Positions 1-64,000 of a stretch of 64,000 nt of DNA are shown here, piece by piece; position 1 is the stretch's first letter, and each line of letters begins with the position of its first letter. Under the pieces are notes generated by a model. It was not told the origin of the DNA. It searched no databases and saw only the letters and a list, made by a program, of their open reading frames with translations. The translations under genes were made by a program, and so were the position numbers. Source of the stretch: Prorocentrum cordatum (taxonomy: Eukaryota > Sar > Dinophyceae > Prorocentrales > Prorocentraceae); contig CAUYUJ010009446.1 of NCBI GenBank assembly GCA_963575745.1, positions 994,740-1,058,739 of the forward strand, written 5' to 3'.

Positions 1-772
1 GGGAGTCCCTGAGGAGGCTCGAGTGAGTCGCAAATGCAACAATTGTTTTGCAACACGTCTTATGCGGCGGCCCGCGGCTGTAACCGCATGACCAGGATGT
101 GGGTCGAGCCAGCTTGTCGAGCCAGCCAGCTTGTGGCGAAACACGTATCCGTATCCGCGGCCTCGCGGCCAAGGCCCCTGGGCCGCGATTCCGCGGATAC
201 GGGGTGATCTTTCGCGGATGCCCCGCGCGGAACGTATCCGTGCGCCCACGGAATCGCGCCCCAAAATCCAGGCTGCGAGGGCGCGGATACGGATATGCTC
301 GCTGCTTGCGAGCCTTCGCGGTCGCGCGCGAGGCGGACACCTCCACGAGCTCGGAGGCGCTCAGGGCGTGGCGCAGCACCTGGAGCCGCTCGGATGCCTC
401 GGGCACGCCGGCGAGGAGCTGGCCCAGCGCGCCCCCGTCCAGCAGGTCGAGGAGGCTGGCGCTGCGGCTCGGGGCCTCGAGCACGCGGCTCTCGGCGGCC
501 GAGCGCACGCGCTCGGACATACTCCGCAAGCGCACCGCCTTCGTGGCCATGTCCACCGCGATGGGGGCGTGAGGGGGGCCCGCGCGGATGGCGTCGGCGA
601 CCCTGCCGATGGAGCCCCCGGACAGCTCGAGCAGCTCCGCGCACATGCCGATGGCGTCGATGATCGGCACCGCCCCGGTCGAGCGGCAGCACTGGGAGGC
701 GCCCAGTGGACTTTGGAGCCAGCGCTCGAGCACCTCTCGGGCTCCCAGGCATCCAGCGGCTCGAGAAAACAT
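1..772 (-). CDS. Partial hypothetical ORF/exon, open to the window edge
   Basis: On the minus strand an ATG at 772 (MFSRAAGCLGAREVLERW) opens a frame with no stop to the window edge, 257 codons. The part from 772 to about 300 looks protein-like: it is rich in Leu, Ala, Glu and Ser in amphipathic spacing (for example ELLELSGGS and SASLLDLLDGGALGQLL), suggesting a helical or coiled-coil protein. Below 300 the frame enters the fold-back element at 144-297, so the true exon may end near 298 with the rest intronic or an insertion. The other two minus frames are Arg/Pro-rich shadows. I recognise no family. GC content is high and similar to other host-type exons in the window. Confidence 0.4.
   Translation of the reverse strand, partial: MFSRAAGCLGAREVLERWLQSPLGASQCCRSTGAVPIIDAIGMCAELLELSGGSIGRVADAIRAGPPHAPIAVDMATKAVRLRSMSERVRSAAESRVLEAPSRSASLLDLLDGGALGQLLAGVPEASERLQVLRHALSASELVEVSASRATAKARKQRAYPYPRPRSLDFGARFRGRTDTFRAGHPRKITPYPRNRGPGALAARPRIRIRVSPQAGWLDKLARPTSWSCGYSRGPPHKTCCKTIVAFATHSSLLRDS
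144..297. repeat. 154-bp fold-back (MITE-like) element
   Basis: The 23-bp arms at 144-166 (starting CGTATCCGTATCCGCGG) and 275-297 (reverse complement) match at 21 of 23 positions. An inner pair, 179-192 against 249-262, matches at 13 of 14, and the core repeats GCGGATAC, so the whole segment is an imperfect palindrome able to fold end to end. No transposase is seen, so it would be non-autonomous or a structural repeat. It abuts the end of the protein-like part of the neighbouring ORF. Confidence 0.55.
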
Positions 773-940
773 CGAGACGCTGGGGTTTTCCTCCACTCCC
801 CAGGGCCGTCAACAAAACGACTCGGGATGCAACGACGGTGCCGGGCAAGGGGTCGAGAGACCTGGGGGCCCATGCCTCGAACAGAAGCGAGCCGCGGGAA
901 GTCCGGGGTGGAGGGCAGGGGGGGAGAATGAGGGATAGCA

Positions 941-1566
941 TCATGAGAGGAAGGACGAGGATGAGGATGAGGATGAGGATGAGGATGATGTTGATGCTGC
1001 TGATGATGATGACGATGATGATGATGAGGATGATGATGCTGCTGTTGCTGATGATGATACTGAGTAGGATGATGATGATGATGCTGATGGTGATGATGAT
1101 GATGATGCTGATACTGATGATGATGCTGATACTGATGATGATGATGATGATGAAGTTGATGAGGATGATCTGGTGGTGATAATGATGCTGATGATGATGC
1201 TGACGACGAGAATGCTGATGCTGATTCTGCTGATGATGCCAATGGTGAGCATGCTGCTGCTGATGATGATGTGGATGAGGATGATGATCATGCTGCTGAT
1301 GATGGTGATGATGATGACGATGAGGATGATACGTATGATGATGAGGAGGATGAGGATGCTGATGCTGCTGCTGCTGATGATTATGATGATGCTGATGATG
1401 AAGAAGATGATGATGTTCATGATGATGGTGATGTTGATGATGATGATGCTGATGGTGATGATGATGGTGATGATGTCAACTCTGATGCTGATGATGAGGA
1501 GGATGATGATGAGGATGACAACGAGGAGGATTATGATGATGCTGCTGCTGCTGCTGATGATCGCAC
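941..1566. repeat. GAT/GCT trinucleotide microsatellite (left flank of LINE 1)
   Basis: About 625 bp of nearly pure GAT, GCT and GAG triplets on the plus strand. It keeps all frames open (Asp-, Met-, Ser- or His-rich ORFs), which are not genes. It directly abuts the 3' end of the minus-strand LINE at 1567. The same triplets resume at 6575 beyond the element's 5' end. Confidence 0.9.
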
Positions 1567-1968
1567 TCCCCTGAGCGCGCCAGAGAGGGGGGCAGTTCAG
1601 CTGCCCTCTGCCGCGGGCCTCCTGATGAGCAGGCCCCGCACGCCGCGCCCCTTCTTGGCAATGTGGCGGGCACGCGCGCGCAGGAGAGGCAGCAGGCATT
1701 CGGGCCCGTACCTGTGCGAGCTCCTCAAGGAGTTAAAGGTAGAAAAGAGCAGGTCGTGGACAAGAAACAGAGAGAACAGCTGCTGACTAGACTGGCATGG
1801 CATAGTGCACAGCATACGCGCATCGAGGCTCTGATTCAAATATTCGACTGGCAGGAAGGGCAAAACAGAATGGAGCAAGCTCAGGACATGAGGGCAATCG
1901 AAGTAATGCTGGACGTGGTCGCCGCCTGTGGCCAGGCAACCGAAACGGCAGGTAAGACGGCCTTGCCT

Positions 1969-4900
1969 TTACCTGGCAGAGGTCGCCCACGCGTTGCAGA
2001 TGGTTTTGAGAATGGCCGCAGCCACAAATGGGCCGACGCGCGTGCAGGCAATTTGGAGCCTGAGCACCGCAAGGTCGATACTAGAGGCATCAGCAAAAGG
2101 AAAAGCGAACCGAATTCGATTGCCCAGGAGAAAACTCGCGGAGCTACAAGGGGCCTCAGAAAGCAATTTCTTCAACATCTGTCTCTGCAACTCGTGAGTG
2201 TCCTCATCGAAGTGGTTCCACGGCAGGGCAGTTAGTCGCTCGTAATTGTGAATCAGGTGGAAAACAATGGACTCGGCACGCCATGCCGGGTATCGCTTGA
2301 CCATCAGAACATCCAAGTCCTCTTCCTCAAGCTCATGAAAGCGCTTCCGAATGCTATCAAAAACCTTAGACCGAACAGCGACCCGATACATGGCAGCCTG
2401 ATTCTCCAGCACTAGGTTGCGCGGGGCAATGGGCCAATGCAACGCAGACGAGAGATTGCGGAGAAGATCAGTAGGGATGCTGTTGAAGGGGCATGCGGTG
2501 AGAGTCTGCAAACCTTTGGTTTCCATGCGAAGAGCGTCCTGCGATATGTAACATAGCTGCATCACGAAGGTGAGAACCGAGAAGGCCAATGAGTTATATG
2601 CATAGATACTTTGAGTAAGCCCAAGACGAAGCGACCGAACATGACGGACACGATTAATATATTTCTGAAGCGGAGCGGACCAGGATTTCCCGTTACCTCC
2701 AGGGCCCAGAAAGACACCCAAGACTTTGCCACTAGTGCCGTGCATAAGCGAGCGAACGTTGGTGCGAACGGACTCGAACAGGGCGAAATGCTGGTCGTCT
2801 GGCATCTCTTGCACGTGCACGATCATACACTTGGCAAGGTTCAAGAGCAGGCCAGTGCAACGGCTGGACCTAATAACATTCTTCAGCACAATCGGAACAG
2901 CGAGCAACAGGTTGGATGCCGAGATCCGGATGTCATCTGCAAAGGCACGAGGGGTAGCACAAACAGGAGCTAGCAAGTTTGACAATCGGCGCAGCAGCGG
3001 GTCGATGCATAACGCAAATAAAGCACCTGACAGCGGACATCCTTGTTTAATGCCTTGGGTGATCGAGTAGCCTGGAAACTTCTTTCCTGCTAGGCATATG
3101 TGTGTGTAAATACCGGTGTATAGGAACCGAATGGCATTCACGATATACATGGGTATGTTCATCATGATTAGCACATCTATGATCCAGTCGTGGCGCAGCG
3201 ACGGGAACGCGGCGCGGAAATCCAAGAGGAGTAGCCCAGCGTGCGGCATGCCGCGATAGCAGGCGTATTCAAGAATGTCTGCCTCAAGGCAGAGCAAGTT
3301 GTCGAGCATAGACCTCTTGCGCACGAAACCCGTCTGGGAGCCTAAGACGCTGTACTGGCATTGTTGGCTAAATGGTTCGCATATGGCCAATGGTACTATT
3401 TTGTTATCAGTGTTGCTGAGAGCAATAGGGCGCACCACAGACGCTTCCCGAGAGATCTCAGAGGTTCCAGCTTCGTGAGGGCAGATGGCCTTAGGGAGGT
3501 ATACCGTGAGAGACTCGTTGAAGCCTTTATGCGGGGGCCCATATGTAGGATTGTCCAATATAGCGAGATAAACTTGATACAAGGCATTGTGAGCAGCGTC
3601 TCCAGCGAACCGCCATGCACTGTAGGGAATTCCGTCAGGGCCAGTCGCGCTGTCCTTGCGGCTGACGAGCTTACCTATGAAGCTATGCAGGTCGAGCGTC
3701 CACTCGATACCTGGGGCAACCTGCTGAATCTCACTGCTCAACAGTGTCTTCTGGAAGTGGTATCCCCTGTCCTGAGGCTTCGCGGCGTGGACCCGCCCCC
3801 AGTGGGACGCAAGGTTCTGAGCACTGACTTCGAGATCAGGCGAGGGGTTCCCGGTGGGGTCGGGGACCGAAGCCAGAACGATTCGGCGCCTTTTGGGAGA
3901 CCACTGTCGCAGAAGCTGGTGCAACCTGAGGCCTCGATCGTCGTCGGGGGCTCCGCCACCTTCGACGTGTTCGCGAATTTCTCGCTGAAGCAGAGAATGC
4001 TGGAGCTCGGCCATTTCCCGATAAAAAGACACAGAATCTCTAAAACAACATTCATCAGCATGAACATGTAGACTAAGATGAGGAATAGCCTGGATACACC
4101 TCCGAACGTCCCAAGACTTGCCATCCCGAACAGCCCGTAGAAACTTAAGGTAAACCGACAACTTCTGCGCATCATTGTTGGGGCCTCGGAAGAACATGCG
4201 AGTCATCAGAGCATCCTTGGCAACATACATCGCGTCTTTGACGGACAGGAGGTACTCGAACGGGTCCCTGGGCATTTCAACCGAACTTATGGCAGCATCA
4301 ACCTCAGAACCAAAATCAGGATGTTTGGCAATCCAGGAGGGGATCGTCGGGGTAGTTCTGCCGCCAGGCGAAAACTGAAGCCAAACAGGAATATGGTCGC
4401 TCGGCTGGGCGACATCGTGAGCAAGACCTATGACACCGCTACTTGGTGTCGCATCAAGAATGTCGGTGGTGGCAGAAGAGATGTAGAACCTATCCAGGCG
4501 ACCAAGGCTGAGAGCACCGTCCTCCCTCCTCCCAGTCCGATGAGTGGGCTCCTGTTGGGCAACTTCAGCAAAGTGTCCGAAAGCCCGAGAAAACATGTGT
4601 AGAATAGCGGTCCTCTCAGGGGTGGGTTCCCTTCCGTCTGTGAACGTCCTCATCTCCCCCTCCTCCAAGAAGTTAAAATCGCCTCCCAAGATGACTGTGG
4701 CCTGATCAGCAGGCAGAGCGTGAGCAGCAACCGCGCGGATCACACGATCCTTCTCGACGTCGGAGAGGGTAGGGTCGAGGTGAAAGTTAATCAATTGCAG
4801 CGTGCCTTTCTCGCCTGTCAGTGTAACTGCTATGCATCGTCCATCGATAATGTTAACTACGTGGATGTCCTGAAAGAGCTGGAGCAAGGAAGGATCAATA

Positions 4901-5364
4901 GACATGGTAACGCCTCCCGCAGCCGCAGAAGAGCAAAAAGAGCCAAGGTGCGTGTGTGCTGGCACGTCACGATCCAGCGAGGAAAGATCTTCTTCGGTCC
5001 CGTGGGTTTCCTGCAAAAATACTACTTGAAAGCGTTGTGCAAGACTTCTGAAAATCTGCTGTTTCCGATGCTGTCTCTGTGGATCGCCGTAAACACTGCC
5101 AAAAAATGCACGAGTATTCCAAGAAGCAAGGCCCACAGCACGAGAAATAACAAATGGATGCCGCTGCTCAGCAAGAGCAGCTTCACCTCCCCCAGGAGAG
5201 TGTGGATCAGGAAGGTAGGGATCATGAATAGCTGGAGCATTCACAGGAGGAAGAGAGTCAGGCGGTGTCGAGGTGGCCTCCCCCCGTTCTCGCAGCAGGG
5301 CTCGCAAACGTTCAGGATCGAATTCGTCGTCACTATCGCTCCCAGATACTGGCTCACTCCGCCC
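1969..5364 (-). CDS. LINE 1 ORF2, AP-like endonuclease and reverse transcriptase
   Basis: Open from just after the TAG at 5365 to a stop at 1969, about 1130 codons, no internal stop. Counting from TTG 5307, the endonuclease (exonuclease-endonuclease-phosphatase fold) shows LASWNTR (60), LQE (98), GGDFNF (208), LDRFY (271) and SDHIP (303). The reverse transcriptase shows LLLLDFRAAFPSL (motif A, Asp696), GIKQGCPLSG (motif B, 752) and AFADDI (motif C, 788-793). Expected role: nick the target and prime reverse transcription from it. All catalytic Asp residues are present. No RNase H or C-terminal zinc knuckle is evident. No ATG-initiated start is near the beginning, so translation may depend on read-through or reinitiation. 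Confidence 0.88.
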   Translation of the reverse strand, partial: GRSEPVSGSDSDDEFDPERLRALLRERGEATSTPPDSLPPVNAPAIHDPYLPDPHSPGGGEAALAEQRHPFVISRAVGLASWNTRAFFGSVYGDPQRQHRKQQIFRSLAQRFQVVFLQETHGTEEDLSSLDRDVPAHTHLGSFCSSAAAGGVTMSIDPSLLQLFQDIHVVNIIDGRCIAVTLTGEKGTLQLINFHLDPTLSDVEKDRVIRAVAAHALPADQATVILGGDFNFLEEGEMRTFTDGREPTPERTAILHMFSRAFGHFAEVAQQEPTHRTGRREDGALSLGRLDRFYISSATTDILDATPSSGVIGLAHDVAQPSDHIPVWLQFSPGGRTTPTIPSWIAKHPDFGSEVDAAISSVEMPRDPFEYLLSVKDAMYVAKDALMTRMFFRGPNNDAQKLSVYLKFLRAVRDGKSWDVRRCIQAIPHLSLHVHADECCFRDSVSFYREMAELQHSLLQREIREHVEGGGAPDDDRGLRLHQLLRQWSPKRRRIVLASVPDPTGNPSPDLEVSAQNLASHWGRVHAAKPQDRGYHFQKTLLSSEIQQVAPGIEWTLDLHSFIGKLVSRKDSATGPDGIPYSAWRFAGDAAHNALYQVYLAILDNPTYGPPHKGFNESLTVYLPKAICPHEAGTSEISREASVVRPIALSNTDNKIVPLAICEPFSQQCQYSVLGSQTGFVRKRSMLDNLLCLEADILEYACYRGMPHAGLLLLDFRAAFPSLRHDWIIDVLIMMNIPMYIVNAIRFLYTGIYTHICLAGKKFPGYSITQGIKQGCPLSGALFALCIDPLLRRLSNLLAPVCATPRAFADDIRISASNLLLAVPIVLKNVIRSSRCTGLLLNLAKCMIVHVQEMPDDQHFALFESVRTNVRSLMHGTSGKVLGVFLGPGGNGKSWSAPLQKYINRVRHVRSLRLGLTQSIYAYNSLAFSVLTFVMQLCYISQDALRMETKGLQTLTACPFNSIPTDLLRNLSSALHWPIAPRNLVLENQAAMYRVAVRSKVFDSIRKRFHELEEEDLDVLMVKRYPAWRAESIVFHLIHNYERLTALPWNHFDEDTHELQRQMLKKLLSEAPCSSASFLLGNRIRFAFPFADASSIDLAVLRLQIACTRVGPFVAAAILKTICNAWATSAR

Positions 5365-5967
5365 CTATTCGCGGCGAAGCGCAGCAGTGACCAGCTCGGG
5401 CAGCTTGTCTACTTGCTCGTCGGTGAAGCCGTAGCGCTTCAAGTTGCCGCGGTTGGGCTCGACGTTCGGGTTGTCGGTCTCGAGGACATTCTGCAACACG
5501 ACGAGCTCGTCAACGAGGTCGCCGTTGACCAAGAAGCAGAGGCCCATGTACTTGTTGCATCGGGGCTGCGAGTCAGGACGCCATGTGCCAGCGTCGGTCA
5601 TGACCTGCTTGATGTGTTGCCAGACCTGGCCCAGCACCCAACCTTTCTTGCGGATGTCGATGGGTTCGTCGGTGCCGACCCGAAGCCGATGCCGAAAGCC
5701 ACTGCCATCTCCCCATTCTAGCGTCATGGCACGCAGCTGCAACAGGGCATTCTTGGCGTCGTCGGCGTCTTCGAAGATGATGACGTAAGCGTACTTGCAG
5801 CTCTTGGTGATCGCGCTGCACTTGTCGCGGTAGGTGGGCGAAAGTAGTGTCTTCAGGAAAGAGAAGTGCTTGTCGAATGCAGAAGCCATCAGCTTGACAG
5901 GGAACCCTCGCACCCAGAGCTTCCGCCTGTCAGCAGGCGCGGCGCTAGCTCCACGGGGCGTGGCCAC
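5365..5967 (-). CDS. LINE 1 ORF1b, RRM-like RNA-binding domain
   Basis: 200 residues in the same frame as the coiled-coil ORF above, starting from GTG 5967 or by read-through of the TGA at 5974. The N-terminal half has an RRM-like pattern: RNP2-like KLWVRGFPVKL near residue 16, then RNP1-like YAYVIIFEDADDAKNALLQL near residue 60. The rest is basic and Trp-containing and resembles the C-terminal part of LINE ORF1 proteins. The expected role is binding element RNA in the RNP. It stops at TAG 5365-5367, and the endonuclease/RT frame continues from the next codon without shift. I assign the RRM by pattern only. Confidence 0.6.
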   Translation of the reverse strand: MATPRGASAAPADRRKLWVRGFPVKLMASAFDKHFSFLKTLLSPTYRDKCSAITKSCKYAYVIIFEDADDAKNALLQLRAMTLEWGDGSGFRHRLRVGTDEPIDIRKKGWVLGQVWQHIKQVMTDAGTWRPDSQPRCNKYMGLCFLVNGDLVDELVVLQNVLETDNPNVEPNRGNLKRYGFTDEQVDKLPELVTAALRRE

Positions 5968-5973
5968 GGTCCC

Positions 5974-6360
5974 TCATGTGCTGGCGATGCCAGACGCCGT
6001 CGAAGGTGGCCGTGAAATCGTAGCGACAGAGGTCTTCAGCTCCTCGAGTGCGGCATTGATGACGCTGATCTTCTGGTCGGTCTGAGCGCTAAGTAGTGAA
6101 ACCGTCAGGCATGTGTCGACCATCTCGTCAGAGGCTTCGCCGCCCGTGATGTTGCCGTGACGCTGCTGCAGGGCGATGATCTGGTTCTGCATGTGCTCGA
6201 ATTTGATGTCCATCTCATTGCGCATGTCGGTCTTCATGCTCTCCATGTCTTTGGCGAGGCTGGCAAACTTAGCGTCGTGGGCATTGACGGTGGCTACGAC
6301 GGTGGACATTGATGCCAGCAGCTGATCCATCTTCTGGTCCATGGAGAGAGTGGCGGCCAT
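5974..6360 (-). CDS. LINE 1 ORF1a, coiled-coil protein
   Basis: 128 residues from ATG at 6360 (MAATLSMDQKMDQLLASM). The middle is a heptad-patterned coiled coil (residues about 5-65, with MDQLL, FASLAKDMESMKTDM and MQNQIIALQQRH), as in the trimerisation region of L1-type ORF1 proteins. It ends at TGA 5974-5976. The next codons stay open in the same frame into the RRM-like ORF, so coil and RRM look like two parts of one ORF1p. The frame is also open upstream to about 6564. If the TGA is read through or derives from CGA, this is the N-terminal module of a larger protein. Confidence 0.6.
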   Translation of the reverse strand: MAATLSMDQKMDQLLASMSTVVATVNAHDAKFASLAKDMESMKTDMRNEMDIKFEHMQNQIIALQQRHGNITGGEASDEMVDTCLTVSLLSAQTDQKISVINAALEELKTSVATISRPPSTASGIAST

Positions 6361-6534
6361 CGCGGCAGCCTGTTGGCAGGCAAAATGCTGTGCCGAGTGA
6401 AAACGTCCAGGGCTGAATCCTGGCTTTACGTTCCCGATGTGGTGTGAGTACGTGGAAATGCGGAGACCCTTGTCCTGGGGCCTCTCCAGGGTCTCTCTCG
6501 CGCGCAGCGGGCGCAGGCCACTTGAGACGGGGGG

Positions 6535-6552
6535 TTGAGTTCCCGATATGGC
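6535..6552 (-). other. Degenerate second SL-like copy
   Basis: Directly downstream of the exact SL, GCCATATCGGGAACTCAA aligns to the SL 3' part (GCCATTTTGGCTCAAG) with a few substitutions and a small insertion. Tandem intact-plus-relic SLs are the known signature of recycled (retroposed, then trans-spliced again) dinoflagellate cDNAs. The match alone is weak; the position, and the same layout at 53454 and 54266, support it. Confidence 0.5.
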
Positions 6553-6573
6553 CTTGAGCCAAAATGGCTACGG

Positions 6574-6574
<1 letters not shown>
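6553..6574 (-). other. Dinoflagellate spliced leader (DinoSL), exact copy
   Basis: The minus strand reads the whole 22-nt DinoSL (CCGTAGCCATTTTGG followed by CTCAAG, with T at the variable first base) without mismatch. In dinoflagellates this leader is added to nuclear mRNAs by trans-splicing. A genomic copy at the 5' end of a gene therefore means the sequence came from a reverse-transcribed mature mRNA. It is not an SL RNA gene: no donor GT or Sm-site context follows; a leader and an ORF do. The GCT/GAT microsatellite starts at the next base, 6575. Confidence 0.93.
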
Positions 6575-6605
<31 letters not shown>

Positions 6606-6652
6606 ATGTTGATGCTGATACCGCTGCTGCTGATGATGATGCTGATACTGCT

Positions 6653-6683
<31 letters not shown>

Positions 6684-6702
6684 AGGAGGAGGAGGAGGAG
6701 GA
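6575..6702. repeat. GCT/GAT microsatellite (right flank of LINE 1)
   Basis: Plus-strand GCT, GAT and finally GAG/GGA triplets, starting at the base after the SL. Same units and same strand as 941-1566, so the two tracts look like one array split by the LINE. Confidence 0.9.
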
Positions 6703-7500
6703 AATTGGCAAACCAGCTGCGTGCGGCAAGTCTTCCAGGCGCCTGGAGGTGCTGGGAGCGACCTTGTGCCGAGGGGCATGCCCAGCGTCGGGGCCGAGCC
6801 CAGCTACAGCAAGGTTCGTAAGTTGTTCCTGACCGCGTGTGGCTGCACCTACAGTGCGACGCCACCTCGACGAACAACCCCCGCCCCTGAAATTTCAATG
6901 TTGGCATCAAGCGAGCCCCCAAATCCGGGTGGACGAAATAATTCAACTTAACATTGAAATGTGGGGGGGAGTTCCTCAGAGATCGATGGAATCTGATCCA
7001 AGTTGGCATAGTGTTTCTCAAAACGCTTAGATAAGTTTGCGATGCTTGTGTCCACCCACTGTCCCCTGCCCCTTTCGAGAAGCCTCCCAACTTGGGTCCG
7101 AGCAGATGGAGTCGGAAGACCGCCCCACATCGCCGATGCTTCGGCGGCGGCGAGATGGAGAAGATCAGGCTCCAGGTCGAGCCGCATCGCCGATGATGCG
7201 GTGCGATCCTCCGACCGCATCAACTCTCAGGTGCGCCGAAAAGGGGGGTACCGCGTCATGGCCCGAGGCAGGTGGCCAGCCGAGGGGGGGCAAGGAACGT
7301 ACTCAAGTAAGACGAGAGGGCCCCGGCCATGATATTACCCACCATCCTGGTCCCCATCCTCCCTTTTGGACGCCCCCCCCCAAGTGCTCAGACTCCATTT
7401 CCCAAACCGCCGGCGTGCTTTTTCTCACAAAGTGGACCCCTGGAGGTCTAGACTTAGGTCGGGCCTGTCCCCCAACAAGGGGATTTTGGGCGAAAAATGA
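6703..7500. other. No gene recognised
   Basis: Unique-looking sequence between the LINE 1 flank and the duplicated minisatellite unit. Short ORFs on both strands overlap and none has a recognisable motif. Confidence 0.5.
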
Positions 7501-7664
7501 AAATATCATTATCCCGGCAAAGCAACCTAACATCGATGTGTAGGAGCATATCTGGAAGCATTCCCCTTAAGATTCGGATGAGAATCCAGTTGTAGAATTC
7601 TGCTGTTCTCGCAGTCGTAGTCGCATTCGCGATGACAGTCGCAGCGGCAACGGCAGTCGCAGTC

Positions 7665-9668
7665 ACAGCCTCAGCCTCAGCCTGCCTCAGCCTCAGCCTC
7701 AGCCTGCCTCAGCCTCAGCCTCAGCCTGCCTCAGCCTCAGCCTCAGCCTGCTTCAGCCTCAGCCTCAGTCTGCCTTCAGCCTCGGCCTCAGCCTCAGCCT
7801 GCCTCAGCTCAGCCTGCATCAGCCTCAGCCTCAGCCTCAGCCTGCCTCAGCCTCAGCCTCAGCTTCAGCCTCAGCCTCAGTCTGCCTTCGCCTCGGCCTC
7901 AGCCTCAGGCTGCCTCAGCCTCAGCCTCCATCAGCCTGAGCCCAGCCTCAGCCTGCCTCAGCCTCAGCCTGCCTCAGCCTCAGCCTCAGCCTGCCTCAGC
8001 CTCAGCCTCATCTGCCTTCAGCCTCGGCCTCAGCCTCAGCCTGCCTCAGCCTCAGCCTGCTTCAGCCTCAGCCTCAGCCTGCCTCAGCATCACCTGCCTC
8101 AGCCTCAGCCTCAGCCTGCCTCAGCCTCAGCCTCGCCTCTTCAGCCTCAGCCTCAGTCTGCCTGCCTCGGCTCAGCCTCAGCCCTGCCTCAGGCCTCGCC
8201 ACGCTAGCCTCAGCCTCAATATGCCTTCAGCCTCAGCCTCAGTCTGCCTTCAGCCTCGCCCTCAGCCTCAGCCTGCCTCAGCCTCAGCCTCAGCCTGCAT
8301 CAGCCTCAGCCTCAGCCTCAGCCTGCCTCAGCATCAGCCTGCCTCAGCCTCAGCCTCAGCCTGCCTCAGCCTCAGCCTCAGCCTGCTTCAGCCTCAGCCT
8401 CAGTCGGCCTTCAGCCTCGGCCTCAGCCTCAGCCTGCCTCAGCCTCAGCCTGCATCAGCCTCAGCCTCAGCCTCAGCCTGCCTCAGCATCAGCCTGCCTC
8501 AGCCTCAGCCTCAGCCTGCCTCAGCCTCAGCCTCAGCCTGCTTCAGCCTCAGCCTCAGTCTGCCTTCAGCCTCGGCCTCAGCCTCACCTGCCTCAGCCTT
8601 CAAGATCTCAGCCTGCCTCAGCCTCAGCCTCAGCCTGCTTCAGCCTCAGCCTCAGTCTGCCTTCAGCCTCGGCCTCGGCCTCGGCCTGCCTCAGCCTCAA
8701 CCTGCATCAGCCTCAGCCTCAGCCTCAGCCTGCCTCAGCATCAGCCTGCCTCAGCCTCAGCCTCACCCTGCCTCAGCCTCAGCCTCAGCCTGCTTCAGCC
8801 TCAGCCTCAGCCTCAGTCTGCCTTCAGCCTCAGCCTCAGCCTCAGCCTGCCTCAGCCTCAGCCTGCATCAGCCTCAGCCTCAGCCTCAGCCTGCCTCAGC
8901 ATCAGCCTGCCTCAGCCTCAGCCTCAGCCTGCCTCAGCCTCAGCCTGCTTCAGCCTCAGCCTCAGTCTGCCTTCAGCCTCGTCCTCAGCCTCAGCCTGCC
9001 TCAGCCTCAGCCTGCATCAGCCTCAGCCTCAGCCTCAGCCTGCCTCAGCATCAGCCAGCCTCAGCATCAGCCAGCCTCAGCCTCAGCCTCAGCCAGCCTC
9101 TGCCCCAGCCTCAGCCTGCTTCAGCCTCAGCCACAATCTGCCTTCAGCCTCGGCCTCAGCCTCAGCCTCAGCCTGCATCAGCCTCAGCCTCAGCCTCAGC
9201 CTGCATCAGCATCAGCCTGCCTCAGCCTCAGCCTCAGCCTGCCTCAGCCTCAGCCTCAGCCTGCTTCAGCCTCAACCTCAGCCTGCCTTCAGCCTCGGCC
9301 TCCGCCTCAGCCTGCCTCAGCCTCAGCCTGCATCAGCCTCAGCCTCAGCCTCAGCCTCAGCCTCAGCCTGCCTCAGCATCAGCCTGCCTCAGCCTCGGCC
9401 TCAGCCTGCCTCAGCCTCAGCCTCAGCCTCAGCCTCAGCCTGCTTCAGCCAAAGCCTCAGTCTGCCTTGAGCCTTGGCCTCAGCCTCAGCTTCAGCCTGC
9501 CTCAGCCTCAGCCTGCATCAGCCTCAGCCTCAGCCTCAGCCTGCCTCAGCATCAGCCTGCCTCAGCCTCAGCCTCTGCCTCAGCCTCAGCCTGCTTCAGC
9601 CTCAGCCTCAGTCTGCCTTCAGCCTCGGCCTCAGCCTGCCTCAGCCTCAGCCTCAGCCTGCCTCAGCA
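7665..9668. repeat. CAGCCT-based minisatellite, array A
   Basis: About 2 kb of CAGCCT hexamers punctuated by TGCCTCAG, TGCATCAG and TGCTTCAG variants. Because the unit is six bases, all plus frames stay open as Gln-Pro, Ser-Leu or Ala-Ser dipeptide runs; a 661-codon ORF over it is a by-product and not annotated. Confidence 0.92.
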
Positions 9669-10090
9669 TTCAAAATGTGGCCCGGGAATGGAATTCTGGG
9701 AACTCGAAGAACACGAAATGGACTACAATTGGCTCCGGGCATTCAAAATCATGCCCAGGAATGGAATTCTGGGAACTCGAAGATCACGAAGTGGCCTACA
9801 GTTGGCTCCGGGCATCCAAAATGTGGCCCGGGAATGGAGTTCTGGGAAGTCGAAGAACACGAAGTGGCCTACTGTTGGCTCCGGGCATCCAAAATGTGGC
9901 CCGGGAATGGAGTTCTGGGAAGTAGAAGAGCACGACGTGGCCTACAGTTGGCTCCGCGCATCCAAAATGTGGCCCGGGAATGGAGTTCTGGGAAGTCGAA
10001 GAGCACGAAGTGGCGTACAGTTGGCTCCGGGGATTCAGAATGTGGCCCGGGAGTGGAGTTCTGGGAAATCGAAAAGCACGAAGTGTGTGA
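9669..10090. repeat. 73-bp tandem repeat, array A
   Basis: Five to six units beginning CATCCAAAATGTGGCCCGGG and ending TTGGCTCCGGG, with single-base differences. The 73-bp period is not a multiple of three, so each unit changes frame, which argues against a coding role. Confidence 0.88.
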
Positions 10091-10404
10091 CTGTATGCGA
10101 AAAACGATCCCCCCTGGCAAACCCCAACGGCCCCCCAACGGCCCCAAACGGCTCCCCAACGGCTGCCCAGACCCCCCTGCGGAGTAATGTGCTGCTCTCT
10201 TTTTAGCCTATTAGAAACCTATCTGTCTTCGATGTTAGGTAAAATTATCCCGGCAAAGCAACCTAACAGCGATGTGTAGGAGCATATCTGGAAGCATCCC
10301 CCTTAAGATTCAGATGAGAATCCAGTTGTAGAGTTCTGCTGTTCTCGCAGTCGTAGTCGCATTCGCGATGACAGTCGCAGTGGCAACGGCAGTCGCAGTC
10401 ACAG

Positions 10405-12047
10405 CCTCAGCCTCAGCCTGCCTCAGCCTCAGCCTCAGCCTGCCTCAGCCTCAGCCTGCCTCAGCCTCAGCCTCAGCCTGCTTCAGCCTCAGCCTCAGTC
10501 TGCCTTCAGCCTCGGCCTCAGCCTCAGCCTGCCTCAGCCTCAGCCTGCATCAGCCTCAGCCTCAGCCTCAGCCTGCCTCAGCCTCAGCCTGCCTCAGCCT
10601 CAGCCTCATGCCTCAGCCTCAGCCTCAGCCTGCTTCAGCCTCAGCCTCAGTCTGCCTCAGCCTCGGCCTCAGCCTCAGCCTGCCTCAGCCTCAGCCTGCA
10701 TCAGCCTCAGCCTCAGCCTCAGCCTGCCTCAGCATCAGCCTGCCTCAGCCTCAGCCTCAGCCTGCCTCAGCCTCAGCCTCAGCCTGCTTCAGCCTCAGCC
10801 TCAGTCTGCCTTCAGCCTCGGCCTCAGCCTCAGGCTGCCTCAGCCTCGGCCTGCATCAGCCTCAGCCTCAGCCTCAGCCTGCTCAGCATCAGCCTGCCTC
10901 AGCCTCAGCCTCAGCCTGCCTCAGCCTCAGCCTCAGCCTGCTTCAGCCTCAGCCTCAGTCTGCCTTCAGCCTCGGCTCAGCCTCGCCTGCCTCAGCCTCA
11001 GCCTGCCTCAGCCTCAGCCTCAGCCTCAGCCTGCCTCAGCATCAGCCTGCCTCAGCCTCAGCCTCAGCCTGCCTCAGCCTCAGCCTCAGCCTCAGCCTGC
11101 TTCAGCCTCAGCCTCAATCTGCCTTCAGCCTCGGCCTCAGCCTCAGCCTGCCTCAGCCTCAGCCTCCTGCATCAGCCTCAGCCTCAGCCTCAGCCTCAGC
11201 CTGCCTCAGCCTCAGCCTCAGCCTGCCTCAGCCTCAGCCTCAGTCTGCCTTCAGCCTCGGCCTCAGCCTCAGCCTGCCTCAGCCTCAGCCTGCATCAGCC
11301 TCAGCCTCAGCCTCAGCCTGCCTCAGCATCAGCCTGCCTCAGCCTCAGCCTCAGCCTGCCTCAGCCTCAGCCTCAGCCTGCTTCAGCCTCAGCCTCAGTC
11401 TGCCTTCAGCCTCGGCCTCAGCCTCAGGCTGCCTCAGCCTCAGCCTGCATCAGCCTCAGCCTCAGCCTCAGCCTGCCTCAGCATCAGCCTGCCTCAGCCT
11501 CAGCCTCAGCCTGCCTCAGCCTCAGCCTCAGCCTGCTTCAGCCTCAGCCTCAGTCTGCCTCAGCCTGCTCAGCCTCAGCCTCCTGCCTCAGCCTCAGCCT
11601 GCCTCAGCCTCAGCCTCAGCCTCAGCCTGCCTCAGCCTCAGCCTCAGCCTGCTTCAACCTCAGCCTCAGTCTGCCTTCAGCCTCGGCCTCGGCCTCGGCC
11701 TGCCTCAGCCTCAGCCTGCATCAGCCTCAGCCTCAGCCTGCCTCAGCATCAGCCTGCCTCAGCCTCAGCCTCAGCCTGCCTCAGCCTCAGCCTCAGCCTC
11801 GGCCTGCTTCAGCCTCAGCCTCAATCTGCCTTCAGCCTCGGCTTCAGTCTCAGCCTGCCTCAGCCTCAGCCTGCATCAGCCTCAGCCTCAGCCTCAGCCT
11901 GCCTCAGCCTCAGCCTGCATCAGCCTCAGCCTGCTTCAGCCTCAGCCTCAGCCTGCATCAGCCTCAGCCTGAGTCTGCCTTCAGCTTCGGCCTCAGCCTC
12001 AGCCTGCCTCAGCCTGCCTCAGCCTCAGCATCAGCCTGCCTCAGCAT
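10405..12047. repeat. CAGCCT-based minisatellite, array B
   Basis: Same hexamer and same variant spacers as array A, with occasional single-base deletions. The ORF of more than 500 codons over it is repeat-derived. Confidence 0.92.
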
Positions 12048-12485
12048 TCAAAATGTGGCCAGGGAATGGAATTCTGGGAACTCGAAGAACACGAAGTGGC
12101 CTACAGTTTGCTCCGGGCATTCAAAATCATACCCAGGAATGGAGTTCTGGGAAGTCCAAGAGCACGAAGTGGCCTACAGTTGGCTCCGGGCATCCAAAAT
12201 GTGGCCCGGGAATGGAGTTCTGGGAACTCGAAGACCACGAAGTGGCCTACAGTTGGCTCCGGGCATCCAAAATGTGGCCCGGGAATGGAGTTCTGGGAAC
12301 TCGAAGACCACGAAGTGGCCTACAGTTGGCTCCGGGCATCCAAAATGTGGCCCGGGAATGGAGTTCTGGGAACTCGAAGACCACGAAGTGGCCTACAGTT
12401 GGCTCCGGGCATTCAGAATGTGGCCCGGGAATGGAGTTCTGGGAGGTCGAAGAATGGAGTTCTGGGAGGTCGAAGAGCACGAAGT
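12048..12485. repeat. 73-bp tandem repeat, array B
   Basis: Unit starts at 12191, 12264 and 12337 give an exact 73-bp period; outer units are more diverged. The last unit is truncated and followed by a partial repeat of GAATGGAGTTCTGGGAGGTC. Confidence 0.9.
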
Positions 12486-12657
12486 GTGTGACTGTTTGCG
12501 AAAAACGAGGTTCCCCGGCAATCCCCAACGGCCCCCCAACGGCCCCCCAACGGCCCCCCAACGGCTCCCCAACGGCTGCCCAGACCCCCCTGTGGAGTAA
12601 TGTGCTGCTCTCTTTTGACACCACTAGAAACCTATCAGTCTTCGCTGTTAGGTAAAA

Positions 12658-14045
12658 ACAGAAATCAAAGATAGTCAAACAATGATAGAAGATCGTCCCC
12701 GTACTATTTTTGACTATTTTTGTAAAACGTATTCCCCCTGTAGAGGGAGAGGCCCGACTTAAGTCTAGACTCGCAGGACCGACCAGCCCCTTGACAGCCT
12801 TTTTGACAGCCCCTGGGCCTGGCGAGGGCACCCAGAGGCCGAGCATGACCGACCATTCCATTTTGGCGAGGATGTCTCAAGCGATGATGGGCTTGTTTTC
12901 CACCACCACCACGCCCCCCCCCTCCCCCCCCTAATGCAACCCCGCACCAGTGCTCTCGCGTCGCGCGCGCGGTTAGTTGAAACGAAGAACTCGCTTGAAG
13001 GTTCCACCGGCACCAAAAGACGGCTCGACGCCTCTCGTACCTCGAAGGCGCTTCTCCTGTCAAACCTCCCCTCGAGACTTTTTCGCGACGCGAGGAGGTC
13101 GGCGGACTTGGGAGGCCCAGGTTCTCGTCCTCCCCGAGCCTCCACCATGCCGGCGGCGGCGGGGCCCGGCACTGCTCCCGCGCACCCCGCGGGCGCGCTC
13201 TTCGTGCTCTCCGGGGTCGCCATGGGGGGTGTGCGCTGGCCGTGCGGCGTCACCGCGCCGAAAAGGGGCGTGAGGCCCAGACCCCCCTCGCGCCGCGGAT
13301 CGCGGGTTCCAGCCTGGAGGTTCCCGCAGGTCTGGAAGTTTTCCAACCACGGGAGGCCTTTCAGCAGCTGCGCCTCGCCGAGAGGGGGGGGGAGCCGAAT
13401 CGTCCCAAACGGACGCCGGAGACCCGAGTCAGGACCAAAAGACAATGCCTCCCCGTCGAGTTCCGTGAAAAATCATGGCGGAAAGCTTCTGGCTGTTTTG
13501 TGCCTCTGGGGGCCCCTGCCGGGCCTCGGGGCCAGCAAGAATCGGCTCGGGATGACAAGCGGATCCCCGGGGAAGGGATCGGGAGACCTCCACGGGCCCA
13601 CGCTGTGAAAGAAAAGACGGCGTCGGAGGTCTGGGGATATGCCCGGGTAGATGAGAGCAGAAATGCCGAGCAGGCCACAAAGACTTGAGCCAGCGGGACA
13701 CTGCCCGGCGTGAGCGGTCGGACCAGAGACAGCATCTCTGTGGGAGGGCAACGCAATGACATCGGGGATGAACTCCGCCACCGTGGCCCCCCCCGGCACG
13801 TCGGGGCTTGGTATCAGCCAGAATGCCGCAGGCACTGAGTGGAGTGTTCTCCTGGTCCCTTCGAGTTCTCCGCGCTGAAAATTCCCAATGCTCTTCTTGA
13901 AGGGCCGCAGGCCCCGGATTCCAGGAATCCTGGGGCGCTTCTTGGCGCTGTCGAGGTCTGTCGCATGACCTTTCTAGAGGCGTTCAGGGCGTGGTTGGAG
14001 GTCCATAGGTCACCACGTGTCTTAAGATGGCCCACTGGGACCGTC
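12658..14045. other. No confident gene; GC-rich sequence with a dispersed-repeat match
   Basis: Several overlapping ORFs exist on both strands, none with a family signature. About 13540-13605 resembles 815-875 (shared CTCGGGATG, a CCGG...GGGGTCG-like core and GAGACCT...GGGCCCA), so part of this region is a diverged dispersed repeat. Confidence 0.45.
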
Positions 14046-14049
14046 CAAG

Positions 14050-14146
14050 GTCTCTCGTGGGAGGAGGAGGAGGACGAGGAGGAGGAGGAGGAGGAGGAGG
14101 AGGAGGAGGAGGAGGAGGAGGAGGAGGAGGAGGAGGAGGAGAAGGG
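14050..14146. repeat. GGA/GAG microsatellite
   Basis: About 95 bp of near-perfect GGA triplets on the plus strand. No SL-like sequence was found at either edge. Confidence 0.9.
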
Positions 14147-15061
14147 GGATGGGGAGGGCCTTTTGGGCCGTCTTGGAAGCCCAGGGGGCCGGTCCACAGG
14201 CCCAGACCATTGAAAGATCAGAAGTCCTGACATGATTTCCGCAAGCTCGCCTTTTTCGTTCCTTCTGCGTCCAAGACGACCCAGGGAGACCCCCAAGAGA
14301 GCCCCAGCATGGCCCAAGATTTCCCCCGAATGGGCCCACGAGTCTCCCAAGAGGCCCCCAAGAAAGACCCAAGAGAGGAACTTCGAAATGTCATTCGGAG
14401 CCCCCTACCTCAGGAGGGCCCCCGAGATAGCCCGCAAGCCTGCAATACGACTCAATAGGCGCCAAAAAAGCGCCCAGCAGGCTCCCAAGACGTCCCTAAG
14501 AGGCCTCAAGAAGCATCTAAGAAGCCTCTCGTTCACGACCCAGACTGGCAGATAATGCCCAGTGCAGCCTGGTAGGATTGTTGTATGGGGCCCAAGAGGC
14601 CCCCAAGACTCACGAAATGGGCTCTAAGGACGCCCTCAGAGGCCCCCCCCTGAGTCATTGTAAACCCTACCCTTGCCCTTCCCCGTCCCCCGCTTTCTCT
14701 GTCGTTCCCCCGTTGTCTCCTTCTCGTCCACCCCCTGCATGTTACGGACTTGCTTGAACTGAAGACGCGATATGTTGCATGATGCAGCGCACCTGTATCA
14801 ATGGAAACAACATCATACATTACGGGCCTCTCGAACCTGCAAAGGGATGCGTCCCGTGTTGCGTTACGGCCCTCCCAAACCGAATGGCTGGAACTGTACC
14901 GTGTTCTATCCCTCCATGCAAGTCTTGACAGATCGCTACAACGTGCTGCGCCTGCATGGTGGCAGAACTTGCCATATGCACCAAGATATTGTCAACAAAC
15001 GAACGTCATCCTTGAATGACGTATGTGATCTCTCGGTGATGCCACCCGAAGCGTTGGTTGG
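14147..15061. other. No gene recognised; CCCAAGAGG-rich sequence
   Basis: 14280-14660 carries scattered CCCAAGAGGC-type motifs, the complement of the CCTCTTGGG minisatellite at 62856-63050 and related to the spacer of the hairpin satellite. The rest has no convincing ORF. Confidence 0.5.
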
Positions 15062-15406
15062 CTATGCCGCGCCGTAAACGCGTTTTCTGCCAGGTCGGAA
15101 GGTGTTCACCTTTAAGCTGTTTCCCCAGAGTGCAGGAGGCAAGTAGAAAGGTTGAGGACAAACAACAAGACTCCACTTGATTACGTGGCCATCGAACAGC
15201 AGCTGGACTGACTCATGTTTCGGCTGCCACTCACTGCTTGCATCTGTACTCTGCTCCGCATGCCTCCACACTTCAGCTTCATATCCTCCCAGGATTAGAA
15301 TCGGCACTCCTCCCCCTTCTTGATTGTCCCCTCCAGCAAAGTATGGCGGTCCTTCTTGAACCAACACTGGTACCTCTGGATAGCATGAGCGACGCGGCGT
15401 GGACAT
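15062..15406 (-). CDS. Hypothetical protein, 114 aa
   Basis: Minus-strand ORF with ATG at 15406 and stop at 15062. The composition is protein-like (GGVPILILGGYEAEVW, HVIKWSLVVCPQPFY) and unlike the repeat ORFs around it, with moderate GC. I see no domain, signal peptide or membrane segment. It could be an exon or a retroposed fragment; no SL relic lies upstream. It sits alone between satellites. Confidence 0.28.
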   Translation of the reverse strand: MSTPRRSCYPEVPVLVQEGPPYFAGGDNQEGGGVPILILGGYEAEVWRHAEQSTDASSEWQPKHESVQLLFDGHVIKWSLVVCPQPFYLPPALWGNSLKVNTFRPGRKRVYGAA

Positions 15407-15734
15407 TCTTTAAAGAGTAACTGCCACCACGTGAAGCAAACATCCGAGACGGGCATGCTTCTGGCTCTGCGCATCAGATACGCGCTTCGTCACTCTCTGT
15501 TATCCTCCTCTACACGTGCAATCTCTGTCACGAGCCCCCCTCTCTTCTTCCCTCCGGTGGTCTGTAGGTCTCTCGAGACTCTCTGCTTGCTTCGCTCTAC
15601 AGAATATTATATCTCCCTCCACTTCTCCCATATTTCCCGGGCACTCGTTTTGAAAAGAGAACTATGGTATCCACTTCCCGCCCGCTCCTCCTCCTTCTCT
15701 CCTGTGTTCGCGGTGCCCTGCGAGATAACAATCC

Positions 15735-16350
15735 GCGGTGCACAGCCTGTCGACAGGTCTATGATAGGCCTGTCCACAGCCTATGCACAGGCCTATGCCG
15801 CCAGAGGCGCAGAGGCCCTGACAGAGCCTTTCGATAGGCCTACGACAGGCCTGTCGACAGGCTATGCATAGCCCTGTCGTAGGCCTGTCGACAGGCTGTG
15901 CACAGGCCTATCACAGGCCTGACGACAGGCTGTGCACAGCTTACCATAGGCCTATGCATAGACCTATGCATAGGGTGTGCACAGGTCTCTACTCTGCCCG
16001 AGCCGAGCGCGCGAGCACACCTGGACACACAGCGACAGGCCTATGCATAGCCTATCCACAGGCCTATGATAGGCCTGTGGACAGGCTGTCGACAGGCCTA
16101 CGACAGGGCTATGCATAGCCTGTCGACACGCCTGTGGTAGGGCTATCGGTAGGGTGCGTACAGCCTCACCACAGGCCTGTGCACAGGCCTGCATTAGCCC
16201 TGTAGTAGGTCTGCGATAGGGCTGTGCACAGCCTGTGCATAGGCCTGTGGGGGATGCGGCGTAGGCCTATGCAAACCCTATGCACAGGTCCGAACCCAAA
16301 TCCCGCGACAGGCCTATGCATAGCCTGTGCATAGGCCTGTCGGGTCGAGC
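15735..16350. repeat. Palindrome-dense satellite, block 1
   Basis: Built from short palindromes in varying order: CACAGGCCTGTG, TGTGCACA, CTGTCGACAG, CTATGCATAG and AGGCCT. Further blocks lie at 16741-16835, 21005-21120, 21860-23395 and 23650-23710. All frames give a His/Arg/Pro/Val/Cys-rich repetitive peptide that is not a gene product. Confidence 0.88.
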
Positions 16351-16359
16351 GCCCCAGGA

Positions 16360-16740
16360 GAGTTCCAGGAGGGACTCCCCCAAGTCCCAAGAGAGCTCGA
16401 GATCGGCGCCAGGGGGTTCAGGTCGTCCCGAGAGAGTCCCAAGAGAGCCCCGAGAGAGCAGAGGCTCGCGCTGTCAAAACCGACGTTTTGACAGCGCGAG
16501 ATCTGGCGCCAGAAGCTTCAAGAGCGCTCCGAGAGAGCCCCAGGAGAGCTCCAAGAGGGGTCCCCCACAGTCCCAAGCGGGCTCCAAGAGGTAGCATAGG
16601 GGGCTGCAGACACCCCCTCAGAGGGCTCGAAGAGTGCCCAGAGAGGGCAGAGGCTCGCGCTGTCAAAGCCGACGTTTTGACAGCGCGAGCCCCCCGGCGC
16701 CGGGCCCCCTCAGAGGCTTGTCGCGGTTCGCGGGCCCCCT
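16360..16740. repeat. ~190-bp hairpin satellite, block 1 (two units)
   Basis: Two units, each with a long perfect or near-perfect hairpin: arms CTCGCGCTGTCAAAAC and its complement around loop CGAC, at 16465-16500 and 16652-16691 (187 bp apart). Between hairpins the sequence is purine-rich (CCAAGAGAGCTCC type). Flanked on both sides by the palindrome-dense satellite. Confidence 0.85.
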
Positions 16741-16835
16741 CAGAGGCCCGCCACAGGCCTGTGCACAGCCTGTCGACAGGCCTGTGGTGCCTGTGCACAG
16801 GCTATGCACAGGCATGCACAATACTGGGTGCTGTC

Positions 16836-18790
16836 TTGGACACGGAGTCTGTTGAGTAATGGGTGCTCTCTTGGACACGGAGTCTGGTGAATACTGAGTG
16901 CTCTCTTGGAGACAAAGGCGGGCGGTCGGGCGAGCGGTTGGGTGGAAGGTGGGCGGATCGGTTTTTTTTTAAGAGACCTCTAGTGGGTGCTCTCTGGCAA
17001 GGGGGTCAGTTGAGGACTGGGTGCTCTCTTGGACACGGAATATGTTGAGGACAGGGTGCTGTCTTTGGAGACGGAGTCTGTTGAATAATAGGTGCTCTCT
17101 TGCACCCGGAGTCCGTTGAATACTGGGCTCGGTCTTGGAGACGGGGTCTGCTGAGTAGTGGATGCTCTCTTGGAGACAGAAGCGGGCGGTCGAGCGGTCG
17201 GTCGGGCGGGAGGGCGGGTCGGGTTGTCAGATAGACCTCTAGTGGGTGCTCTCTGGCAGGGGAGTCCGTTGAAGACTGGGTGCTCTCCTGGCCACGGAGT
17301 CTGTTGAGTACAGTCTTGGAGACGGAGGCTGTTGAATAATGGGTGCTCTCTTGGACACGGAGTCTGTTGAATACTGGGTGCTGTCTTGGAGACGGGGGCT
17401 GGTGAATAGTGGGTGCTCTCGTGGAGACGGAGGCGAGCGGTCGGGCGGGGGGCGGGCGGGCGGGTCGCGTTTTTTAAAAAGACCTATAATGGGTGCTCTC
17501 TGGCAGGGAGGTCTGTTGAGGACTGGATGCTCCCTTGGGCACGGAGGCTGTTGAATACTGGATGGTCTCTGGGGGACGGAGTCTGTTGAGTAGTGGGCGC
17601 TCTCTTGGAGACAGTGGCGGGCGGTCGAGGCGGAACGGTCGGACAGGGCACCGGCGGGTGGATCGTTTTTTTTGGGGGGGTGCTCTCTGGCAAGAGGGTC
17701 TGTTGAGTACAGGGCGCTGTGTTGGAAACGGGATATGTTGAGTACTGGGTGTTCTCTTGGACACGGAGTCTGCTGAAAAACGGGTGCTGTCTTGGAGACG
17801 GGGGCTGTTGAATACTGGATGCTCTCTTGGACACGGAGTCTGTTGAATACTGGGTGCAATCTTGGAGACGGGAGCTGTTGAATAGTGGGCGCTCACTTGG
17901 AGACAAAGGCGGGCGGTCGGGCGGGCGGTCGGGTGGGGGGCGGACGGGCGGGTCGGGTTTTGAAATAGACCTCTAGTGGGTGCTCTCTGGCATGGGGTCT
18001 GTTGATGACTGGGCGCTCTCTTGGACGCGGAGTCTGTTGAGTACTGGGTGCTGTCTTGGACACGGAGTCTTTTGAGGAATGTGTGCTCTCTTGGACACGG
18101 AGTCTGGTGAATACGGGGTGCAATCTTGAAAACGGGAGCTGTTGAGTAGTGGGTGCTCTCTTGGAGACGAAAGCGGGCGGTCGGGCGGGAGGTCGGGCGG
18201 GAGGCGGGCGGGCGGGTCGGGTTTGAAAGAAGACCTCTAGTGGGGTGCTTTCTGGCATGGGGGTCTGTTGCGGACTGGGTGCACTCTTGGACATGGAATA
18301 TGTTGAGGACAGGGTGCTGTCTTGGGAGACGGAGTCTGTTGAATAATAAGTGCTTTCCTGGACCCGGAGTTCGTTGAATACTGGGCTCGGTCTTGGAGAC
18401 AGAGGCGGGCGGTCGGGCGGCGGGTCGAGCGGGGGGCGGGCGGGCGGGTCGGGTTTTTAAATAGACCTCTAGTGGGTGCTCTCTGGCAGGGGAGTCCGTT
18501 GAGGACTTGGTGCTCTCTTGGCCACGGAGTCTGTTGAAACCAGGGTGCAGTCTTGGAGGCGGAATCTGTTGAGTAACGGGTGCTCTCTTGGACACGGAGC
18601 CTGTCAAATATTGGGTGCTGTCTTGGAGACGGAGGCTGTTGAGTAGTGGGTGCTCCCTTGGGGACGGAGTCTGTTGAGTAAGGGGTGCTCACTTGGACAC
18701 GGAGTTTGTTGAATACTCGGTGCAATCTTGAAGACGGGGGCTGTTGAGTGGTGGGTGCTCTCCTGGAGACGGAATATGTCGAATAGCGGG
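16836..18790. repeat. 35-bp satellite in ~260-bp higher-order units
   Basis: The basic 35-bp unit reads GGGTGCTCTCTTGGACACGG then AGTCTGTTGAATACT, with variants. About every 190-280 bp it is interrupted by a GC-rich spacer starting GGCGGGCGGTCGGG and ending CCTCTAGTGGGTGCTCTCTG; spacers start near 16918, 17184, 17430, 17617, 17907, 18173 and 18401. The 377-codon minus ORF is repeat-derived. Confidence 0.88.
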
Positions 18791-18879
18791 TGCCGCGGCC
18801 CCGCCGCTCGAGACATCCTCACAACCGCGGAGGCGGCGCTCAAGGCACCCTCACAACCGCGGCGCCGGCGTTCGAGACC

Positions 18880-19480
18880 TCCTCCTCCTCCTCCTCCTCC
18901 GCCCTCCTCCTCCTCCTCCTCCTCCAACTTCGCCTCCCTCCTCATCTTACGCCCTCCTACACCTCCTCCCCCTCTTCGTCCTCGTCCCCCTCCCCCTCCT
19001 CTTCCTTTCCCTCCGAAGGGGGGGGGGGAGGAGGAAAAGGACGACGCCAGATGTCTGGAGGTGCGTCGGAAGCAGGGACTGCCGGGGGCCAGGGCGTCGG
19101 GGGCTCCAGAGCCCGACGTCCACCGGCGCTCAGGGGCATGCTGAGGGAGGAGGAGGAGAAGGAAGAGGAGGAGGAGGAGGAGGAGGAGGAGGGGGAGGAG
19201 GAGGAGGAGGAGGAGGAGGAGGAGGAGGAGGAGGAGGTGGCAGGAGGAAGGGAGGAGGGGGAGGAGTGTGCCCGAGCAGCGGGTGCATCGTCGCCTGCAC
19301 CGACTCTCTCGACCGCCCCGAAGCCGCGCTCGAAGCCGCGGTCGAAATCCGCTCACTCTTCGGTTCCTCTTCCTCCTCCTCCTCCTCCTTCCTCCCTCCC
19401 TCCCGCGCCCACGAGCGCTCCCACGCCCTCCTACTTCTCCTCCACTTCCTCCTCCTTCTCCTCATCATCCCTCCCCTCCT
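18880..19480. repeat. Inverted TCC / GGA / TCC microsatellite cluster
   Basis: TCC tracts (18880-19010), then GGA (19143-19260), then TCC again (19365-19480) on the plus strand. Facing complementary tracts could pair into long stems. The ~130-bp spacers are GC-rich with no motif. Confidence 0.8.
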
Positions 19481-19554
19481 GAAGGCGACGAGACCAATCC
19501 ACCGCAGGGATGTGGTCATCGCTCTGGTGATGTATCACACGACGAGGTCTCACG

Positions 19555-20000
19555 CGATGAGTGACCTGACCACCTCACCTGAGAGCATCTGTGAATCCAG
19601 AGGTGCGAGGATGCCTCAGGCGAAAGTGGCTGGCTGGACCATCAACGGGCAGGGCATCTCGGAGATCAGAATTGTGAGAGTGTCTCAGGCGACAGTGGCA
19701 TGGCCATCTCAGACCAGAGCATATCGGAACTCAGATGTGCGAAAACTTACAAGCAAAAGTGGCCGCAACAGCATGGAGCAGGCGATCTCTAAGGTCAGAG
19801 ATGTGAGGACGTCCCAAGCGAAGGTGGCCTGACCTCCTCTGCTCAGGACATCTCGGCATCGAGAGATGCGAGGTTGCATCATGCGAAAGTGCTCTGACAA
19901 CCATGGGGCATCTCCGAGGTTAGATGAGAGGAGGTCTCAGGCGACGGTGGTCTGACCACCTGCTCAGGGCATCTCGGAGCCCAGAATTGCGGGTAGGAGC
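19555..20000. repeat. Degenerate ~66-bp tandem repeat
   Basis: About six diverged units containing GGCATCTCGGAG.TCAGA, then GTGAGGA.GTCTCAGGCGA and AGTGG.CTGACCACC. Divergence is much higher than in the neighbouring arrays, so it is older. Confidence 0.7.
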
Positions 20001-20004
20001 CTTG

Positions 20005-20110
20005 GCGACGCAGCCGCAATCGCAACCGCAACCGCAACCGCAATCACAACTGTGGCAAACACAATTTAAACCGCCCAAGCGACGCAACCGCAACCGCAAC
20101 CGCAAGGCGG
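20005..20110. repeat. CGCAAC/CGCAAT hexamer repeat
   Basis: Short array of CGCAAC and CGCAAT hexamers at about 20009-20051 and again at 20079-20105, separated by about 30 bp of unique sequence. Confidence 0.75.
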
Positions 20111-20605
20111 GCTTCCCCTCTGCGCCGCGCGTAACCCACGGTGCGGCACGGGGAGGGGGGGGGGGGCCACACGGGGGCGCCGCGATGCGCCCAGCGTGAG
20201 ATTTGACGACGGTGGTCAACAGTGCCATGACCTGTTTCTTCTTCGAGCGGCCATCGCTCCAAAGTTCAACCTCGAGGATTCCGCGAACAGCAAGTCCGCA
20301 CGAAGCGAAGCGATGCGACCGCCCGGCGCCTCTGCTCGGGGCGCGGGTTACCCAACACCCTCGCGAGCATCGGCGTGGCAGCCGAATCCAAAACTATGGG
20401 AACGTTGTGTTCCTACGTGCTACTGCGGCGAGGCCGGGTTCGCCATGCAAAGAGTACGATGCAGCATCACGGGCTAAGCCTCTGAGGTGCAACAGACGGG
20501 AACCAACCAAACTCACAATTTCGCAACCACTCCCCGGGATAGTCCCAAGATGCCTCCAACAGGCTCTCAGAGCGAACGACACAGAAAAAGCTTGATGATT
20601 GACTC

Positions 20606-20626
20606 CTGTCGTCGTCGCCGCCGTCG

Positions 20627-20677
<51 letters not shown>

Positions 20678-20842
20678 GCTTCGTCGTCGTCTTCACCATC
20701 ATCGTCGTCGTCGTCGTTTTGTCGTCGTCGTCGTCGTCGACGTCGTCGTCGTCGTCGTCGTCGTCGGGTGCGTCGTCGATGTCGTGGTCATCGCTGTCGT
20801 CATCGTCGTCGCTATCTCTCTCTCTCTCTCTCTCTCTCTCCT
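20606..20842. repeat. CGT microsatellite followed by CT dinucleotide tract
   Basis: About 200 bp of CGT/CGC triplets (20606-20812) passing into about 28 bp of CT (20813-20840). Arg-, Val- and Ser-rich ORFs over it are artefacts. Confidence 0.9.
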
Positions 20843-21004
20843 CGCACCGCCTGCTTTCCTTCCCTCCTCCTCCGCCTGAAGGCTCATCTTAAAACGGGGG
20901 GGGTTGGGGATGACCCTCCGGACTTCTTAAGGCCTCCCAGAAATGGCTTGAGGCCTGAGGGTCACGTAAAAACGCCACAGGAGCCTCTCAGAGGCCTGCC
21001 ACCG

Positions 21005-21120
21005 ACCTCTGCGCGGCCTGGCGACAGGCCTGTGGTGGGCTGGTGCACAGGCTATGCGAGGGCCAGTCGCGGGGCGCAGGGCCTCTAAGGAGCCCAGCAC
21101 AGCCTGTCGACAAGCCTGCC
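21005..21120. repeat. Palindrome-dense satellite, block 2
   Basis: Short block with CAGGCCTGTGG, TGTCGAC and GCACAGGC, in the same family as 15735-16350; it precedes the second hairpin-satellite block, as block 1 does. Confidence 0.8.
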
Positions 21121-21129
21121 ACACATAGG

Positions 21130-21860
21130 AGAGCTGCAAATACACCCCAGAGGGCTCCAGGAGGGCTAGAGAAGGCAGAGACTCGTCCTGTCAAAACAAA
21201 CATTTTCACAGCGCGAGCCCCCTAGCGCCAGGAGCCAGGAGCGATCCGAGAGCGCTCCAGGAGAGTCCAAGAGGTTCCCCCCCCATCAGTCCCAAGCAAT
21301 TTCCAAGAGGGCGCCAAGAAGGGTATCATGTCGTCCCGAGAGGGCTCCAAGAGGGCCCCGAGAGAGCAGAGGCTCGCGCTGTCAAAACCGACGTTTTGAC
21401 AGCGCGAGCCCCCTGGCGCCAGGAGCTTCAAGAGCGTTCCGAGAGGGCTCCAGGAGAGCACCAAGAAAGCCCCACTCAGGCCCAAGAGGGCTCCAAAAGA
21501 GCGGATAGGGAAGTTTAAGGTCTTCCCGAGAGGGCTCCAACACGCCCAGAGAAGGCAGAGGCTCGCGCTGTCAACACAAACGTTTTGACAACGCGAGCAC
21601 TTGGTGCCAGGAGCTCCAGGAACGCTCCCATTGCGCCCCAGGAGCCCGGGAGAGGGCCTCAGGAGAGTTCTTAGAAGACCCCTCGAGCCCAAGAGGGTCC
21701 CAAGAGTGCGCATAGGAAGGCTTCAGGTCGCCCCGAGAAAGCTCCAAGAGAGCTCGGACCAGACAGAGGCACGCGCTGTGAAAACATACGTTTTGACAGC
21801 GCGAGTCCCCTGGCGCCAGGAGCCCAAGGAACGCTCCCAGAGCGCCCACGGAGCCCGGCA
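21130..21860. repeat. ~190-bp hairpin satellite, block 2 (four units)
   Basis: Hairpins at 21180-21217, 21371-21410, 21560-21597 and 21768-21806, spaced 191, 189 and 208 bp. The 21371 copy has an 18-bp perfect stem around CGAC. The others carry mismatches in the left arm or loop (for example loop ACAAAC or ACATAC), so only some copies keep full pairing. Spacers are rich in CCAAGAG and CTCCAGGAG. Confidence 0.87.
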
Positions 21861-23395
21861 CGGTCTGTCGACAGGCCTGTGGTAGGCCTGTGCACATGCT
21901 GTGCACAGGCCTGTCGCGGTGCGCGGGCTTCCTCAGAGGCCCACCACAGGCCTGTGCACAGCCTGTCGACAGGCCTGCGGCAGGCCTGTGTACAGGCTAT
22001 GCATCGGCCTGTCACGGTGCGCGGACCCCCTCAGAGGCCTGCCACAGGCCTGTGCACTGCCTATCGACAGGCCTAGCACATGCCTATTGACAGGCTATGC
22101 ACAGGCCTGTCGCGGGGCCCATGCTCTCTCGGAGGCCCGCCACAGGCCTGTGCACAGCCTGTCGATAGGCCTGTGGTAGGCCTGTACACAGGCTATGCAC
22201 AGGCCTGTCGCGGTGCGCCGGGCCCTCTCAGAGGCCCGCCACAGGCCTGTGCACAGCCTGTGCACAGGCCTGTGGCAGGCCTGTGCGCAGGCTATGCACA
22301 GGCTTGTCGCGGTGCGCGGGCTTCGTCAGAGGCCCGCCACAGGCCTGTGCACAGCCTGTCGACAGGCCTGTGGTAGGCCTGTGCACAGCCTGTCGACAGG
22401 CCCGTGGTAGGCCTGTGTACAAGCTATGCATAGGCCTATCGCGGTGCGCGGACCCCCTCAGAGGCCCGCCACAGGCCTGTGCACAGGCCTGTCGCGGTGC
22501 GCCGGGCCCCCTCAGAGGCCCGCCACAGGCCTGTGCACAGCGTGTCGACAGGCCTGTGGTAGGCCTGTGCACAGGCTATGCATAGGCCTGTCGCGAGGCG
22601 CGGGCCTGAGAGGCCCGCCACAAGCCCGTGCACAGCCTGTCGATAGGCCTGTGGTAGGCCTGTGCACAGGCTATGCATAGGCCTGTCGCGGGGCGCCAGG
22701 CCCTCAGAGGCCCGCCACAGGCCTGTGCACAGCCTGTCGATAGGCCTGTGCACAGGCTATGCATAGGCCTGTCGCGGGGCGCCGGGCCCCCCAGAGGCCC
22801 GCCACAGGCCTGTGCACAGCCTGTCGATAGGCCTGTGGTAGGCCTGTGCACACCCTATGCATAGGCCTGTCGCGGGCACCGGACACCCCCGATGCCCGCC
22901 ACAGGCCTGTGCACAGCCGTGGTAGGCCTGTGCGCACCCTATGCACAGGCCTGTCGCGGTGCGCCGGGCACCCCAGAGGCTCGCCACAGGCCTGTGCGCA
23001 GCCTGTCGACAGGCCTGTGGTAGGCCTGTGCACAGGCCATGCACAGGCCTATGCCTAGGCCTGTACACAGGCTGTACACAGCCCTACGGACCTGGAACGC
23101 ACAGGCCCTGAGACAGCCTATCCACAGGCCCATCGACAGGCCTGCGCACAGGCTATGCACATGCCTATCGACAGGCCTGTGCACAAGCTGCGCATAGGCC
23201 TGTCACAGACCTGTCGACTGACCCATCGATAAGCTGTGCACAGGCCTGTCACAGGCCTGTCGGTAGCCTGTGCATAGGCCTGTCAAAGGCCTATCGACTG
23301 GCTGTGCACTGCCCTACCGCGGAGCCTGTCAGAGGCCTATGCACAAGGTGTGCACAGACCCACAGGTGACCTATCATAGGCTATGCATAGGCTAT
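21860..23395. repeat. Palindrome-dense satellite, block 3
   Basis: The longest block, with a loose ~95-130-bp higher-order unit: CAGAGGCCCGCCACAGGCC, then palindromes TGTGCACA, CTGTCGACAG and CACAGGCCTG, then GGCCTGTCGCGG. Copies get more irregular towards 23395. Confidence 0.88.
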
Positions 23396-23985
23396 CGCCG
23401 GGATTGTTGAGTGGTGCCCTGCGGGGCTGCGATCTGCGCAACTGTCGCCACTTTCGTGGGCTCCTGCCTGTCCCCTGCGGGGCTGCGATCTGCGCAACTG
23501 TCGCCACTTTCGTGGGTTCCTGGGAGGCCCAGCGGAGGTACGTCATACGCAGATCACTTTGAGGCCTCCCTGTCCCCTGCGGGGCTGCGATCTGCGCAAC
23601 TGTCGCCACTTTCGTGGGTTCCTGGGAGGCCCAGCGGAGGTTCCCCAGAGGCCCGCCACAGGCCTGTGCACAGCCTGTCGATAGGCCTGTGCACAGGCTA
23701 TGCATAGGCCTGTCGCCACCGGGGTTCCTGGGAGGCCCGCCGGAGGTACGTGCACAGCTGTCATTTGGGGTCTGTGGGCCTGCGGGGCTGCGATCTGCGC
23801 AACTGTCGCCACTTTCGTGGGTTCCTGGGAGGCCCAGCGGAGGTACGTCATAAGCAGATCACTTTGGGGCCTCCCTCTCCCCTGCGGGGGTGCGATCTGC
23901 GCAACTGTCGCCACTTTCGTGGGTTCCCGGGAAGCCCAGCGGAGGCACGTCTTACGCAGGCCACTTTAAGGTCTCCCTGTCCCCT
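23396..23985. repeat. ~100-bp tandem repeat with a nested palindromic block
   Basis: Units contain CCTGCGGGGCTGCGATCTGC, AACTGTCGCCACTTTCGTGG and GGAGGCCCAGCGGAGGTACG; copies start near 23416, 23475, 23575, 23785 and 23880. A 60-bp palindrome-dense segment sits inside one unit (23650-23710). The unit's tail reappears at 25406-25442 after the 9-bp array. Confidence 0.85.
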
Positions 23986-25398
23986 TGGCGCACCTGGCGC
24001 GCACCTGGCGCACCTGGCGCGCATCTGGCGCGCTGGGCGCACCTGACGCACCTGACGCGCTGGACGCACGTGGCGCGCACCTGGCGCACCTGACGCACCT
24101 GGCGCACTTGGCGCACCTGTCGCACCTGGCGCACCTGGCGCACCTGACGCACCTGGCGCGCACCTGGCGCGCACCTGGCGCACCTGGCGCGCCTGGCGCG
24201 CCTGGTGCAACTGGCGCACCTGGCGCACCTGGCGCGCACCTGGCGCACACCTGGCGCACACCTGGCGCACCTGGCGCACCTTGCGCATCTGGCGCACCTG
24301 GCGCACCTGGCACACCTGGCGCACACCTGGCGCACCTGGCGCACACCTGGCGCACACCTGGCGCATCTGGCTCACGCGCCTGGCGCACCTGGCGCGCCTG
24401 GCACACCTGGTGCATCTGGCGCACACCTGGCGCGCTGGGCGCACCTGGCGCACCTGCCACACCTAGCGCAGACCTGGCGCACCTGGCGCGCCTGTCGCAC
24501 GTGGCGCACCTGGCGCACCTGTCGCACCTGGCGCACATGGCGCACCTGGCTCACTTGGCGCGCCTGGCGCAACTGGCGCACCTGGCACACCTGGGGGAAT
24601 GGCGCACCTGGCGCACCTGGCGCGCACCTGGCGCACACGTGGCGCACACCTGGCGCAACTGGCGCACCTGGCGCGCGCCTGGCGCGCACCTGGCGCGCAC
24701 CTGGCGCGCACCTGACGCGCTGGGCGCACCTGGCGCACCTGGCGCGCTGGGAGCACCCGGCGCGCTGGGTGCACCTGGCGCGCTGGGCGCACTTGACGCA
24801 CCTGGCACACCTGGCGCACCTTGCGCACCTGGCGCGCCTGGCGCGCATGGCGCAACTGGCGCGCCTGGCGCAACTGGCGCACCTGGCGCACCTGGCGCGC
24901 ACCTGGCGCACACCTGGCGCACACCTGGCGCACCTGGCGCACCTTGCGCATCTGGCGCACCTGGCGCACCTGGCACACCTGGCGCACACCTGGCGCACAC
25001 CTGGCGCACCTGGCGCACACCTGGCGCACACCTGGCGCACACCTGGCGCACACCTGGCGCACCTGGCTCACGCGCCTGGCGCACCTGGCGCACCTGGTGC
25101 GCCTGGCGCGCCTGGCGCACCTGGCGCACCTGGCGCGCCTGGCGCACCTGGCGTACCTGGCGCATCTGGCGCACCTGGCGCACCTGGCGCGCTGGGCGCA
25201 CCTGGCGCACCTGGCACATCGGGCGCACACCTGGCGCACACCTGGCGCACACTTGGCGTACCTGGCGCGCCTGGCGCACCTGGCGAACCTGGCGCGCCTG
25301 GCGCGCCTGGCGCACCTGGCGCACGTGGCGCACCTGGCGCACCTGGCGCACCTGGCGCACCTGGCGCGCCTGGCGCGCTTGGCTCACCTGGCGCGCAT
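23983..25398. repeat. 9-bp CACCTGGCG minisatellite
   Basis: About 1.4 kb of CACCTGGCG with variants. All six frames are open for hundreds of codons, including Gly-Ala-Pro triplets that mimic collagen; since every frame and both strands are open I do not call a gene. It lies between the two halves of a ~100-bp repeat unit. Confidence 0.93.
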
Positions 25399-25413
25399 GG
25401 GCTTCTGGGAGGC

Positions 25414-25735
25414 TCAGCGGAGGTACGTCCTACGCAGATCATCACTATACCATGGCGTCGAAATGTCCTTCGTAACCAAACCTGTGCACGTCGTGCACCT
25501 TTTTCCTCCTCCGCCTCCTGGCCAGCGCAGCTTTTCGCTTCTCGCGGGTGCCTGGGCCAATGCGCCCGAGCAAGAGAATTTCTGGCTCCTCATCTCATTC
25601 CCTTCCCGCGTCAAATCGCCGAGGAATCGTTTCATGATGAGCTGCTGGTTGGGATAAAGCTCTAAGCAGGCAGAACAAGCCCAAATGTTCTCGCCCTTTA
25701 TTATCTGGATTCGTCTGAGCCAAGATGGCACCATC
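25414..25735 (-). pseudogene. Possible retroposed fragment with Cys motif and SL-like 5' end
   Basis: On the minus strand the segment starts with GCCATCTTGGCTCA (13 of 14 to the SL core, 25714-25735), then an open frame with KGENIWACSACLELYPNQQL (a CxxC pair) and MKRFLGDLTREGNEM, ending near 25414 in the ~100-bp repeat tail. Moderate GC and protein-like composition stand out from the satellites. I recognise no family. If the SL relic is real this is a decayed processed gene. Confidence 0.3.
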
Positions 25736-25774
25736 TTTGGTATCGTTCTCGTCCACGCAGTACAATGGACAGTT

Positions 25775-25935
25775 CGTACGATGCAATGCAATGCGTACCG
25801 ATGCAATGCAAAACATACTGATGCAACACACTGTAATGCAGAGATCCAAAGCAATGCGCTGCTACATCAGGCAAGCACATACACACGTAGCGATACAATT
25901 CAATGCAGCGCAATGCGGGGCAATGCTATGCAACG
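25775..25935. repeat. Degenerate GCAAT/ATGCA repeat
   Basis: CAATGCAATGCG-type motifs recur irregularly for about 160 bp. Confidence 0.6.
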
Positions 25936-26283
25936 CGCGTGAAACGCTTCCAGTTCGTGAGCTTCACCATCGTGAGGAGATCTCAAAAGGAACAAGGGCA
26001 GGTACCTGAAAACGAGCCGCCCTTCATGCAAGCAACTGCTGGAGGTTATACACATAGTGGTCATCAGTTGCGAGGAGGTCTCGCTCGAAAGCGAGATGTG
26101 GAACAACGCCTGCTCACCGATTTCAGCATAGTTTTCATGTTTGCGCTATTGTCGTTGGAAATGGCGAGGACCTCGTTCGATTTTGAAAAGGACCCGCACC
26201 CCATTCGAATGAGTGCGAGATTCTGACATAGGTCCAAGCCTAAATGCTGGTGGCGCTGAGCATGAGGGCCGCGAGAAGGATCG
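25936..26283. other. No gene recognised
   Basis: Mid-GC sequence without a convincing ORF or repeat. Confidence 0.4.
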
Positions 26284-26525
26284 ATGACGATGATGATGCT
26301 GTTGATGCTGATGATGCCTGCCACGACGGAATGTGGGTGGGTGGGTGTGTGGGAGAAGAGGAATGAGGGCCCAACGACGATGCTGCTGCTGCTGCTGCTG
26401 ATGATGATGCTTTTGATGATGACAATCATAATGACGATGGTGATGATGCGGACAAGGAGGAAAAAGAGGAGGAGGAGGAGGAGGAGGAGGACGAGAGGAG
26501 GAGAGGAGGAGGACGAGGAGGATCT
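26284..26525. repeat. GAT/GCT then GGA microsatellite
   Basis: GATGAT and GCTGCT tracts interrupted by GTGGGTGGGTG, changing to GGA/GAG at about 26455. Confidence 0.85.
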
Positions 26526-26564
26526 GGGGACAATTGATTCAGCTCCCATGCGGGCCCCCGATAT

Positions 26565-27117
26565 GTGTGCGTAGCCGAGACCTAAGAGAGACGAGAGAGA
26601 GCCGACAACAGAGACGCGAGAGGAGAGAGGAGAGAGAGAGAGAGGAGGAGGAGGAGGAGGAGGAGGAGGAGGAGATGATGCTCCGGACGGAGATGCATGC
26701 TGCTGCCATTCCGCGAGCGCTCATGGTTCTGATGACGATGCCGGCTCCGACTCGCGTGCGTACTGGGGCTGATTATGGATCGCCGCTGATGATGATGACG
26801 ACGGTGATGGTGGGCCTGATGCCAGAAAACGACGACGACTACGATGATGAGAGCTGATGATGATGAGGAGGACAAGGGGGGTTGAGGATGGAAACATTGA
26901 ATGGATATGATGATGATGATGAGGAGGAGCAGGAGAGTCGAGGATGAGGAGGCTGAAGATCGAGGACGAGGTGGAGGAGTCAGATTTAGGATGGAGGTCC
27001 AAGGGGAAAGGGGCGAGAGAACGAGAGAGAGAGAGAGAGAGAGCGAGGACGAGAGAGAGAGAGAGAGAGGGAGACAGGGAGAGCGAGGGACAGAGAGAGA
27101 GAGAGAGAGAGAGAACG

Positions 27118-27187
<70 letters not shown>
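26565..27187. repeat. GA / GGA / GAT / TA microsatellite cluster
   Basis: GA and GGA tracts (26590-26680), GAT tracts (26785-26930), GA tracts (27010-27115), a 20-bp TA tract (27118-27137) and GA again (27138-27187). The last GA tract abuts the 3' end of the minus-strand gene fragment at 27188-28424. Confidence 0.88.
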
Positions 27188-27191
<4 letters not shown>

Positions 27192-28424
27192 GGCTGTGGC
27201 AGTACTTCGCCAGCAGCCTCGCCGCCGATGCGACTGGGCTGTGGCAAGTGGATGGTCCGGCTCCAGATGGAGAAGGCAAAGTCCAGCACATCGCGGGTGT
27301 ACCAAACCTCGCCTATGCCCATCTTCAGCTCGGACCCCGAAGCCTCTGCAGCCTCCGCAGCTGCTCCAGCTCCTTCTCCGTCTTGTCGATATCCTCGCTG
27401 GCCTGGCTGCGCAGCGCCTGCAGCCTGCACATGGACTCGGCCGAGCGGGGAGCCTTCATGAGCAGGAGAGGTACTAGATCAGCTCGGTCAGTTGGTCCTT
27501 CTTGGCAGTGGCCTTGTCGATCAGGGCCTGGAGGCTGGCACCAGCCTGAGCGGTCGATTCCAATGGCCCCTCCCGCGCAGGATTGGCCTCCTTCTGCTTG
27601 TGGGTCTCCTTGTTATTGTCCTTGTTCGCCTTCTTCAGCCTGGTCAAGAAGCTCGTCCACTGGTTGCTTCTCGTCACCGTCGTCGCTGGAGAGGTTGAAG
27701 AACTGGCAGCTGCCGATGCCTGCTGCCTGCGAATGTCCCGCATCTTGATGAACTCCTCCCTGTTCTGGCTGATGACCTTGCGCTCCTCCACTTGGGCGGC
27801 TGCGCGCTGGGCCCCCTGCTTCAGGAGGGTTTCCGGCGGAGCTGACCTCTTGCAGCAAGGGCAGCTCGAGCGGAACCCGAAGTTCACACCTTCCGCTTGA
27901 GCGAGTCCGAGCATGGCGTGCACCCCCTAGGTGGCACGCGCTGACCACTCGGCACCGGCTCCGCTTTCTTGCTGCCCTCTAGGTGCTTGTGGGCGCTGGC
28001 CTTGACTCGCTTCCGACGGCGCCAGCCCGTGGCCAGCTCCTTCTTCTTGGCTTTGGCCTTCGCGGTGAGCTGCTTCTTCACGGGTCTCGCTTTTGCTTAG
28101 GCCCTCACCCAGGGCCTGAGCGGTCGACGCGGAGACAGCGGCTTCACCAGCCACTGGCCCCCGACTTTGACCTTCCGCGGCGGCGAGCGCCAGCTGGACA
28201 TGGGGGCCCACCTGCCCTCCATCCTGCCCAGCCAGCCCGTCCTCGATGATCAGCTCGAAATCACCAAGGCTGTCTCTCAGCTCCGTGAGGAGCCGCCTGT
28301 CTATCAGGTGCACTGGGGGCCTCACTTTCATGCCGCCAGCGCCATCGGCTCCGACGCGCTGCGCCGCTCCGAATCGCGCGCGCCGACACTGGGGTGCAAC
28401 CACCTCCAGCCGAAACGGCTAGGA
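27188..28424 (-). pseudogene. Retroposed gene fragment (ORF1-like) with degenerate SL at its 5' end
   Basis: Between a GGA microsatellite (from 28425) and a GA microsatellite (to 27187). The minus strand begins with a degenerate SL (28404-28424: TCCTAGCCGTTTCGGCTGGAG). Coding: MKVRPPVHLIDRRLLTELRD from about 28331, then a shift near 28090 into a Lys-rich stretch (VKKQLTAKAKAKKKELATGW), then a shift back near 27925 into FGFRSSCPCCKRSAPPETL and a helical region ending LTELI at 27474. A short coiled-coil ORF (27325-27459) follows. Basic, CPCC-containing and helical: it may be a LINE ORF1 or a host retrogene. Frameshifts make it a pseudogene unless introns explain them. Confidence 0.5.
28404..28424 (-). 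other. Degenerate DinoSL relic
   Basis: Aligns to the SL with one deleted G and four substitutions; it keeps TAGCC, TTT and GGCT. The GGA microsatellite begins at the next base, exactly as at the three stronger SL copies, which supports the call. Confidence 0.5.
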
Positions 28425-28510
28425 GGGGGAGGAGGAGGAGGAGGAGGAGGAGGAGGAGGAGACCTGGAGAGGAGGAAGAGGAGGAGACCTGGAGAACGTG
28501 GAGGAGGAAC
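28425..28510. repeat. GGA microsatellite
   Basis: GGA/GAG triplets with a short ACCTGGAGA interruption, abutting the degenerate SL at 28424. Confidence 0.88.
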
Positions 28511-28599
28511 AAAAAGGAGGAGGGAGAAGAGGACGCAGGACGCGGGGCGCGGCGAGCGACGCTATCGCGTCGGCGGGCCGCGACCCACGCGCCGCGCGC

Positions 28600-29155
28600 C
28601 GCGGCCACCGGCCCGCTCAGGCCTCGATGGCCCCGTCCTAGAGCCCGACGAAGCCGCGCTCCAGGAAGGCGCCCGCCAGGGTCGACGGCGAAAACGGGGC
28701 GCTCGTCGATGTCCAAGGTGGTGCGCAGCGCATCGACAATGGTTCCCCGAACAACAGGTTCATCAAGGACCATCCGCGGCGGGGGAGGCGGAGGCTGAAT
28801 CTCAAGCCCTTCCGCGCGCCCTCCTTTTTCACGGAGCGAAGCGCGCCTCGCCCTTCGGCAGCTCGAGCTTTTCGGAGGCGCAGTACACGAACTGGCCAAC
28901 GGCGCGCACGCGAGCAGAGGCTGGGAGACGCGTCGACCCCACGAGGCGCGCCCTCGGGGAGGGCAGCTTTAAGGGCGGCGCCCGCCTGTCCACCAAAGGG
29001 GGCCCGTCGCCAGCTTGCTACGCGCGGCTTCGACGTCGACCCCGAACGGTTCGACGAGGGGGGCGGTTCGTCGAAGGGGAGGTCGAACGGCTCGTCGAAG
29101 GCAAACTGGATCAGCTCGCGAGCACAACACTTAGCGACGCCGGCGGCGAGTAGCA
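28600..29155 (-). pseudogene. Decayed hypothetical gene fragment
   Basis: Minus-strand sequence with protein-like pieces in different frames: FDEPFDLPFDEPPPSSN (about 29100), FGVDVEAARSKLATGPLWW (about 29030), GQFVYCASEKLELPKGEARF (about 28870), then MVLDEPVVRGTIVDALRTT and DIDERPVFAVDPGGRLPGA (28768-28670). Frame changes between pieces mean small introns or decay. No family recognised. Confidence 0.35.
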
Positions 29156-29176
29156 ACTCTTCCCAGGAATCCCCAA

Positions 29177-29671
29177 TGAAATCAGCCAGGCATCCCGCAG
29201 CGCGTACGTCATAATTTCAGACGCAAGGGCAAATGCTGCTACAAGTGGCCGTGGCCTTCGAAACCTCAAGCACTAACAAGAGTATACGGTGGCAAAGTAA
29301 TCGCAAAAGCCGCGTTCAAGTCCGCAAGTTCCATCAAGAGCACATGGTGGCAAGATCTATCTTGGGCCCACATTGGGGGCACCAGAAATATCACCTACCA
29401 GACACGAGCCCTCATTGGACCCCCCATCGCTGTACTCTCATACTTTTTTTTGAGCAGGAGCAGTTGCGGAGCAGAGGGAGAGGGCAGGAGGCTCGGTGAC
29501 CTTGGAGGCCTTCCGGCAGCGCAAGGAAGGTCACCGGCCCCTGGGGCTCTCTGCCCAGACAGAAACTCCCAAGGCCACTCATTCACAGGAAAACGAATCG
29601 TGAGACAATTCACTCCTATCTTAAAGGCGTGGCCTTCCCGATGGGGTCTGCGGCAACTGCGACAGCGCTAG
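29177..29671 (+). CDS. Hypothetical ORF without clear start
   Basis: An open plus-strand frame reads KCCYKWPWPSKPQALTRVYG, then AAFKSASSIKSTWWQDLSW and LIGPPIAVLSYFFLSRSS, and runs on to a stop at 29671. No ATG near its beginning. Its last third crosses a copy of the ~55-bp repeat also found at 32230 and 32315. Possible exon or element 3' remnant; no family recognised. Confidence 0.22.
29497..29553. repeat. Dispersed ~55-bp repeat, copy 1
   Basis: GCTCGGTGACCTTGGAGGCC, a short variable segment, then GAAGGTCACCGGCCCCTGGG. Two more copies lie inside the DIRS-like element at about 32227-32282 and 32312-32367, same orientation. Confidence 0.75.
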
Positions 29672-29880
29672 AATACAAGAACAGTGAGCGATGCATGAGC
29701 GACGTATTTTCACTGTCAGGCAAGCGCCGTGGGACCACACGGGTGTTTCTCTAAAGCAGTCGCGCCGTGGAACCACGGCAGAGTGCAATTATCACCTCAC
29801 AAAAGCCACACTCCAGAGTTCGTGTCCCATCCCCATCTTCAAATGCCCTTGGGAGGGCGGGCGGGGTCTTTAACTTGCAT

Positions 29881-31280
29881 TCACGAAGCGCACGCGCGCT
29901 TGAGGATGTCACGGATGGCCGCGTCATTAAAACGAGCAGCACGCTTGATCTGATCGTCGGTAAACTTTGACCGTTGACGCAGTGCCGAGCCGTGCTTTTC
30001 ATATATCCTGACACTCTCTTTTGCGCGCCAGCGCCCTCTATGCTGAATCGATTCGATGGGCCTTGCATGATGCAACGCGTCGTGACAAGGGCCTCCGTGC
30101 CGCAACTGGCGCGGCAACGACAAAAGGTCTCCAACCTTAGCCGACTGGGGCGCCAGCCTAAGTTTTCTCGAACTGCGGGAGAGTTAGAGGGTGGAAGAGA
30201 ATGGGTAGCTTCTGGCGCCGCGCTCGGGCCCGGAGACTCAGGAGGATCTCGGGGGCGACGCGGCGAACGGGCAAGTCGGCGCCTGCCTTCACGGTGCAAT
30301 CGAAACCCTTGTTCTTCGCGGGCTTGTCTTCGCCAAGCGGCGCCGCGACGACGGTGGCGTCGGCCGCGCGGCCTGAGGCGCGAGAGCCGAAGACGTGCCC
30401 AGGCTTGATTGCCACCATTTCGCCAGGGCGGAAGTACATATCGAAGGCTGTCACAGACGCCAACGCGACCAACAGGTCAGAGGTGGGCCCGTTGTCCAGG
30501 ATGGAGCATGTCAGCTGGATGGCCTCGAAAGGCGGCGGCCCCCGCGGGACCGCGGGCAGCTTCGCCGCCCAGCCCAGCAGAGCGTCTTTGGCTTTCTGAA
30601 ACCGTGGCTTTCCAGCTAACCATCCACGAACCTTGCACAGGCCATACAGCGCATTGCGCGCCAGGTACTGGGGTTCCCACGCGAAGAACAAGTCTTCGAA
30701 GTAGAAGTTGAGCGTCTCGTCCGCGACCTCGGGCGTAGTCAGCAAGAGGCCACGACGCTGGGCATAATCAGTCAGCTCGATCACGGCGGACTTGTACCCG
30801 TCGATCGTCGAAGGCTTCAGCGCAGCAAGCCTGAGGTAGTCGCCTGGGGCGGCTTCTCGCCGGCCCGCAGCGACGCCTCCTTGCGCAACGGCCTGCGCCC
30901 GGCGGCGCCGGGCAGCGGCGGCCGCGGGCCGCGGCACCGCCGTGCGTTTCCCCCGGCCGGCGGCCACAGTGGCCGCGCCGGCTCGGGAGCCCCGCGCTTC
31001 GGCGTAGTCAGAGGCATCGTCGTCGGCAGGCCTCGGCCGCGGCCGCCAGCGAGCTCGCTGGCCAGGCCTCGCACGGCCAGCAGAGGGCTGGCCGTCCCGC
31101 GCCCGCCAGTGCGAGGCCACTCCGCCTTGCACTGATGCGCCGCTAGCAGCGGCGCGGGCGCGGGTCAAGCGCGGTGGCCCAGCCTGGCCTCCAAAAGCGT
31201 CGAGGGCAGATCGGCGCCGTGACCCCCCGCGGCTCGTGGACTCCGGCCGCGCTCGCCAGCGCGCGCGCCCGAGCCTGGAG
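29881..31280 (-). pseudogene. Tyrosine recombinase of the DIRS-like element
   Basis: An Arg/Ala-rich linker is followed by an N-terminal core-binding-like region (LKPSTIDGYKSAVIELTDYA, about 30810), then FDMYFRPGEMVAIKPG with catalytic Arg I (about 30435). The frame ends at a stop at 30158; one base of slip near FEK (an AAAA run) restores LRLAPQSAKVGDLLSLPRQ, LRHGG (Arg II box, 30105-30091), HRGRW and VRIYEKHG with the Tyr nucleophile at 30003-30001, ending at 29881. The His normally two residues before the LRH box reads Arg. Expected role: integrate circular cDNA by site-specific recombination. Confidence 0.7.
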
Positions 31281-32252
31281 GTCATCTCGGGTCGAGCGTC
31301 CAAAGGCGCCACGAGGGGCGTCGGGCCCAGCCAGCGAAACCAGCAGCCTGCACCAGCTTGGCAGGTAAGCACCGGCCAGGGTTGTGCGCCACGTCCAGCC
31401 TCGCGTCGGGTGCCTGACTTTCCATTGCAGCACCACCCTGCGAGGGCGGCCTCCGCAGCAGCAGCGAAGTCCCACGCCGCCCAGCGCGGGGAGGCTCCCG
31501 GCGATCGCACCCGGCTTCCGAAAAGGCGCACCGAACCTGCACGAGTCGAACAGCACCTTCGGCCAAGCAAGGCGCCGCAGTTCGCGCTCCAGAGCCGGCC
31601 AGCGCCAGACCCGACTCGCGGGCGGGCCCTCGAAGGTGACGAACACGCCCAGGGCCCGGCACGGGCGCAGGATGCGGACCGCCACCAGCGCGCGGTCCGC
31701 GGGCGAGGGGTCGCGATCACCCCCCACGGGGACCCACCGCGTACAGGGCAGCCCCAAGTGGACCCACCAGATCTCGCCAGTTTTGAGCCAATGTTCAAAG
31801 AGACGCTGCACTCCGCGGTTGGTGAGGTCGCAGCGGGGCCCATACTTGGAGCCCATGGGGGGCATGATCCGAAATCCACGCTCATGTAGGGCCCCAGTAA
31901 GGTTTGCCGTCCCCGCGAAAATCTCCAAGAAAGCCTTGCGAGGAGGGCCCCGTTGGGAAACTCCTGAAAGCCCGGCGCCTGGAGCAGCACGAGGTACCTG
32001 AGGGGGCCCAGGTGGTCCAGGCTGAACGCGGGGGCCCCGTTGAGGATCTTTTGGTGGTTCACGATGTCCAGGTGAGCCCCGTTGGGGATCACGAGAAAGC
32101 ACAGGGTGTCCAGGTAGGCCACGTTGAGGAACTTCACGTGGTCCAGGGTGTCCAGGAGGCCCCAGTTGAGGAACTTCAGGTGGTCCCCGCGCGCCCGAGA
32201 GGCACTCATCTGGCCCACCGGAGCTCGGTGACCTTGGAGGCCCTTCAGCCAC
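31280..32252 (-). pseudogene. Cytosine-methyltransferase-like domain of the DIRS-like element
   Basis: In the frame from 32252, a Pro/Gly-rich linker with loose PGHP...VPQRG repeats (residues 30-105) leads into a class I methyltransferase-like domain. It shows KAFLEIFAGTANLTGAL (motif I, residue 106, about 31935), VHLGLPCTRW (PC motif IV-like, about 31750), FEGPPASRVW (ENP-like motif VI, about 31635) and FDSCRFGAPFRKPGAI (about 31540). Motif order matches C5-cytosine methyltransferases; I see no clear target-recognition domain. It may be a catalytically altered relative. It lies between RNase H and the recombinase. Confidence 0.6.
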
Positions 32253-32367
32253 GCCAGGAAGGTCACCAGCTCCTGGGGCCTACTGTGCAGCTCGTAGCAG
32301 CGCGCCGCAGCTCGGTGACCTTGGAGGCCCTTCAGCAACGCCAGGAAGGTCACCGGCCCCTGGGGCT
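32227..32367. repeat. Dispersed ~55-bp repeat, copies 2 and 3
   Basis: Two copies of CTTGGAGGCCCTTCAGC...ACGCCAGGAAGGTCACC, about 85 bp apart, matching 29497-29553. They fall in the linker between RNase H and the methyltransferase-like domain. Confidence 0.8.
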
Positions 32368-32539
32368 TCCTGGCCAGCCCGCCGCGTCGCAGCCTGATCA
32401 GGACGTTTGTCGCATCGCAACTTGTCGACACAGCAGGGAGATGTGCCAGCAGACGGAGAAGGATGAGGTGACGGTGAGAATAGGATACCGCAATTCCTGC
32501 CATCTTTTCCAGGCCCAGGAAACTCGGCCTGCTCAGTTC

Positions 32540-35064
32540 CGATCTCATGCTCGAGGGCCGCGGCAGGAGAAAAAGTAACGCTGCCCACGGCCGGCGGCGC
32601 CACGAGCGCCCGGCGGCTCCGAGCCGACGGCGCCGAGAGGGCCCCTCGCCCTCGGTGGCGCCTGGCGAGGAGCTCACCCCGGTCGGCCGCCCGGCTCCCA
32701 TGGTCCGCGACGTTGTAGATGCCAGGCGCGTGCCTCGGGCGCCAGCGGATCTCGCACGCGAAGCTAACCGCTGCCGCGCGGCGGCACTGAGCCAGCAGCT
32801 CAAAATTGGTGGCCCCCCCCTTCTCGAAGGCCAGGACCGACGACATGTTGTCGCACAAGCTGAGGACCTCCTTGCCGTGGAAGGCCACGTCGCTGGCCGC
32901 CCACAGCGGCGCGACGGCGGCCCGGGCCTCCAGCGCGTGGATCCAGCCAGGGCGCCGCCACGCCCCGCGCCGACGCTCCACCCAGCGGCTGGCGTCCAGC
33001 AGCGCCTCCGCCAGCGGCTCGGGAGGGGCCCCGATCTCCAGCTCGACGCGCCGCCTCTTCGCCGCAGCATGCCGCAGCCGAGGCGGCGTCTCGATCGGCA
33101 GCGGGTCGGACAAGTCCGCCAGGCCGGCGGCCCGCCCCTCGCACAGCTCGTCGTCGGGCGCGACCTCGACCTCGGCGGGGACGAACCGCTGACGCTCCCG
33201 CCACCGGGTGGCCGCGAGGACCTCCCAAGGCTCAAGGCGAGCCTCGCAGACGGCGTAGCCCCGCAGCGAGCTATCGGTGGTGAAGGCGACGCCGGACGGC
33301 ACGCGGCACAAGTCCGCCTCGCCAAGGAAGATGAGTCCAGCTGCAACTGCGAGCTCCCCGACGACGTCCCTCGGCAGCCGCGAGACGGGAGCCAGGTAGC
33401 CGCCCCCGATGAACGTGTAGCAGGCCCCCAGCACGCTGAGTCCAGGACGCACCACAGAGAAGTAGTGCACCAGGTGACCCACGATCCGGCGCAGCTGCCA
33501 GCGAGCCAGCCACGGCTCTCGCAACACGTGGTGCAGCGCGAGATAGAGCCGCCACGCGCGCTTGGCGGTGTGCCTGAGCCGCCCGGCGCGCCCGTCGAGC
33601 ACCATGCCGAGGATGACGAGGCCCGGCTGAGCGCGTTCCAGCTCGTGCCAGCGCAGCCCGCGCCTCTCCAGCTCGGCGGTGAGCTTGTCCAGGCGGTCGT
33701 TGAGCGCCGGCGCGCTGAGCGAGACAAGATTCCCGTCGTCGACGCACGGCGCCCTGACGACGGCCTGCCCGACGAGAGTCGGGGAGCGGGCCTTGTCGAG
33801 GCACCGTCCGTCGCCGGGGAGGCCCGCCTCGGACATCGCGTCGACGAGAACCTCGTGGCAGACCCAGAGCGCCCAGCCCCAGCCCATCGGCAGCGCCGCG
33901 AAGCGCGAAGCAAGGCCAGATGACGTCGTCCGCCGAGACGGCCACGCGGCGGCCCAGCTTCTCGTCATAGATCGAGTCGAGGCCGAGCTCGTCAGCAGTG
34001 ACCTCGACGTCGAAGCACATCCAGCTGCCCCACGACGGGTCGGCGAACTGGTAGAACCCGTCCCTGAGGTCGACCGACCCCGCGCAAAGCGACTCGTAGC
34101 AGCCATCGAAGTCGGCCAAGTCCTCGGGGCTCGCGTCGACGGCGTCAAGGAGGTTGATCGAGCCAAGAGCCTCCCCCGACGCCAGCACGGTACGGGGGGG
34201 TAGCTTGTGCAGCTGGTTCGGTTGCCGAGCGTCCACGACCATGCGGATGTCCCCGTTCTTCTTTGCCACGAAGAACGTGCTGACGCATGCCTTCCGTCGA
34301 GCCCGCCCGCCCACCTGACCCCGCGCTGCCAGCCTCCGAAGGAAGTCAACGAGCCGAGATCGGTTGCGAGGGTCTCGCGGGTTGAGAAGAGGGTCCCAGT
34401 ACGGCTCGACGATGACCTCGTCCTCGGGAATGCTGGCCCTGGGCCGCGCGACGTCGGCGTCAAAATTTCCCAGCGTCTCGACGACGCGTCGAGGCGCGAC
34501 CTCGCGAAGGGGTCGCGGTCCAGCACCGGCAGGACCACGGAGCACATTGAGCTTATCAGCATCATAATCGCGACGAGCGGACGCCTCGCCCATGCTCGAG
34601 TAGAGATCTTTGCACTTGAGGAGCTCCTGGAGGGCTCCAGCACAGTCCATGTCTTTCGGCCTGTCGCCGAAGCCGCGGATGCGACGTCGGACTCGCTTGA
34701 TGACCGACTCCTGCGCGGTAGTCGGCCGATGCTTGCCAGGCGCCCGAGGCTCGAGGCGCCCCCCAGCTCGCGCGGCCGCCAACGCATTGAGCGCGCCCAG
34801 GGTCTCCAGGGACCGGTGATCGCGATCGTCGGCACGGGCAGCGCGCTGAGCCAGATACCGAGGCAAAGCGGCACGTTCTCCACAATGAGGACGGCGAAAG
34901 AACTCGTGGCCCTGCGGCAGAGGAAACAAAACTGCGGACGAAGTCCGGCCCTCGGAGGAGACCCCCTCGGAGGGATGCCCGGCCCAGCTCGCATCCGCGG
35001 CTGCGTCGCCAGGGCCAGACCGAGTGAGGCCAGGCGGAAAGCCCAGCCAAGGTGGCGCCACCAT
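32540..35064 (-). pseudogene. Reverse transcriptase and RNase H of the DIRS-like element
   Basis: RT begins in one frame (35064 downward): CVSTFFVAKKNGDIRMVVDA (about 34290-34230), motif A SVDLRDGFYQF (about 34085-34050). Near 33905 the frame changes and continues LPMGWGWALWVCHEVLVDAM (motif B region), motif C CVDDGNLV (about 33745-33720), then a DIRS-type RNase H: VAFTTDSSLRGYAV (about 33290), LSLCDNMSSVL (about 32860) and NVADHGSR (about 32715). All catalytic Asp positions appear present; the frameshift near 33905 breaks the ORF. Function: cDNA synthesis and RNA removal. Confidence 0.75.
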
Positions 35065-35071
35065 GGCGCCG

Positions 35072-36234
35072 TCAGCCCTGATCCTTCCCGGCGGACTTGG
35101 CCTTGGCGATCGCCTTGATCTTTGGATCCGCCTTGGGGCCCCTCTCCCTGTCGTCGCCCTGCCTCTCGTACTTCTTCGCCTCCGACTCCTGCCCCTCGCG
35201 GTGCAGGCGCTCCTGCTTCGAGATGATGCCCTGCGACTTCTGCCCCTCGGCGACGAACGCGTCGAACTTCGACGCCGCGACGCCTCCGCTCTCGCCCAAG
35301 GAGCTGCTCAGCATCAGGCCGAGCCCCTCGAAGCTCGCGTGGCGCGGGCACCTCTTCACGGCCCGCTAGATCTGCAGCACCTTCCGCCCCAGCAACTCGA
35401 GCGACGCTAGTTTGGACGGGTCCGCGAGATCGCAAGTCACGGCGTGGTGCAGCACGTTCAGCAAGCGCCGCGCCCCCTGCGCTACGGAGGCGCACCGCGA
35501 CGCCCCCGACTCCGAGACCCAGCGCCCCCAGTAGGACGTGAGGGTGAGGCCCGACGCGAGGGCCGCCGTCAGCAGCTCGGGGAGCGCCTTCGGCCCCCGA
35601 AAGGGCCAGTCGTCGCTGTCGATCGAGCTCATCTTCGCGATCGCCTCCGCGAGCGACACGGGGGGCCGCGCTTCCGCCTCGTCAGCGGCAAAATTCGCGG
35701 ATCGCGGCCCGGGCCCCTCCGCTTCTCGGCTCGCCACTCCCCCTCGTCGCCCGGCTGCGCGTTCTCCGCTGAGACCCAGTCCTCCTCTTCGTTGAGCATC
35801 GCGGTGCCGACCGCGTCGCGCGAGATCAACCGCTCGGGGTTCCCGACGAGGTGGATGTCCAGCTCCTTGCCGAACTCGGACGAGCCTGGGTCCGAAACGA
35901 TCCACCGCGGCGCGATGGCGCCCGGGGCGGCGGGGGGCGCCGGGGCGCCCATGACCGCCGCCAGCCCGCGCGCCTCGACCCTGAGCGCCTCGATGTCGTC
36001 GTCGCTCTGGCCCCCGAACGCGTAGACCTGGCCTCGGACGCGGGCAGGAAACGCGGACGCGCGGCGGAGGGCCACGACCATGTGCCCGCTGAGGTCCAGC
36101 ACGAGGACCTCCCCATCCGGGCTGGCCGCCACCCAGACGCCGGGGCTCAGCTGTGCGATCAGCAGCCGATGGTGCCATCTGAAGTTCGGGTCGTCGTCGA
36201 AGTTCATGCACACCTGTGACTCTGGCACGTCCAA
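35072..36234 (-). pseudogene. Gag-like N-terminal protein of the DIRS-like element
   Basis: Starts near 36234 (MNFDDDPNFRWHHRLLIAQL follows) with GQVYAFGGQSDDDIEALR. Near 35700 the frame shifts to KMSSIDSDDWPFRGPKAL and continues to LELLGRKVLQI, TAG at 35366-35368, then in the same frame AVKRCPRHASFEGLGLMLSS and a charged Lys/Glu-rich tail to 35072. I infer a structural or gag-like role from its place before RT; no domain is identified. The TAG and frameshift make it a broken copy. Confidence 0.55.
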
Positions 36235-36239
36235 CCCAG

Positions 36240-36660
36240 AAGGTCGGCGATGATTAAGTTAGCGGCGCCGGACTAAGTTAAGCGCGCCGGGCTAACGCGA
36301 ACGTCGCTGGACTATTTTAAGCGACCGTGTGTTATGTAGATGTTCAAGTGTTTGTACTACAACTCATAATTCATACATGCTTACATACCATATGTACACA
36401 TTGCATACTCCACATGTATTTATGTCATATGCAGTATAGGTGGCAGATGTGGAATACGATATACAACACACGATACAAGAATGTATGTACATATGTTACA
36501 ACATACAATATGTACATATGTAGACATAACATGTTGATCTCACATGTACCATATAGATTTCGCATGTATGTCTTTCCACCCGCTTTATGCGATTGTATGT
36601 ATACACCATTTATGAAACGCACATTATGTTAATACTTCGAGATAGCTTACTGGTATCTTC
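36240..36660. other. AT-rich island, no gene
   Basis: Begins with three imperfect repeats of GGACTAAGTTAAGCG (36240-36325), then about 330 bp of AT-rich sequence with repeated ACATATGTACAT-type motifs. Composition is strikingly different from the GC-rich surroundings. Adjacent to the DIRS-like 5' end. Confidence 0.6.
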
Positions 36661-37130
36661 CACGCGCTGTTCAAATTTCGGCACGCCCCGCGCGCGTTTC
36701 GAGGCGCCGCACCGTTTGTTCAAAGTTCGGCATCGCAGAGGCACGATTGTTCGCGTTTGCCATGCGCGGCGCGTTATTTCCAAACGGCCACCGCGAAGCA
36801 ATGCCATTGTATTAAGAAGTTGAAGGCTGATAGGGAAGGAATAAATTGTTGGCGTGTTCGTCGGTTGATGTGTTGATTGCTTGACTGACTTGCGAGCTGC
36901 GTTCCTTTTGTCGCGGTTGGTTGGTCGGGTGATCGGTTGGGCGTCCGCGGCGCTGAGGCGAGAAAACCATTCCAAGTAGCTAATGCCCTCGATCCGTGTA
37001 AACGTTGCAAGCATCCAGATCTCGAAACAGACATTCAAGGAAGCATCGAGCGAACAAGGGTTTGCCGACGCGTCGCCGACAGCTCTACAATGATTGATTC
37101 AGGAAACGGGCCTTCTTCCTCATTCCTTCT
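36661..37130. other. No gene recognised
   Basis: Mid-GC sequence; the ORFs on both strands lack motifs. Confidence 0.4.
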
Positions 37131-37350
37131 CCTCACCTGATCCTCATCCTCCTGATCCTTCTCCTCGCCTGATCCTCCCCCTCCTCATCCTCCTCTTTAT
37201 CCTCATCCTTCTCCTCGCCTAGATCCTTCTCATCGCGTGGCCCCTCCTCCTCCCCCCATCGTGCGTTTCCCCTTCCCTCTCCTCCGCCGTCTCCTCATCC
37301 TTCTACTCTTTCATCTCATCCTTATCCCTCTTCCTCCTCCCCCCTGCCGC
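37131..37350. repeat. CTCCTGATCC-type pyrimidine repeat
   Basis: Irregular TCCTCATCC and CTCCTCGCCTGATCC motifs. Confidence 0.65.
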
Positions 37351-37644
37351 TTGCGACGTCTCGGCGACGCATTGACTGGCGGCGCCCCGCGCGCGGGCGC
37401 ACGCCCCGGCGATCCACCCCGAGCAGCGCTGCAAACAATACCAGGCCCGCACGAAGGAGGACAGATAACGAGGTCGAGGAGGAGGGGGGGGGGATCTCTC
37501 GAGGCTTCTGACCAGACAATTGGGCTCGTCGGCGGGCGAAGGCGCGCAGCCCCGAGACTTCTGCTCGGGCGCCTGCGCTCGTCGGATTGCTAACCATTGC
37601 GCTCTTGCGCGTCGCCGCCGCGCCTCCCAGGGTTCTCACCCGCT

Positions 37645-37985
37645 CCCGCGTCAGCATCATCAGCAGCATCATCATCATCGTCGTCAGTATCAGCAGTATC
37701 ACCAGTAGCATCATCATAATCACCATCAACATCATCACCATCATCATCATCAGCATCATCATCAACATGATCATCATGAGCACCATCATCATCATCAACA
37801 GCATCATCGGCATCATCATCATCAGACTGGATTCTAAATCGGGCTGTGTTTCACCTCGTGTTCCTCTTGGAGGTGACGCGACGGGAGGGTGGAAGGGGGG
37901 GGGGGGGGGGGGATCGGGGAGGAGGTAGAGGGGGAGGTGGAGGAGGAGGCGGAGGAGGGACAGAGAGAGGAGATGGAGGGAGAAG
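37645..37985. repeat. ATC microsatellite, then G-run and GGA tract
   Basis: ATC/AGC triplets (37645-37830), then a ~19-base G run near 37896-37913, then GGA/GAG to 37985. Ile-, Met- and Ser-rich ORFs here are artefacts. Confidence 0.85.
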
Positions 37986-38325
37986 GATCAGAGGTGGATC
38001 ATAATGCATTTGGAAAAAAGCCCCGTCGGGCCCAGGAGTCTGCGAACAACTTCTCTGAGGGGGATTGGTTGGGCGATGGGCGCCCGGGCGGCCCCCTATT
38101 GGTGATCGTGTCAAGCATTAGTTTTCCAAGTCATGACCTGGGTGGCGTTAGGGAGGCTGCTCGAGCCCTGGCTGCTGGCTCATGCCGAAAAGCACAGTCA
38201 ACGACTGGCGCAGCTGATGTGAAACGGCACTGGATCCACTGAGGATCGAGTGGAGGGAGGAAGGGGCAGACGCAAGGGCGCTAGGGCACTGCGGCTGAAA
38301 CGAGCGTTGCTGGAGATGGAATCAC
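37986..38325. other. No gene recognised
   Basis: Short overlapping ORFs only. Confidence 0.4.
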
Positions 38326-38329
38326 TCGC

Positions 38330-38440
38330 GTCGGCGCCGTCGGCGATGCGTCGGCGAAGCAGCAGCGGCGTTCAGCGATGCGTCAGCGATGCGTCAGGAT
38401 GATGCGCGATGCATCAGCGATGCGGCATCGGCGCATCGGC
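38330..38440. repeat. GCGATGCGTCA repeat
   Basis: About ten irregular copies of CAGCGATGCGTCAG-like motifs; similar motifs recur at 47205-47430. Confidence 0.7.
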
Positions 38441-38489
38441 CCGGAAGCGCCGATGGGCAGCGGGCGCGAGTCACGTAGCGTTGTCAATG

Positions 38490-38640
38490 CATCGGGAGGA
38501 GGAGGGGAAGGATAAGGGGGGGGGAGGAGGGAGGAGGATCGAGGAGGAGAAGGGGGATGAGGAGGGTCGAGGCGAGGAGGAGAAGGAGTAGGAGTGAGGA
38601 GGTGGACGAGGAGGAAGAGGATCGAGGAGGAAGAAACAAG
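38490..38640. repeat. GGA/GAG microsatellite (imperfect)
   Basis: Purine-rich GGA, GAG and GATCGAGGAGG mixture. Confidence 0.75.
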
Positions 38641-38885
38641 GGTAGCGCTGCATCGATCGCACGCTCCTGGATCTCGTTTGCGGTCTCGACCGCTCTCGGC
38701 CCCAAGCGCCCACGGTGCCCCACCGGCGCGGGGGGGGCGGAAAAACGCGGCACATCGGCCTCGGCCTGACGGTGCCAGGGGTGCATACATACGTCGTGAC
38801 TATCGTGCGTTGTCGCCCTCGCCTCTTCCCCTAGTTCCTCAGACCCCTCCTCGACTATCCCTTGATATCGCCCCTGCGGCTCCCC

Positions 38886-39659
38886 TCAGCGTGGCGCCCG
38901 TTGAAAGAACCAGGCGCCGCCAGAAAACACCTCTCGAAACAAATTGGCAAAGCGCGTGCCAAACTGTGGCGGATACACACCAGTGGCTTTGAGGCCAGAT
39001 TGCCCCTCGAACGACCCGTTCTTGGAGCGCCTCCACGCCGCGCCACGGGCACTTGCAACGTCCCAAAGATGGGAAGGCCTGGGGCGCTTGAGGTGCCTCT
39101 TAGCTACGTCCACGGGAAACGTCGTGGTCAAGTGAACAGCTTTGGGCCTAGACACGGCCTTGGCGCGCGATAAAGCACCGAGCCATGTGCAAAAGCGATG
39201 ATGCTGAGTCACTCTGGCGAGGATCTCCATGCGAGGGTGTTCGTCTAGAACGGATGTCACGAGATTCTCGTGCATATAGTGGACGCCCCTGCTCATCCGG
39301 AGAACGCCGATCCAACTCATGAAGAAGCACATGGTGTTACCCGCAGCGACAAACCCACGAGAATCGTTACCGCATCTGTCAACTGAACGCCCACTCGTCC
39401 CCCTCGAGAACCAACGGAAATTCGTGCATTCGATGCCCACCATCACCGCGCCACGGCGCGTAACGCGCATACACAAACACGCAGCCCACAACGCACCCGC
39501 CACCGTGGTGATGTCTTCCGAACAGTCATGCGCCTTATCGAACGACGAACACTTGTATCCTTTTCCGAGCCAATGCGGTGCCTGGAGCATCCATCCCAGC
39601 GGAAATATGCGTAAAATGCAAGTCCCGTCGGCAGGTGCCTGAGCTCGGGTCGCCCTCAT
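38886..39659 (-). CDS. Methyltransferase-like dinoflagellate protein, 257 aa, intact
   Basis: An uninterrupted minus-strand ORF, ATG at 39659, stop at 38886. It carries the pattern of an abundant dinoflagellate family with a degenerate C5-methyltransferase-like core: GYKCSSFDKAHDCSEDITT, then VGIECTNFRWFSRGTSGRS (at the place of the PCSSW motif; Pro replaced by Glu), HENLVTSVLDEHPRM (at the E.P.S motif) and FCTWLGALSRAKAVSRPKAV (at the G.....KP motif). The motif I glycine loop is not seen, so it may be inactive or a partial domain. No introns and no SL relic of convincing quality upstream; a TCC microsatellite begins about 10 bp upstream. Family assignment is from remembered pattern, not a search. 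Confidence 0.6.
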   Translation of the reverse strand: MRATRAQAPADGTCILRIFPLGWMLQAPHWLGKGYKCSSFDKAHDCSEDITTVAGALWAACLCMRVTRRGAVMVGIECTNFRWFSRGTSGRSVDRCGNDSRGFVAAGNTMCFFMSWIGVLRMSRGVHYMHENLVTSVLDEHPRMEILARVTQHHRFCTWLGALSRAKAVSRPKAVHLTTTFPVDVAKRHLKRPRPSHLWDVASARGAAWRRSKNGSFEGQSGLKATGVYPPQFGTRFANLFREVFSGGAWFFQRAPR

Positions 39660-39669
39660 CCCCCCTCCT

Positions 39670-39950
39670 CGCCCTCATTCCTCCTCCTCCTCGTCGGCCC
39701 TTTCCTTCGTCACCCCCCCCCCTCCTCCGCCCCATCTTCCCCCTCCCCCTCCTTATCCTCCGCCTCCTCCTCCACCTCCCCCTCATCCTCCTCCTCCTCC
39801 TCCAAGTCCTCCTCCTTCTCCTCCTCTCCTCCGCCCCCCCTCCTGTTCCTATCTCCGATCCCCCCATGACCTCTCCTCGTTCTCTCCTCCACCTCCTCCT
39901 CCTCCTTCTCCTCCCCCTCCTCCTCCTCCTCATCCTCCTCGTCCTCACCC
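39670..39950. repeat. TCC/CTC microsatellite
   Basis: About 280 bp of TCC-rich sequence with C runs, directly upstream (in minus-strand sense) of the ORF ending at 38886. Confidence 0.85.
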
Positions 39951-40053
39951 TAATCCCCCCCTGGTCTCATCAGCCGCTCCGCCGGCCCCTGGGCCCTCGG
40001 ACCCTCTCCCCCCCCCCCCGCCCACCCACCCGCCCCCGCGCGCGCGCAGCCTT

Positions 40054-40474
40054 GCTGCAATAAACGATCGGCCGTTCGGAGAGCGAACGCCGCGATCTCA
40101 AGGCTCGAAGGCTCGGGGTGTTCCTGCGAGAACGAGTCTGCCAACCGGGCGACTCGCGCGGGGATCGCCGCCGCGCCCAGCAGGGAGTTCACGCAGCTGA
40201 AATACAAAATGGTCAGCACCAGCGCCATGATGCAGAGCGTAGCTGATCGAGAAAGGTCGCCGACGGCACAATGGAAACCCGAGCCAAAGCACCCTCGCCG
40301 TTTCGACGACCTCGATGCCCCCAAGCCCAACCATCTCTGGAGATCGACCCTGCCCCAGACCCCCTCTTCGACATCGCCGAACGACGACTGCTCAGCAATC
40401 CGAGAGAGCATCGAGTTGAGACTCTCGTCCCTCCAGGCAGCGTAGGTTCTAGGATGCCCCATGTCATAGGTCCT
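40054..40474 (-). CDS. Exon of a multi-exon dinoflagellate family gene (last recognised exon)
   Basis: Minus-strand exon starting at acceptor CTACCTCAG|G (40474) and reading TYDMGHPRTYAAWRDESLN, then RIAEQSSFGDVEEGVWGRVD, a hydrophobic helix CIMALVLTILYFSCVNSLLG and ARLADSFSQEHPEPSSLEIA, to about 40054 where CAGCAAG|GC offers a GC donor. It fits after the PKHHLF exon at 41088-41190, as in an abundant dinoflagellate family in which PKHHLF...GNP.TY...DESLN occurs. The helix suggests membrane contact or a buried core. Function unknown, possibly transposon-derived. Confidence 0.5.
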
Positions 40475-41006
40475 GAGGTAGCAGGGGGAGGGGTGAGGGC
40501 GAAAACATCCACTTTGAGTTTCTTGCTAAGCGCGGAGGGTACCCCGCCCCACAACCCATCGAGGAGGGTTCAACCTCGCTCGTCGGCGCAAGCGCCTTCG
40601 TCGCCACGGGGTTCGGTTCGGATCGTCAGCGGGGGCGGTGGCCCCTCCACGCTCATTCAGAAACTTAGAGCGCCCCCCAGACGTTCGCACCCCAATGGCC
40701 AATGACTGGCAGGAGCGTTCCATGAACTGACGGTGGCTGGCGTTCTTCTCGAAGCATGGTTTCCAACAGAGATCCTAGATGCCCCCCTCCTCCTCGCCTC
40801 CTCGAGCCTTCTGCTCGCCCTCCTCCAACTACGTGCCCCCCATGGTGTTCATTGGGGCCCCGCGGGGGGCCTCGTCCCCACGGCTGTCCAAGCCTCGAAA
40901 TCTCGACCAGGAAACGCGACTGTCGTCTGCGCCCGCGCCCCCCCGCAGCCGCTGGAGCTACTCCGCCGACCCCCTGAACGCCAACCCTCTGGAGCGAGGC
41001 GAATGC

Positions 41007-41031
41007 AGGGGGGGGGGGGGGGGGGGGGGGA
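41007..41031. repeat. Poly(G) run
   Basis: About 24 consecutive G in the plus strand; likely an assembly-sensitive point. Confidence 0.9.
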
Positions 41032-41087
41032 AGGAGGAGGAGGGGGCGAGGCGGGGGGAAGGAAAAAGCAAGGAAGGAGGAGGAAGA

Positions 41088-41190
41088 TGAAGTAGGGGTG
41101 GGTCCTTTCGGTCATGTGGAGGAACAAGTGGTGTTTCGGCTTATGTGCAACGTCTGCTGCCTCTAGACTCACGAGGTGCATGATGCTCAA
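41088..41190 (-). CDS. Exon with PKHHLF motif of the same family gene
   Basis: Minus strand reads MSIMHLVSLEAADVAHKPKH then HLFLHMTERTHP. The KPKHHLFLHM block is the conserved core of the family described at 40054-40474. The exon borders are not certain; a poly(G) and GGA stretch follows on the intron side. Confidence 0.45.
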
Positions 41191-41232
41191 CTCCAGGAGC
41201 GAGCCGCACGCACCCCGATCTAAAACGTCAGG

Positions 41233-41385
41233 TTAGCGATCTAAAAACGTGTCCCACTGCGACAAATAGGATGCTGTCGTCAGGAGTTCTCGGCCCTTGC
41301 GTAGATGCGCGGCATGGCGGGGTAGAAACTCTTCCACGAAAACATTGAACAACCATTTGGTTTCGTGGGCCTTTGTTTTTATTGC
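41233..41385 (-). CDS. Exon with the ETKWLFNVFVEEFLP motif of the same family gene
   Basis: Minus strand reads AIKTKAHETKWLFNVFVEEF then PRHAAHLRKGRELLTTASYL and WDTFLDR before a TAA at 41237. In the family this block (KAxET...) comes between the LH..LGV block and the PKHH block, which is the order here. The stop falls before the next exon, so it is either spliced out or a nonsense change. Confidence 0.45.
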   Translation of the reverse strand, partial: AIKTKAHETKWLFNVFVEEFLPRHAAHLRKGRELLTTASYLSQWDTFLDR

Positions 41386-41629
41386 GGGCTTCGGCTGGGG
41401 CCCAGACATCTGGCATTGAAGATTGCCAACCTCGCTCGGGCGGTGGCCGAGATTCTCTTGCGCCCCGTACCATCGCACAAGCTTCGCTGAGACCCACCCA
41501 GCTGCCTGAAGGCGATGATCTCCTGCAAAAAGACACGCGCCCGGACGCCATCGCGACGCCGGCGCTCATCTCGCCCCCGCTGACCCGCAGCCCGTCGCAG
41601 TTTAAACTGGGCGGCTGGAGACTGCGAGC

Positions 41630-42235
41630 CTAGCTGCGGGGGCAAAATGAACGCCGAGGCGCAGTGATGGCTTCCGTGCGTTCGTTTTGAACCAGGGCGC
41701 CTGGACTTGGCGCGTGCGCAAATCTCCTAGACCGCCAACGTGCGCTGACCCCACACAGCGCCAAAAGCATTCTAACACGATGAACCCCATGACGCCAAGG
41801 CAGACCGCGTGTAAGTAACCGATGGAATGCTGCCCCACCAGCGCCAGCCCGATCTCGAAACCAAACAGCGGATTCCGAACTTTCATTAATGATTCTGAAA
41901 AAGTTCTCCAGAAACGGATCCGAGCGGGCAGCGTCAGTGAAGCGCATTGGGCAGCGTGGGGCCAAGCGGGTTGGGGGTGCAATCTGTCGCCAGCACGCAG
42001 TCTACAAGATTCACAGTTCAGGCATGGTACTGTTTTGGTGATGCGCAGCCCTCCACCCGCATTGTATTGCGTGCTCTTTTTCCGTTTGTAGAACATGAAT
42101 TTGCCGTGTTCGATAAGTTTGTCCAGATCCGCTTGCGTGTTGAGTGCAATCCACCTCTCTGCTTCCACACACGCCTTCTCGTGTGCGTCCCCAGGGCGAA
42201 GGTCCCAAGGGCGCGTGCTGGTGGCGATGGTTCAC
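41630..42235 (-). CDS. Upstream exon(s) of the same family gene, LHAVCLGV block
   Basis: Minus strand from about 42215 reads DAHEKACVEAERWIALNTQA, then DLDKLIEHGKFMFYKRKKST, and further on ARIRFWRTFSESLMKVRNPL and HSIGYLHAVCLGVMGFIVLE. The LH...LGV block resembles the central motif of a transposon-derived family frequent in dinoflagellates (compare D.MH...LG in plant Tnp2-type transposases). Part of the frame between these blocks (PCLNCESCRLRAGDRLHPQP) may be intronic. I infer one gene spanning 42235 to 40054 with at least four exons. Confidence 0.45.
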
Positions 42236-42360
42236 GATCCTTCCATGGGAATCGGTCGGTCGGTGGAGCAGAGGAGGACGAATGGCGGCGGAAGAGGATG
42301 GGGAAGGGGAGGAAGAAGAGGAGGGGAAGGAGGAGGATCGGAGGAGGATCGGAGGGCCGA

Positions 42361-42425
42361 GGATATATATATATATATATATGTATACATATACATATAT
42401 GTATACATATACATATATATATCGC
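42361..42425. repeat. TA-rich microsatellite (3' flank of LINE 3)
   Basis: TATATA with GTATACATATACATAT variants. The LINE 3 3' end lies next to it at 42426. Confidence 0.9.
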
Positions 42426-42462
42426 TCGTACATGAGAGGCGCCACAGGGGTCCTTCCGAGGC

Positions 42463-43986
42463 CTACGCGGGCACTCTAGTCAACTCCACGAGCGCCACAG
42501 CAGCCCGTCGAATTTCGTACAGATGGCCAGTCCACTCCTCTTGATGGGGCGACGGCGGACGGGAAACACGTGCGGTGTTGTACATATGGAACGCCATGAC
42601 TATGGCCTCCACAGTTTCAAGAGTCGGGGCCCCATCCAGCCCAATCCTAGTCAGCACACACTTCGGGGGGCCACGGTCCCTAGCGTAGGCCAAACCCCAT
42701 AAAGCATCGTACCGCATATAATGGACAAAGACATCAGGGGCTGGAATCAACGGGGGCTCACGACAGCCGAATTTACATGATTGTACCCCGCCAGCGGTAT
42801 GAAGCCTGGCCGATGTTAGCCAAGCACCAGCTATTGTCTTCAGAACAGCACTCTGCCAGGCCGGGTTGACCTGCTCAAGGATAGCACGGAGAGGAGGCCA
42901 GGAGTGGCGGACAAGCTCGAGGCCCCATGACTTCAGACGCCGCGCCAGCACCACGGGAAGGACGTCAGGAAAGAGGGGGGAGTGCAAGGAACGAGAAATA
43001 GTTTTCTGGACCCGCACGCGCGCTGCCCGTTGCACGGCAGCGGCGCGCTCCTCGGCCAGAGCGCGCCACGCCAGGGCGGCATGGCGCACGATCCTGCCCT
43101 CATTCACGAGGCCCTCGAAGGCGGCAGCCAGGCCCGCAACCGCTGGCTGCGTCCTCCAGTGGACTGGCGCGCGACGCGCCTGGCCGATCGCCAGGAGGGG
43201 GCCGTGGTCCACCGTCTGCTCCTCCAGCCACGCGTGGAGGCTCTGCCAGTTGGTGACCGTGGAGGCAGCCGCTCTCATGAGTGACGCGAGTCCCGTGGCG
43301 AGCATTGACCTGATCCTCAAGGAGGGAGCCCACTGCCCAAGACTGAGTAAATCGTCTCTGGACAAGCTCTGCGACGGCATGCGCCATATCTTCGTGATCG
43401 CCCACGCCCCCCGCTCCAGCAGTTCCTTGGGCACCCGCGCCAGCTGCTGGAGGTGCCCCAGCACGGGAAGGATCCTTTGGTTGTAGAGCTTGGCCGAGAG
43501 CGAGACATGTGCCCCGCACTGGGCCAGGTCGAGGACCCGAGCCTGCCACTTCGCGGCCGCCTTCCTCCATGCGTCAAGCTCCGATGCTCCTGGCCCAACC
43601 ATGTGCCCCATGTACCCGGCGCAGTCCTTAACCGACATGGTGGCCCAGCTCGGGGGCCAGTCCTGCAGCCACTTCACGAGCTCCGACTTGGACTCCTCCG
43701 TTACGGGGCCGTCCAGGGGGATGAGCACGCACTTGGCCAACTTCAGCCGAAGCCCTGCCAGCACTCGGGCCGCCTCGAACGCCCGCCTCATGCCAAGGAG
43801 GAGACGCCTCGATCGGAACGCTGCTCCCACATCGTCCGCGCACACGCGCAGGGCCGAGTACTCACTCCTGTCCGTGTAATTCTGCATATGGTGGATGAAC
43901 GGGTTCATGATGATCGCCCAAAGTGAGCCTGACGACGGGCAGCCCTGTGCCAGCCCACAAGTGATGCATGCGAAGTGAGCCATCAT
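42463..43986 (-). pseudogene. LINE 3 reverse transcriptase, C-terminal part
   Basis: 507-codon frame: motif B CGLAQGCPSSGSLWAIIMNP, motif C RVCADDVGAAF, thumb region (GLRLKLAKCVLIPL), a long helical tail and a Cys/His cluster CKFGCREP...VHYMRYDALW near residue 415 that resembles the C-terminal zinc knuckle of LINE ORF2. It stops at 42463. Motifs B and C are intact; the only visible damage is the frameshift against the N-terminal part and the missing 5' region. Confidence 0.8.
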
Positions 43987-45097
43987 GCCAGCTATCTGGA
44001 TCTACGCTGTGGGCAGCCAATACAGCGCAGTAAGCGTAAAGAGCAGACCCCCCATCGAAGCCTGAGAAGACCATCATCGCAAAGAGCCACTCGACACTCA
44101 GCGACGGGAACGCGTCGCCAAAGTCGCACAGCGCCAGCACCAGCTTGAGGACGGCCACATAATCCTGGTAGCCCGCAGCGCGAGCCTTCGTGTCCAAGAG
44201 CGTGATGTTGTCAAGGAAATTCCGCCCTCGCAGAAACCCTCGCTGTGGAGCGGGCGAGGCGCAATCCACCGCACCTTTGATGCTGAAGTTGACTGCCGCA
44301 GCCACCAGTTTGCAATCTGAATTCTTGAGCGCAATCGCCCGAGTGGACCCTGGCGACCTATAGAGGCCGTCGGAGAGGTCCTCCTCGAAAGACCCCTTGG
44401 GTAGGAAGGCCATCAGGTGATCGTTCCAGTCGACGGGCGGCGGAAGCCCTGCCGCTATGTCAAGCACCACATCCTCGATGGAGGCCACCGCCGCTGGGCA
44501 CGCCCGCCATGCCAGGCACGGCAGCCCGTCTGGGCCAGGGGCGGACTCCTTAGCCCTCTCCGCTGCCAGCAGCAAGGATCGCTTGTCAGGCGGCAAGATG
44601 TCCGCCACCGCTAGCCTCGGAGCGTGCTCCTTCATGTAGCGCTCGGCCAACCTCTCCCAGTCATCAATCTGCGCCTTGGTCTGCAAAATGGGGGCCCAAT
44701 GCTCACGTAGCGCACCCGACATGTCCTCCTGGCCGTGCAGCACCTGGACCCCGCCACCCTCCGCAGGCACCGTGATTCCCTGAAGCTTCAGCGAGCGCCC
44801 GAAGGGCGCCCACAATGCTGCCCGACGATTGAGCTTCCTGCGAAGAGCGTTGACCGCCCTAAATGATGAGCTGTCGAATGCCTTCTTCTCCCTCTCGTCT
44901 AGTGCCGCCATGCGCGCTTCGAAGTGCGCCTGCTGCTCCTGAGCGGAGTCCCTGGCGAAGGTCGGGGGGTGAATCAGGCCCACCTCCGTCTCAGTCACAT
45001 CGAGATATGCACGGGCGAACTCACAGGATTGAAGGGGCCGTCGCCCAAGGGCCACGTCGTCTCGCCAGACAGCCCTCGACATCGACCTGCATACCAT
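43960..45097 (-). pseudogene. LINE 3 reverse transcriptase, N-terminal part
   Basis: Frame from 45097: a helical linker upstream of RT (HFEARMAALDEREKKAFDSS), then APGPDGLPCLAWR (fingers), STRAIALKNSDCKLVAAAVN, QRGFLRGRNFLDNI and motif A LCDFGDAFPSLS with its Asp. After SVDPDSWHDG the frame loses sense; RT continues in another frame from about 43986. It belongs to the same broad RT type as LINE 1 (compare LLLLDFRAAFPSL) but clearly another lineage. Confidence 0.8.
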
Positions 45098-45123
45098 CAG
45101 CTTGGTTTCGCTGAGCGGGTGCT

Positions 45124-45143
45124 ACATATATATATATATATAG

Positions 45144-45191
<48 letters not shown>
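45124..45191. repeat. TA microsatellite (5' flank of LINE 3)
   Basis: About 68 bp of TA with AGATATACATAT near its start, the same unit as the 3' flank at 42361-42425. Confidence 0.92.
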
Positions 45192-45194
<3 letters not shown>

Positions 45195-46275
45195 GGGGGA
45201 TATCTCGAGAAGGAGGGGGGAGGGAGGAGGGGGGGCGGGGCCGCGACAGTCGAGGCGCAATTATCGCAGCACCCCCTGCCCATCTACAGCGCGACCGTTG
45301 CTCGATCACACGCGCGCCAAACTCGGCCAGAGAGTGCCGAGGTGAAAACCGAGAAGCAAAAACGCACAGCTGTACTGATGCATCGATGCTGATGCCGCCG
45401 TGCACAATGGACATGGGCGGCGTTTGCTCGACCGCGTCGGCGCGCCCAAGCACTGGCAGATCCCCTCCCAATCGGACAGGATGTTGACAACTGCCCCACG
45501 GGATCCGAGGGGCGCCCCAGGTTTCAACGTCGCCACCCCCCCCCCCGGACGCCCGTGCACCGTCGGGGCCAAAGCCCATTCGCAAGAGCATCGAGGGACC
45601 ACCGAACGAAGGATAACAATGCGCACATGCTGCGCCACCCTCCACACCCACATCGACAGGACACCTGCTTGCGCATCACAGCTATGACGTGTCTGCGACC
45701 AGTGATGATTGTGCAGCAAGACACCACGACGAACGAACGTAACCTGCCTTTCAGGGCCCGACCTAAACCGCACTCTGCGTTTTGGTGGTCGCTTTTTCGT
45801 TGGCCCCCGCGGTTCCCACGAAATAAAACACGCGTGAACGAACGGCCAGCAAAATCGCCCAAACGCGGCTTAGGTCGCGCCCTGCTGCCTGCTGATGCTG
45901 CGCCGCCGTGCGCAGCAGCATCGATGAACAAAGCTAGGGGGGCCGCTACTTCCCCAGAAGCCCCGCCAGCTCGTACAATAGGGGGCCGCTGCCAAAAGGG
46001 CGGGGACTCCCGCTCGCCCAACTGAGCGCGGCACTCCTCGAGAGGAAAACTCACGTACCCCAGTCCTCCACGTCCCGCTCATCATCCCCATGCGTTCTGT
46101 ACTCGGGGATGGGCAGACCCCCATTTAGTAAAACGCGGTTTAGTGAAGACGACCTGAGGCCCAAACCTGGCGGGCGCAAGCCTGGAACATAGCGGCCACG
46201 GCGCCTTCTCGAGAACCGAAAACGGACATTTCACTAATCGACGCGTCACTGTTGGGGGTTCTGTCCACCCCCGAT
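45192..46275. other. No gene recognised
   Basis: A short GGGAGG-rich stretch (45196-45240), then unique sequence with overlapping ORFs and no motif I recognise. Confidence 0.4.
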
Positions 46276-46782
46276 TTATTCATATCCCCGCCCCCCCTTT
46301 GCCTCCACCCCAACGCTCTCATGGGCTCGGGCGAATTTCTGAACACTTATGGCCCGCCAGTCCTCGAACGACGAGGCCGTGGCAAAGAGCTCAGACGACG
46401 ACGATTCACGCGGCGGTCGCACACGAAGGGCCACGAGCTCGCGGCACTTGCTTTTTGTATTGTACCCAGGAAGCAGCAACGTACTTGGCTCAACTCTGTC
46501 GGCGGCTACCAATTGTCGGATGTTTGATCGCATTCTCTTCGAACCGCTGCCGGATGGCTCATCTGACGGGGCAGCGCCCCAGTGTCTAAGATCACCTTTC
46601 GCATCAGCCTCTGACGCCAAATAACAAATTGTGGTCATAGCGGCCCCAGACATCGGCTTCCCTTCACAGTGCATGCCCAAAAGGAAATCGAGGAGACGAG
46701 AGCCATGCTCTTGTTGGTGTTCTAGGCTGGCCTCAGCGCCTTCTAGAGCACGGTGTGTTCTGCGGCGGTTAAATTGAGACAT
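46276..46782 (-). CDS. Hypothetical protein, 168 aa (exon-like)
   Basis: Minus-strand ORF with ATG at 46782 (MSQFNRRRTHRALEGAEASL) and stop at 46276. It has a helical Glu/His-rich start, a middle segment LDFLLGMHCEGKPMSGAAMT and CYLASEADAKGDLRHWGA, and a polar, Ser-rich end. Codon usage and composition look coding, and the opposite strand has no comparable frame. Family not recognised with confidence; introns may follow 46276. Confidence 0.42.
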   Translation of the reverse strand: MSQFNRRRTHRALEGAEASLEHQQEHGSRLLDFLLGMHCEGKPMSGAAMTTICYLASEADAKGDLRHWGAAPSDEPSGSGSKRMRSNIRQLVAADRVEPSTLLLPGYNTKSKCRELVALRVRPPRESSSSELFATASSFEDWRAISVQKFARAHESVGVEAKGGRGYE

Positions 46783-46799
46783 GTTTGCGCTCTTGAGCC

Positions 46800-47195
46800 G
46801 AGCAGCTGCAACTGTGTTGACAGGCTACTCCCCGATGTCGTTATAAAGAGAAGGGGGTCTCATTTCGGGGGGGGGGTCTCTTCCGGCCTATCTTGGAGGG
46901 CCCGGGGGGTCTGGGAACGATGTTTTGCAGGGTTCCCCCGCGGGGGAGGTCTGAAACAGCTTGTCTTGGAGGGTCCGGGCGCCCCCCCTTTTATTGCGAA
47001 ATCTGGAGCAAGTGCGATTGCGACTAAGTTAGGCTTGATGCACTGGCGAGTGGCCGACTCGAGAAGAATGCTTGCCTCTCCACAGCGCGCGCGCGCTGCA
47101 CTCTGCAGCAATAGAAAAGTATTGCGCGCAAAACTGCACTCGGCGGCCTGCCGCGCGCGACGCACGGGCGCCTGCGGCCTCTAGCCGCTCGCGCG
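46800..47195. other. No gene recognised
   Basis: Two partial repeats of CTTGGAGGG.CCGGG near 46890 and 46964; the rest is unremarkable. Confidence 0.4.
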
Positions 47196-47204
47196 GGCAA
47201 ACTC

Positions 47205-47430
47205 AGCGGAGATCAGCGATGGTTCAGCGATGCATTGGCGATGGGCCAGCGCACGAACCCTGTAAAACCTCAAAGTTTGAGGGGGGGTCATAATGCAACG
47301 GAGATCAGCGATGGATCAGCGATGCGTCAGCGATGGGTCAGCGCACGAAACACTGTAAAAACATAGGGTTTGAGGGGGGGGGGCAACGGAGATCAGCGGA
47401 AGATCAGCGATGGGTCAGCGATGCATTTCC
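47205..47430. repeat. ~75-bp tandem repeat with GATCAGCGATG motifs
   Basis: Two to three copies of GGAGATCAGCGATGG.TCAG followed by GCGCACGAA.C, CTGTAAAA and TTTGAGGGGGG. Confidence 0.75.
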
Positions 47431-47670
47431 GGCCGCGCACGTGAAAACCTCGATGTCCGTTGAGTTTGGCTGTGATCTGCCGACCGTGCTAGGCCAATGC
47501 TGCATTGCCCCTGATGATTCATCCCTTTCCACCTTCCGCGCCGACGTTCAAACTCGCACTCGATGCGCAAGCGCCCCAGGGCCTGCGCGCATCGGCCCCC
47601 GTGCTCTCGGCATCTACACATGAGCGGCCATAGCAGGTCGATGGCAGATCGCCAGCTGCTAAATGGATCA

Positions 47671-47882
47671 CTTCGCTTTCTTGGGCTTCTTGGGTTTGGC
47701 GACCTTGCCACCACCTGCTTTGTTGAGGCTCGTGTGGCTCGCCAGGGTGTTCGTCAGGGCGTCGCGCAGAGCGTTGACGTCAGCCCCGGGCGGTGGGGGG
47801 GTCGGTCTTGGGGTCCGCTTGGGCCGCCTCGGGGGCCTCTTGCGCCGCCTCGGGGCCCAAAGCGGGCACCCCCCGAAAACTG
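47671..47882 (-). CDS. Terminal exon of a minus-strand multi-exon gene
   Basis: Minus strand: acceptor ATACACAG|TTTTCGG at 47882, then PALGPEAAQEAPEAAQADPK, PPPPGADVNALRDALTNTLA and a basic tail GGGKVAKPKKPKKAK ending at TGA 47668-47670. The low-complexity Pro/Ala linker and Lys-rich C-terminus suggest a nucleic-acid-binding or nuclear tail. It is assigned to the same gene as the exons at 48577-49818 by strand and proximity; intermediate splicing is not proved. Confidence 0.5.
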
Positions 47883-48109
47883 TGTATTTTTCGCATCAGT
47901 GCCTCGGGGAACCTCCCAGGAGTGCTGACATCATCGAACATTCTCTTACCATTAAAAAACTCACCTCCGATTCCTCGAAGCCCTCTCGGCCCAGCCGTCA
48001 GGCAGGAGCAGGGGCGGAACAGGAGTAGGGGCCCCCAGGGGCAGGGGCAGGAACAGAAACAGGAGCAGGAGCAGGGGGGGGCAAGTCGAGGAGAGGGGCG
48101 GCAGCTGCA

Positions 48110-48338
48110 GCAGACGCGGGGCCTTGCAGTCAGCGTCGACCAAGCCAGCCTGCTGGATGATCGCTTCGTCGGAGCCGATGTTATTCGCGATCTTGGGTCG
48201 GGATGGGGGGTTCGAATCGCTCATCTTCTTCATCGCCTCCTCATCCTCCTCCTCCTTCTCCTCCTCCTCCCCCCCCCACTCTACCTCCTTCGCGATCTTG
48301 GGTCGGGATGCGGTTCGAATCGCTCATCGTCTTCATCA
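48110..48338 (-). CDS. Internal exon with a duplicated 50-bp segment
   Basis: Minus strand reads MSDSNPPSRPKIANNIGSDE then AIIQQAGLVDADCKAPRLLQ (48220-48100). The first ~50 bp (48187-48236) is repeated at 48289-48338 with TCC microsatellite between the copies. The upstream copy is followed by GAAGGAG|GTAGAG, a possible GT donor, so the duplication may have created an extra exon. Borders uncertain. Confidence 0.4.
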
Positions 48339-48535
48339 CCTCCTCCTCCTCCTTCTCCTCCTCCACCTCCTCCTCCTCCCCCCCCCTCCTCCTCCTCATC
48401 CTGCTCCTCCCTCCCCCTCCTCCTCCCCCCCCCCTCCTCCTTCTCGTCCTACCCCTCCTCATCTTTCCTCCTCGACCTCCTTTCATCCCCCCCCCTCCTC
48501 CTCCTCACCTCCTTCCTCCTCCTCATCTCCTCCTC

Positions 48536-48566
<31 letters not shown>

Positions 48567-48575
48567 TCCTCCTCC
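48240..48575. repeat. TCC/CTC microsatellite (intronic)
   Basis: CTCCTCC runs with C stretches, interrupted by the duplicated exon segment at 48289-48338; lies between exons of the minus-strand gene. Confidence 0.85.
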
Positions 48576-48576
48576 G

Positions 48577-49097
48577 TGGACGGCGGCCTCGGCCGTCTTC
48601 GCGCCGTTCATCGGCGTTTTGCCCAAGTTGGTGCTCTTCGCATTGCGTTCCAAGTTGTCGTTCAGCTGCTGGATGCGCCCGCGCACTTCCTGCGCCCTGG
48701 CCCACGTCCGCTCGGACTCGCCATCGATCGTGGCCAAGAGCGAAGCTGCCTGCGAGCACGCAGACTGAAGAGCAGCAACTGCGCGCCTTGCTTCGGCCAG
48801 CTTGACCTGGGCAGGCGCGCGCTCCTCGGGCTTCTTCTGCTCGTCAGGCGAGGCCCCCTCCGGGCGCGGGGCCGCCCGCTGCAGCTGCTGTTGCCGATGC
48901 TGCTGCTGCTCGGCGGGGCGGCCCCTGCGCTTCGAAGGCGACGACTGCTCCGCCGCGGGCCACTCGCCAGAGCGCATGGACTTCGCCGCCGCCGTCGCCG
49001 CGGCCCCCGCCTGCGCGCCGATGGCCGGCGCGGCCTGCGCACAGCCGACCCTCGCCTGGATGTCCTGCTCGACGGTGGCGTTCTGACGCTGGAATTC
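48577..49097 (-). CDS. Exon c of the minus-strand gene, helical region
   Basis: Begins at acceptor CCCCTCAG|GAATTCCAG (49097) and joins in frame to exon b (...ERWQ | EFQRQNATVEQD). Content: Ala/Gln-rich EQDIQARVGCAQAAPAIGAQ, basic SKRRGRPAEQQQHRQQQLQR, then an amphipathic helix QVKLAEARRAVAALQSACSQ and QEVRGRIQQLNDNLERNAKS. Likely a coiled-coil protein with an RGR-type basic patch. No family recognised. Confidence 0.55.
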
Positions 49098-49119
49098 CTG
49101 AGGGGATCGAGGGGGCCCG

Positions 49120-49480
49120 GGGGGGGGGAGGTCGGAGGGCGATCGATGGGGGGGGGGGGGGGGAGGTCGGAGCGGCGATCGCTGGGTGGGGGGGGGGGGG
49201 GCGAGGAGGAGGAGAGGAGGAGGAGGAGGGGGATGAGGAGGAGGACGAGGTCGGGAGAGGAGGAGGGAGGAGGAGGAGGAGGAGGAGGAATAAACGGATG
49301 AGGAACAGGAGAGGGTCGGAAGGGGAGGATCAGAGGAGGAACATGATGAGGACGCGGATGATGAGGAGGAGGATGAGGAGGAGCAGGAGGAGGAGGGGGA
49401 GGGCGGAAGGAATCGAGGAGGAACAGAGGGCTTGATGGGGAGGGGGATGAGGATTGTGGAGGAGGAGGGTGGAGGAGGAT
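49120..49480. repeat. G-run and GGA microsatellite (intron of the minus-strand gene)
   Basis: G runs with GGTCGGAGGGCGATCG repeats (49120-49200), then GGA/GAT (49200-49460). It fills nearly the whole intron between exons b and c. Confidence 0.85.
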
Positions 49481-49486
49481 GGAGTC

Positions 49487-49818
49487 CTGCCAGCGCTCCG
49501 CAAAGCGCTCGTTGTACTCGATCTCGAAATGCATGAATCTGATCCCGCCGTGGATCGGTTCGCGCTGCAGGAACGGGGACCCGAGCTCCACGCAGCGCAT
49601 GCAGTGGATGCTCATGTTGCGCAGCGTCTCGGGATCGCGATGCCCCGTCGGGCCTCCCTCGCGCTCGCAGAGCTTCAAGAACGAGCACAGCTCGCCGCTC
49701 TTGAGCCATTCGTCGGTGCGCGACGCGCAGTGCGTCCTGTACCTGGCCACGGCGCCCTCGTACATCTTCTTCGCCCACTCCGCCTGCTGGGCCAATATTT
49801 GCAGCGCCATGTTAAACA
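49487..49818 (-). CDS. Exon b of the minus-strand gene
   Basis: Acceptor GATACAG|TGTTTAAC at 49818; the exon ends GCTGGCAG|GAC at 49487, a non-canonical GA donor with the AG|G junction typical of dinoflagellate introns. Reads FNMALQILAQQAEWAKKMYE, THCASRTDEWLKSGELCSFL, EGGPTGHRDPETLRNMSIHC and FMHFEIEYNERFAERWQ. Well-formed protein composition, no frameshift. Family not recognised. Confidence 0.58.
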
Positions 49819-49913
49819 CTGTATCTCCACCCCCCTGTTCATTAAGCTCCTGACCCATCCCCCTGTTCCTCCTGGTCCTCCGATCCTGACCTTCCTCCTT
49901 TCCCTGCCCGTCC

Positions 49914-50400
49914 TCACTCCCCCCTCCTCCGCCAAGCCTTGACCGTGTCGGGATCTGGGGCGCGATCCAGATCACGTTGAAGTTTCTTGCTCTTGTCGAG
50001 GGCGCGCTTGAACCTCCAGCCGACCATGCTCCTGGCCTTGAACAGCCCGTTGTTGTTCTCCACGCAATCGATCTGCTCCTTGTCGCCAGCCGAGTTCCTG
50101 CGGGCACGCTTGCCCTCCTTGGCCTGCGCGCCGCCCTCGACCCTGGGCGCGGCGGCAGGCTTGTAGCCGTGATCCTTGGGCAGCTCATCCAGCCGAGCCT
50201 TCGCTGTCTGCATCAAGGCGGCGACGGTCTTGGGCGGCGCGACAGCAGCGCTCGAAGCAGGCCTCGTCACAGGCGTGCTAGCCGCGCTCGATGTAGCTCT
50301 GTCGGCGCCCGTGCCAGCAACCGTCGCCAGCGGCTTGTCGTCTGAGGAGCTGGCGAGCTCATCCTCATCATCATCAGCGGCCACCGTGCGCGGGGTAGTC
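49914..50400 (-). CDS. Exon a of the minus-strand gene, partial at the assembly gap
   Basis: Open frame from the gap edge: TTPRTVAADDDEDELASSSD, a Thr/Ala-rich linker, TAKARLDELPKDHGYKPAAA, RVEGGAQAKEGKRARRNSAG and VENNNGLFKARSMVGWRFKR, then DKSKKLQRDLDRAPDPD to 49914 or a donor before it (GACACG|GTCAAG is one candidate). Acidic-basic polar protein with high GC; its 5' side is lost in the N gap. Confidence 0.5.
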
Positions 50401-50500
50401 NNNNNNNNNNNNNNNNNNNNNNNNNNNNNNNNNNNNNNNNNNNNNNNNNNNNNNNNNNNNNNNNNNNNNNNNNNNNNNNNNNNNNNNNNNNNNNNNNNNN
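50401..50500. other. Assembly gap (100 N)
   Basis: Exactly 100 unknown bases, so the size is probably arbitrary. High-GC host-type exon lies on one side and lower-GC LINE 4 on the other; the LINE 4 3' end, with its RT and probable microsatellite flank, is missing here. Confidence 0.99.
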
Positions 50501-50720
50501 TCTCTCTGGCAGCCTTGACAGAATTCTCAAGGCGAGAGCTATGGCTTAGACCTGGGAGTTCATCTACCAAGAAATTAGAAACCTCATGCGCAATTATCAC
50601 TTGATCCTGAGGCGAATCCTCAACACGAGCAAAAACGAGGACCTGCCTGAGAGCATTTTGGAGCCACTTTCCAGCCGTCGGCGACTGCCTGCACATCTGT
50701 GGAGGTTCTAGTCCCGCAGC
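50501..50720 (-). pseudogene. LINE 4 tail segment next to the gap
   Basis: Open frame GKWLQNALRQVLVFARVEDS then IIAHEVSNFLVDELPGLSHS, reaching the gap. Its lower GC matches the LINE rather than the exon beyond the gap, so I assign it to the linker between endonuclease and RT. Confidence 0.4.
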
Positions 50721-50896
50721 AAGCTTCGACCCACCGTGCTTTTAAAGCTCGCCCGAAAGACCCTGGAATCTCGACTGGCTGACCGGCCCTTTCTCCAAGA
50801 TGTTGCGCCGTGGCGGTGGCGAACCTGCCCCGCGCACTCGCGCGTGCTTCCGGCCAATCTGCTCTCTACTGACCAACTGGGTGGCCTTGGAGCGGG

Positions 50897-51974
50897 TCAA
50901 AAGGGAAACTCTTTGGGCAGCGCGGGGGTGACTGAATGCGCTAGTCTTTGCTTTCGGTAGCCGTTATCAGAAATAGCTAGATGGATAAGCCTATGGGGTT
51001 TAACCGTCCAGCGCATATCCACTGTTAGTTTCTTGAAACCTCGCATCATCGAATCGTTCAAACCGTGGAAATCTATGATGCTGGAACCTGCCCCTCCTCT
51101 CGCGGTAGGCACCGCAGACGCCAGCGCGCACAGCTCAGCCCACGCAGGAAACTCCGACGCCTCCAACATGTCAGGGCTCAGGTTCCAGCCTCCTGCAACA
51201 AAACCAGGTCCTTGCACAATCTGAATGCTCTTGCCTCACTCAGCTGAAATTGGCGCGTGTGCCCCTGATGGCCCTACGGATGGGCACAGGTAGATGTTGA
51301 ACACCGTGGTCGCAGGCCAGCCAGGAAGATCGACTTCAACCTTCTGCAGCCTGCCTGACACTGCAACTTCTTTGGAAGACTCTGGTGGCCGTAATCCAAG
51401 ACCAGCCCGAACGAACAGTGCAACTCCAGCAGAAGTGGGGTGCCAGTGCTCTCATATTCCAGCCTCGAGCTCCACGCCACGCATCCAGCGATTCTAAATC
51501 TTCAGGTAGATGTCCGATCTCCTGCATGAGAATGACCTGCGCACTACTGCGCCCCAATCTTTTCTTCACAGTTCGCGTTCCTCCATTCGCATTGAATATC
51601 TCGAACAAATGTGTTGAATCGCTGCCGACAGCCTGTGTATCTGGAACTGTGCCGTTATGCGAGAGTCGAATGCCTGAACCTCTGGGCTGGTCAAACTTTG
51701 GCGGCTTCTCCATGGAAATCCTGCACGCAAGGGGTACTTGTCTGCGACCATGATGTGCCGTTGCTCGTCCCGCCCCCAAATTCAGCCTCCGCACATCCGT
51801 GCTGCACCCCACGCGCTTCGGGCGGGCGGAGTGCGGAGGGCGATGGGCTATTGGCGGCATCGGCCGCAACCAGCCCTCTTGATCCATCATCAAAATCTGA
51901 CGAGGTAACAGCCACTGCGTGGCTATCTGAAATACGTCCAGTCTGCGGCCCCTGGGCCCCAGCCTGAATACCAT
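50897..51974 (-). pseudogene. LINE 4 endonuclease, decayed
   Basis: FEIFNANGGTRT, SSAQVILMQEIGHL (catalytic QE) and DLESLDAWRGARGWNMRALA lie in one frame to about 51440. Another frame gives SAGVALFVRAGLGLRPPESS and FNIYLCPSVGPS to a TGA near 51238. The third gives VAGGWNLSPDML (in place of GGDWN; the catalytic Asp reads Trp) and SSIIDFHGLNDSM to 50897. An exonuclease-endonuclease-phosphatase fold that has lost at least one key residue. Confidence 0.62.
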
Positions 51975-53350
51975 CGCGCCGTGGACTGGTCAGTGTGCTG
52001 TGCCTTCCTCGGGGGGAGGACCTTAGGGCGCTGCTCGAGCTGCGCTTCCGCCCCCCCCTGGCCCCACTGCCACCCCTCATCCTCTCTTGGCTGGGGCCCA
52101 GGCCCCCCTGCTTGCCTGCTCGCCGCGGACAACTCCTGCCAGGAACGCTTCGCTCTCTTGGCTGTGAACACAGCAAGCTTGGTTTTGAATGCATCCTGAT
52201 CGCTGGCCAAAGCGAAAAGCTGCTTGTTCACATTCGCTGAGCAAAATATCAAACTTTCTTTTGACGCCACCAGGGGGTCGTTCCAGACTGCGCCTGTCCG
52301 CCGACACCTGGATCCCCAGCAGGTGCATCCCCATCAGAAACAACGTCCATATGTTTAGGGAGCTCGTGCACTTTCTTGGCCAACAGCTCTTGTAACGCTG
52401 CCCATCCTGCACTCTTGAGGAAACCAGCCAAATCTTCGGGTACTGTGTCGTCCCCTGTGAACTCGAAAAGCTTCGAAAAATCGGGTTGCCCCATCGGTGT
52501 AGCCGTCTCTGGAGCGACAGCCATTGCCGTCTCCGTGAACTCGATCTGCAGTTGAGCAATTTCTTCTTTCCTTGCAGTGATCTCATCCTTACGCTTCTCG
52601 ACGGATTACTGCAACCCTTTGACCGGCTTCTCTTTCCCTGCCAGCTCCTTCCATCTTTTGAAGAGAAGCCTTCGCCCTGGTGAGATATTGAGCGGCGCGA
52701 CGGTGTGCTGTGGTGGGAGAGCGCAGCTTCTTGCGCTGGCCGCGCAATTGTTTGATCCGATCTTCGATGGGCTTCTTGAAACTTGCATCGCTGGTTCGAA
52801 GAAGTTTGACCACGTCCTCGAGCTCGTTGATGTCCAGCATGATCCTGCCACGCTTGACATTATCTGGCTCATTCCTTTTGTCGTTGTCTCCATCTGCTTG
52901 CTGCTCATCAAGTTTTATCCATGGCGGCTTCGCCCCAGTGCTCTGGGTCTGAGGTGGCTTATCTGGCTTCTCGGGCTGAATGGGTTGCAGTGCCTGCGCA
53001 AGCTGTGACTCGAGCCTCTGCAACCTGCTCGAATCCTCACTGCCTCCATTGCCGCGTCCACCTTTGCCCCCTTTTAATTTTCCCTTTGGAAGGAGCATTA
53101 GCTGTCCACTGCGCTGCATTCTCCTTCGCCTTACTCTGGACCCTGGACGGAGCAGGGTTGCCGCACTGACGCACCAACCGACTCGCCCACTCGTGTGCTG
53201 CTCCGCATCTGCTGCACCCCCAGACTCGGTACATCGGGCCTGGGGGCGCTGGAGAAGTTGCCGCCCCCTGCCCAGCAGGCGTCGGCACCATCTGTCCGCC
53301 TTCGGCGGTCGCGATCTGAATGTAATCCTCGTGAAATCTGTGGGGGGTGA
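51923..53350 (-). pseudogene. LINE 4 ORF1: Cys cluster and coiled-coil protein, frameshifted
   Basis: Frame 1 (about 53340-53090): GPMYRVWGCSRCGAAHEWAS with a CxxC pair and a following Cys. Then a shift to SRLQRLESQLAQALQPIQPE and INELEDVVKLLRTSDASFKK, ending at 52589. Next KRKDEITARKEEIAQLQIEF, MGQPDFSKLFEFTGDDTVPE to 52249, then FALASDQDAFKTKLAVFTAK to 51923. At least three frame changes. Zinc knuckle plus coil is a usual ORF1 layout; expected role RNA binding. Confidence 0.6.
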
Positions 53351-53453
53351 AACCCCAATACAGTTTGTCGAGGTGTGGCCTCGAGTGGAACGCTGTTGGG
53401 GCCGCGACTCCCCTGCCAAAAATATCCTCAAATCCCTGAGCCTATCGCTCGGA

Positions 53454-53475
53454 CTTGGGCTAACATGGCTACGGA
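53454..53475 (-). other. DinoSL copy (19 of 22) with a second relic downstream
   Basis: Minus strand CCGTAGCCATGTTAGCCCAAG matches the SL except for three bases. The next ~19 bases (TCCGAGCGATAGGCTCAGG) align to the SL again with small gaps. Microsatellite starts at 53476. Confidence 0.8.
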
Positions 53476-54265
53476 GGAGGATGATGATGATGAGGGGGAG
53501 GAGGACGAGGACAAGGACGAGGAGGATGACGAGGAGGAGGACGAGGAGGAGGAGGAAGAGGTTGAGGATGGAGGAGGAGGATGAGGAGGAGGAGGACGAG
53601 GACGCGGAGGAGGAGAGGAGAGAAGGGGAAGAGGAGGAGGAGGAGGAGGAGGAGGAGGAGGAGGAGGAGGAGGAGGAGGAGGAGGAGGAGGAGGAGGAGG
53701 GGGAGGAGGGGGGAGGAGGGGGAGGAGGAGGAGGAGGAGGAGGAGGGGAGGAGGAGGAGGAGGAGGAGGAGGAGGAGGAGGCGGAGGAGAGGAGGAGGAG
53801 GAGGAGAGGAGGAGAGAGGAGAGAAGGAGACAGGAACAGAGGAGGAGGAGGAGGCGGAGAGAGGAGGAGGAAGGAGGAGGAGAGAGGAGGAGGAGGAGAA
53901 GAGGAAAGGAGGAGGGAGGAGGAGGAGGAGGAGGAGGAGGATGAGGAGGAGGAGGAGGAGGAGGAGGAGGACGAGGAGGAGGAGGAGGAGGGGAGGCGCA
54001 ACAGCAGCAGCAACAGCGGAGCAGGAGCAGGAGGAGGAGGCAGGCGGAGGAGAGGAGGAGAGTCGAGAGGAGGAGGAGGAGAGGAGGAGGAGGAGGAGGA
54101 GGAGGAGGAGGAAGGAGAGGAGGAGGAGGACGAGGAGGAGGAGGAGGAGGAGGAGGAAAAGGAGGAGAAGGAGGAGGAGGAGGGAGGAGGGAGGAGGAGG
54201 AGGAAGAGGAGGAGGGAGGAGGGAGGAGAGAAGAGGGAGGAGGAAGGAGGAGGAGGAGGAGGAAG
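53476..54265. repeat. ~790-bp GGA/GAG microsatellite shared by two divergent LINEs
   Basis: Near-pure GGA with GAC, GAT and CAGCAGCAG interruptions. It is bounded exactly by two SL copies pointing outwards (53475 and 54266). Glu/Arg/Gly ORFs over it are artefacts. Confidence 0.95.
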
Positions 54266-54287
54266 TCCGTAGCCATTTTGGCTCAAG
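54266..54287 (+). other. Dinoflagellate spliced leader (DinoSL), exact copy
   Basis: Plus strand matches all 22 SL bases with T at the variable first position. The GGA array ends at 54265. It marks the 5' end of a retroposed, trans-spliced LINE mRNA. Confidence 0.93.
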
Positions 54288-54308
54288 TCCGTAGTGCTTT
54301 GGCACAGG
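54288..54308 (+). other. Degenerate second SL copy
   Basis: TCCGTAGTGCTTTGGCACAG aligns to the SL with a few substitutions and one gap and keeps TCCGTAG and TTTGGC. It follows the exact copy without spacer. Confidence 0.7.
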
Positions 54309-54432
54309 ACCTGACCTCACTGGCGCGGGGGGGTGACGGCCCCTTCAGTCACGCCTCGTCGTTCCGTCGGGCGAGGGATTTTGGCTTTCTCTGTATCTAC
54401 GACCCGTCAGGCTCGGATGTCCCCGCAGCGGC

Positions 54433-55530
54433 ATGGCGGCGGCTCTTTGGACACCTGGCAGTGTCATCACAAGCGGGCGGTGCGGTTACCGCTTCAACTT
54501 TCTCTCGCGCACGCACTGCCGCGCGCGCGGCCGCCCCGCGCCCTCGGGCCCAGCGCCTTCGGCGGCGGGCCCGCGCGCCCTCGGCGCATGGCTGCGAGGG
54601 CCGCCCCAGGCAGGCGGCGGCGGTCAGCGTGGCGGCGGCGCAGGTGGCGGCGCCGGTGGCGGCAAGGGTTCCTCCTCGCAGGGCAAGTTCTCGTGCCTGG
54701 ACCCTGCGGCCATCGGCGTCTACGCGAAGCTCGAGGCCGCGGACTTCGAGGCGGTCTCTGCGGAATGGAAGCCCAAGCTGGTCGCCAAGGTGGTCGCCCA
54801 CCGCGCGCTGCTGGCGGGGGAGCCGCGCGCCGAGGCGCGCTCGGCCAGGATCGAGCAGGACATCTTGGCGGACAATCGCGACAAGGCCCAGCGGGCCTAC
54901 GATCGTGCTCAGGCTGCAGCGCTCAAGGCGGTGGCGACAGCAGCGGCTGCCAAGGAGGAGTTCGACGAGGCCAAGGAGCGCTGCGCCGAGGCCGCAGCGC
55001 GGGCAGCCAAGGCCTGCCATGGCATGGCTTCGAGCACCAGCCCCGCGCTCGCGCTCTCGGCGCTGGCGGACGGGCTCAAGGCAGACCCCAGGCTGGCGGA
55101 CTTCGCGCAGCAGTTGCAGGCGCTGGTGCCCACCTTGCAGGAGCTGTCGAAGCCGCCCGAGCCCGACGTCATCATTCCTGATGGTGATGCTGGCGATGCG
55201 CCCGTGGCTGCCCCAGGCGGCGCTACGTCTCCTGCGGCTGCTGCTCCAGCCGCCCCCGCCATCGCCTGCGAGCGCGAGGCTGGCGCCATGGCGCAGGCCG
55301 GGGCCGAGGCACAGCGCGCCGCCGGCGCCGCCGCGGCGCGAGCTAGAGCCTAGCTGTCGCGCGCCGAGCTCCTGCGCTGGATCGATCAGCAGCGCGAGGG
55401 GCAAGAAGCTCACGAAGCAGCTGAGCAGCAGGGAGGCAAGCATGAGTTGGTCACGGGCATCTTCGACCAGCTCGTGGAGGCTGCCAAGAAGAAGGCTCGT
55501 GTGGATGGCGTGGCCGAAGAGGATATTTAG
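54433..55530 (+). pseudogene. LINE 2 ORF1, coiled-coil protein with in-frame TAG
   Basis: ATG at 54433. An Ala/Gly/Pro-rich N-terminus is followed by FSCLDPAAIGVYAKLEAADF, a long Ala/Lys/Glu coiled coil (QRAYDRAQAAALKAVATAAA, residues about 145-205) and a Pro/Ala linker, to TAG at 55351-55353. The frame continues open as LSRAELLRWIDQQREGQEAH, KHELVTGIFDQLVEAAKKKA to a second TAG near 55528. As in LINE 1, a single stop interrupts an otherwise intact ORF1. I infer an RNA-binding, multimerising ORF1p; no RRM is visible. Confidence 0.6.
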
Positions 55531-55539
55531 CCTGAGTCC

Positions 55540-56200
55540 TGTCACTGTCAACGTCGCAGGGCGCAGCGGCTTGGAGGCTGCGCCCAGGCGTGATCGAATT
55601 CGTGGTGCGCGCGCCGTCGCTGTGCAGGAGCATCGCATGTTGCGCGCTCAGTGTGACATTTGGAAGCACAAGCTCCGCGCTTCAGGTTGGAGAGCCGCCT
55701 TCGCCGCCGCCATTGCCACCGCGAGCGGCGCCGTCGCAGGCGGACTGCTCCAGCGTGTTCCAGCCGCGTCGGGGCTGGCCGAGGTGGAGTGCGTTGACAG
55801 TTCGTTGTGCAATGCCAGAGTGGACTCCTGCATGGTCATGGGCTCACGCCCTTGGGATTCCTGTGGGTCAATGTGTAATTGCACCATTCTGACGGGCTTT
55901 CCAAGAAAAGCTGGGGTACCCTCACAGATGTTGGACGAGCAGCCCAGTCTGTTGGTTTACCTTTTTGTGATCTGTGGCGACTTTCAGATACCACCTGAGG
56001 AGCTTCAGGGCAGTCTGTGGGTCGATGCGATCGACGGGGTCTGCCTCTTCCCGTCTGCCGCCGCTTTCACTGATGCCTCGGCCTCTGCTGGGCGCACTAT
56101 TGATTATTTCGTTGTCTCGCAGTCGCTTGCGCACAATGCCACCCTAGAGATTGTTTCTGATGCGGGCACGGCGCCTCGCTTTCCTGTTGTGCTCGCGTGA
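55540..56200 (+). pseudogene. LINE 2 endonuclease
   Basis: In one frame: AVAVQEHRML (catalytic QE), WKHKLRASGWRAAFAAAIAT, ASGAVAGGLL, then VICGDFQIPPEELQGS (GGDFN site, with GDF kept), SAGRTIDYFVVSQSL (IDYF motif) and a stop at 56200. A stretch around 55830-55900 looks shifted. The fold is exonuclease-endonuclease-phosphatase; expected role is target nicking. Confidence 0.68.
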
Positions 56201-56599
56201 CCATCGCTACCGCAGGCTGGGCTTGAGCATCGCACCGCGCAGGTACCTCGTCGACTTCCCCAGATGCCCCCATCGGGTGCAGGAGGGCGGACCCCGCCCC
56301 GCGTTGGACGCACTGCGCCCAGCAGATGGAGGGTGCCTCTTTGAATGGGAAGTGGCAGATGTGGGCCACCAGCGCTGAGTTCGATTTAGCTGAAATGCAC
56401 GACCTCACCCCTGCAGCGAATCCCGAGTATTTTGGCAGAGCGCAACCGTGGCAGTTCGCACAGCGCAGGCCACTGTTCCCACAGTCGCTAGCTTTCCCTG
56501 TTCTCAGTCCGGCCGCGCTCTGGTGGCGCCTGCTCGCTCGTTGTTTCGAAGGCCTAGCTCGCTGGCGGCCTCCCAACTTAAGGGCAGGCGCCATGCGGC

Positions 56600-58159
56600 T
56601 AGGACGAAGTGCCCAGGCGAAGCACAGGTCTAGTGGTGTGTCGCCGGAAGAAGCTGAGCCATAGATACTGCTGCTTCAGCTGGCCTTCTCGCTGCCGTAT
56701 GCGTTGGCATCTGCCGCGGCGAAGGTCACTGGCGCTCGGGCTATTGCTACATTCAAAGAAGCCGAGCGTGGCAAGCAAGCAGGCTGGGGAGATTGGGCAC
56801 GACGGCGCTTCATCGACGGCGCCGCTGCGCTGCGCGCTTCCTTCCAAACCTGCCACTCCCTGGCACGCCAGCTCCATTGCAGCTGGCAAGCCCTGTGCGC
56901 TTCAGGAGGAGGTTGAGGCTCTGGAGCGGGAGCGGGCTGGGCGGGGGAATGTTGGGCATGCTTCTGGCCAGATCAGCTGGCCATCGGATATAGGCCCACC
57001 CTTTGCGAGGCCCACGCTAGCAGAGCTCAAGGCCTGCGTGCGCTCGTTTCCTCGCCGCTCAGGCTGCGGGTTTGACCAGCTGTGTCCTCGGCAGCTGCTT
57101 ACGTTATCTGATGAGACAATCGCAGTTTTCCTTTACATTCCTCGTCGAGGTAGAGGTTACCTGCACCTGGCCAGCCATCTGGACCAATCTAGTTTTTCTT
57201 TCAAAGCGCGATGGTGGTTTTCGCCCCATCGCGCTCATCCACATCTTAGCGCGCGTTCAAGGACGGCTGAGGACGCCGCTGGTAGCGAAGTGGCAGCAGC
57301 AGCATGATCGCAGTTTTTGGTGGTCCACGGCTGGGCGGTCGTCGGGCAAGTTGGTATTGATCCAAGCTAGCAGCGCTGAGTGGGGTCGCGCGCGAGGTTT
57401 TTCAAGCGCTCTCATCCTCCTCGGCCTTGCCAAGGCTTTCGAACATATCAGACATGATGTGTTATTGCAGTCGGCGCTGCGCACAGTGTTTCCTGTGCGG
57501 CAGCTCGTGTTATTGGTCGAACGATATCGTTGCCCTCGAGTGCTCGCCCTTGGCAATGCCGCGTCTGCTCCTGCGCGCACCCTGCAATCCGTTCCTCCAG
57601 GTTTCCATTTCGCAACTTTGATGCTACAGCTGATGCTTCTAGCACCCGTGGATGCAGTGCAGGCTTCTTTCCCCATGCGCATATTGGCAGCGTGGTCGAT
57701 GATTTTGGGCTGCAGAGGCTGGGCCGCGAAAAGGAGGTCGTGCTCGAGCTCGCTGGGGCCGCGCGCAAGCTGCGCGTGCAGCCTAGCAAGGTCAGTTTGC
57801 CTGTCACCTTAAACAAGAGTCGTGTTGTGGCCTCCCCCCCCGGCCTCCGTGAGAGCCTCGAGGCCACGGTCCGTTTCGTCAGACTCAAGGGCGTTCGCAC
57901 TGAGAGGAATATTGGGGTCGATTTTGCCGCTGGAAAAGTGCACGAGCAGTACGCGCGCGTGAGCCGCAAGCAGCCTGCGTGCGCTCGAGCGCGCAAGCTA
58001 TTCACTTTGTCCAGTTTTGTGCGCAAGCGCCAACTGCGCAACGTGATTCGCAGTGCTTCCCTTTCGCCGCCTGCACGCGGGTGCAAGGTTTTTGGCGCTA
58101 CAGCGCCGATCTTAGACAGGCGCGTATGCAGCGAGCGCGCGTGCACGCGCATAGTTTAG
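56600..58159 (+). pseudogene. LINE 2 reverse transcriptase, catalytically broken
   Basis: Pieces in different frames: LAELKACVRSFPRRSGCGFD (56.99-57.10 kb), then FLSKRDGGFRPIALIHILAR (from 57205), motif A region ALILLGLAKAFEHIRHDVLL where the catalytic Asp reads Gly, a motif B-like region VPPGFHFATLMLQLMLL, and, after a shift, motif C HIGSVVDDFGLQRLG (57680-57720), continuing to 58159. With the first Asp lost this RT cannot be active as written. Confidence 0.75.
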
Positions 58160-58548
58160 ATGGTAAGCCGGTCACTTTGATGTTTATGCTCGGTGGTCGC
58201 CGTGGTATCGACCCTGCTTTCGAGTTGCAGTGCGCGCCGCTGCCTCAGCTATCCACCGCAGTTTGGGAGCAATGGCAGCTGCGTGCGATGATCACGCAAG
58301 GGTTGCGAGATGCGGTTGACAGGCTTCGCGGTAATGGCAACCCTTGGGCGAGTATCCGAGGCCCCTTCTCTGCCTGCGCAGCCACGGCGCTCCGCCTCGG
58401 CATTGACGCGCGAGATTTTGTTTGGCGACGCCCCACTGCGGGCGAGATCTCTGCGCAGCTGCGCGGCCCGCGCACTGTCAGCAAGTGGCTTACTGGTGTA
58501 GTGCAACAGTGGTTATGGGAAACATGGCCTCTAGAGAGGGCATCCCCG

Positions 58549-58597
<49 letters not shown>

Positions 58598-59540
58598 GTG
58601 CAATCTTCAGCCTCTGCACGACCTGCTTGCCTCAAAAGCCCTGCGAGCCGACGAGAAGGCCTATCTCAGGAGCGTTGTGCGCGGGGGGCAGCGGCCTCGA
58701 CGCGGGCAGTGGATGGCGCAATATACGGCCGAGCCTTACTGTCAGTTGTGTCGCGAGGCTCCTGGCACGCTGCTTCACGGGCATGCGAGCTGCGGGGGCA
58801 GCCGCGAAGTCGCCGCTGGTGAAGCCGCGCCCGAGTTTTTAGATTCCGTGGTCAGAGCGAGCGTTAACCCCCTCCCTCTCCTGTTCGCCGAGAGGCTCCT
58901 CGTCCCTATCCCCTTCCCTCCTGCCACCTCCCATCCCGACAGGTGGTTTGGTGGAGGCCCCACCGAGATGTCAGGACGCGTTTTTCTTGGCGGCAGCTGG
59001 GTGGACCAGCGCCTACCGTCACGCGCGCAAGCAGTCGGATGGGCCATTGTCAGTGTGCAGCCCAAGTACCCTTTATCGTGTCAGTTCCGCATTGTGTGGT
59101 ACGGCCTCGCACGTCTGTCAGGACACGGATGTTGCCGAACTGTTTGCCTTCTATCGTGCTCTGCAGCACAGCATGCCCGGCAGCGTTTTTTGCTCGGACT
59201 CGGCGTTTGTGCACGACGGAGTCCATCTGGGTGGTCAGGCATTATGTTGCTCTTCGCGTGCCGCCTGGTCAAGGCCGTGGGCCCAGGTCTGGCTGCGCAT
59301 TTCGGACTGGGGAGGAGCTGATAATATCGTGATCCGCAAAGTGAAAGGACATTGTACAGAAGCTCGCATCCAGTCTGGCCTGTCCTCGCGCTTCGAAAAA
59401 GAAGGCACTGCTCATGCTGGCGACTGGGCCCAGTGGGTTGCCTCGAGGGCCCGCGTTCCTCTGAGCTCCGCGAGACCCACAAGGCCAAGGCCCTGGTGCT
59501 CGCTAGGTGGGCTCGCTGGGTTGCCCGCATAGGCCCGCGC
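58160..59540 (+). pseudogene. LINE 2 thumb and RNase H region
   Basis: After RT, helical sequence (AVWEQWQLRAMITQGLRDAV) runs to a 46-bp CT tract at 58549-58594 that inserts Ser-Leu dipeptides. RNase H follows: DTDVAELFAFYRALQHSMPG (Glu), VFCSDSAFVHDGV (Asp), IVIRKVKGHCTEA (KVKGHC) and AHAGDWAQWVA, 59120-59450. Catalytic pattern mostly kept; frame breaks lie upstream. Role: removal of RNA from the hybrid. Confidence 0.7.
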
Positions 59541-59972
59541 ATGTGTGACCTCGACTGTGAACACGTCTCAAAGAAGCAGCTTGTTGCTCGAGGCCAAGGG
59601 GGTGCGAATCGCCCCGTGCCTGGTTTAGTTGTCGAGCCACCGTTGCCCGTTGCACCGCGCAGTCTCTCACGAGCCGATTTGGCTTCTGTGCGCGTGCAGC
59701 TCGCCGACGAGAGAGCGCACGTGATGCATCCCTTCGCCGTTGTTGTGGTGTACCGTGTGTGTGTGTTGTGTGGCCTGGGTGGGGTTAAGATCTTTGCGAA
59801 CCTATCTCTCGGCTGCCGAGGACCTCCTGCACCTGGCACCTGGGGTGCCCGCGTGCTGGCTGGCCTCACCCGCTCGCCTGCCAGGTTCCAAGTCAACCGT
59901 GTCTGGCGGTATTTAGCTGAACCTTTGCGCGCCGCCTCGGTCATCAGGGCTGGGGTGGTGCAACCCACCTGA
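59352..59972 (+). pseudogene. LINE 2 C-terminal region
   Basis: Open frame ending at 59972: ALVLARWARWVARIGPRMCD, VEPPLPVAPRSLSRADLASV, HPFAVVVVYRVCVLCGLGG with a CxxC pair, then RFQVNRVWRYLAEPLRAASV. It overlaps the RNase H end in another frame, so the true junction needs one shift near 59480. CVLCG may be a zinc site. Confidence 0.5.
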
Positions 59973-60078
59973 TGGGTTGCACTGTTTCGGGAGGCGCCAC
60001 CCGCCTCTGGCCATGGCCATGCGGTGGCGCAAGTGGCACGTTGCGCGGACGAACTCGTTCGCGTTCAGGCTGGGTCGA

Positions 60079-60262
60079 GGAGGAGGAGGAGGAGGAGGAG
60101 GAGGAGGAGGAGGAGGAGGAGGAGGAGGAGTAAGAGGAGGAGGAGTTACGACGAGTCGTCAAATGATGATGATGAGGAGGAGGAGGAGGAGAAGGAGGAA
60201 GAGGAGGAGGAGGAGGAGGAGGAGGAGGAGGAAGAGGAGGACGAGGAGGAGGAGGAGGAGGA
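60079..60262. repeat. GGA microsatellite (3' flank of LINE 2)
   Basis: GGA/GAG with a short ATGATGATG; same unit and strand as 53476-54265. Confidence 0.92.
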
Positions 60263-60554
60263 CAAGTGCAAACTTAAGACCCATCGCGATGTTGGAATAC
60301 ACCCTCCTTCCAAGGCCTCGCCTCGTAGGCCCTAACAAGTTTTCATTTCCAAGACCACCGTGTGAAAATCGGGACGCGTGCCAAAGCACCATTCCCAGGA
60401 CTTCAGCGCCACGAGTCAACCAGACCTGAGTCGTGCCGGAATGCCGTTCAGGGGACGTCAACACCGCGAATACATTTAGCTGTCGCGCCCTGACAATCCT
60501 GAATCGTTCCAAAGCGCCGTTTCCGATACGTTAACCGTGAGAGCCAGTGAAACG

Positions 60555-60812
60555 ATTGCACCGGTTTAGAATGAATGTGCGCGGCGCTACGGCGAGAACC
60601 ACATTTTGAAAACCGCCCGCCCTCAATCCGCGAAGTTCTTGCAACTTGTTGAAACGAATGTGCGCGGCACTAAGGCGAGAGCCACATTTTGAAAACAACC
60701 CGCCCTCAATCCGTGAAGCTCTTGCGATGGTTTAAGACGAAGGTGCGCGGCGCTACAGCAGGAGCCACATTTTGGAAGCGGCCCGCCCTCAGCTGTGAAA
60801 CTGTTGCCAGTT
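60555..60812. repeat. 83-bp tandem repeat, three units
   Basis: Unit marks GTGCGCGGCGCTACGGCGAG at 60577, 60660 and 60743 give an exact 83-bp period; each holds GAGCCACATTTTGAAAAC and CCGCCCTCAATCCG variants. Confidence 0.85.
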
Positions 60813-60914
60813 GTTAATATTCAGGTTCATACGTTGTACGGAAGTCTCAGGCAAAACACCGGGCCAGCCCTTCCGACTGGCCTCGGGGCGCGACAGGAAC
60901 AAGTTATTCAGAAG

Positions 60915-61125
60915 GACAAGAACTGGAGGAGGAGGAGGAGGCAGGATGACGAGAAAGAGGAGGAGGAGGACGAAACAGAGGAGGATGAGGAGGAGGAGGA
61001 GGAGGAGGAGGAGGAGGAGGAGGAGGAACAGACAGAGGAGGAGGGGGAGGAGAAGGAAGAGGAGGAGGAGGAGGAGCAGGAGGAGGAGGAAGATGATGAT
61101 GATGAGGAGGAGGAGGAGGAGGAGA
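60915..61125. repeat. GGA/GAG microsatellite
   Basis: GGA with CAGGATGACGAG, ACAGACAGAGG and GATGATGAT interruptions. No SL at the edges. Confidence 0.9.
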
Positions 61126-62435
61126 TGCTGCTATGTATCGTGGCTCGTCCTCGCTCCCATTCGCAGCGCTTGCGACGTGTTAGGCGTGCCGACGCGCTGG
61201 GCCCGGGTGCTTCTGAGCGAGAGCGTCATACTCGTGCGCGCGGGGTGCAGTCTCTTGATGTATCAACGTTGGTCGTCGCTTTGGTCAAGTCGCGTGCTTG
61301 AAGTCACCTCTGCCGCTGTGCGTGCGCACTCGAGACCTGTAGCAGTTTGATTGCGTCGGGTCTTGCGGTACTCTTCTCTCCAGGCGGCGCAGTGCAACCT
61401 CATCTAGATGGACTCGCAACGACAATAGCCGAGGAGGCGAGCCAGCCGCCCAAGCATGCCGAGGAAGGTGGATGGGGTCCACAGGGACGGCGTCTAGGAA
61501 TCACGGGTAGATCTTGTGGGAGTTGTGTGCAGAATTTGCGGTCCCCGTAGCAAATGTCATAATATTCGCAGCATCAAGAAAGATTTCAGGGTATCAGTCG
61601 TGGCACGCTGGGGGGATGTCCGGACACAGCGCAGCAATGAGCCTAAGCATGAGCCTAAGGCGCTGCTCGCCATCGGCGCGACGGCAGCGCTGGCCGCCGT
61701 CGCTGGGCCCCTCGCGCGCCAGCGGGGCGGGCCCGGCGCCGACCCAAGAGATCCGAGGACCTCCGAAGGCTTATGTTTCTGTTGGTTTTCTGTGCTCGTC
61801 TTCTCATCGCCGCAGACGGTAAGAGCACCACCAAGCAGTGCGCCGCGCTCCCTCGGCAGTTCTGAAGGTGTCCCTGGCCCAGAGGGTTCCGGCTTTTTCG
61901 CCCCACTTGGGGCCCCTAGAGCCCACTGGGCCCCGTGAGGGGTGCTCTGGAGACCCCTGGGGCCACCTTGGACATCCTGGGGACACCTTCGTCGGTCACG
62001 GGAGCCTCTGGCAACACTGGCCTCTCGGTATCTCTCGGTCGCTCCATGCCACCAGTCGGCCAACTTTTACCCGGCGCCGCCCACAGAGACGCCGCCCGAT
62101 GGCGCGAGGCGCACAACTTTTTTCTTCGCCTCGCTCGCCGCCTTCTCGGAGAAGGCGTCGAGCGAGGCACGGAAGTCGGAGAAGCTCTGTGTGTGCGTGT
62201 GTGTGCAGGATTCCATCAAATTCTTTACGCTTCGCGTATCCCCACCAGCCCATCTCACAGCAGCAACTCTTGCGAAGCATGCCGACAGTCGTGTTTTTCA
62301 GGCGTGTGTCCGCTTGGCCCCGCATATCTCCCCTGTTCCTCCTTCCTCCCGCCTCCTTGTACATCCTCCTTGTGGGGGGAGCGGGAGAAGGACGAGGCGG
62401 AGGAGGAGGGAGAGAAAGCGCTCCTCGTGATTTGA
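61126..62435. other. No confident gene
   Basis: A plus-strand stretch at 61635-61770 reads NEPKHEPKALLAIGATAALA then AVAGPLARQRGGPGADP and could be an exon with a hydrophobic segment, but it lacks supporting borders. The rest has overlapping ORFs only. Confidence 0.35.
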
Positions 62436-62855
62436 GTCGTTTGGGGTTTCTCGTCCTGGTGTGAGTCGTTCGGGTCCTGGTGTGAGTCGTTCGGGCCCTT
62501 CTTCCTGGTGTGAGTCGTTCGGGCTCTTCGTGGTGTGAGTCGTTCGGGCTCTTCGTCCTGGTGTGAGTCGTTCGGGCTTCTCGTGGTGTGAGTTGTTCGG
62601 GCCCCTCATCCTGGTGTGAGTCGTTCGGGCCCCTCCTCCTGGTGTGACTCGTTCGGGCTCCTCGTGGTGTGAGTCGTTCGGGGCCCGCGTCGTGGTGTGA
62701 GTCGTTCGGGCTCCTCGTGGTGTGAGTCGTTCGGGCGCCTCGTCCTGGTGTGAGTCGTTCGGGCCCCTCCTTGTGGTGTGAGTCGTTCGGGCTCTTCGTG
62801 GTGTGAGTCGTTCGGGCCCCTCGTCCTGGTGTGAGTCGTTCGGGCTCCTCGTGGG
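62436..62855. repeat. 25/28-bp GTGTGAGTCGTTCGGGC repeat
   Basis: About 15 units of GGTGTGAGTCGTTCGGGC plus CTCCTCGT, TTCTCGT or CCCTCGTCCT, so lengths alternate between about 25 and 28 bp. The Thr-His-Arg-Pro minus ORF is repeat-derived. Confidence 0.9.
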
Positions 62856-63050
62856 GCCTCTTGGGGGCCTCTTGGAGCCTCTTGGGGCCTCTTGGGAGCC
62901 TCTTGGGCGCCTCTGGGGAGCCTCTTGGGGGCCTCTTGGGGCCTCTTGAGGCCTCTTGGGGGCCTCTTGGGGGCCTCTTGGGGGCCTCTTGGGGCCGCTT
63001 GGGGGCCTCCTGGGGGCCTCTTGGTGCCATCTTGGGGCCTCTTGCGACCT
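62856..63050. repeat. GGGGCCTCTTG minisatellite
   Basis: 11-12-bp units; the complement of the CCCAAGAGG motif seen at 14280-14660 and in the hairpin satellite spacer. Confidence 0.88.
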
Positions 63051-63059
63051 CCTCAGAAG

Positions 63060-63225
63060 CGCAAATGAGCGCTGCCCCCTGAGAAGGACAAAATGAGGCC
63101 AAAACCTTAGTAACATCAATGATTTTGCTATGAAGGAAGAGGAGCGTGGCCCCCTCAGAAAGCCAAAATGGGGCCAAAACCGCAGTAAAATCAATGTTTT
63201 TTGCTTCAAAGACGAGCTGAGGCGC
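63060..63225. repeat. ~100-bp repeat, two units
   Basis: CCCCCTGAGAAGGACAAAAT and CCCCCTCAGAAAGCCAAAAT, each followed by GGCCAAAACC..AGTAA.ATCAATG. The core GCCAAAATGG resembles the SL complement by chance. Confidence 0.7.
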
Positions 63226-63230
63226 CAAAC

Positions 63231-63258
63231 TCCCCCCCCCCCCCCCCCCCCCCCCCCC
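63231..63258. repeat. Poly(C) run
   Basis: About 27 consecutive C. Confidence 0.9.
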
Positions 63259-63512
63259 TCTCGGGGCCAGAATCCTCGTGAGGGTCGTCGTTTTTTAGCC
63301 CTCCCAGGAGTCGAAAAAGACCCCCTTGCCACCACTCCGGACTCCCTCTCCAGGTCCAGGGGGAGGGGGTAGGGGGAGGGGTAAACCCCTCCCCGAAGGG
63401 AAGATGGGGGGTTGAGAACAGAGAGAGCTCTCTAAACCACTCACGCCCAAAGGGTTGGTGGGATTAGCGAGCCGAGACCAGGGAAGGGTAGGAGAGGGAT
63501 GATACTCTAAGC

Positions 63513-63950
63513 TTGCTAAGTGTACCCAGTGACACAACTTCAGCATCTACACGCCATGACCTACGAGGGTTCGGCGGATTTGAAGTTGCGTTGTACCATC
63601 TAGCGACCTTTTCGGGACATGTCGCATCGCGTCCTCATAACAAGACCTGTGTTCATGCGATGTTTCAAGTGCCAGAGGTTTGCATGAGCAGCACGGCGTT
63701 CGGTAAATATCACGGGTTGCATCTTGGTAGCGTAGGCTGTTCGTTTCATAACTCGGTCTCGAGGTTTTGCTTTGCCCCACCCAGGGCGAACAAGCGCCAT
63801 TCGCAGATAGTTTTGAAATCGCACATGGGAGGCCCTTCAGATTGGCGCAAGCGTGAAGACAAGCAAACAGCTTTTGTTCCCGAACAGCGTTGCCAGACAT
63901 ATGGGGTCATATTGTCACTAATCCAGATTCGTGGCCCGCCAGCAGGTTGA
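63513..63950 (+). CDS. Weak hypothetical ORF, 145 aa
   Basis: Open plus-strand frame with mid-GC, protein-like composition (LRGFGGFEVALYHLATFSG, HGLHLGSVGCSFHNSVSRF) and no repeats, stop at 63950. No ATG near the start, so it would be an exon. No family recognised; the opposite strand has frames of similar length. Confidence 0.25.
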   Translation: MLSVPSDTTSASTRHDLRGFGGFEVALYHLATFSGHVASRPHNKTCVHAMFQVPEVCMSSTAFGKYHGLHLGSVGCSFHNSVSRFCFAPPRANKRHSQIVLKSHMGGPSDWRKREDKQTAFVPEQRCQTYGVILSLIQIRGPPAG

Positions 63951-64000
63951 AACCCCTAGGATTTTTTCGCGTCCGGTGGGCCCTAGGCTGGGGCCCGTGC

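Follow-up and report, generated by a model that had tools for sequence, protein, structure and literature searches.

LINEs that insert into one particular microsatellite or telomere repeat are known from animals (Dong, Waldo, Mino, Kibi and TRAS/SART), and SLACS, CZAR and NeSL insert into spliced-leader genes. In dinoflagellates, DinoSL relicts and retrogenes were reportedly described by Slamovits and Keeling in 2008. Among further relevant systems are Togen, a (TG)n-specific LINE according to PMC4640811, and the DinoSL retrogenes, which are presented in PMC6050394, PMC12014239 and PMC7245778 as having a genomic 5′ leader and stacked CCATTTTGGCTCAAG relicts and as deriving from trans-spliced RNA. 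The L1Tc/ingi LINEs of trypanosomatids have a 5′ promoter of their own, Pr77, accompanied by a ribozyme in L1Tc, and give abundant unspliced transcripts, as set out in PMC8190864 and PMC4035085.

Here, a stretch of 64,000 nucleotides from Prorocentrum cordatum (the window) was analysed, with searches for copies covering the 4.13-Gb genome. The three LINEs concerned very probably have family-specific simple-repeat targets, (ATC)n for LINE1, (GGA)n for LINE2 and (TA)n for LINE3, and the leader that heads LINE1 and LINE2 would derive from trans-splicing. As in the animal elements, there is one simple-repeat unit per LINE and related families use different units; however, the host is a dinoflagellate, whose spliced leader forms the 5′ end, and several families, with ATC, GGA, TA and CCT targets, occur in one genome. 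A genomic 5′ leader, stacked CCATTTTGGCTCAAG relicts and, apparently, a trans-spliced RNA source are shared with DinoSL relicts and retrogenes, but here, in the case of LINE1, reverse transcriptase (RT) itself is encoded by the copied RNA, and insertion is into simple repeats. L1Tc/ingi elements are likewise LINEs in a host with spliced-leader trans-splicing, whereas here the leader constitutes the 5′ end. SLACS, CZAR and NeSL share the link between LINE and spliced leader, but in those elements the leader genes are the target, whereas here the LINE RNA would carry the leader and the target is a microsatellite.

LINEs and repeat tracts of the window

The features identified in the window are as follows.

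1562..6573, minus strand: LINE1, a leader-headed LINE with 29 further copies that have the same 3′ end
about 5365-6400, minus strand: LINE1 ORF1 region
5364-1969, minus strand: LINE1 ORF2, endonuclease and RT
1562, minus strand: LINE1 3′ terminus, ..GGGGAGTGCG
6553..6573, minus strand: exact spliced leader heading LINE1; its position 1 is the T at 6574
1544..1561, minus strand: LINE1 target-site duplication, 3′ copy, ATCATCAGCAGCAGCAGC
6575..6592, minus strand: LINE1 target-site duplication, 5′ copy, identical 18 bp
941..1561, no strand: GAT/GCT target tract downstream of LINE1
6575..6702, no strand: GCT/GAT target tract upstream of LINE1
54266..60076, plus strand: LINE2, with a 5′ end of spliced leader plus 22-nt relict leader
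60076 side of 54266..60076, plus strand: LINE2 3′ terminus, ..GGCTGGGTC
about 57200-57640, plus strand: LINE2 degenerate RT, weak match
within 58843-59532, plus strand: LINE2 RNase H match
53473..54265, no strand: GGA tract upstream of LINE2
60077..60262, no strand: GGA tract downstream of LINE2
42423..45122, minus strand: LINE3, 5′-truncated, RT split between two frames, 3′ terminus ..TACGAGCG
42410..42422, minus strand: LINE3 target-site duplication, 3′ copy, ATATATATATGTA
45123..45135, minus strand: LINE3 target-site duplication, 5′ copy, identical 13 bp
53454..53474, minus strand: decayed spliced leader, 3 mismatches, with an apparent second relict after it, heading a further unit that points left
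28404..28424, minus strand: spliced-leader-like with 6 mismatches, immediately following a CCT repeat; weak

LINE1 ends at 1562 (3′) and 6573/6574 (5′), a few bases away from the 1567 and 6574 of the preliminary description, which was nonetheless correct in having the element bracketed by GAT/GCT tracts: both ends are joined to them directly, with neither poly(A) nor spacer. GGA adjoins LINE2, and TA adjoins LINE3, at both ends, again as had been described. Under a rule of 15 nt with 2 mismatches, applied to the window and 20 other loci, 0.2-1.2% of positions in either read as ATC, GGA or TA repeat, so that three matching pairs are unlikely to have arisen by chance; the earlier observation holds, and copies elsewhere in the genome settle the question. 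The leader-like site at 53454-53474 adjoins the far end of the upstream GGA tract of LINE2, and the unit headed by it has TCC repeats, on its own sense strand, at the head and near 49480; two ORFs tested in this unit had no Pfam match. Positions 26687-28424 are a weak candidate and could possibly represent an old leader-headed unit. An Rfam search of the window at the gathering threshold gave no match.

Profile searches matched LINE1 ORF2 to RVT_1 (E 9e-19) and Exo_endo_phos (E 6e-9); among solved proteins LINE1 is best matched by those of R2 and LINE-1, and an NCBIfam search returned nothing for it. The LINE3 RT match (E 1e-5) lies under the curated cut-off, but LINE3 is nonetheless related to LINE1 (23-26% amino-acid identity), while LINE2 has a weak RT match (E 0.13) and an RNase H match (E 7e-4). 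No apurinic-type endonuclease was found in the tested LINE2 ORFs or in the truncated LINE3. The elements have the LINE-related RVT_1-type RT of non-LTR retrotransposons, albeit with only a weak match in LINE2, together with target-site duplications, 5′ truncations and a fixed 3′ end. LINE1 additionally has the apurinic-type endonuclease of the APE-type site-specific LINEs (R1 and Tx1 clades), and the specific repeat target is also theirs; membership of the Dong/R4 clade, which has a restriction-like endonuclease and no APE, was rejected because the LINE1 domain is APE-type. A search for relatives in viral contigs gave 27 stretches that fit a pattern, none of which was confirmed.

Target repeats of copies across the genome

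An RT survey, in which 150 of 25,237 candidates were scored and 20 loci were read at length, accompanied the searches for individual families. For LINE1, 30 matches were scored of 227 candidates, and all 30 reached the common 3′ end. In each of the 29 copies outside the window, on 29 different contigs, this identical end is followed directly by ATCAT; LINE1 therefore keeps one unit, one strand and one phase, and the other-strand reading, GAT, was seen at 0/29. A strict rule recovered an (ATC)n 3′ flank in 26/29 (background 0.3-0.4%), and the 5′ flank is ATC-type in 26 of the 27 leader-bearing copies. Target-site duplications are mostly 18-23 bp where measurable, and carry the interruptions of the tract itself, which shows insertion into pre-existing repeats. 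The majority of LINE1 duplications, lying in perfect repeats, are uninformative; interrupted, informative ones were found in C9224 (23 bp), C19395, C3736 and C390 (20 bp each), C15832 (18 bp), C1576 (21 bp) and the window copy (18 bp). Copy C13299 lies without a duplication within an ATC-containing minisatellite, the flanks of C15645 differ by one AGC unit, and one LINE1-like relative sits in CCT. These data support the suggestion that LINEs target simple repeats, and target-site duplications do lie inside the repeat. A second suggestion, that repeats expand from such duplications, stands as regards the duplications, but the expansion is not needed because they carry tract-specific interruptions.

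The ends of ten LINE2 copies, picked for matches at both ends, were read, and by eye all ten have GGA-type repeats on both sides, although the strict rule recovered only 6/10 at the 5′ and 7/10 at the 3′ side; duplications were found in C14422 and C17602. For LINE3, 15 of 41 rows fell short of the 3′ end and were left out (internal matches, nearly all from distant relatives). The 3′ junctions begin GATAT in 20/25 copies, with five imperfect, among them that of C14548, which is not TA-like at all. Among 13 5′-truncated LINE3 copies, the 5′ side also appeared TA-type in nine (by eye), with unique flanks in four; a scripted duplication test succeeded in 2/13, at 10 bp each, and other LINE3 duplications were recognised by eye only, for example 18 bp in C1113. 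Family A, a distant LINE, has TA tracts at 7/8 3′ flanks.

The tabulation of copy ends that had been proposed thus yields one unit per close-knit family, together with one strand and phase for LINE1. It bears most directly on the earlier idea that one LINE lineage accepts any simple repeat, which would account for three LINEs of one window lying in three units, for the relatedness of LINE1 and LINE3, for relatives of the LINE1 5′ region at CCT repeats (L176, L178) and for the leader-headed pair L161/L164 in CCT and GGA, which are opposite strands of the same repeat. Yet the unit hardly varies within families (LINE1 29/29 ATCAT, LINE2 10/10 GGA-type, LINE3 20/25 ATAT), and the variety lies between them; the copies examined refute such a lineage at the family level, and it is very unlikely overall. 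Target switching at the level of the clade remains, as part of the best explanation.

Alternatively, the repeat could be a product rather than a target, with elements supplying a repetitive 3′ tail and the 5′ side arising by expansion or recombination. Short tandem repeats do terminate many LINEs, and perfect ATC tracts are indistinguishable from tails. The reported generation of microsatellite families by RTE elements in Lepidoptera (PMC2887409) points the same way. However, both flanks of a single insertion have copy-specific interruptions in common, the tract often extends past the duplication with interruptions of its own, and the repeat is found at the 5′ side even of 5′-truncated copies (C1576; 9/13 LINE3). 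Repeats as products were rejected on the strength of the interrupted duplications, and this explanation is likewise very unlikely. Random insertion, followed by the survival of just those copies that lie in harmless repeats, could draw on the abundance of simple repeats, about 10% of the window, and on the removal of insertions into genes, but neither the single-base precision and phase of the 3′ junction (29/29) nor family-specific units would be expected from survival alone, which makes it highly improbable. Misjoining of contigs at simple repeats, where assemblies do fail and where N gaps occur at C17683 (LINE1 5′ flank), L091 (family A 5′) and C975 (LINE2 3′), is the least credible, being contradicted by the same precise junction on 29 contigs and by copy-specific interrupted duplications in six of the 29 LINE1 copies.

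The spliced leader at the 5′ ends

The most informative feature of these elements, the spliced leader, is absent from the preliminary description, which was correct in supposing a dinoflagellate host. Both LINE1 and LINE2 begin with an exact copy of the dinoflagellate spliced leader CCGTAGCCATTTTGGCTCAAG, which occurred in none of 100 shuffles. A leader with at most one mismatch heads 27 of the 29 other LINE1 copies, of the remaining two one being truncated at the 5′ side and one meeting an assembly gap, and nine of the ten chosen LINE2 copies have one with at most three mismatches, the tenth (C18858) starting inside the leader. In LINE1 the leader is joined at varying places: among copies keeping unspliced context, 4/5 internal joints follow AG, and the fifth (GAGG|GCCAGG) is one base off. 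Leaders are stacked two or three deep in 10 of 26 exact-leader copies. Since the leader stands at varying AG acceptors and is sometimes stacked, we infer that the RNA moved by LINE1 and LINE2 was trans-spliced. The genomic leader and relicts at the 5′ end are also those of a DinoSL-tagged retrogene, but LINE1 encodes RT and endonuclease, and was rejected as a tagged copy of a cellular gene.

What can be read directly from the sequences is a constant 3′ terminus attached to the repeat, the duplications and, for LINE1 and LINE2, the host leader as the 5′ terminus. The proposed cycle would begin with transcription from outside, yielding a precursor RNA onto which the host would trans-splice the 22-nt leader, using an AG inside the old leader or close to it. 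The element nuclease would then nick the repeat, and RT, primed by the nicked strand as in target-primed reverse transcription, would copy the RNA as far as the first base of the leader. Use of the AG of CTCAAG would simply replace the old leader, use of the AG of CCGTAG would leave a 15-nt relict, and use of a flank AG in (GGA)n could leave a full 22-nt relict. Through such replacement at AG acceptors the host leader would make the 5′ end whole again with every cycle, although splicing to deeper acceptors would slowly erode the 5′ side.

The genome contains 14,218 exact copies of the leader. In a sample of 40, a simple repeat fills the 30 nt upstream in 22 (3% by chance), or in 32 under a looser rule (4% by chance). 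In the viral and bacterial collections, three contigs in all carried the leader pattern.

Leader-headed LINEs and dinoflagellate retroposition

Microsatellite-specific LINEs are already known in animals, but LINEs whose 5′ end comes from the leader of the host seem to be new; in the titles and abstract openings of the open-licence literature, no microsatellite-specific or leader-headed dinoflagellate LINE was found named. Section 7 of PMC6050394 treats the retroelement behind dinoflagellate retroposition as unknown and favours LTR elements. The LINEs described here are a candidate engine for spliced-leader-tagged retroposition, with a readable signature of a leader beside a microsatellite and a short duplication. 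Genomic leaders counted as retrogenes may include many LINEs in such genomes: the 14,218 exact leaders compare with 496 and 244 putative leaders in two Symbiodinium genomes, obtained by another search method (PMC8045281). Tentatively, and with rather less confidence than the targets themselves, it could be envisaged that a guild of dinoflagellate LINEs divides the microsatellites at one unit per family, with 5′ ends made by host trans-splicing and stacked leaders recording the rounds, and that the same machinery, by working on other RNAs capped with the leader, made the DinoSL-tagged retrogenes. The families would offer a naturally occurring set of related nucleases that differ in the simple repeat they target, and a LINE life cycle that relies on the host for the 5′ end.

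Simple repeats and spliced leaders in the window

The preliminary description had placed three LINEs in simple repeats of matching unit on both sides, and this was borne out in the window (61.5% G+C): GAT/GCT tracts border LINE1 on either side with neither spacer nor poly(A), LINE2 lies in GGA and LINE3 in TA. The features concerned are as follows.

1562–6573, minus strand: LINE1, coding for an endonuclease-RT protein
28404–28424: spliced leader-like sequence (6 mismatches) that immediately follows a CCT repeat
42423–45122, minus strand: LINE3, 5'-truncated, beginning somewhat before the RT domain, in TA repeats
53454–53474, minus strand: decayed leader, apparently double, heading a unit at 49480–53474
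54266–60076, plus strand: LINE2, in GGA repeats

With a few bases of slack permitted at the 5' junction, interrupted duplications of 18 bp (LINE1) and 13 bp (LINE3) were found, which were matched also at 5 of 601 and 1 of 92 downstream positions, respectively. The classification of LINE2 as a LINE is less firm, since its RNase H match (E 7e-4) falls below the curated cut-off and its RT match is weak (E 0.13); a pure CT tract of 22.5 copies lies within it (58551–58595). LINE1 ORF2 shares 99% identity with a public protein (P0001), which is located on a 5,104-base ENA contig, approximately one element long. Elsewhere, a large CAGCCT satellite (7508–12657) comprises two near-duplicate blocks, each with a 73-bp repeat array.

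A feature overlooked previously is the dinoflagellate spliced leader, DCCGTAGCCATTTTGGCTCAAG (PMC7245778), an exact 21-mer of which forms the 5' end of both LINE1 and LINE2 and was absent from 100 shuffles; in LINE2 a decayed 22-nt second leader follows the first. The presence of the exact leader indicates a dinoflagellate source. All three window matches with at most 3 mismatches are preceded by a microsatellite, two of them flanking a single GGA tract, one per end; simple repeat fills the 30 nt before a randomly placed position with a probability of 3.3%. The sense strand of the unit at 49480–53474 carries TCC repeats both at the head and close to 49480, and endonuclease-like stretches were discerned by eye, while Pfam returned no match for the two ORFs tested. 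The sequence at 28404–28424 may be a leader remnant heading a unit whose other limit is a second CCT tract at 26687, albeit too decayed to be sure.

Flanks of family members across the genome

Searching the genome with the DNA of LINE1 yielded 227 candidates, 30 of which were scored and listed, and both ends were retrieved for all 29 non-window copies among them. Tabulation of the flanks revealed that the ..AGTGCG end is followed by ATCAT in 29/29, with 26 passing a strict (ATC)n rule (background 0.3–0.4%) and none carrying the opposite-strand repeat by that rule. The leader (≤1 mismatch) stands at the 5' end of 27 copies, 26 of them exact, and is preceded by ATC-type repeat in 26 of the 27; the other two copies are 5'-truncated (contig C1576) or have a gap (C17683). 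Interrupted duplications of 18–23 bp are present in seven copies, counting that in the window, the other duplications being perfect repeats that offer no proof of duplication length. The two flanks of the C15645 copy differ by one AGC unit, and the C13299 copy is within an ATC-containing minisatellite, where no duplication was found. Together, C1576 and C13299 suggest that approximately ATCAT(C) at the nick suffices for LINE1. Nineteen of the 29 copies share 98–99% identity with the window copy over the matched part, a sign of recent movement, in contrast to the old LINEs reported for Symbiodiniaceae (PMC8045281). In C13318 (locus L053), a second leader-headed sequence begins ∼35 bp downstream of the LINE1 copy, within the ATC tract that both share, representing nested use of one target.

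For LINE3, the 25 non-window matches reaching its 3' end were all read, 15 other rows not reaching it being excluded. Their 3' flanks start with GATAT in 20; imperfect TA or CATA sequence follows in C1113, C20927, C21869 and C13761, and the flank of C14548 is not TA-like. The 5' side of truncated copies is of TA type, by eye, in 9/13 (the exceptions being C13364, C17922, C3136 and C20927); a scripted test found a duplication in 2/13, and C1113 has one of 18 bp by eye.

The LINE2 search gave 618 candidates, of which 35 were scored, and ends were retrieved for 10 copies picked because both ends matched. In these chosen copies GGA-type sequence is present at both ends in 10/10 by eye, imperfectly in C15240 and C975, with 6/10 and 7/10 passing a strict rule at the two ends. 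The leader (≤3 mismatches) occurs in nine, exactly in four, with C18858 beginning within it, and C14422 and C17602 have interrupted duplications. Family A, a distant TA-associated LINE, has a recurrent 5' end distinct from the leader; its 3' flanks are TA repeats in 7/8, the eighth having, by eye, a ∼14-bp duplication beside a TA tract. In one TA-targeted LINE copy (L014, 780–1000), the 5' junction appears by eye as a ∼30-bp inverted repeat around a TA tract.

Leaders across the genome and their joints

The 4,128,499,153 bases on 21,875 contigs contain 14,218 exact leaders and no instance of a reversed control pattern. Forty leaders were sampled at regular steps from the first 100 places listed, and so are not random for the genome. 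The 30 nt upstream are entirely simple repeat in 22/40 (3.3% by chance). Under a less strict criterion, by which tandem trinucleotides make up no less than 30% of the 39 nt preceding the leader (4.1% by chance), the upstream sequence is CCT in 21, GGA in 10, ATC in one and other in eight; at least two tandem trinucleotide units end within 3 nt of the leader in 28/40, a count with no control for comparison. Downstream, 13 sequences fall into five clusters and 27 are single. Two loci at CCT (L176, L178) have the LINE1 5' region in common, and L161 and L164 share sequence, yet lie in CCT and GGA, respectively.

Leaders were also met in contigs filed under other organisms. One filed as a Dehalococcoidia genome (L002, 1–60) opens with (TCA)n, to which the exact leader is joined, and is probably a chimera, giving a leader-at-repeat example from another sample; another so filed (L003, 4334–4354) has, by eye, a leader-RNA-gene-like sequence beside 28S-like sequence, probably through contamination. 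An AT-rich viral contig (L001, 2746–2913) has two exact leaders, one of which stands at the head of a stretch richer in G+C, with no microsatellite directly upstream.

The position of the leader joint varies among near-identical LINE1 copies. Judged against other copies that retain the unspliced context, AG precedes four of five internal joints (GCCGAG, GGCCAG, TAGTAG and GTCGCAG), the fifth being one base off. Of the 26 exact-leader copies, eight have two leaders stacked and two have three, in the 15-nt form described for dinoflagellate transcripts (PMC12014239). Since the ATC strand has no AG, the nearest LINE1 acceptors are within the leader itself; GGA contains AG, and LINE2 has a full 22-nt relict. 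Read from DNA, the joints and relicts would fit re-splicing in each cycle.

Mechanism and choice of target

At the level of sequence, fixed 3' ends, repeat targets, duplications, leader heads and variable acceptors are established. We infer that the element's own nuclease would nick the repeat, that priming would occur on the repeat strand, that copying would run to the first base of the leader, and that transcription of the element would start from outside. Simple repeat-specific LINEs are already known (PMC4640811); a literature search found none for dinoflagellates, and no LINE whose 5' end is a host leader.

The suggestion that the lineage is indifferent to unit was not upheld, each family keeping its own among the copies examined: ATC for LINE1, GGA for LINE2 and, in most copies, TA for LINE3. 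One LINE1-like relative (L020/L100), ending in ..GTGCG followed by CTCCTCC, has CCT on both sides. LINEs that are related and end alike (..GCG) therefore use different units, which represents a radiation of targets rather than indifference.
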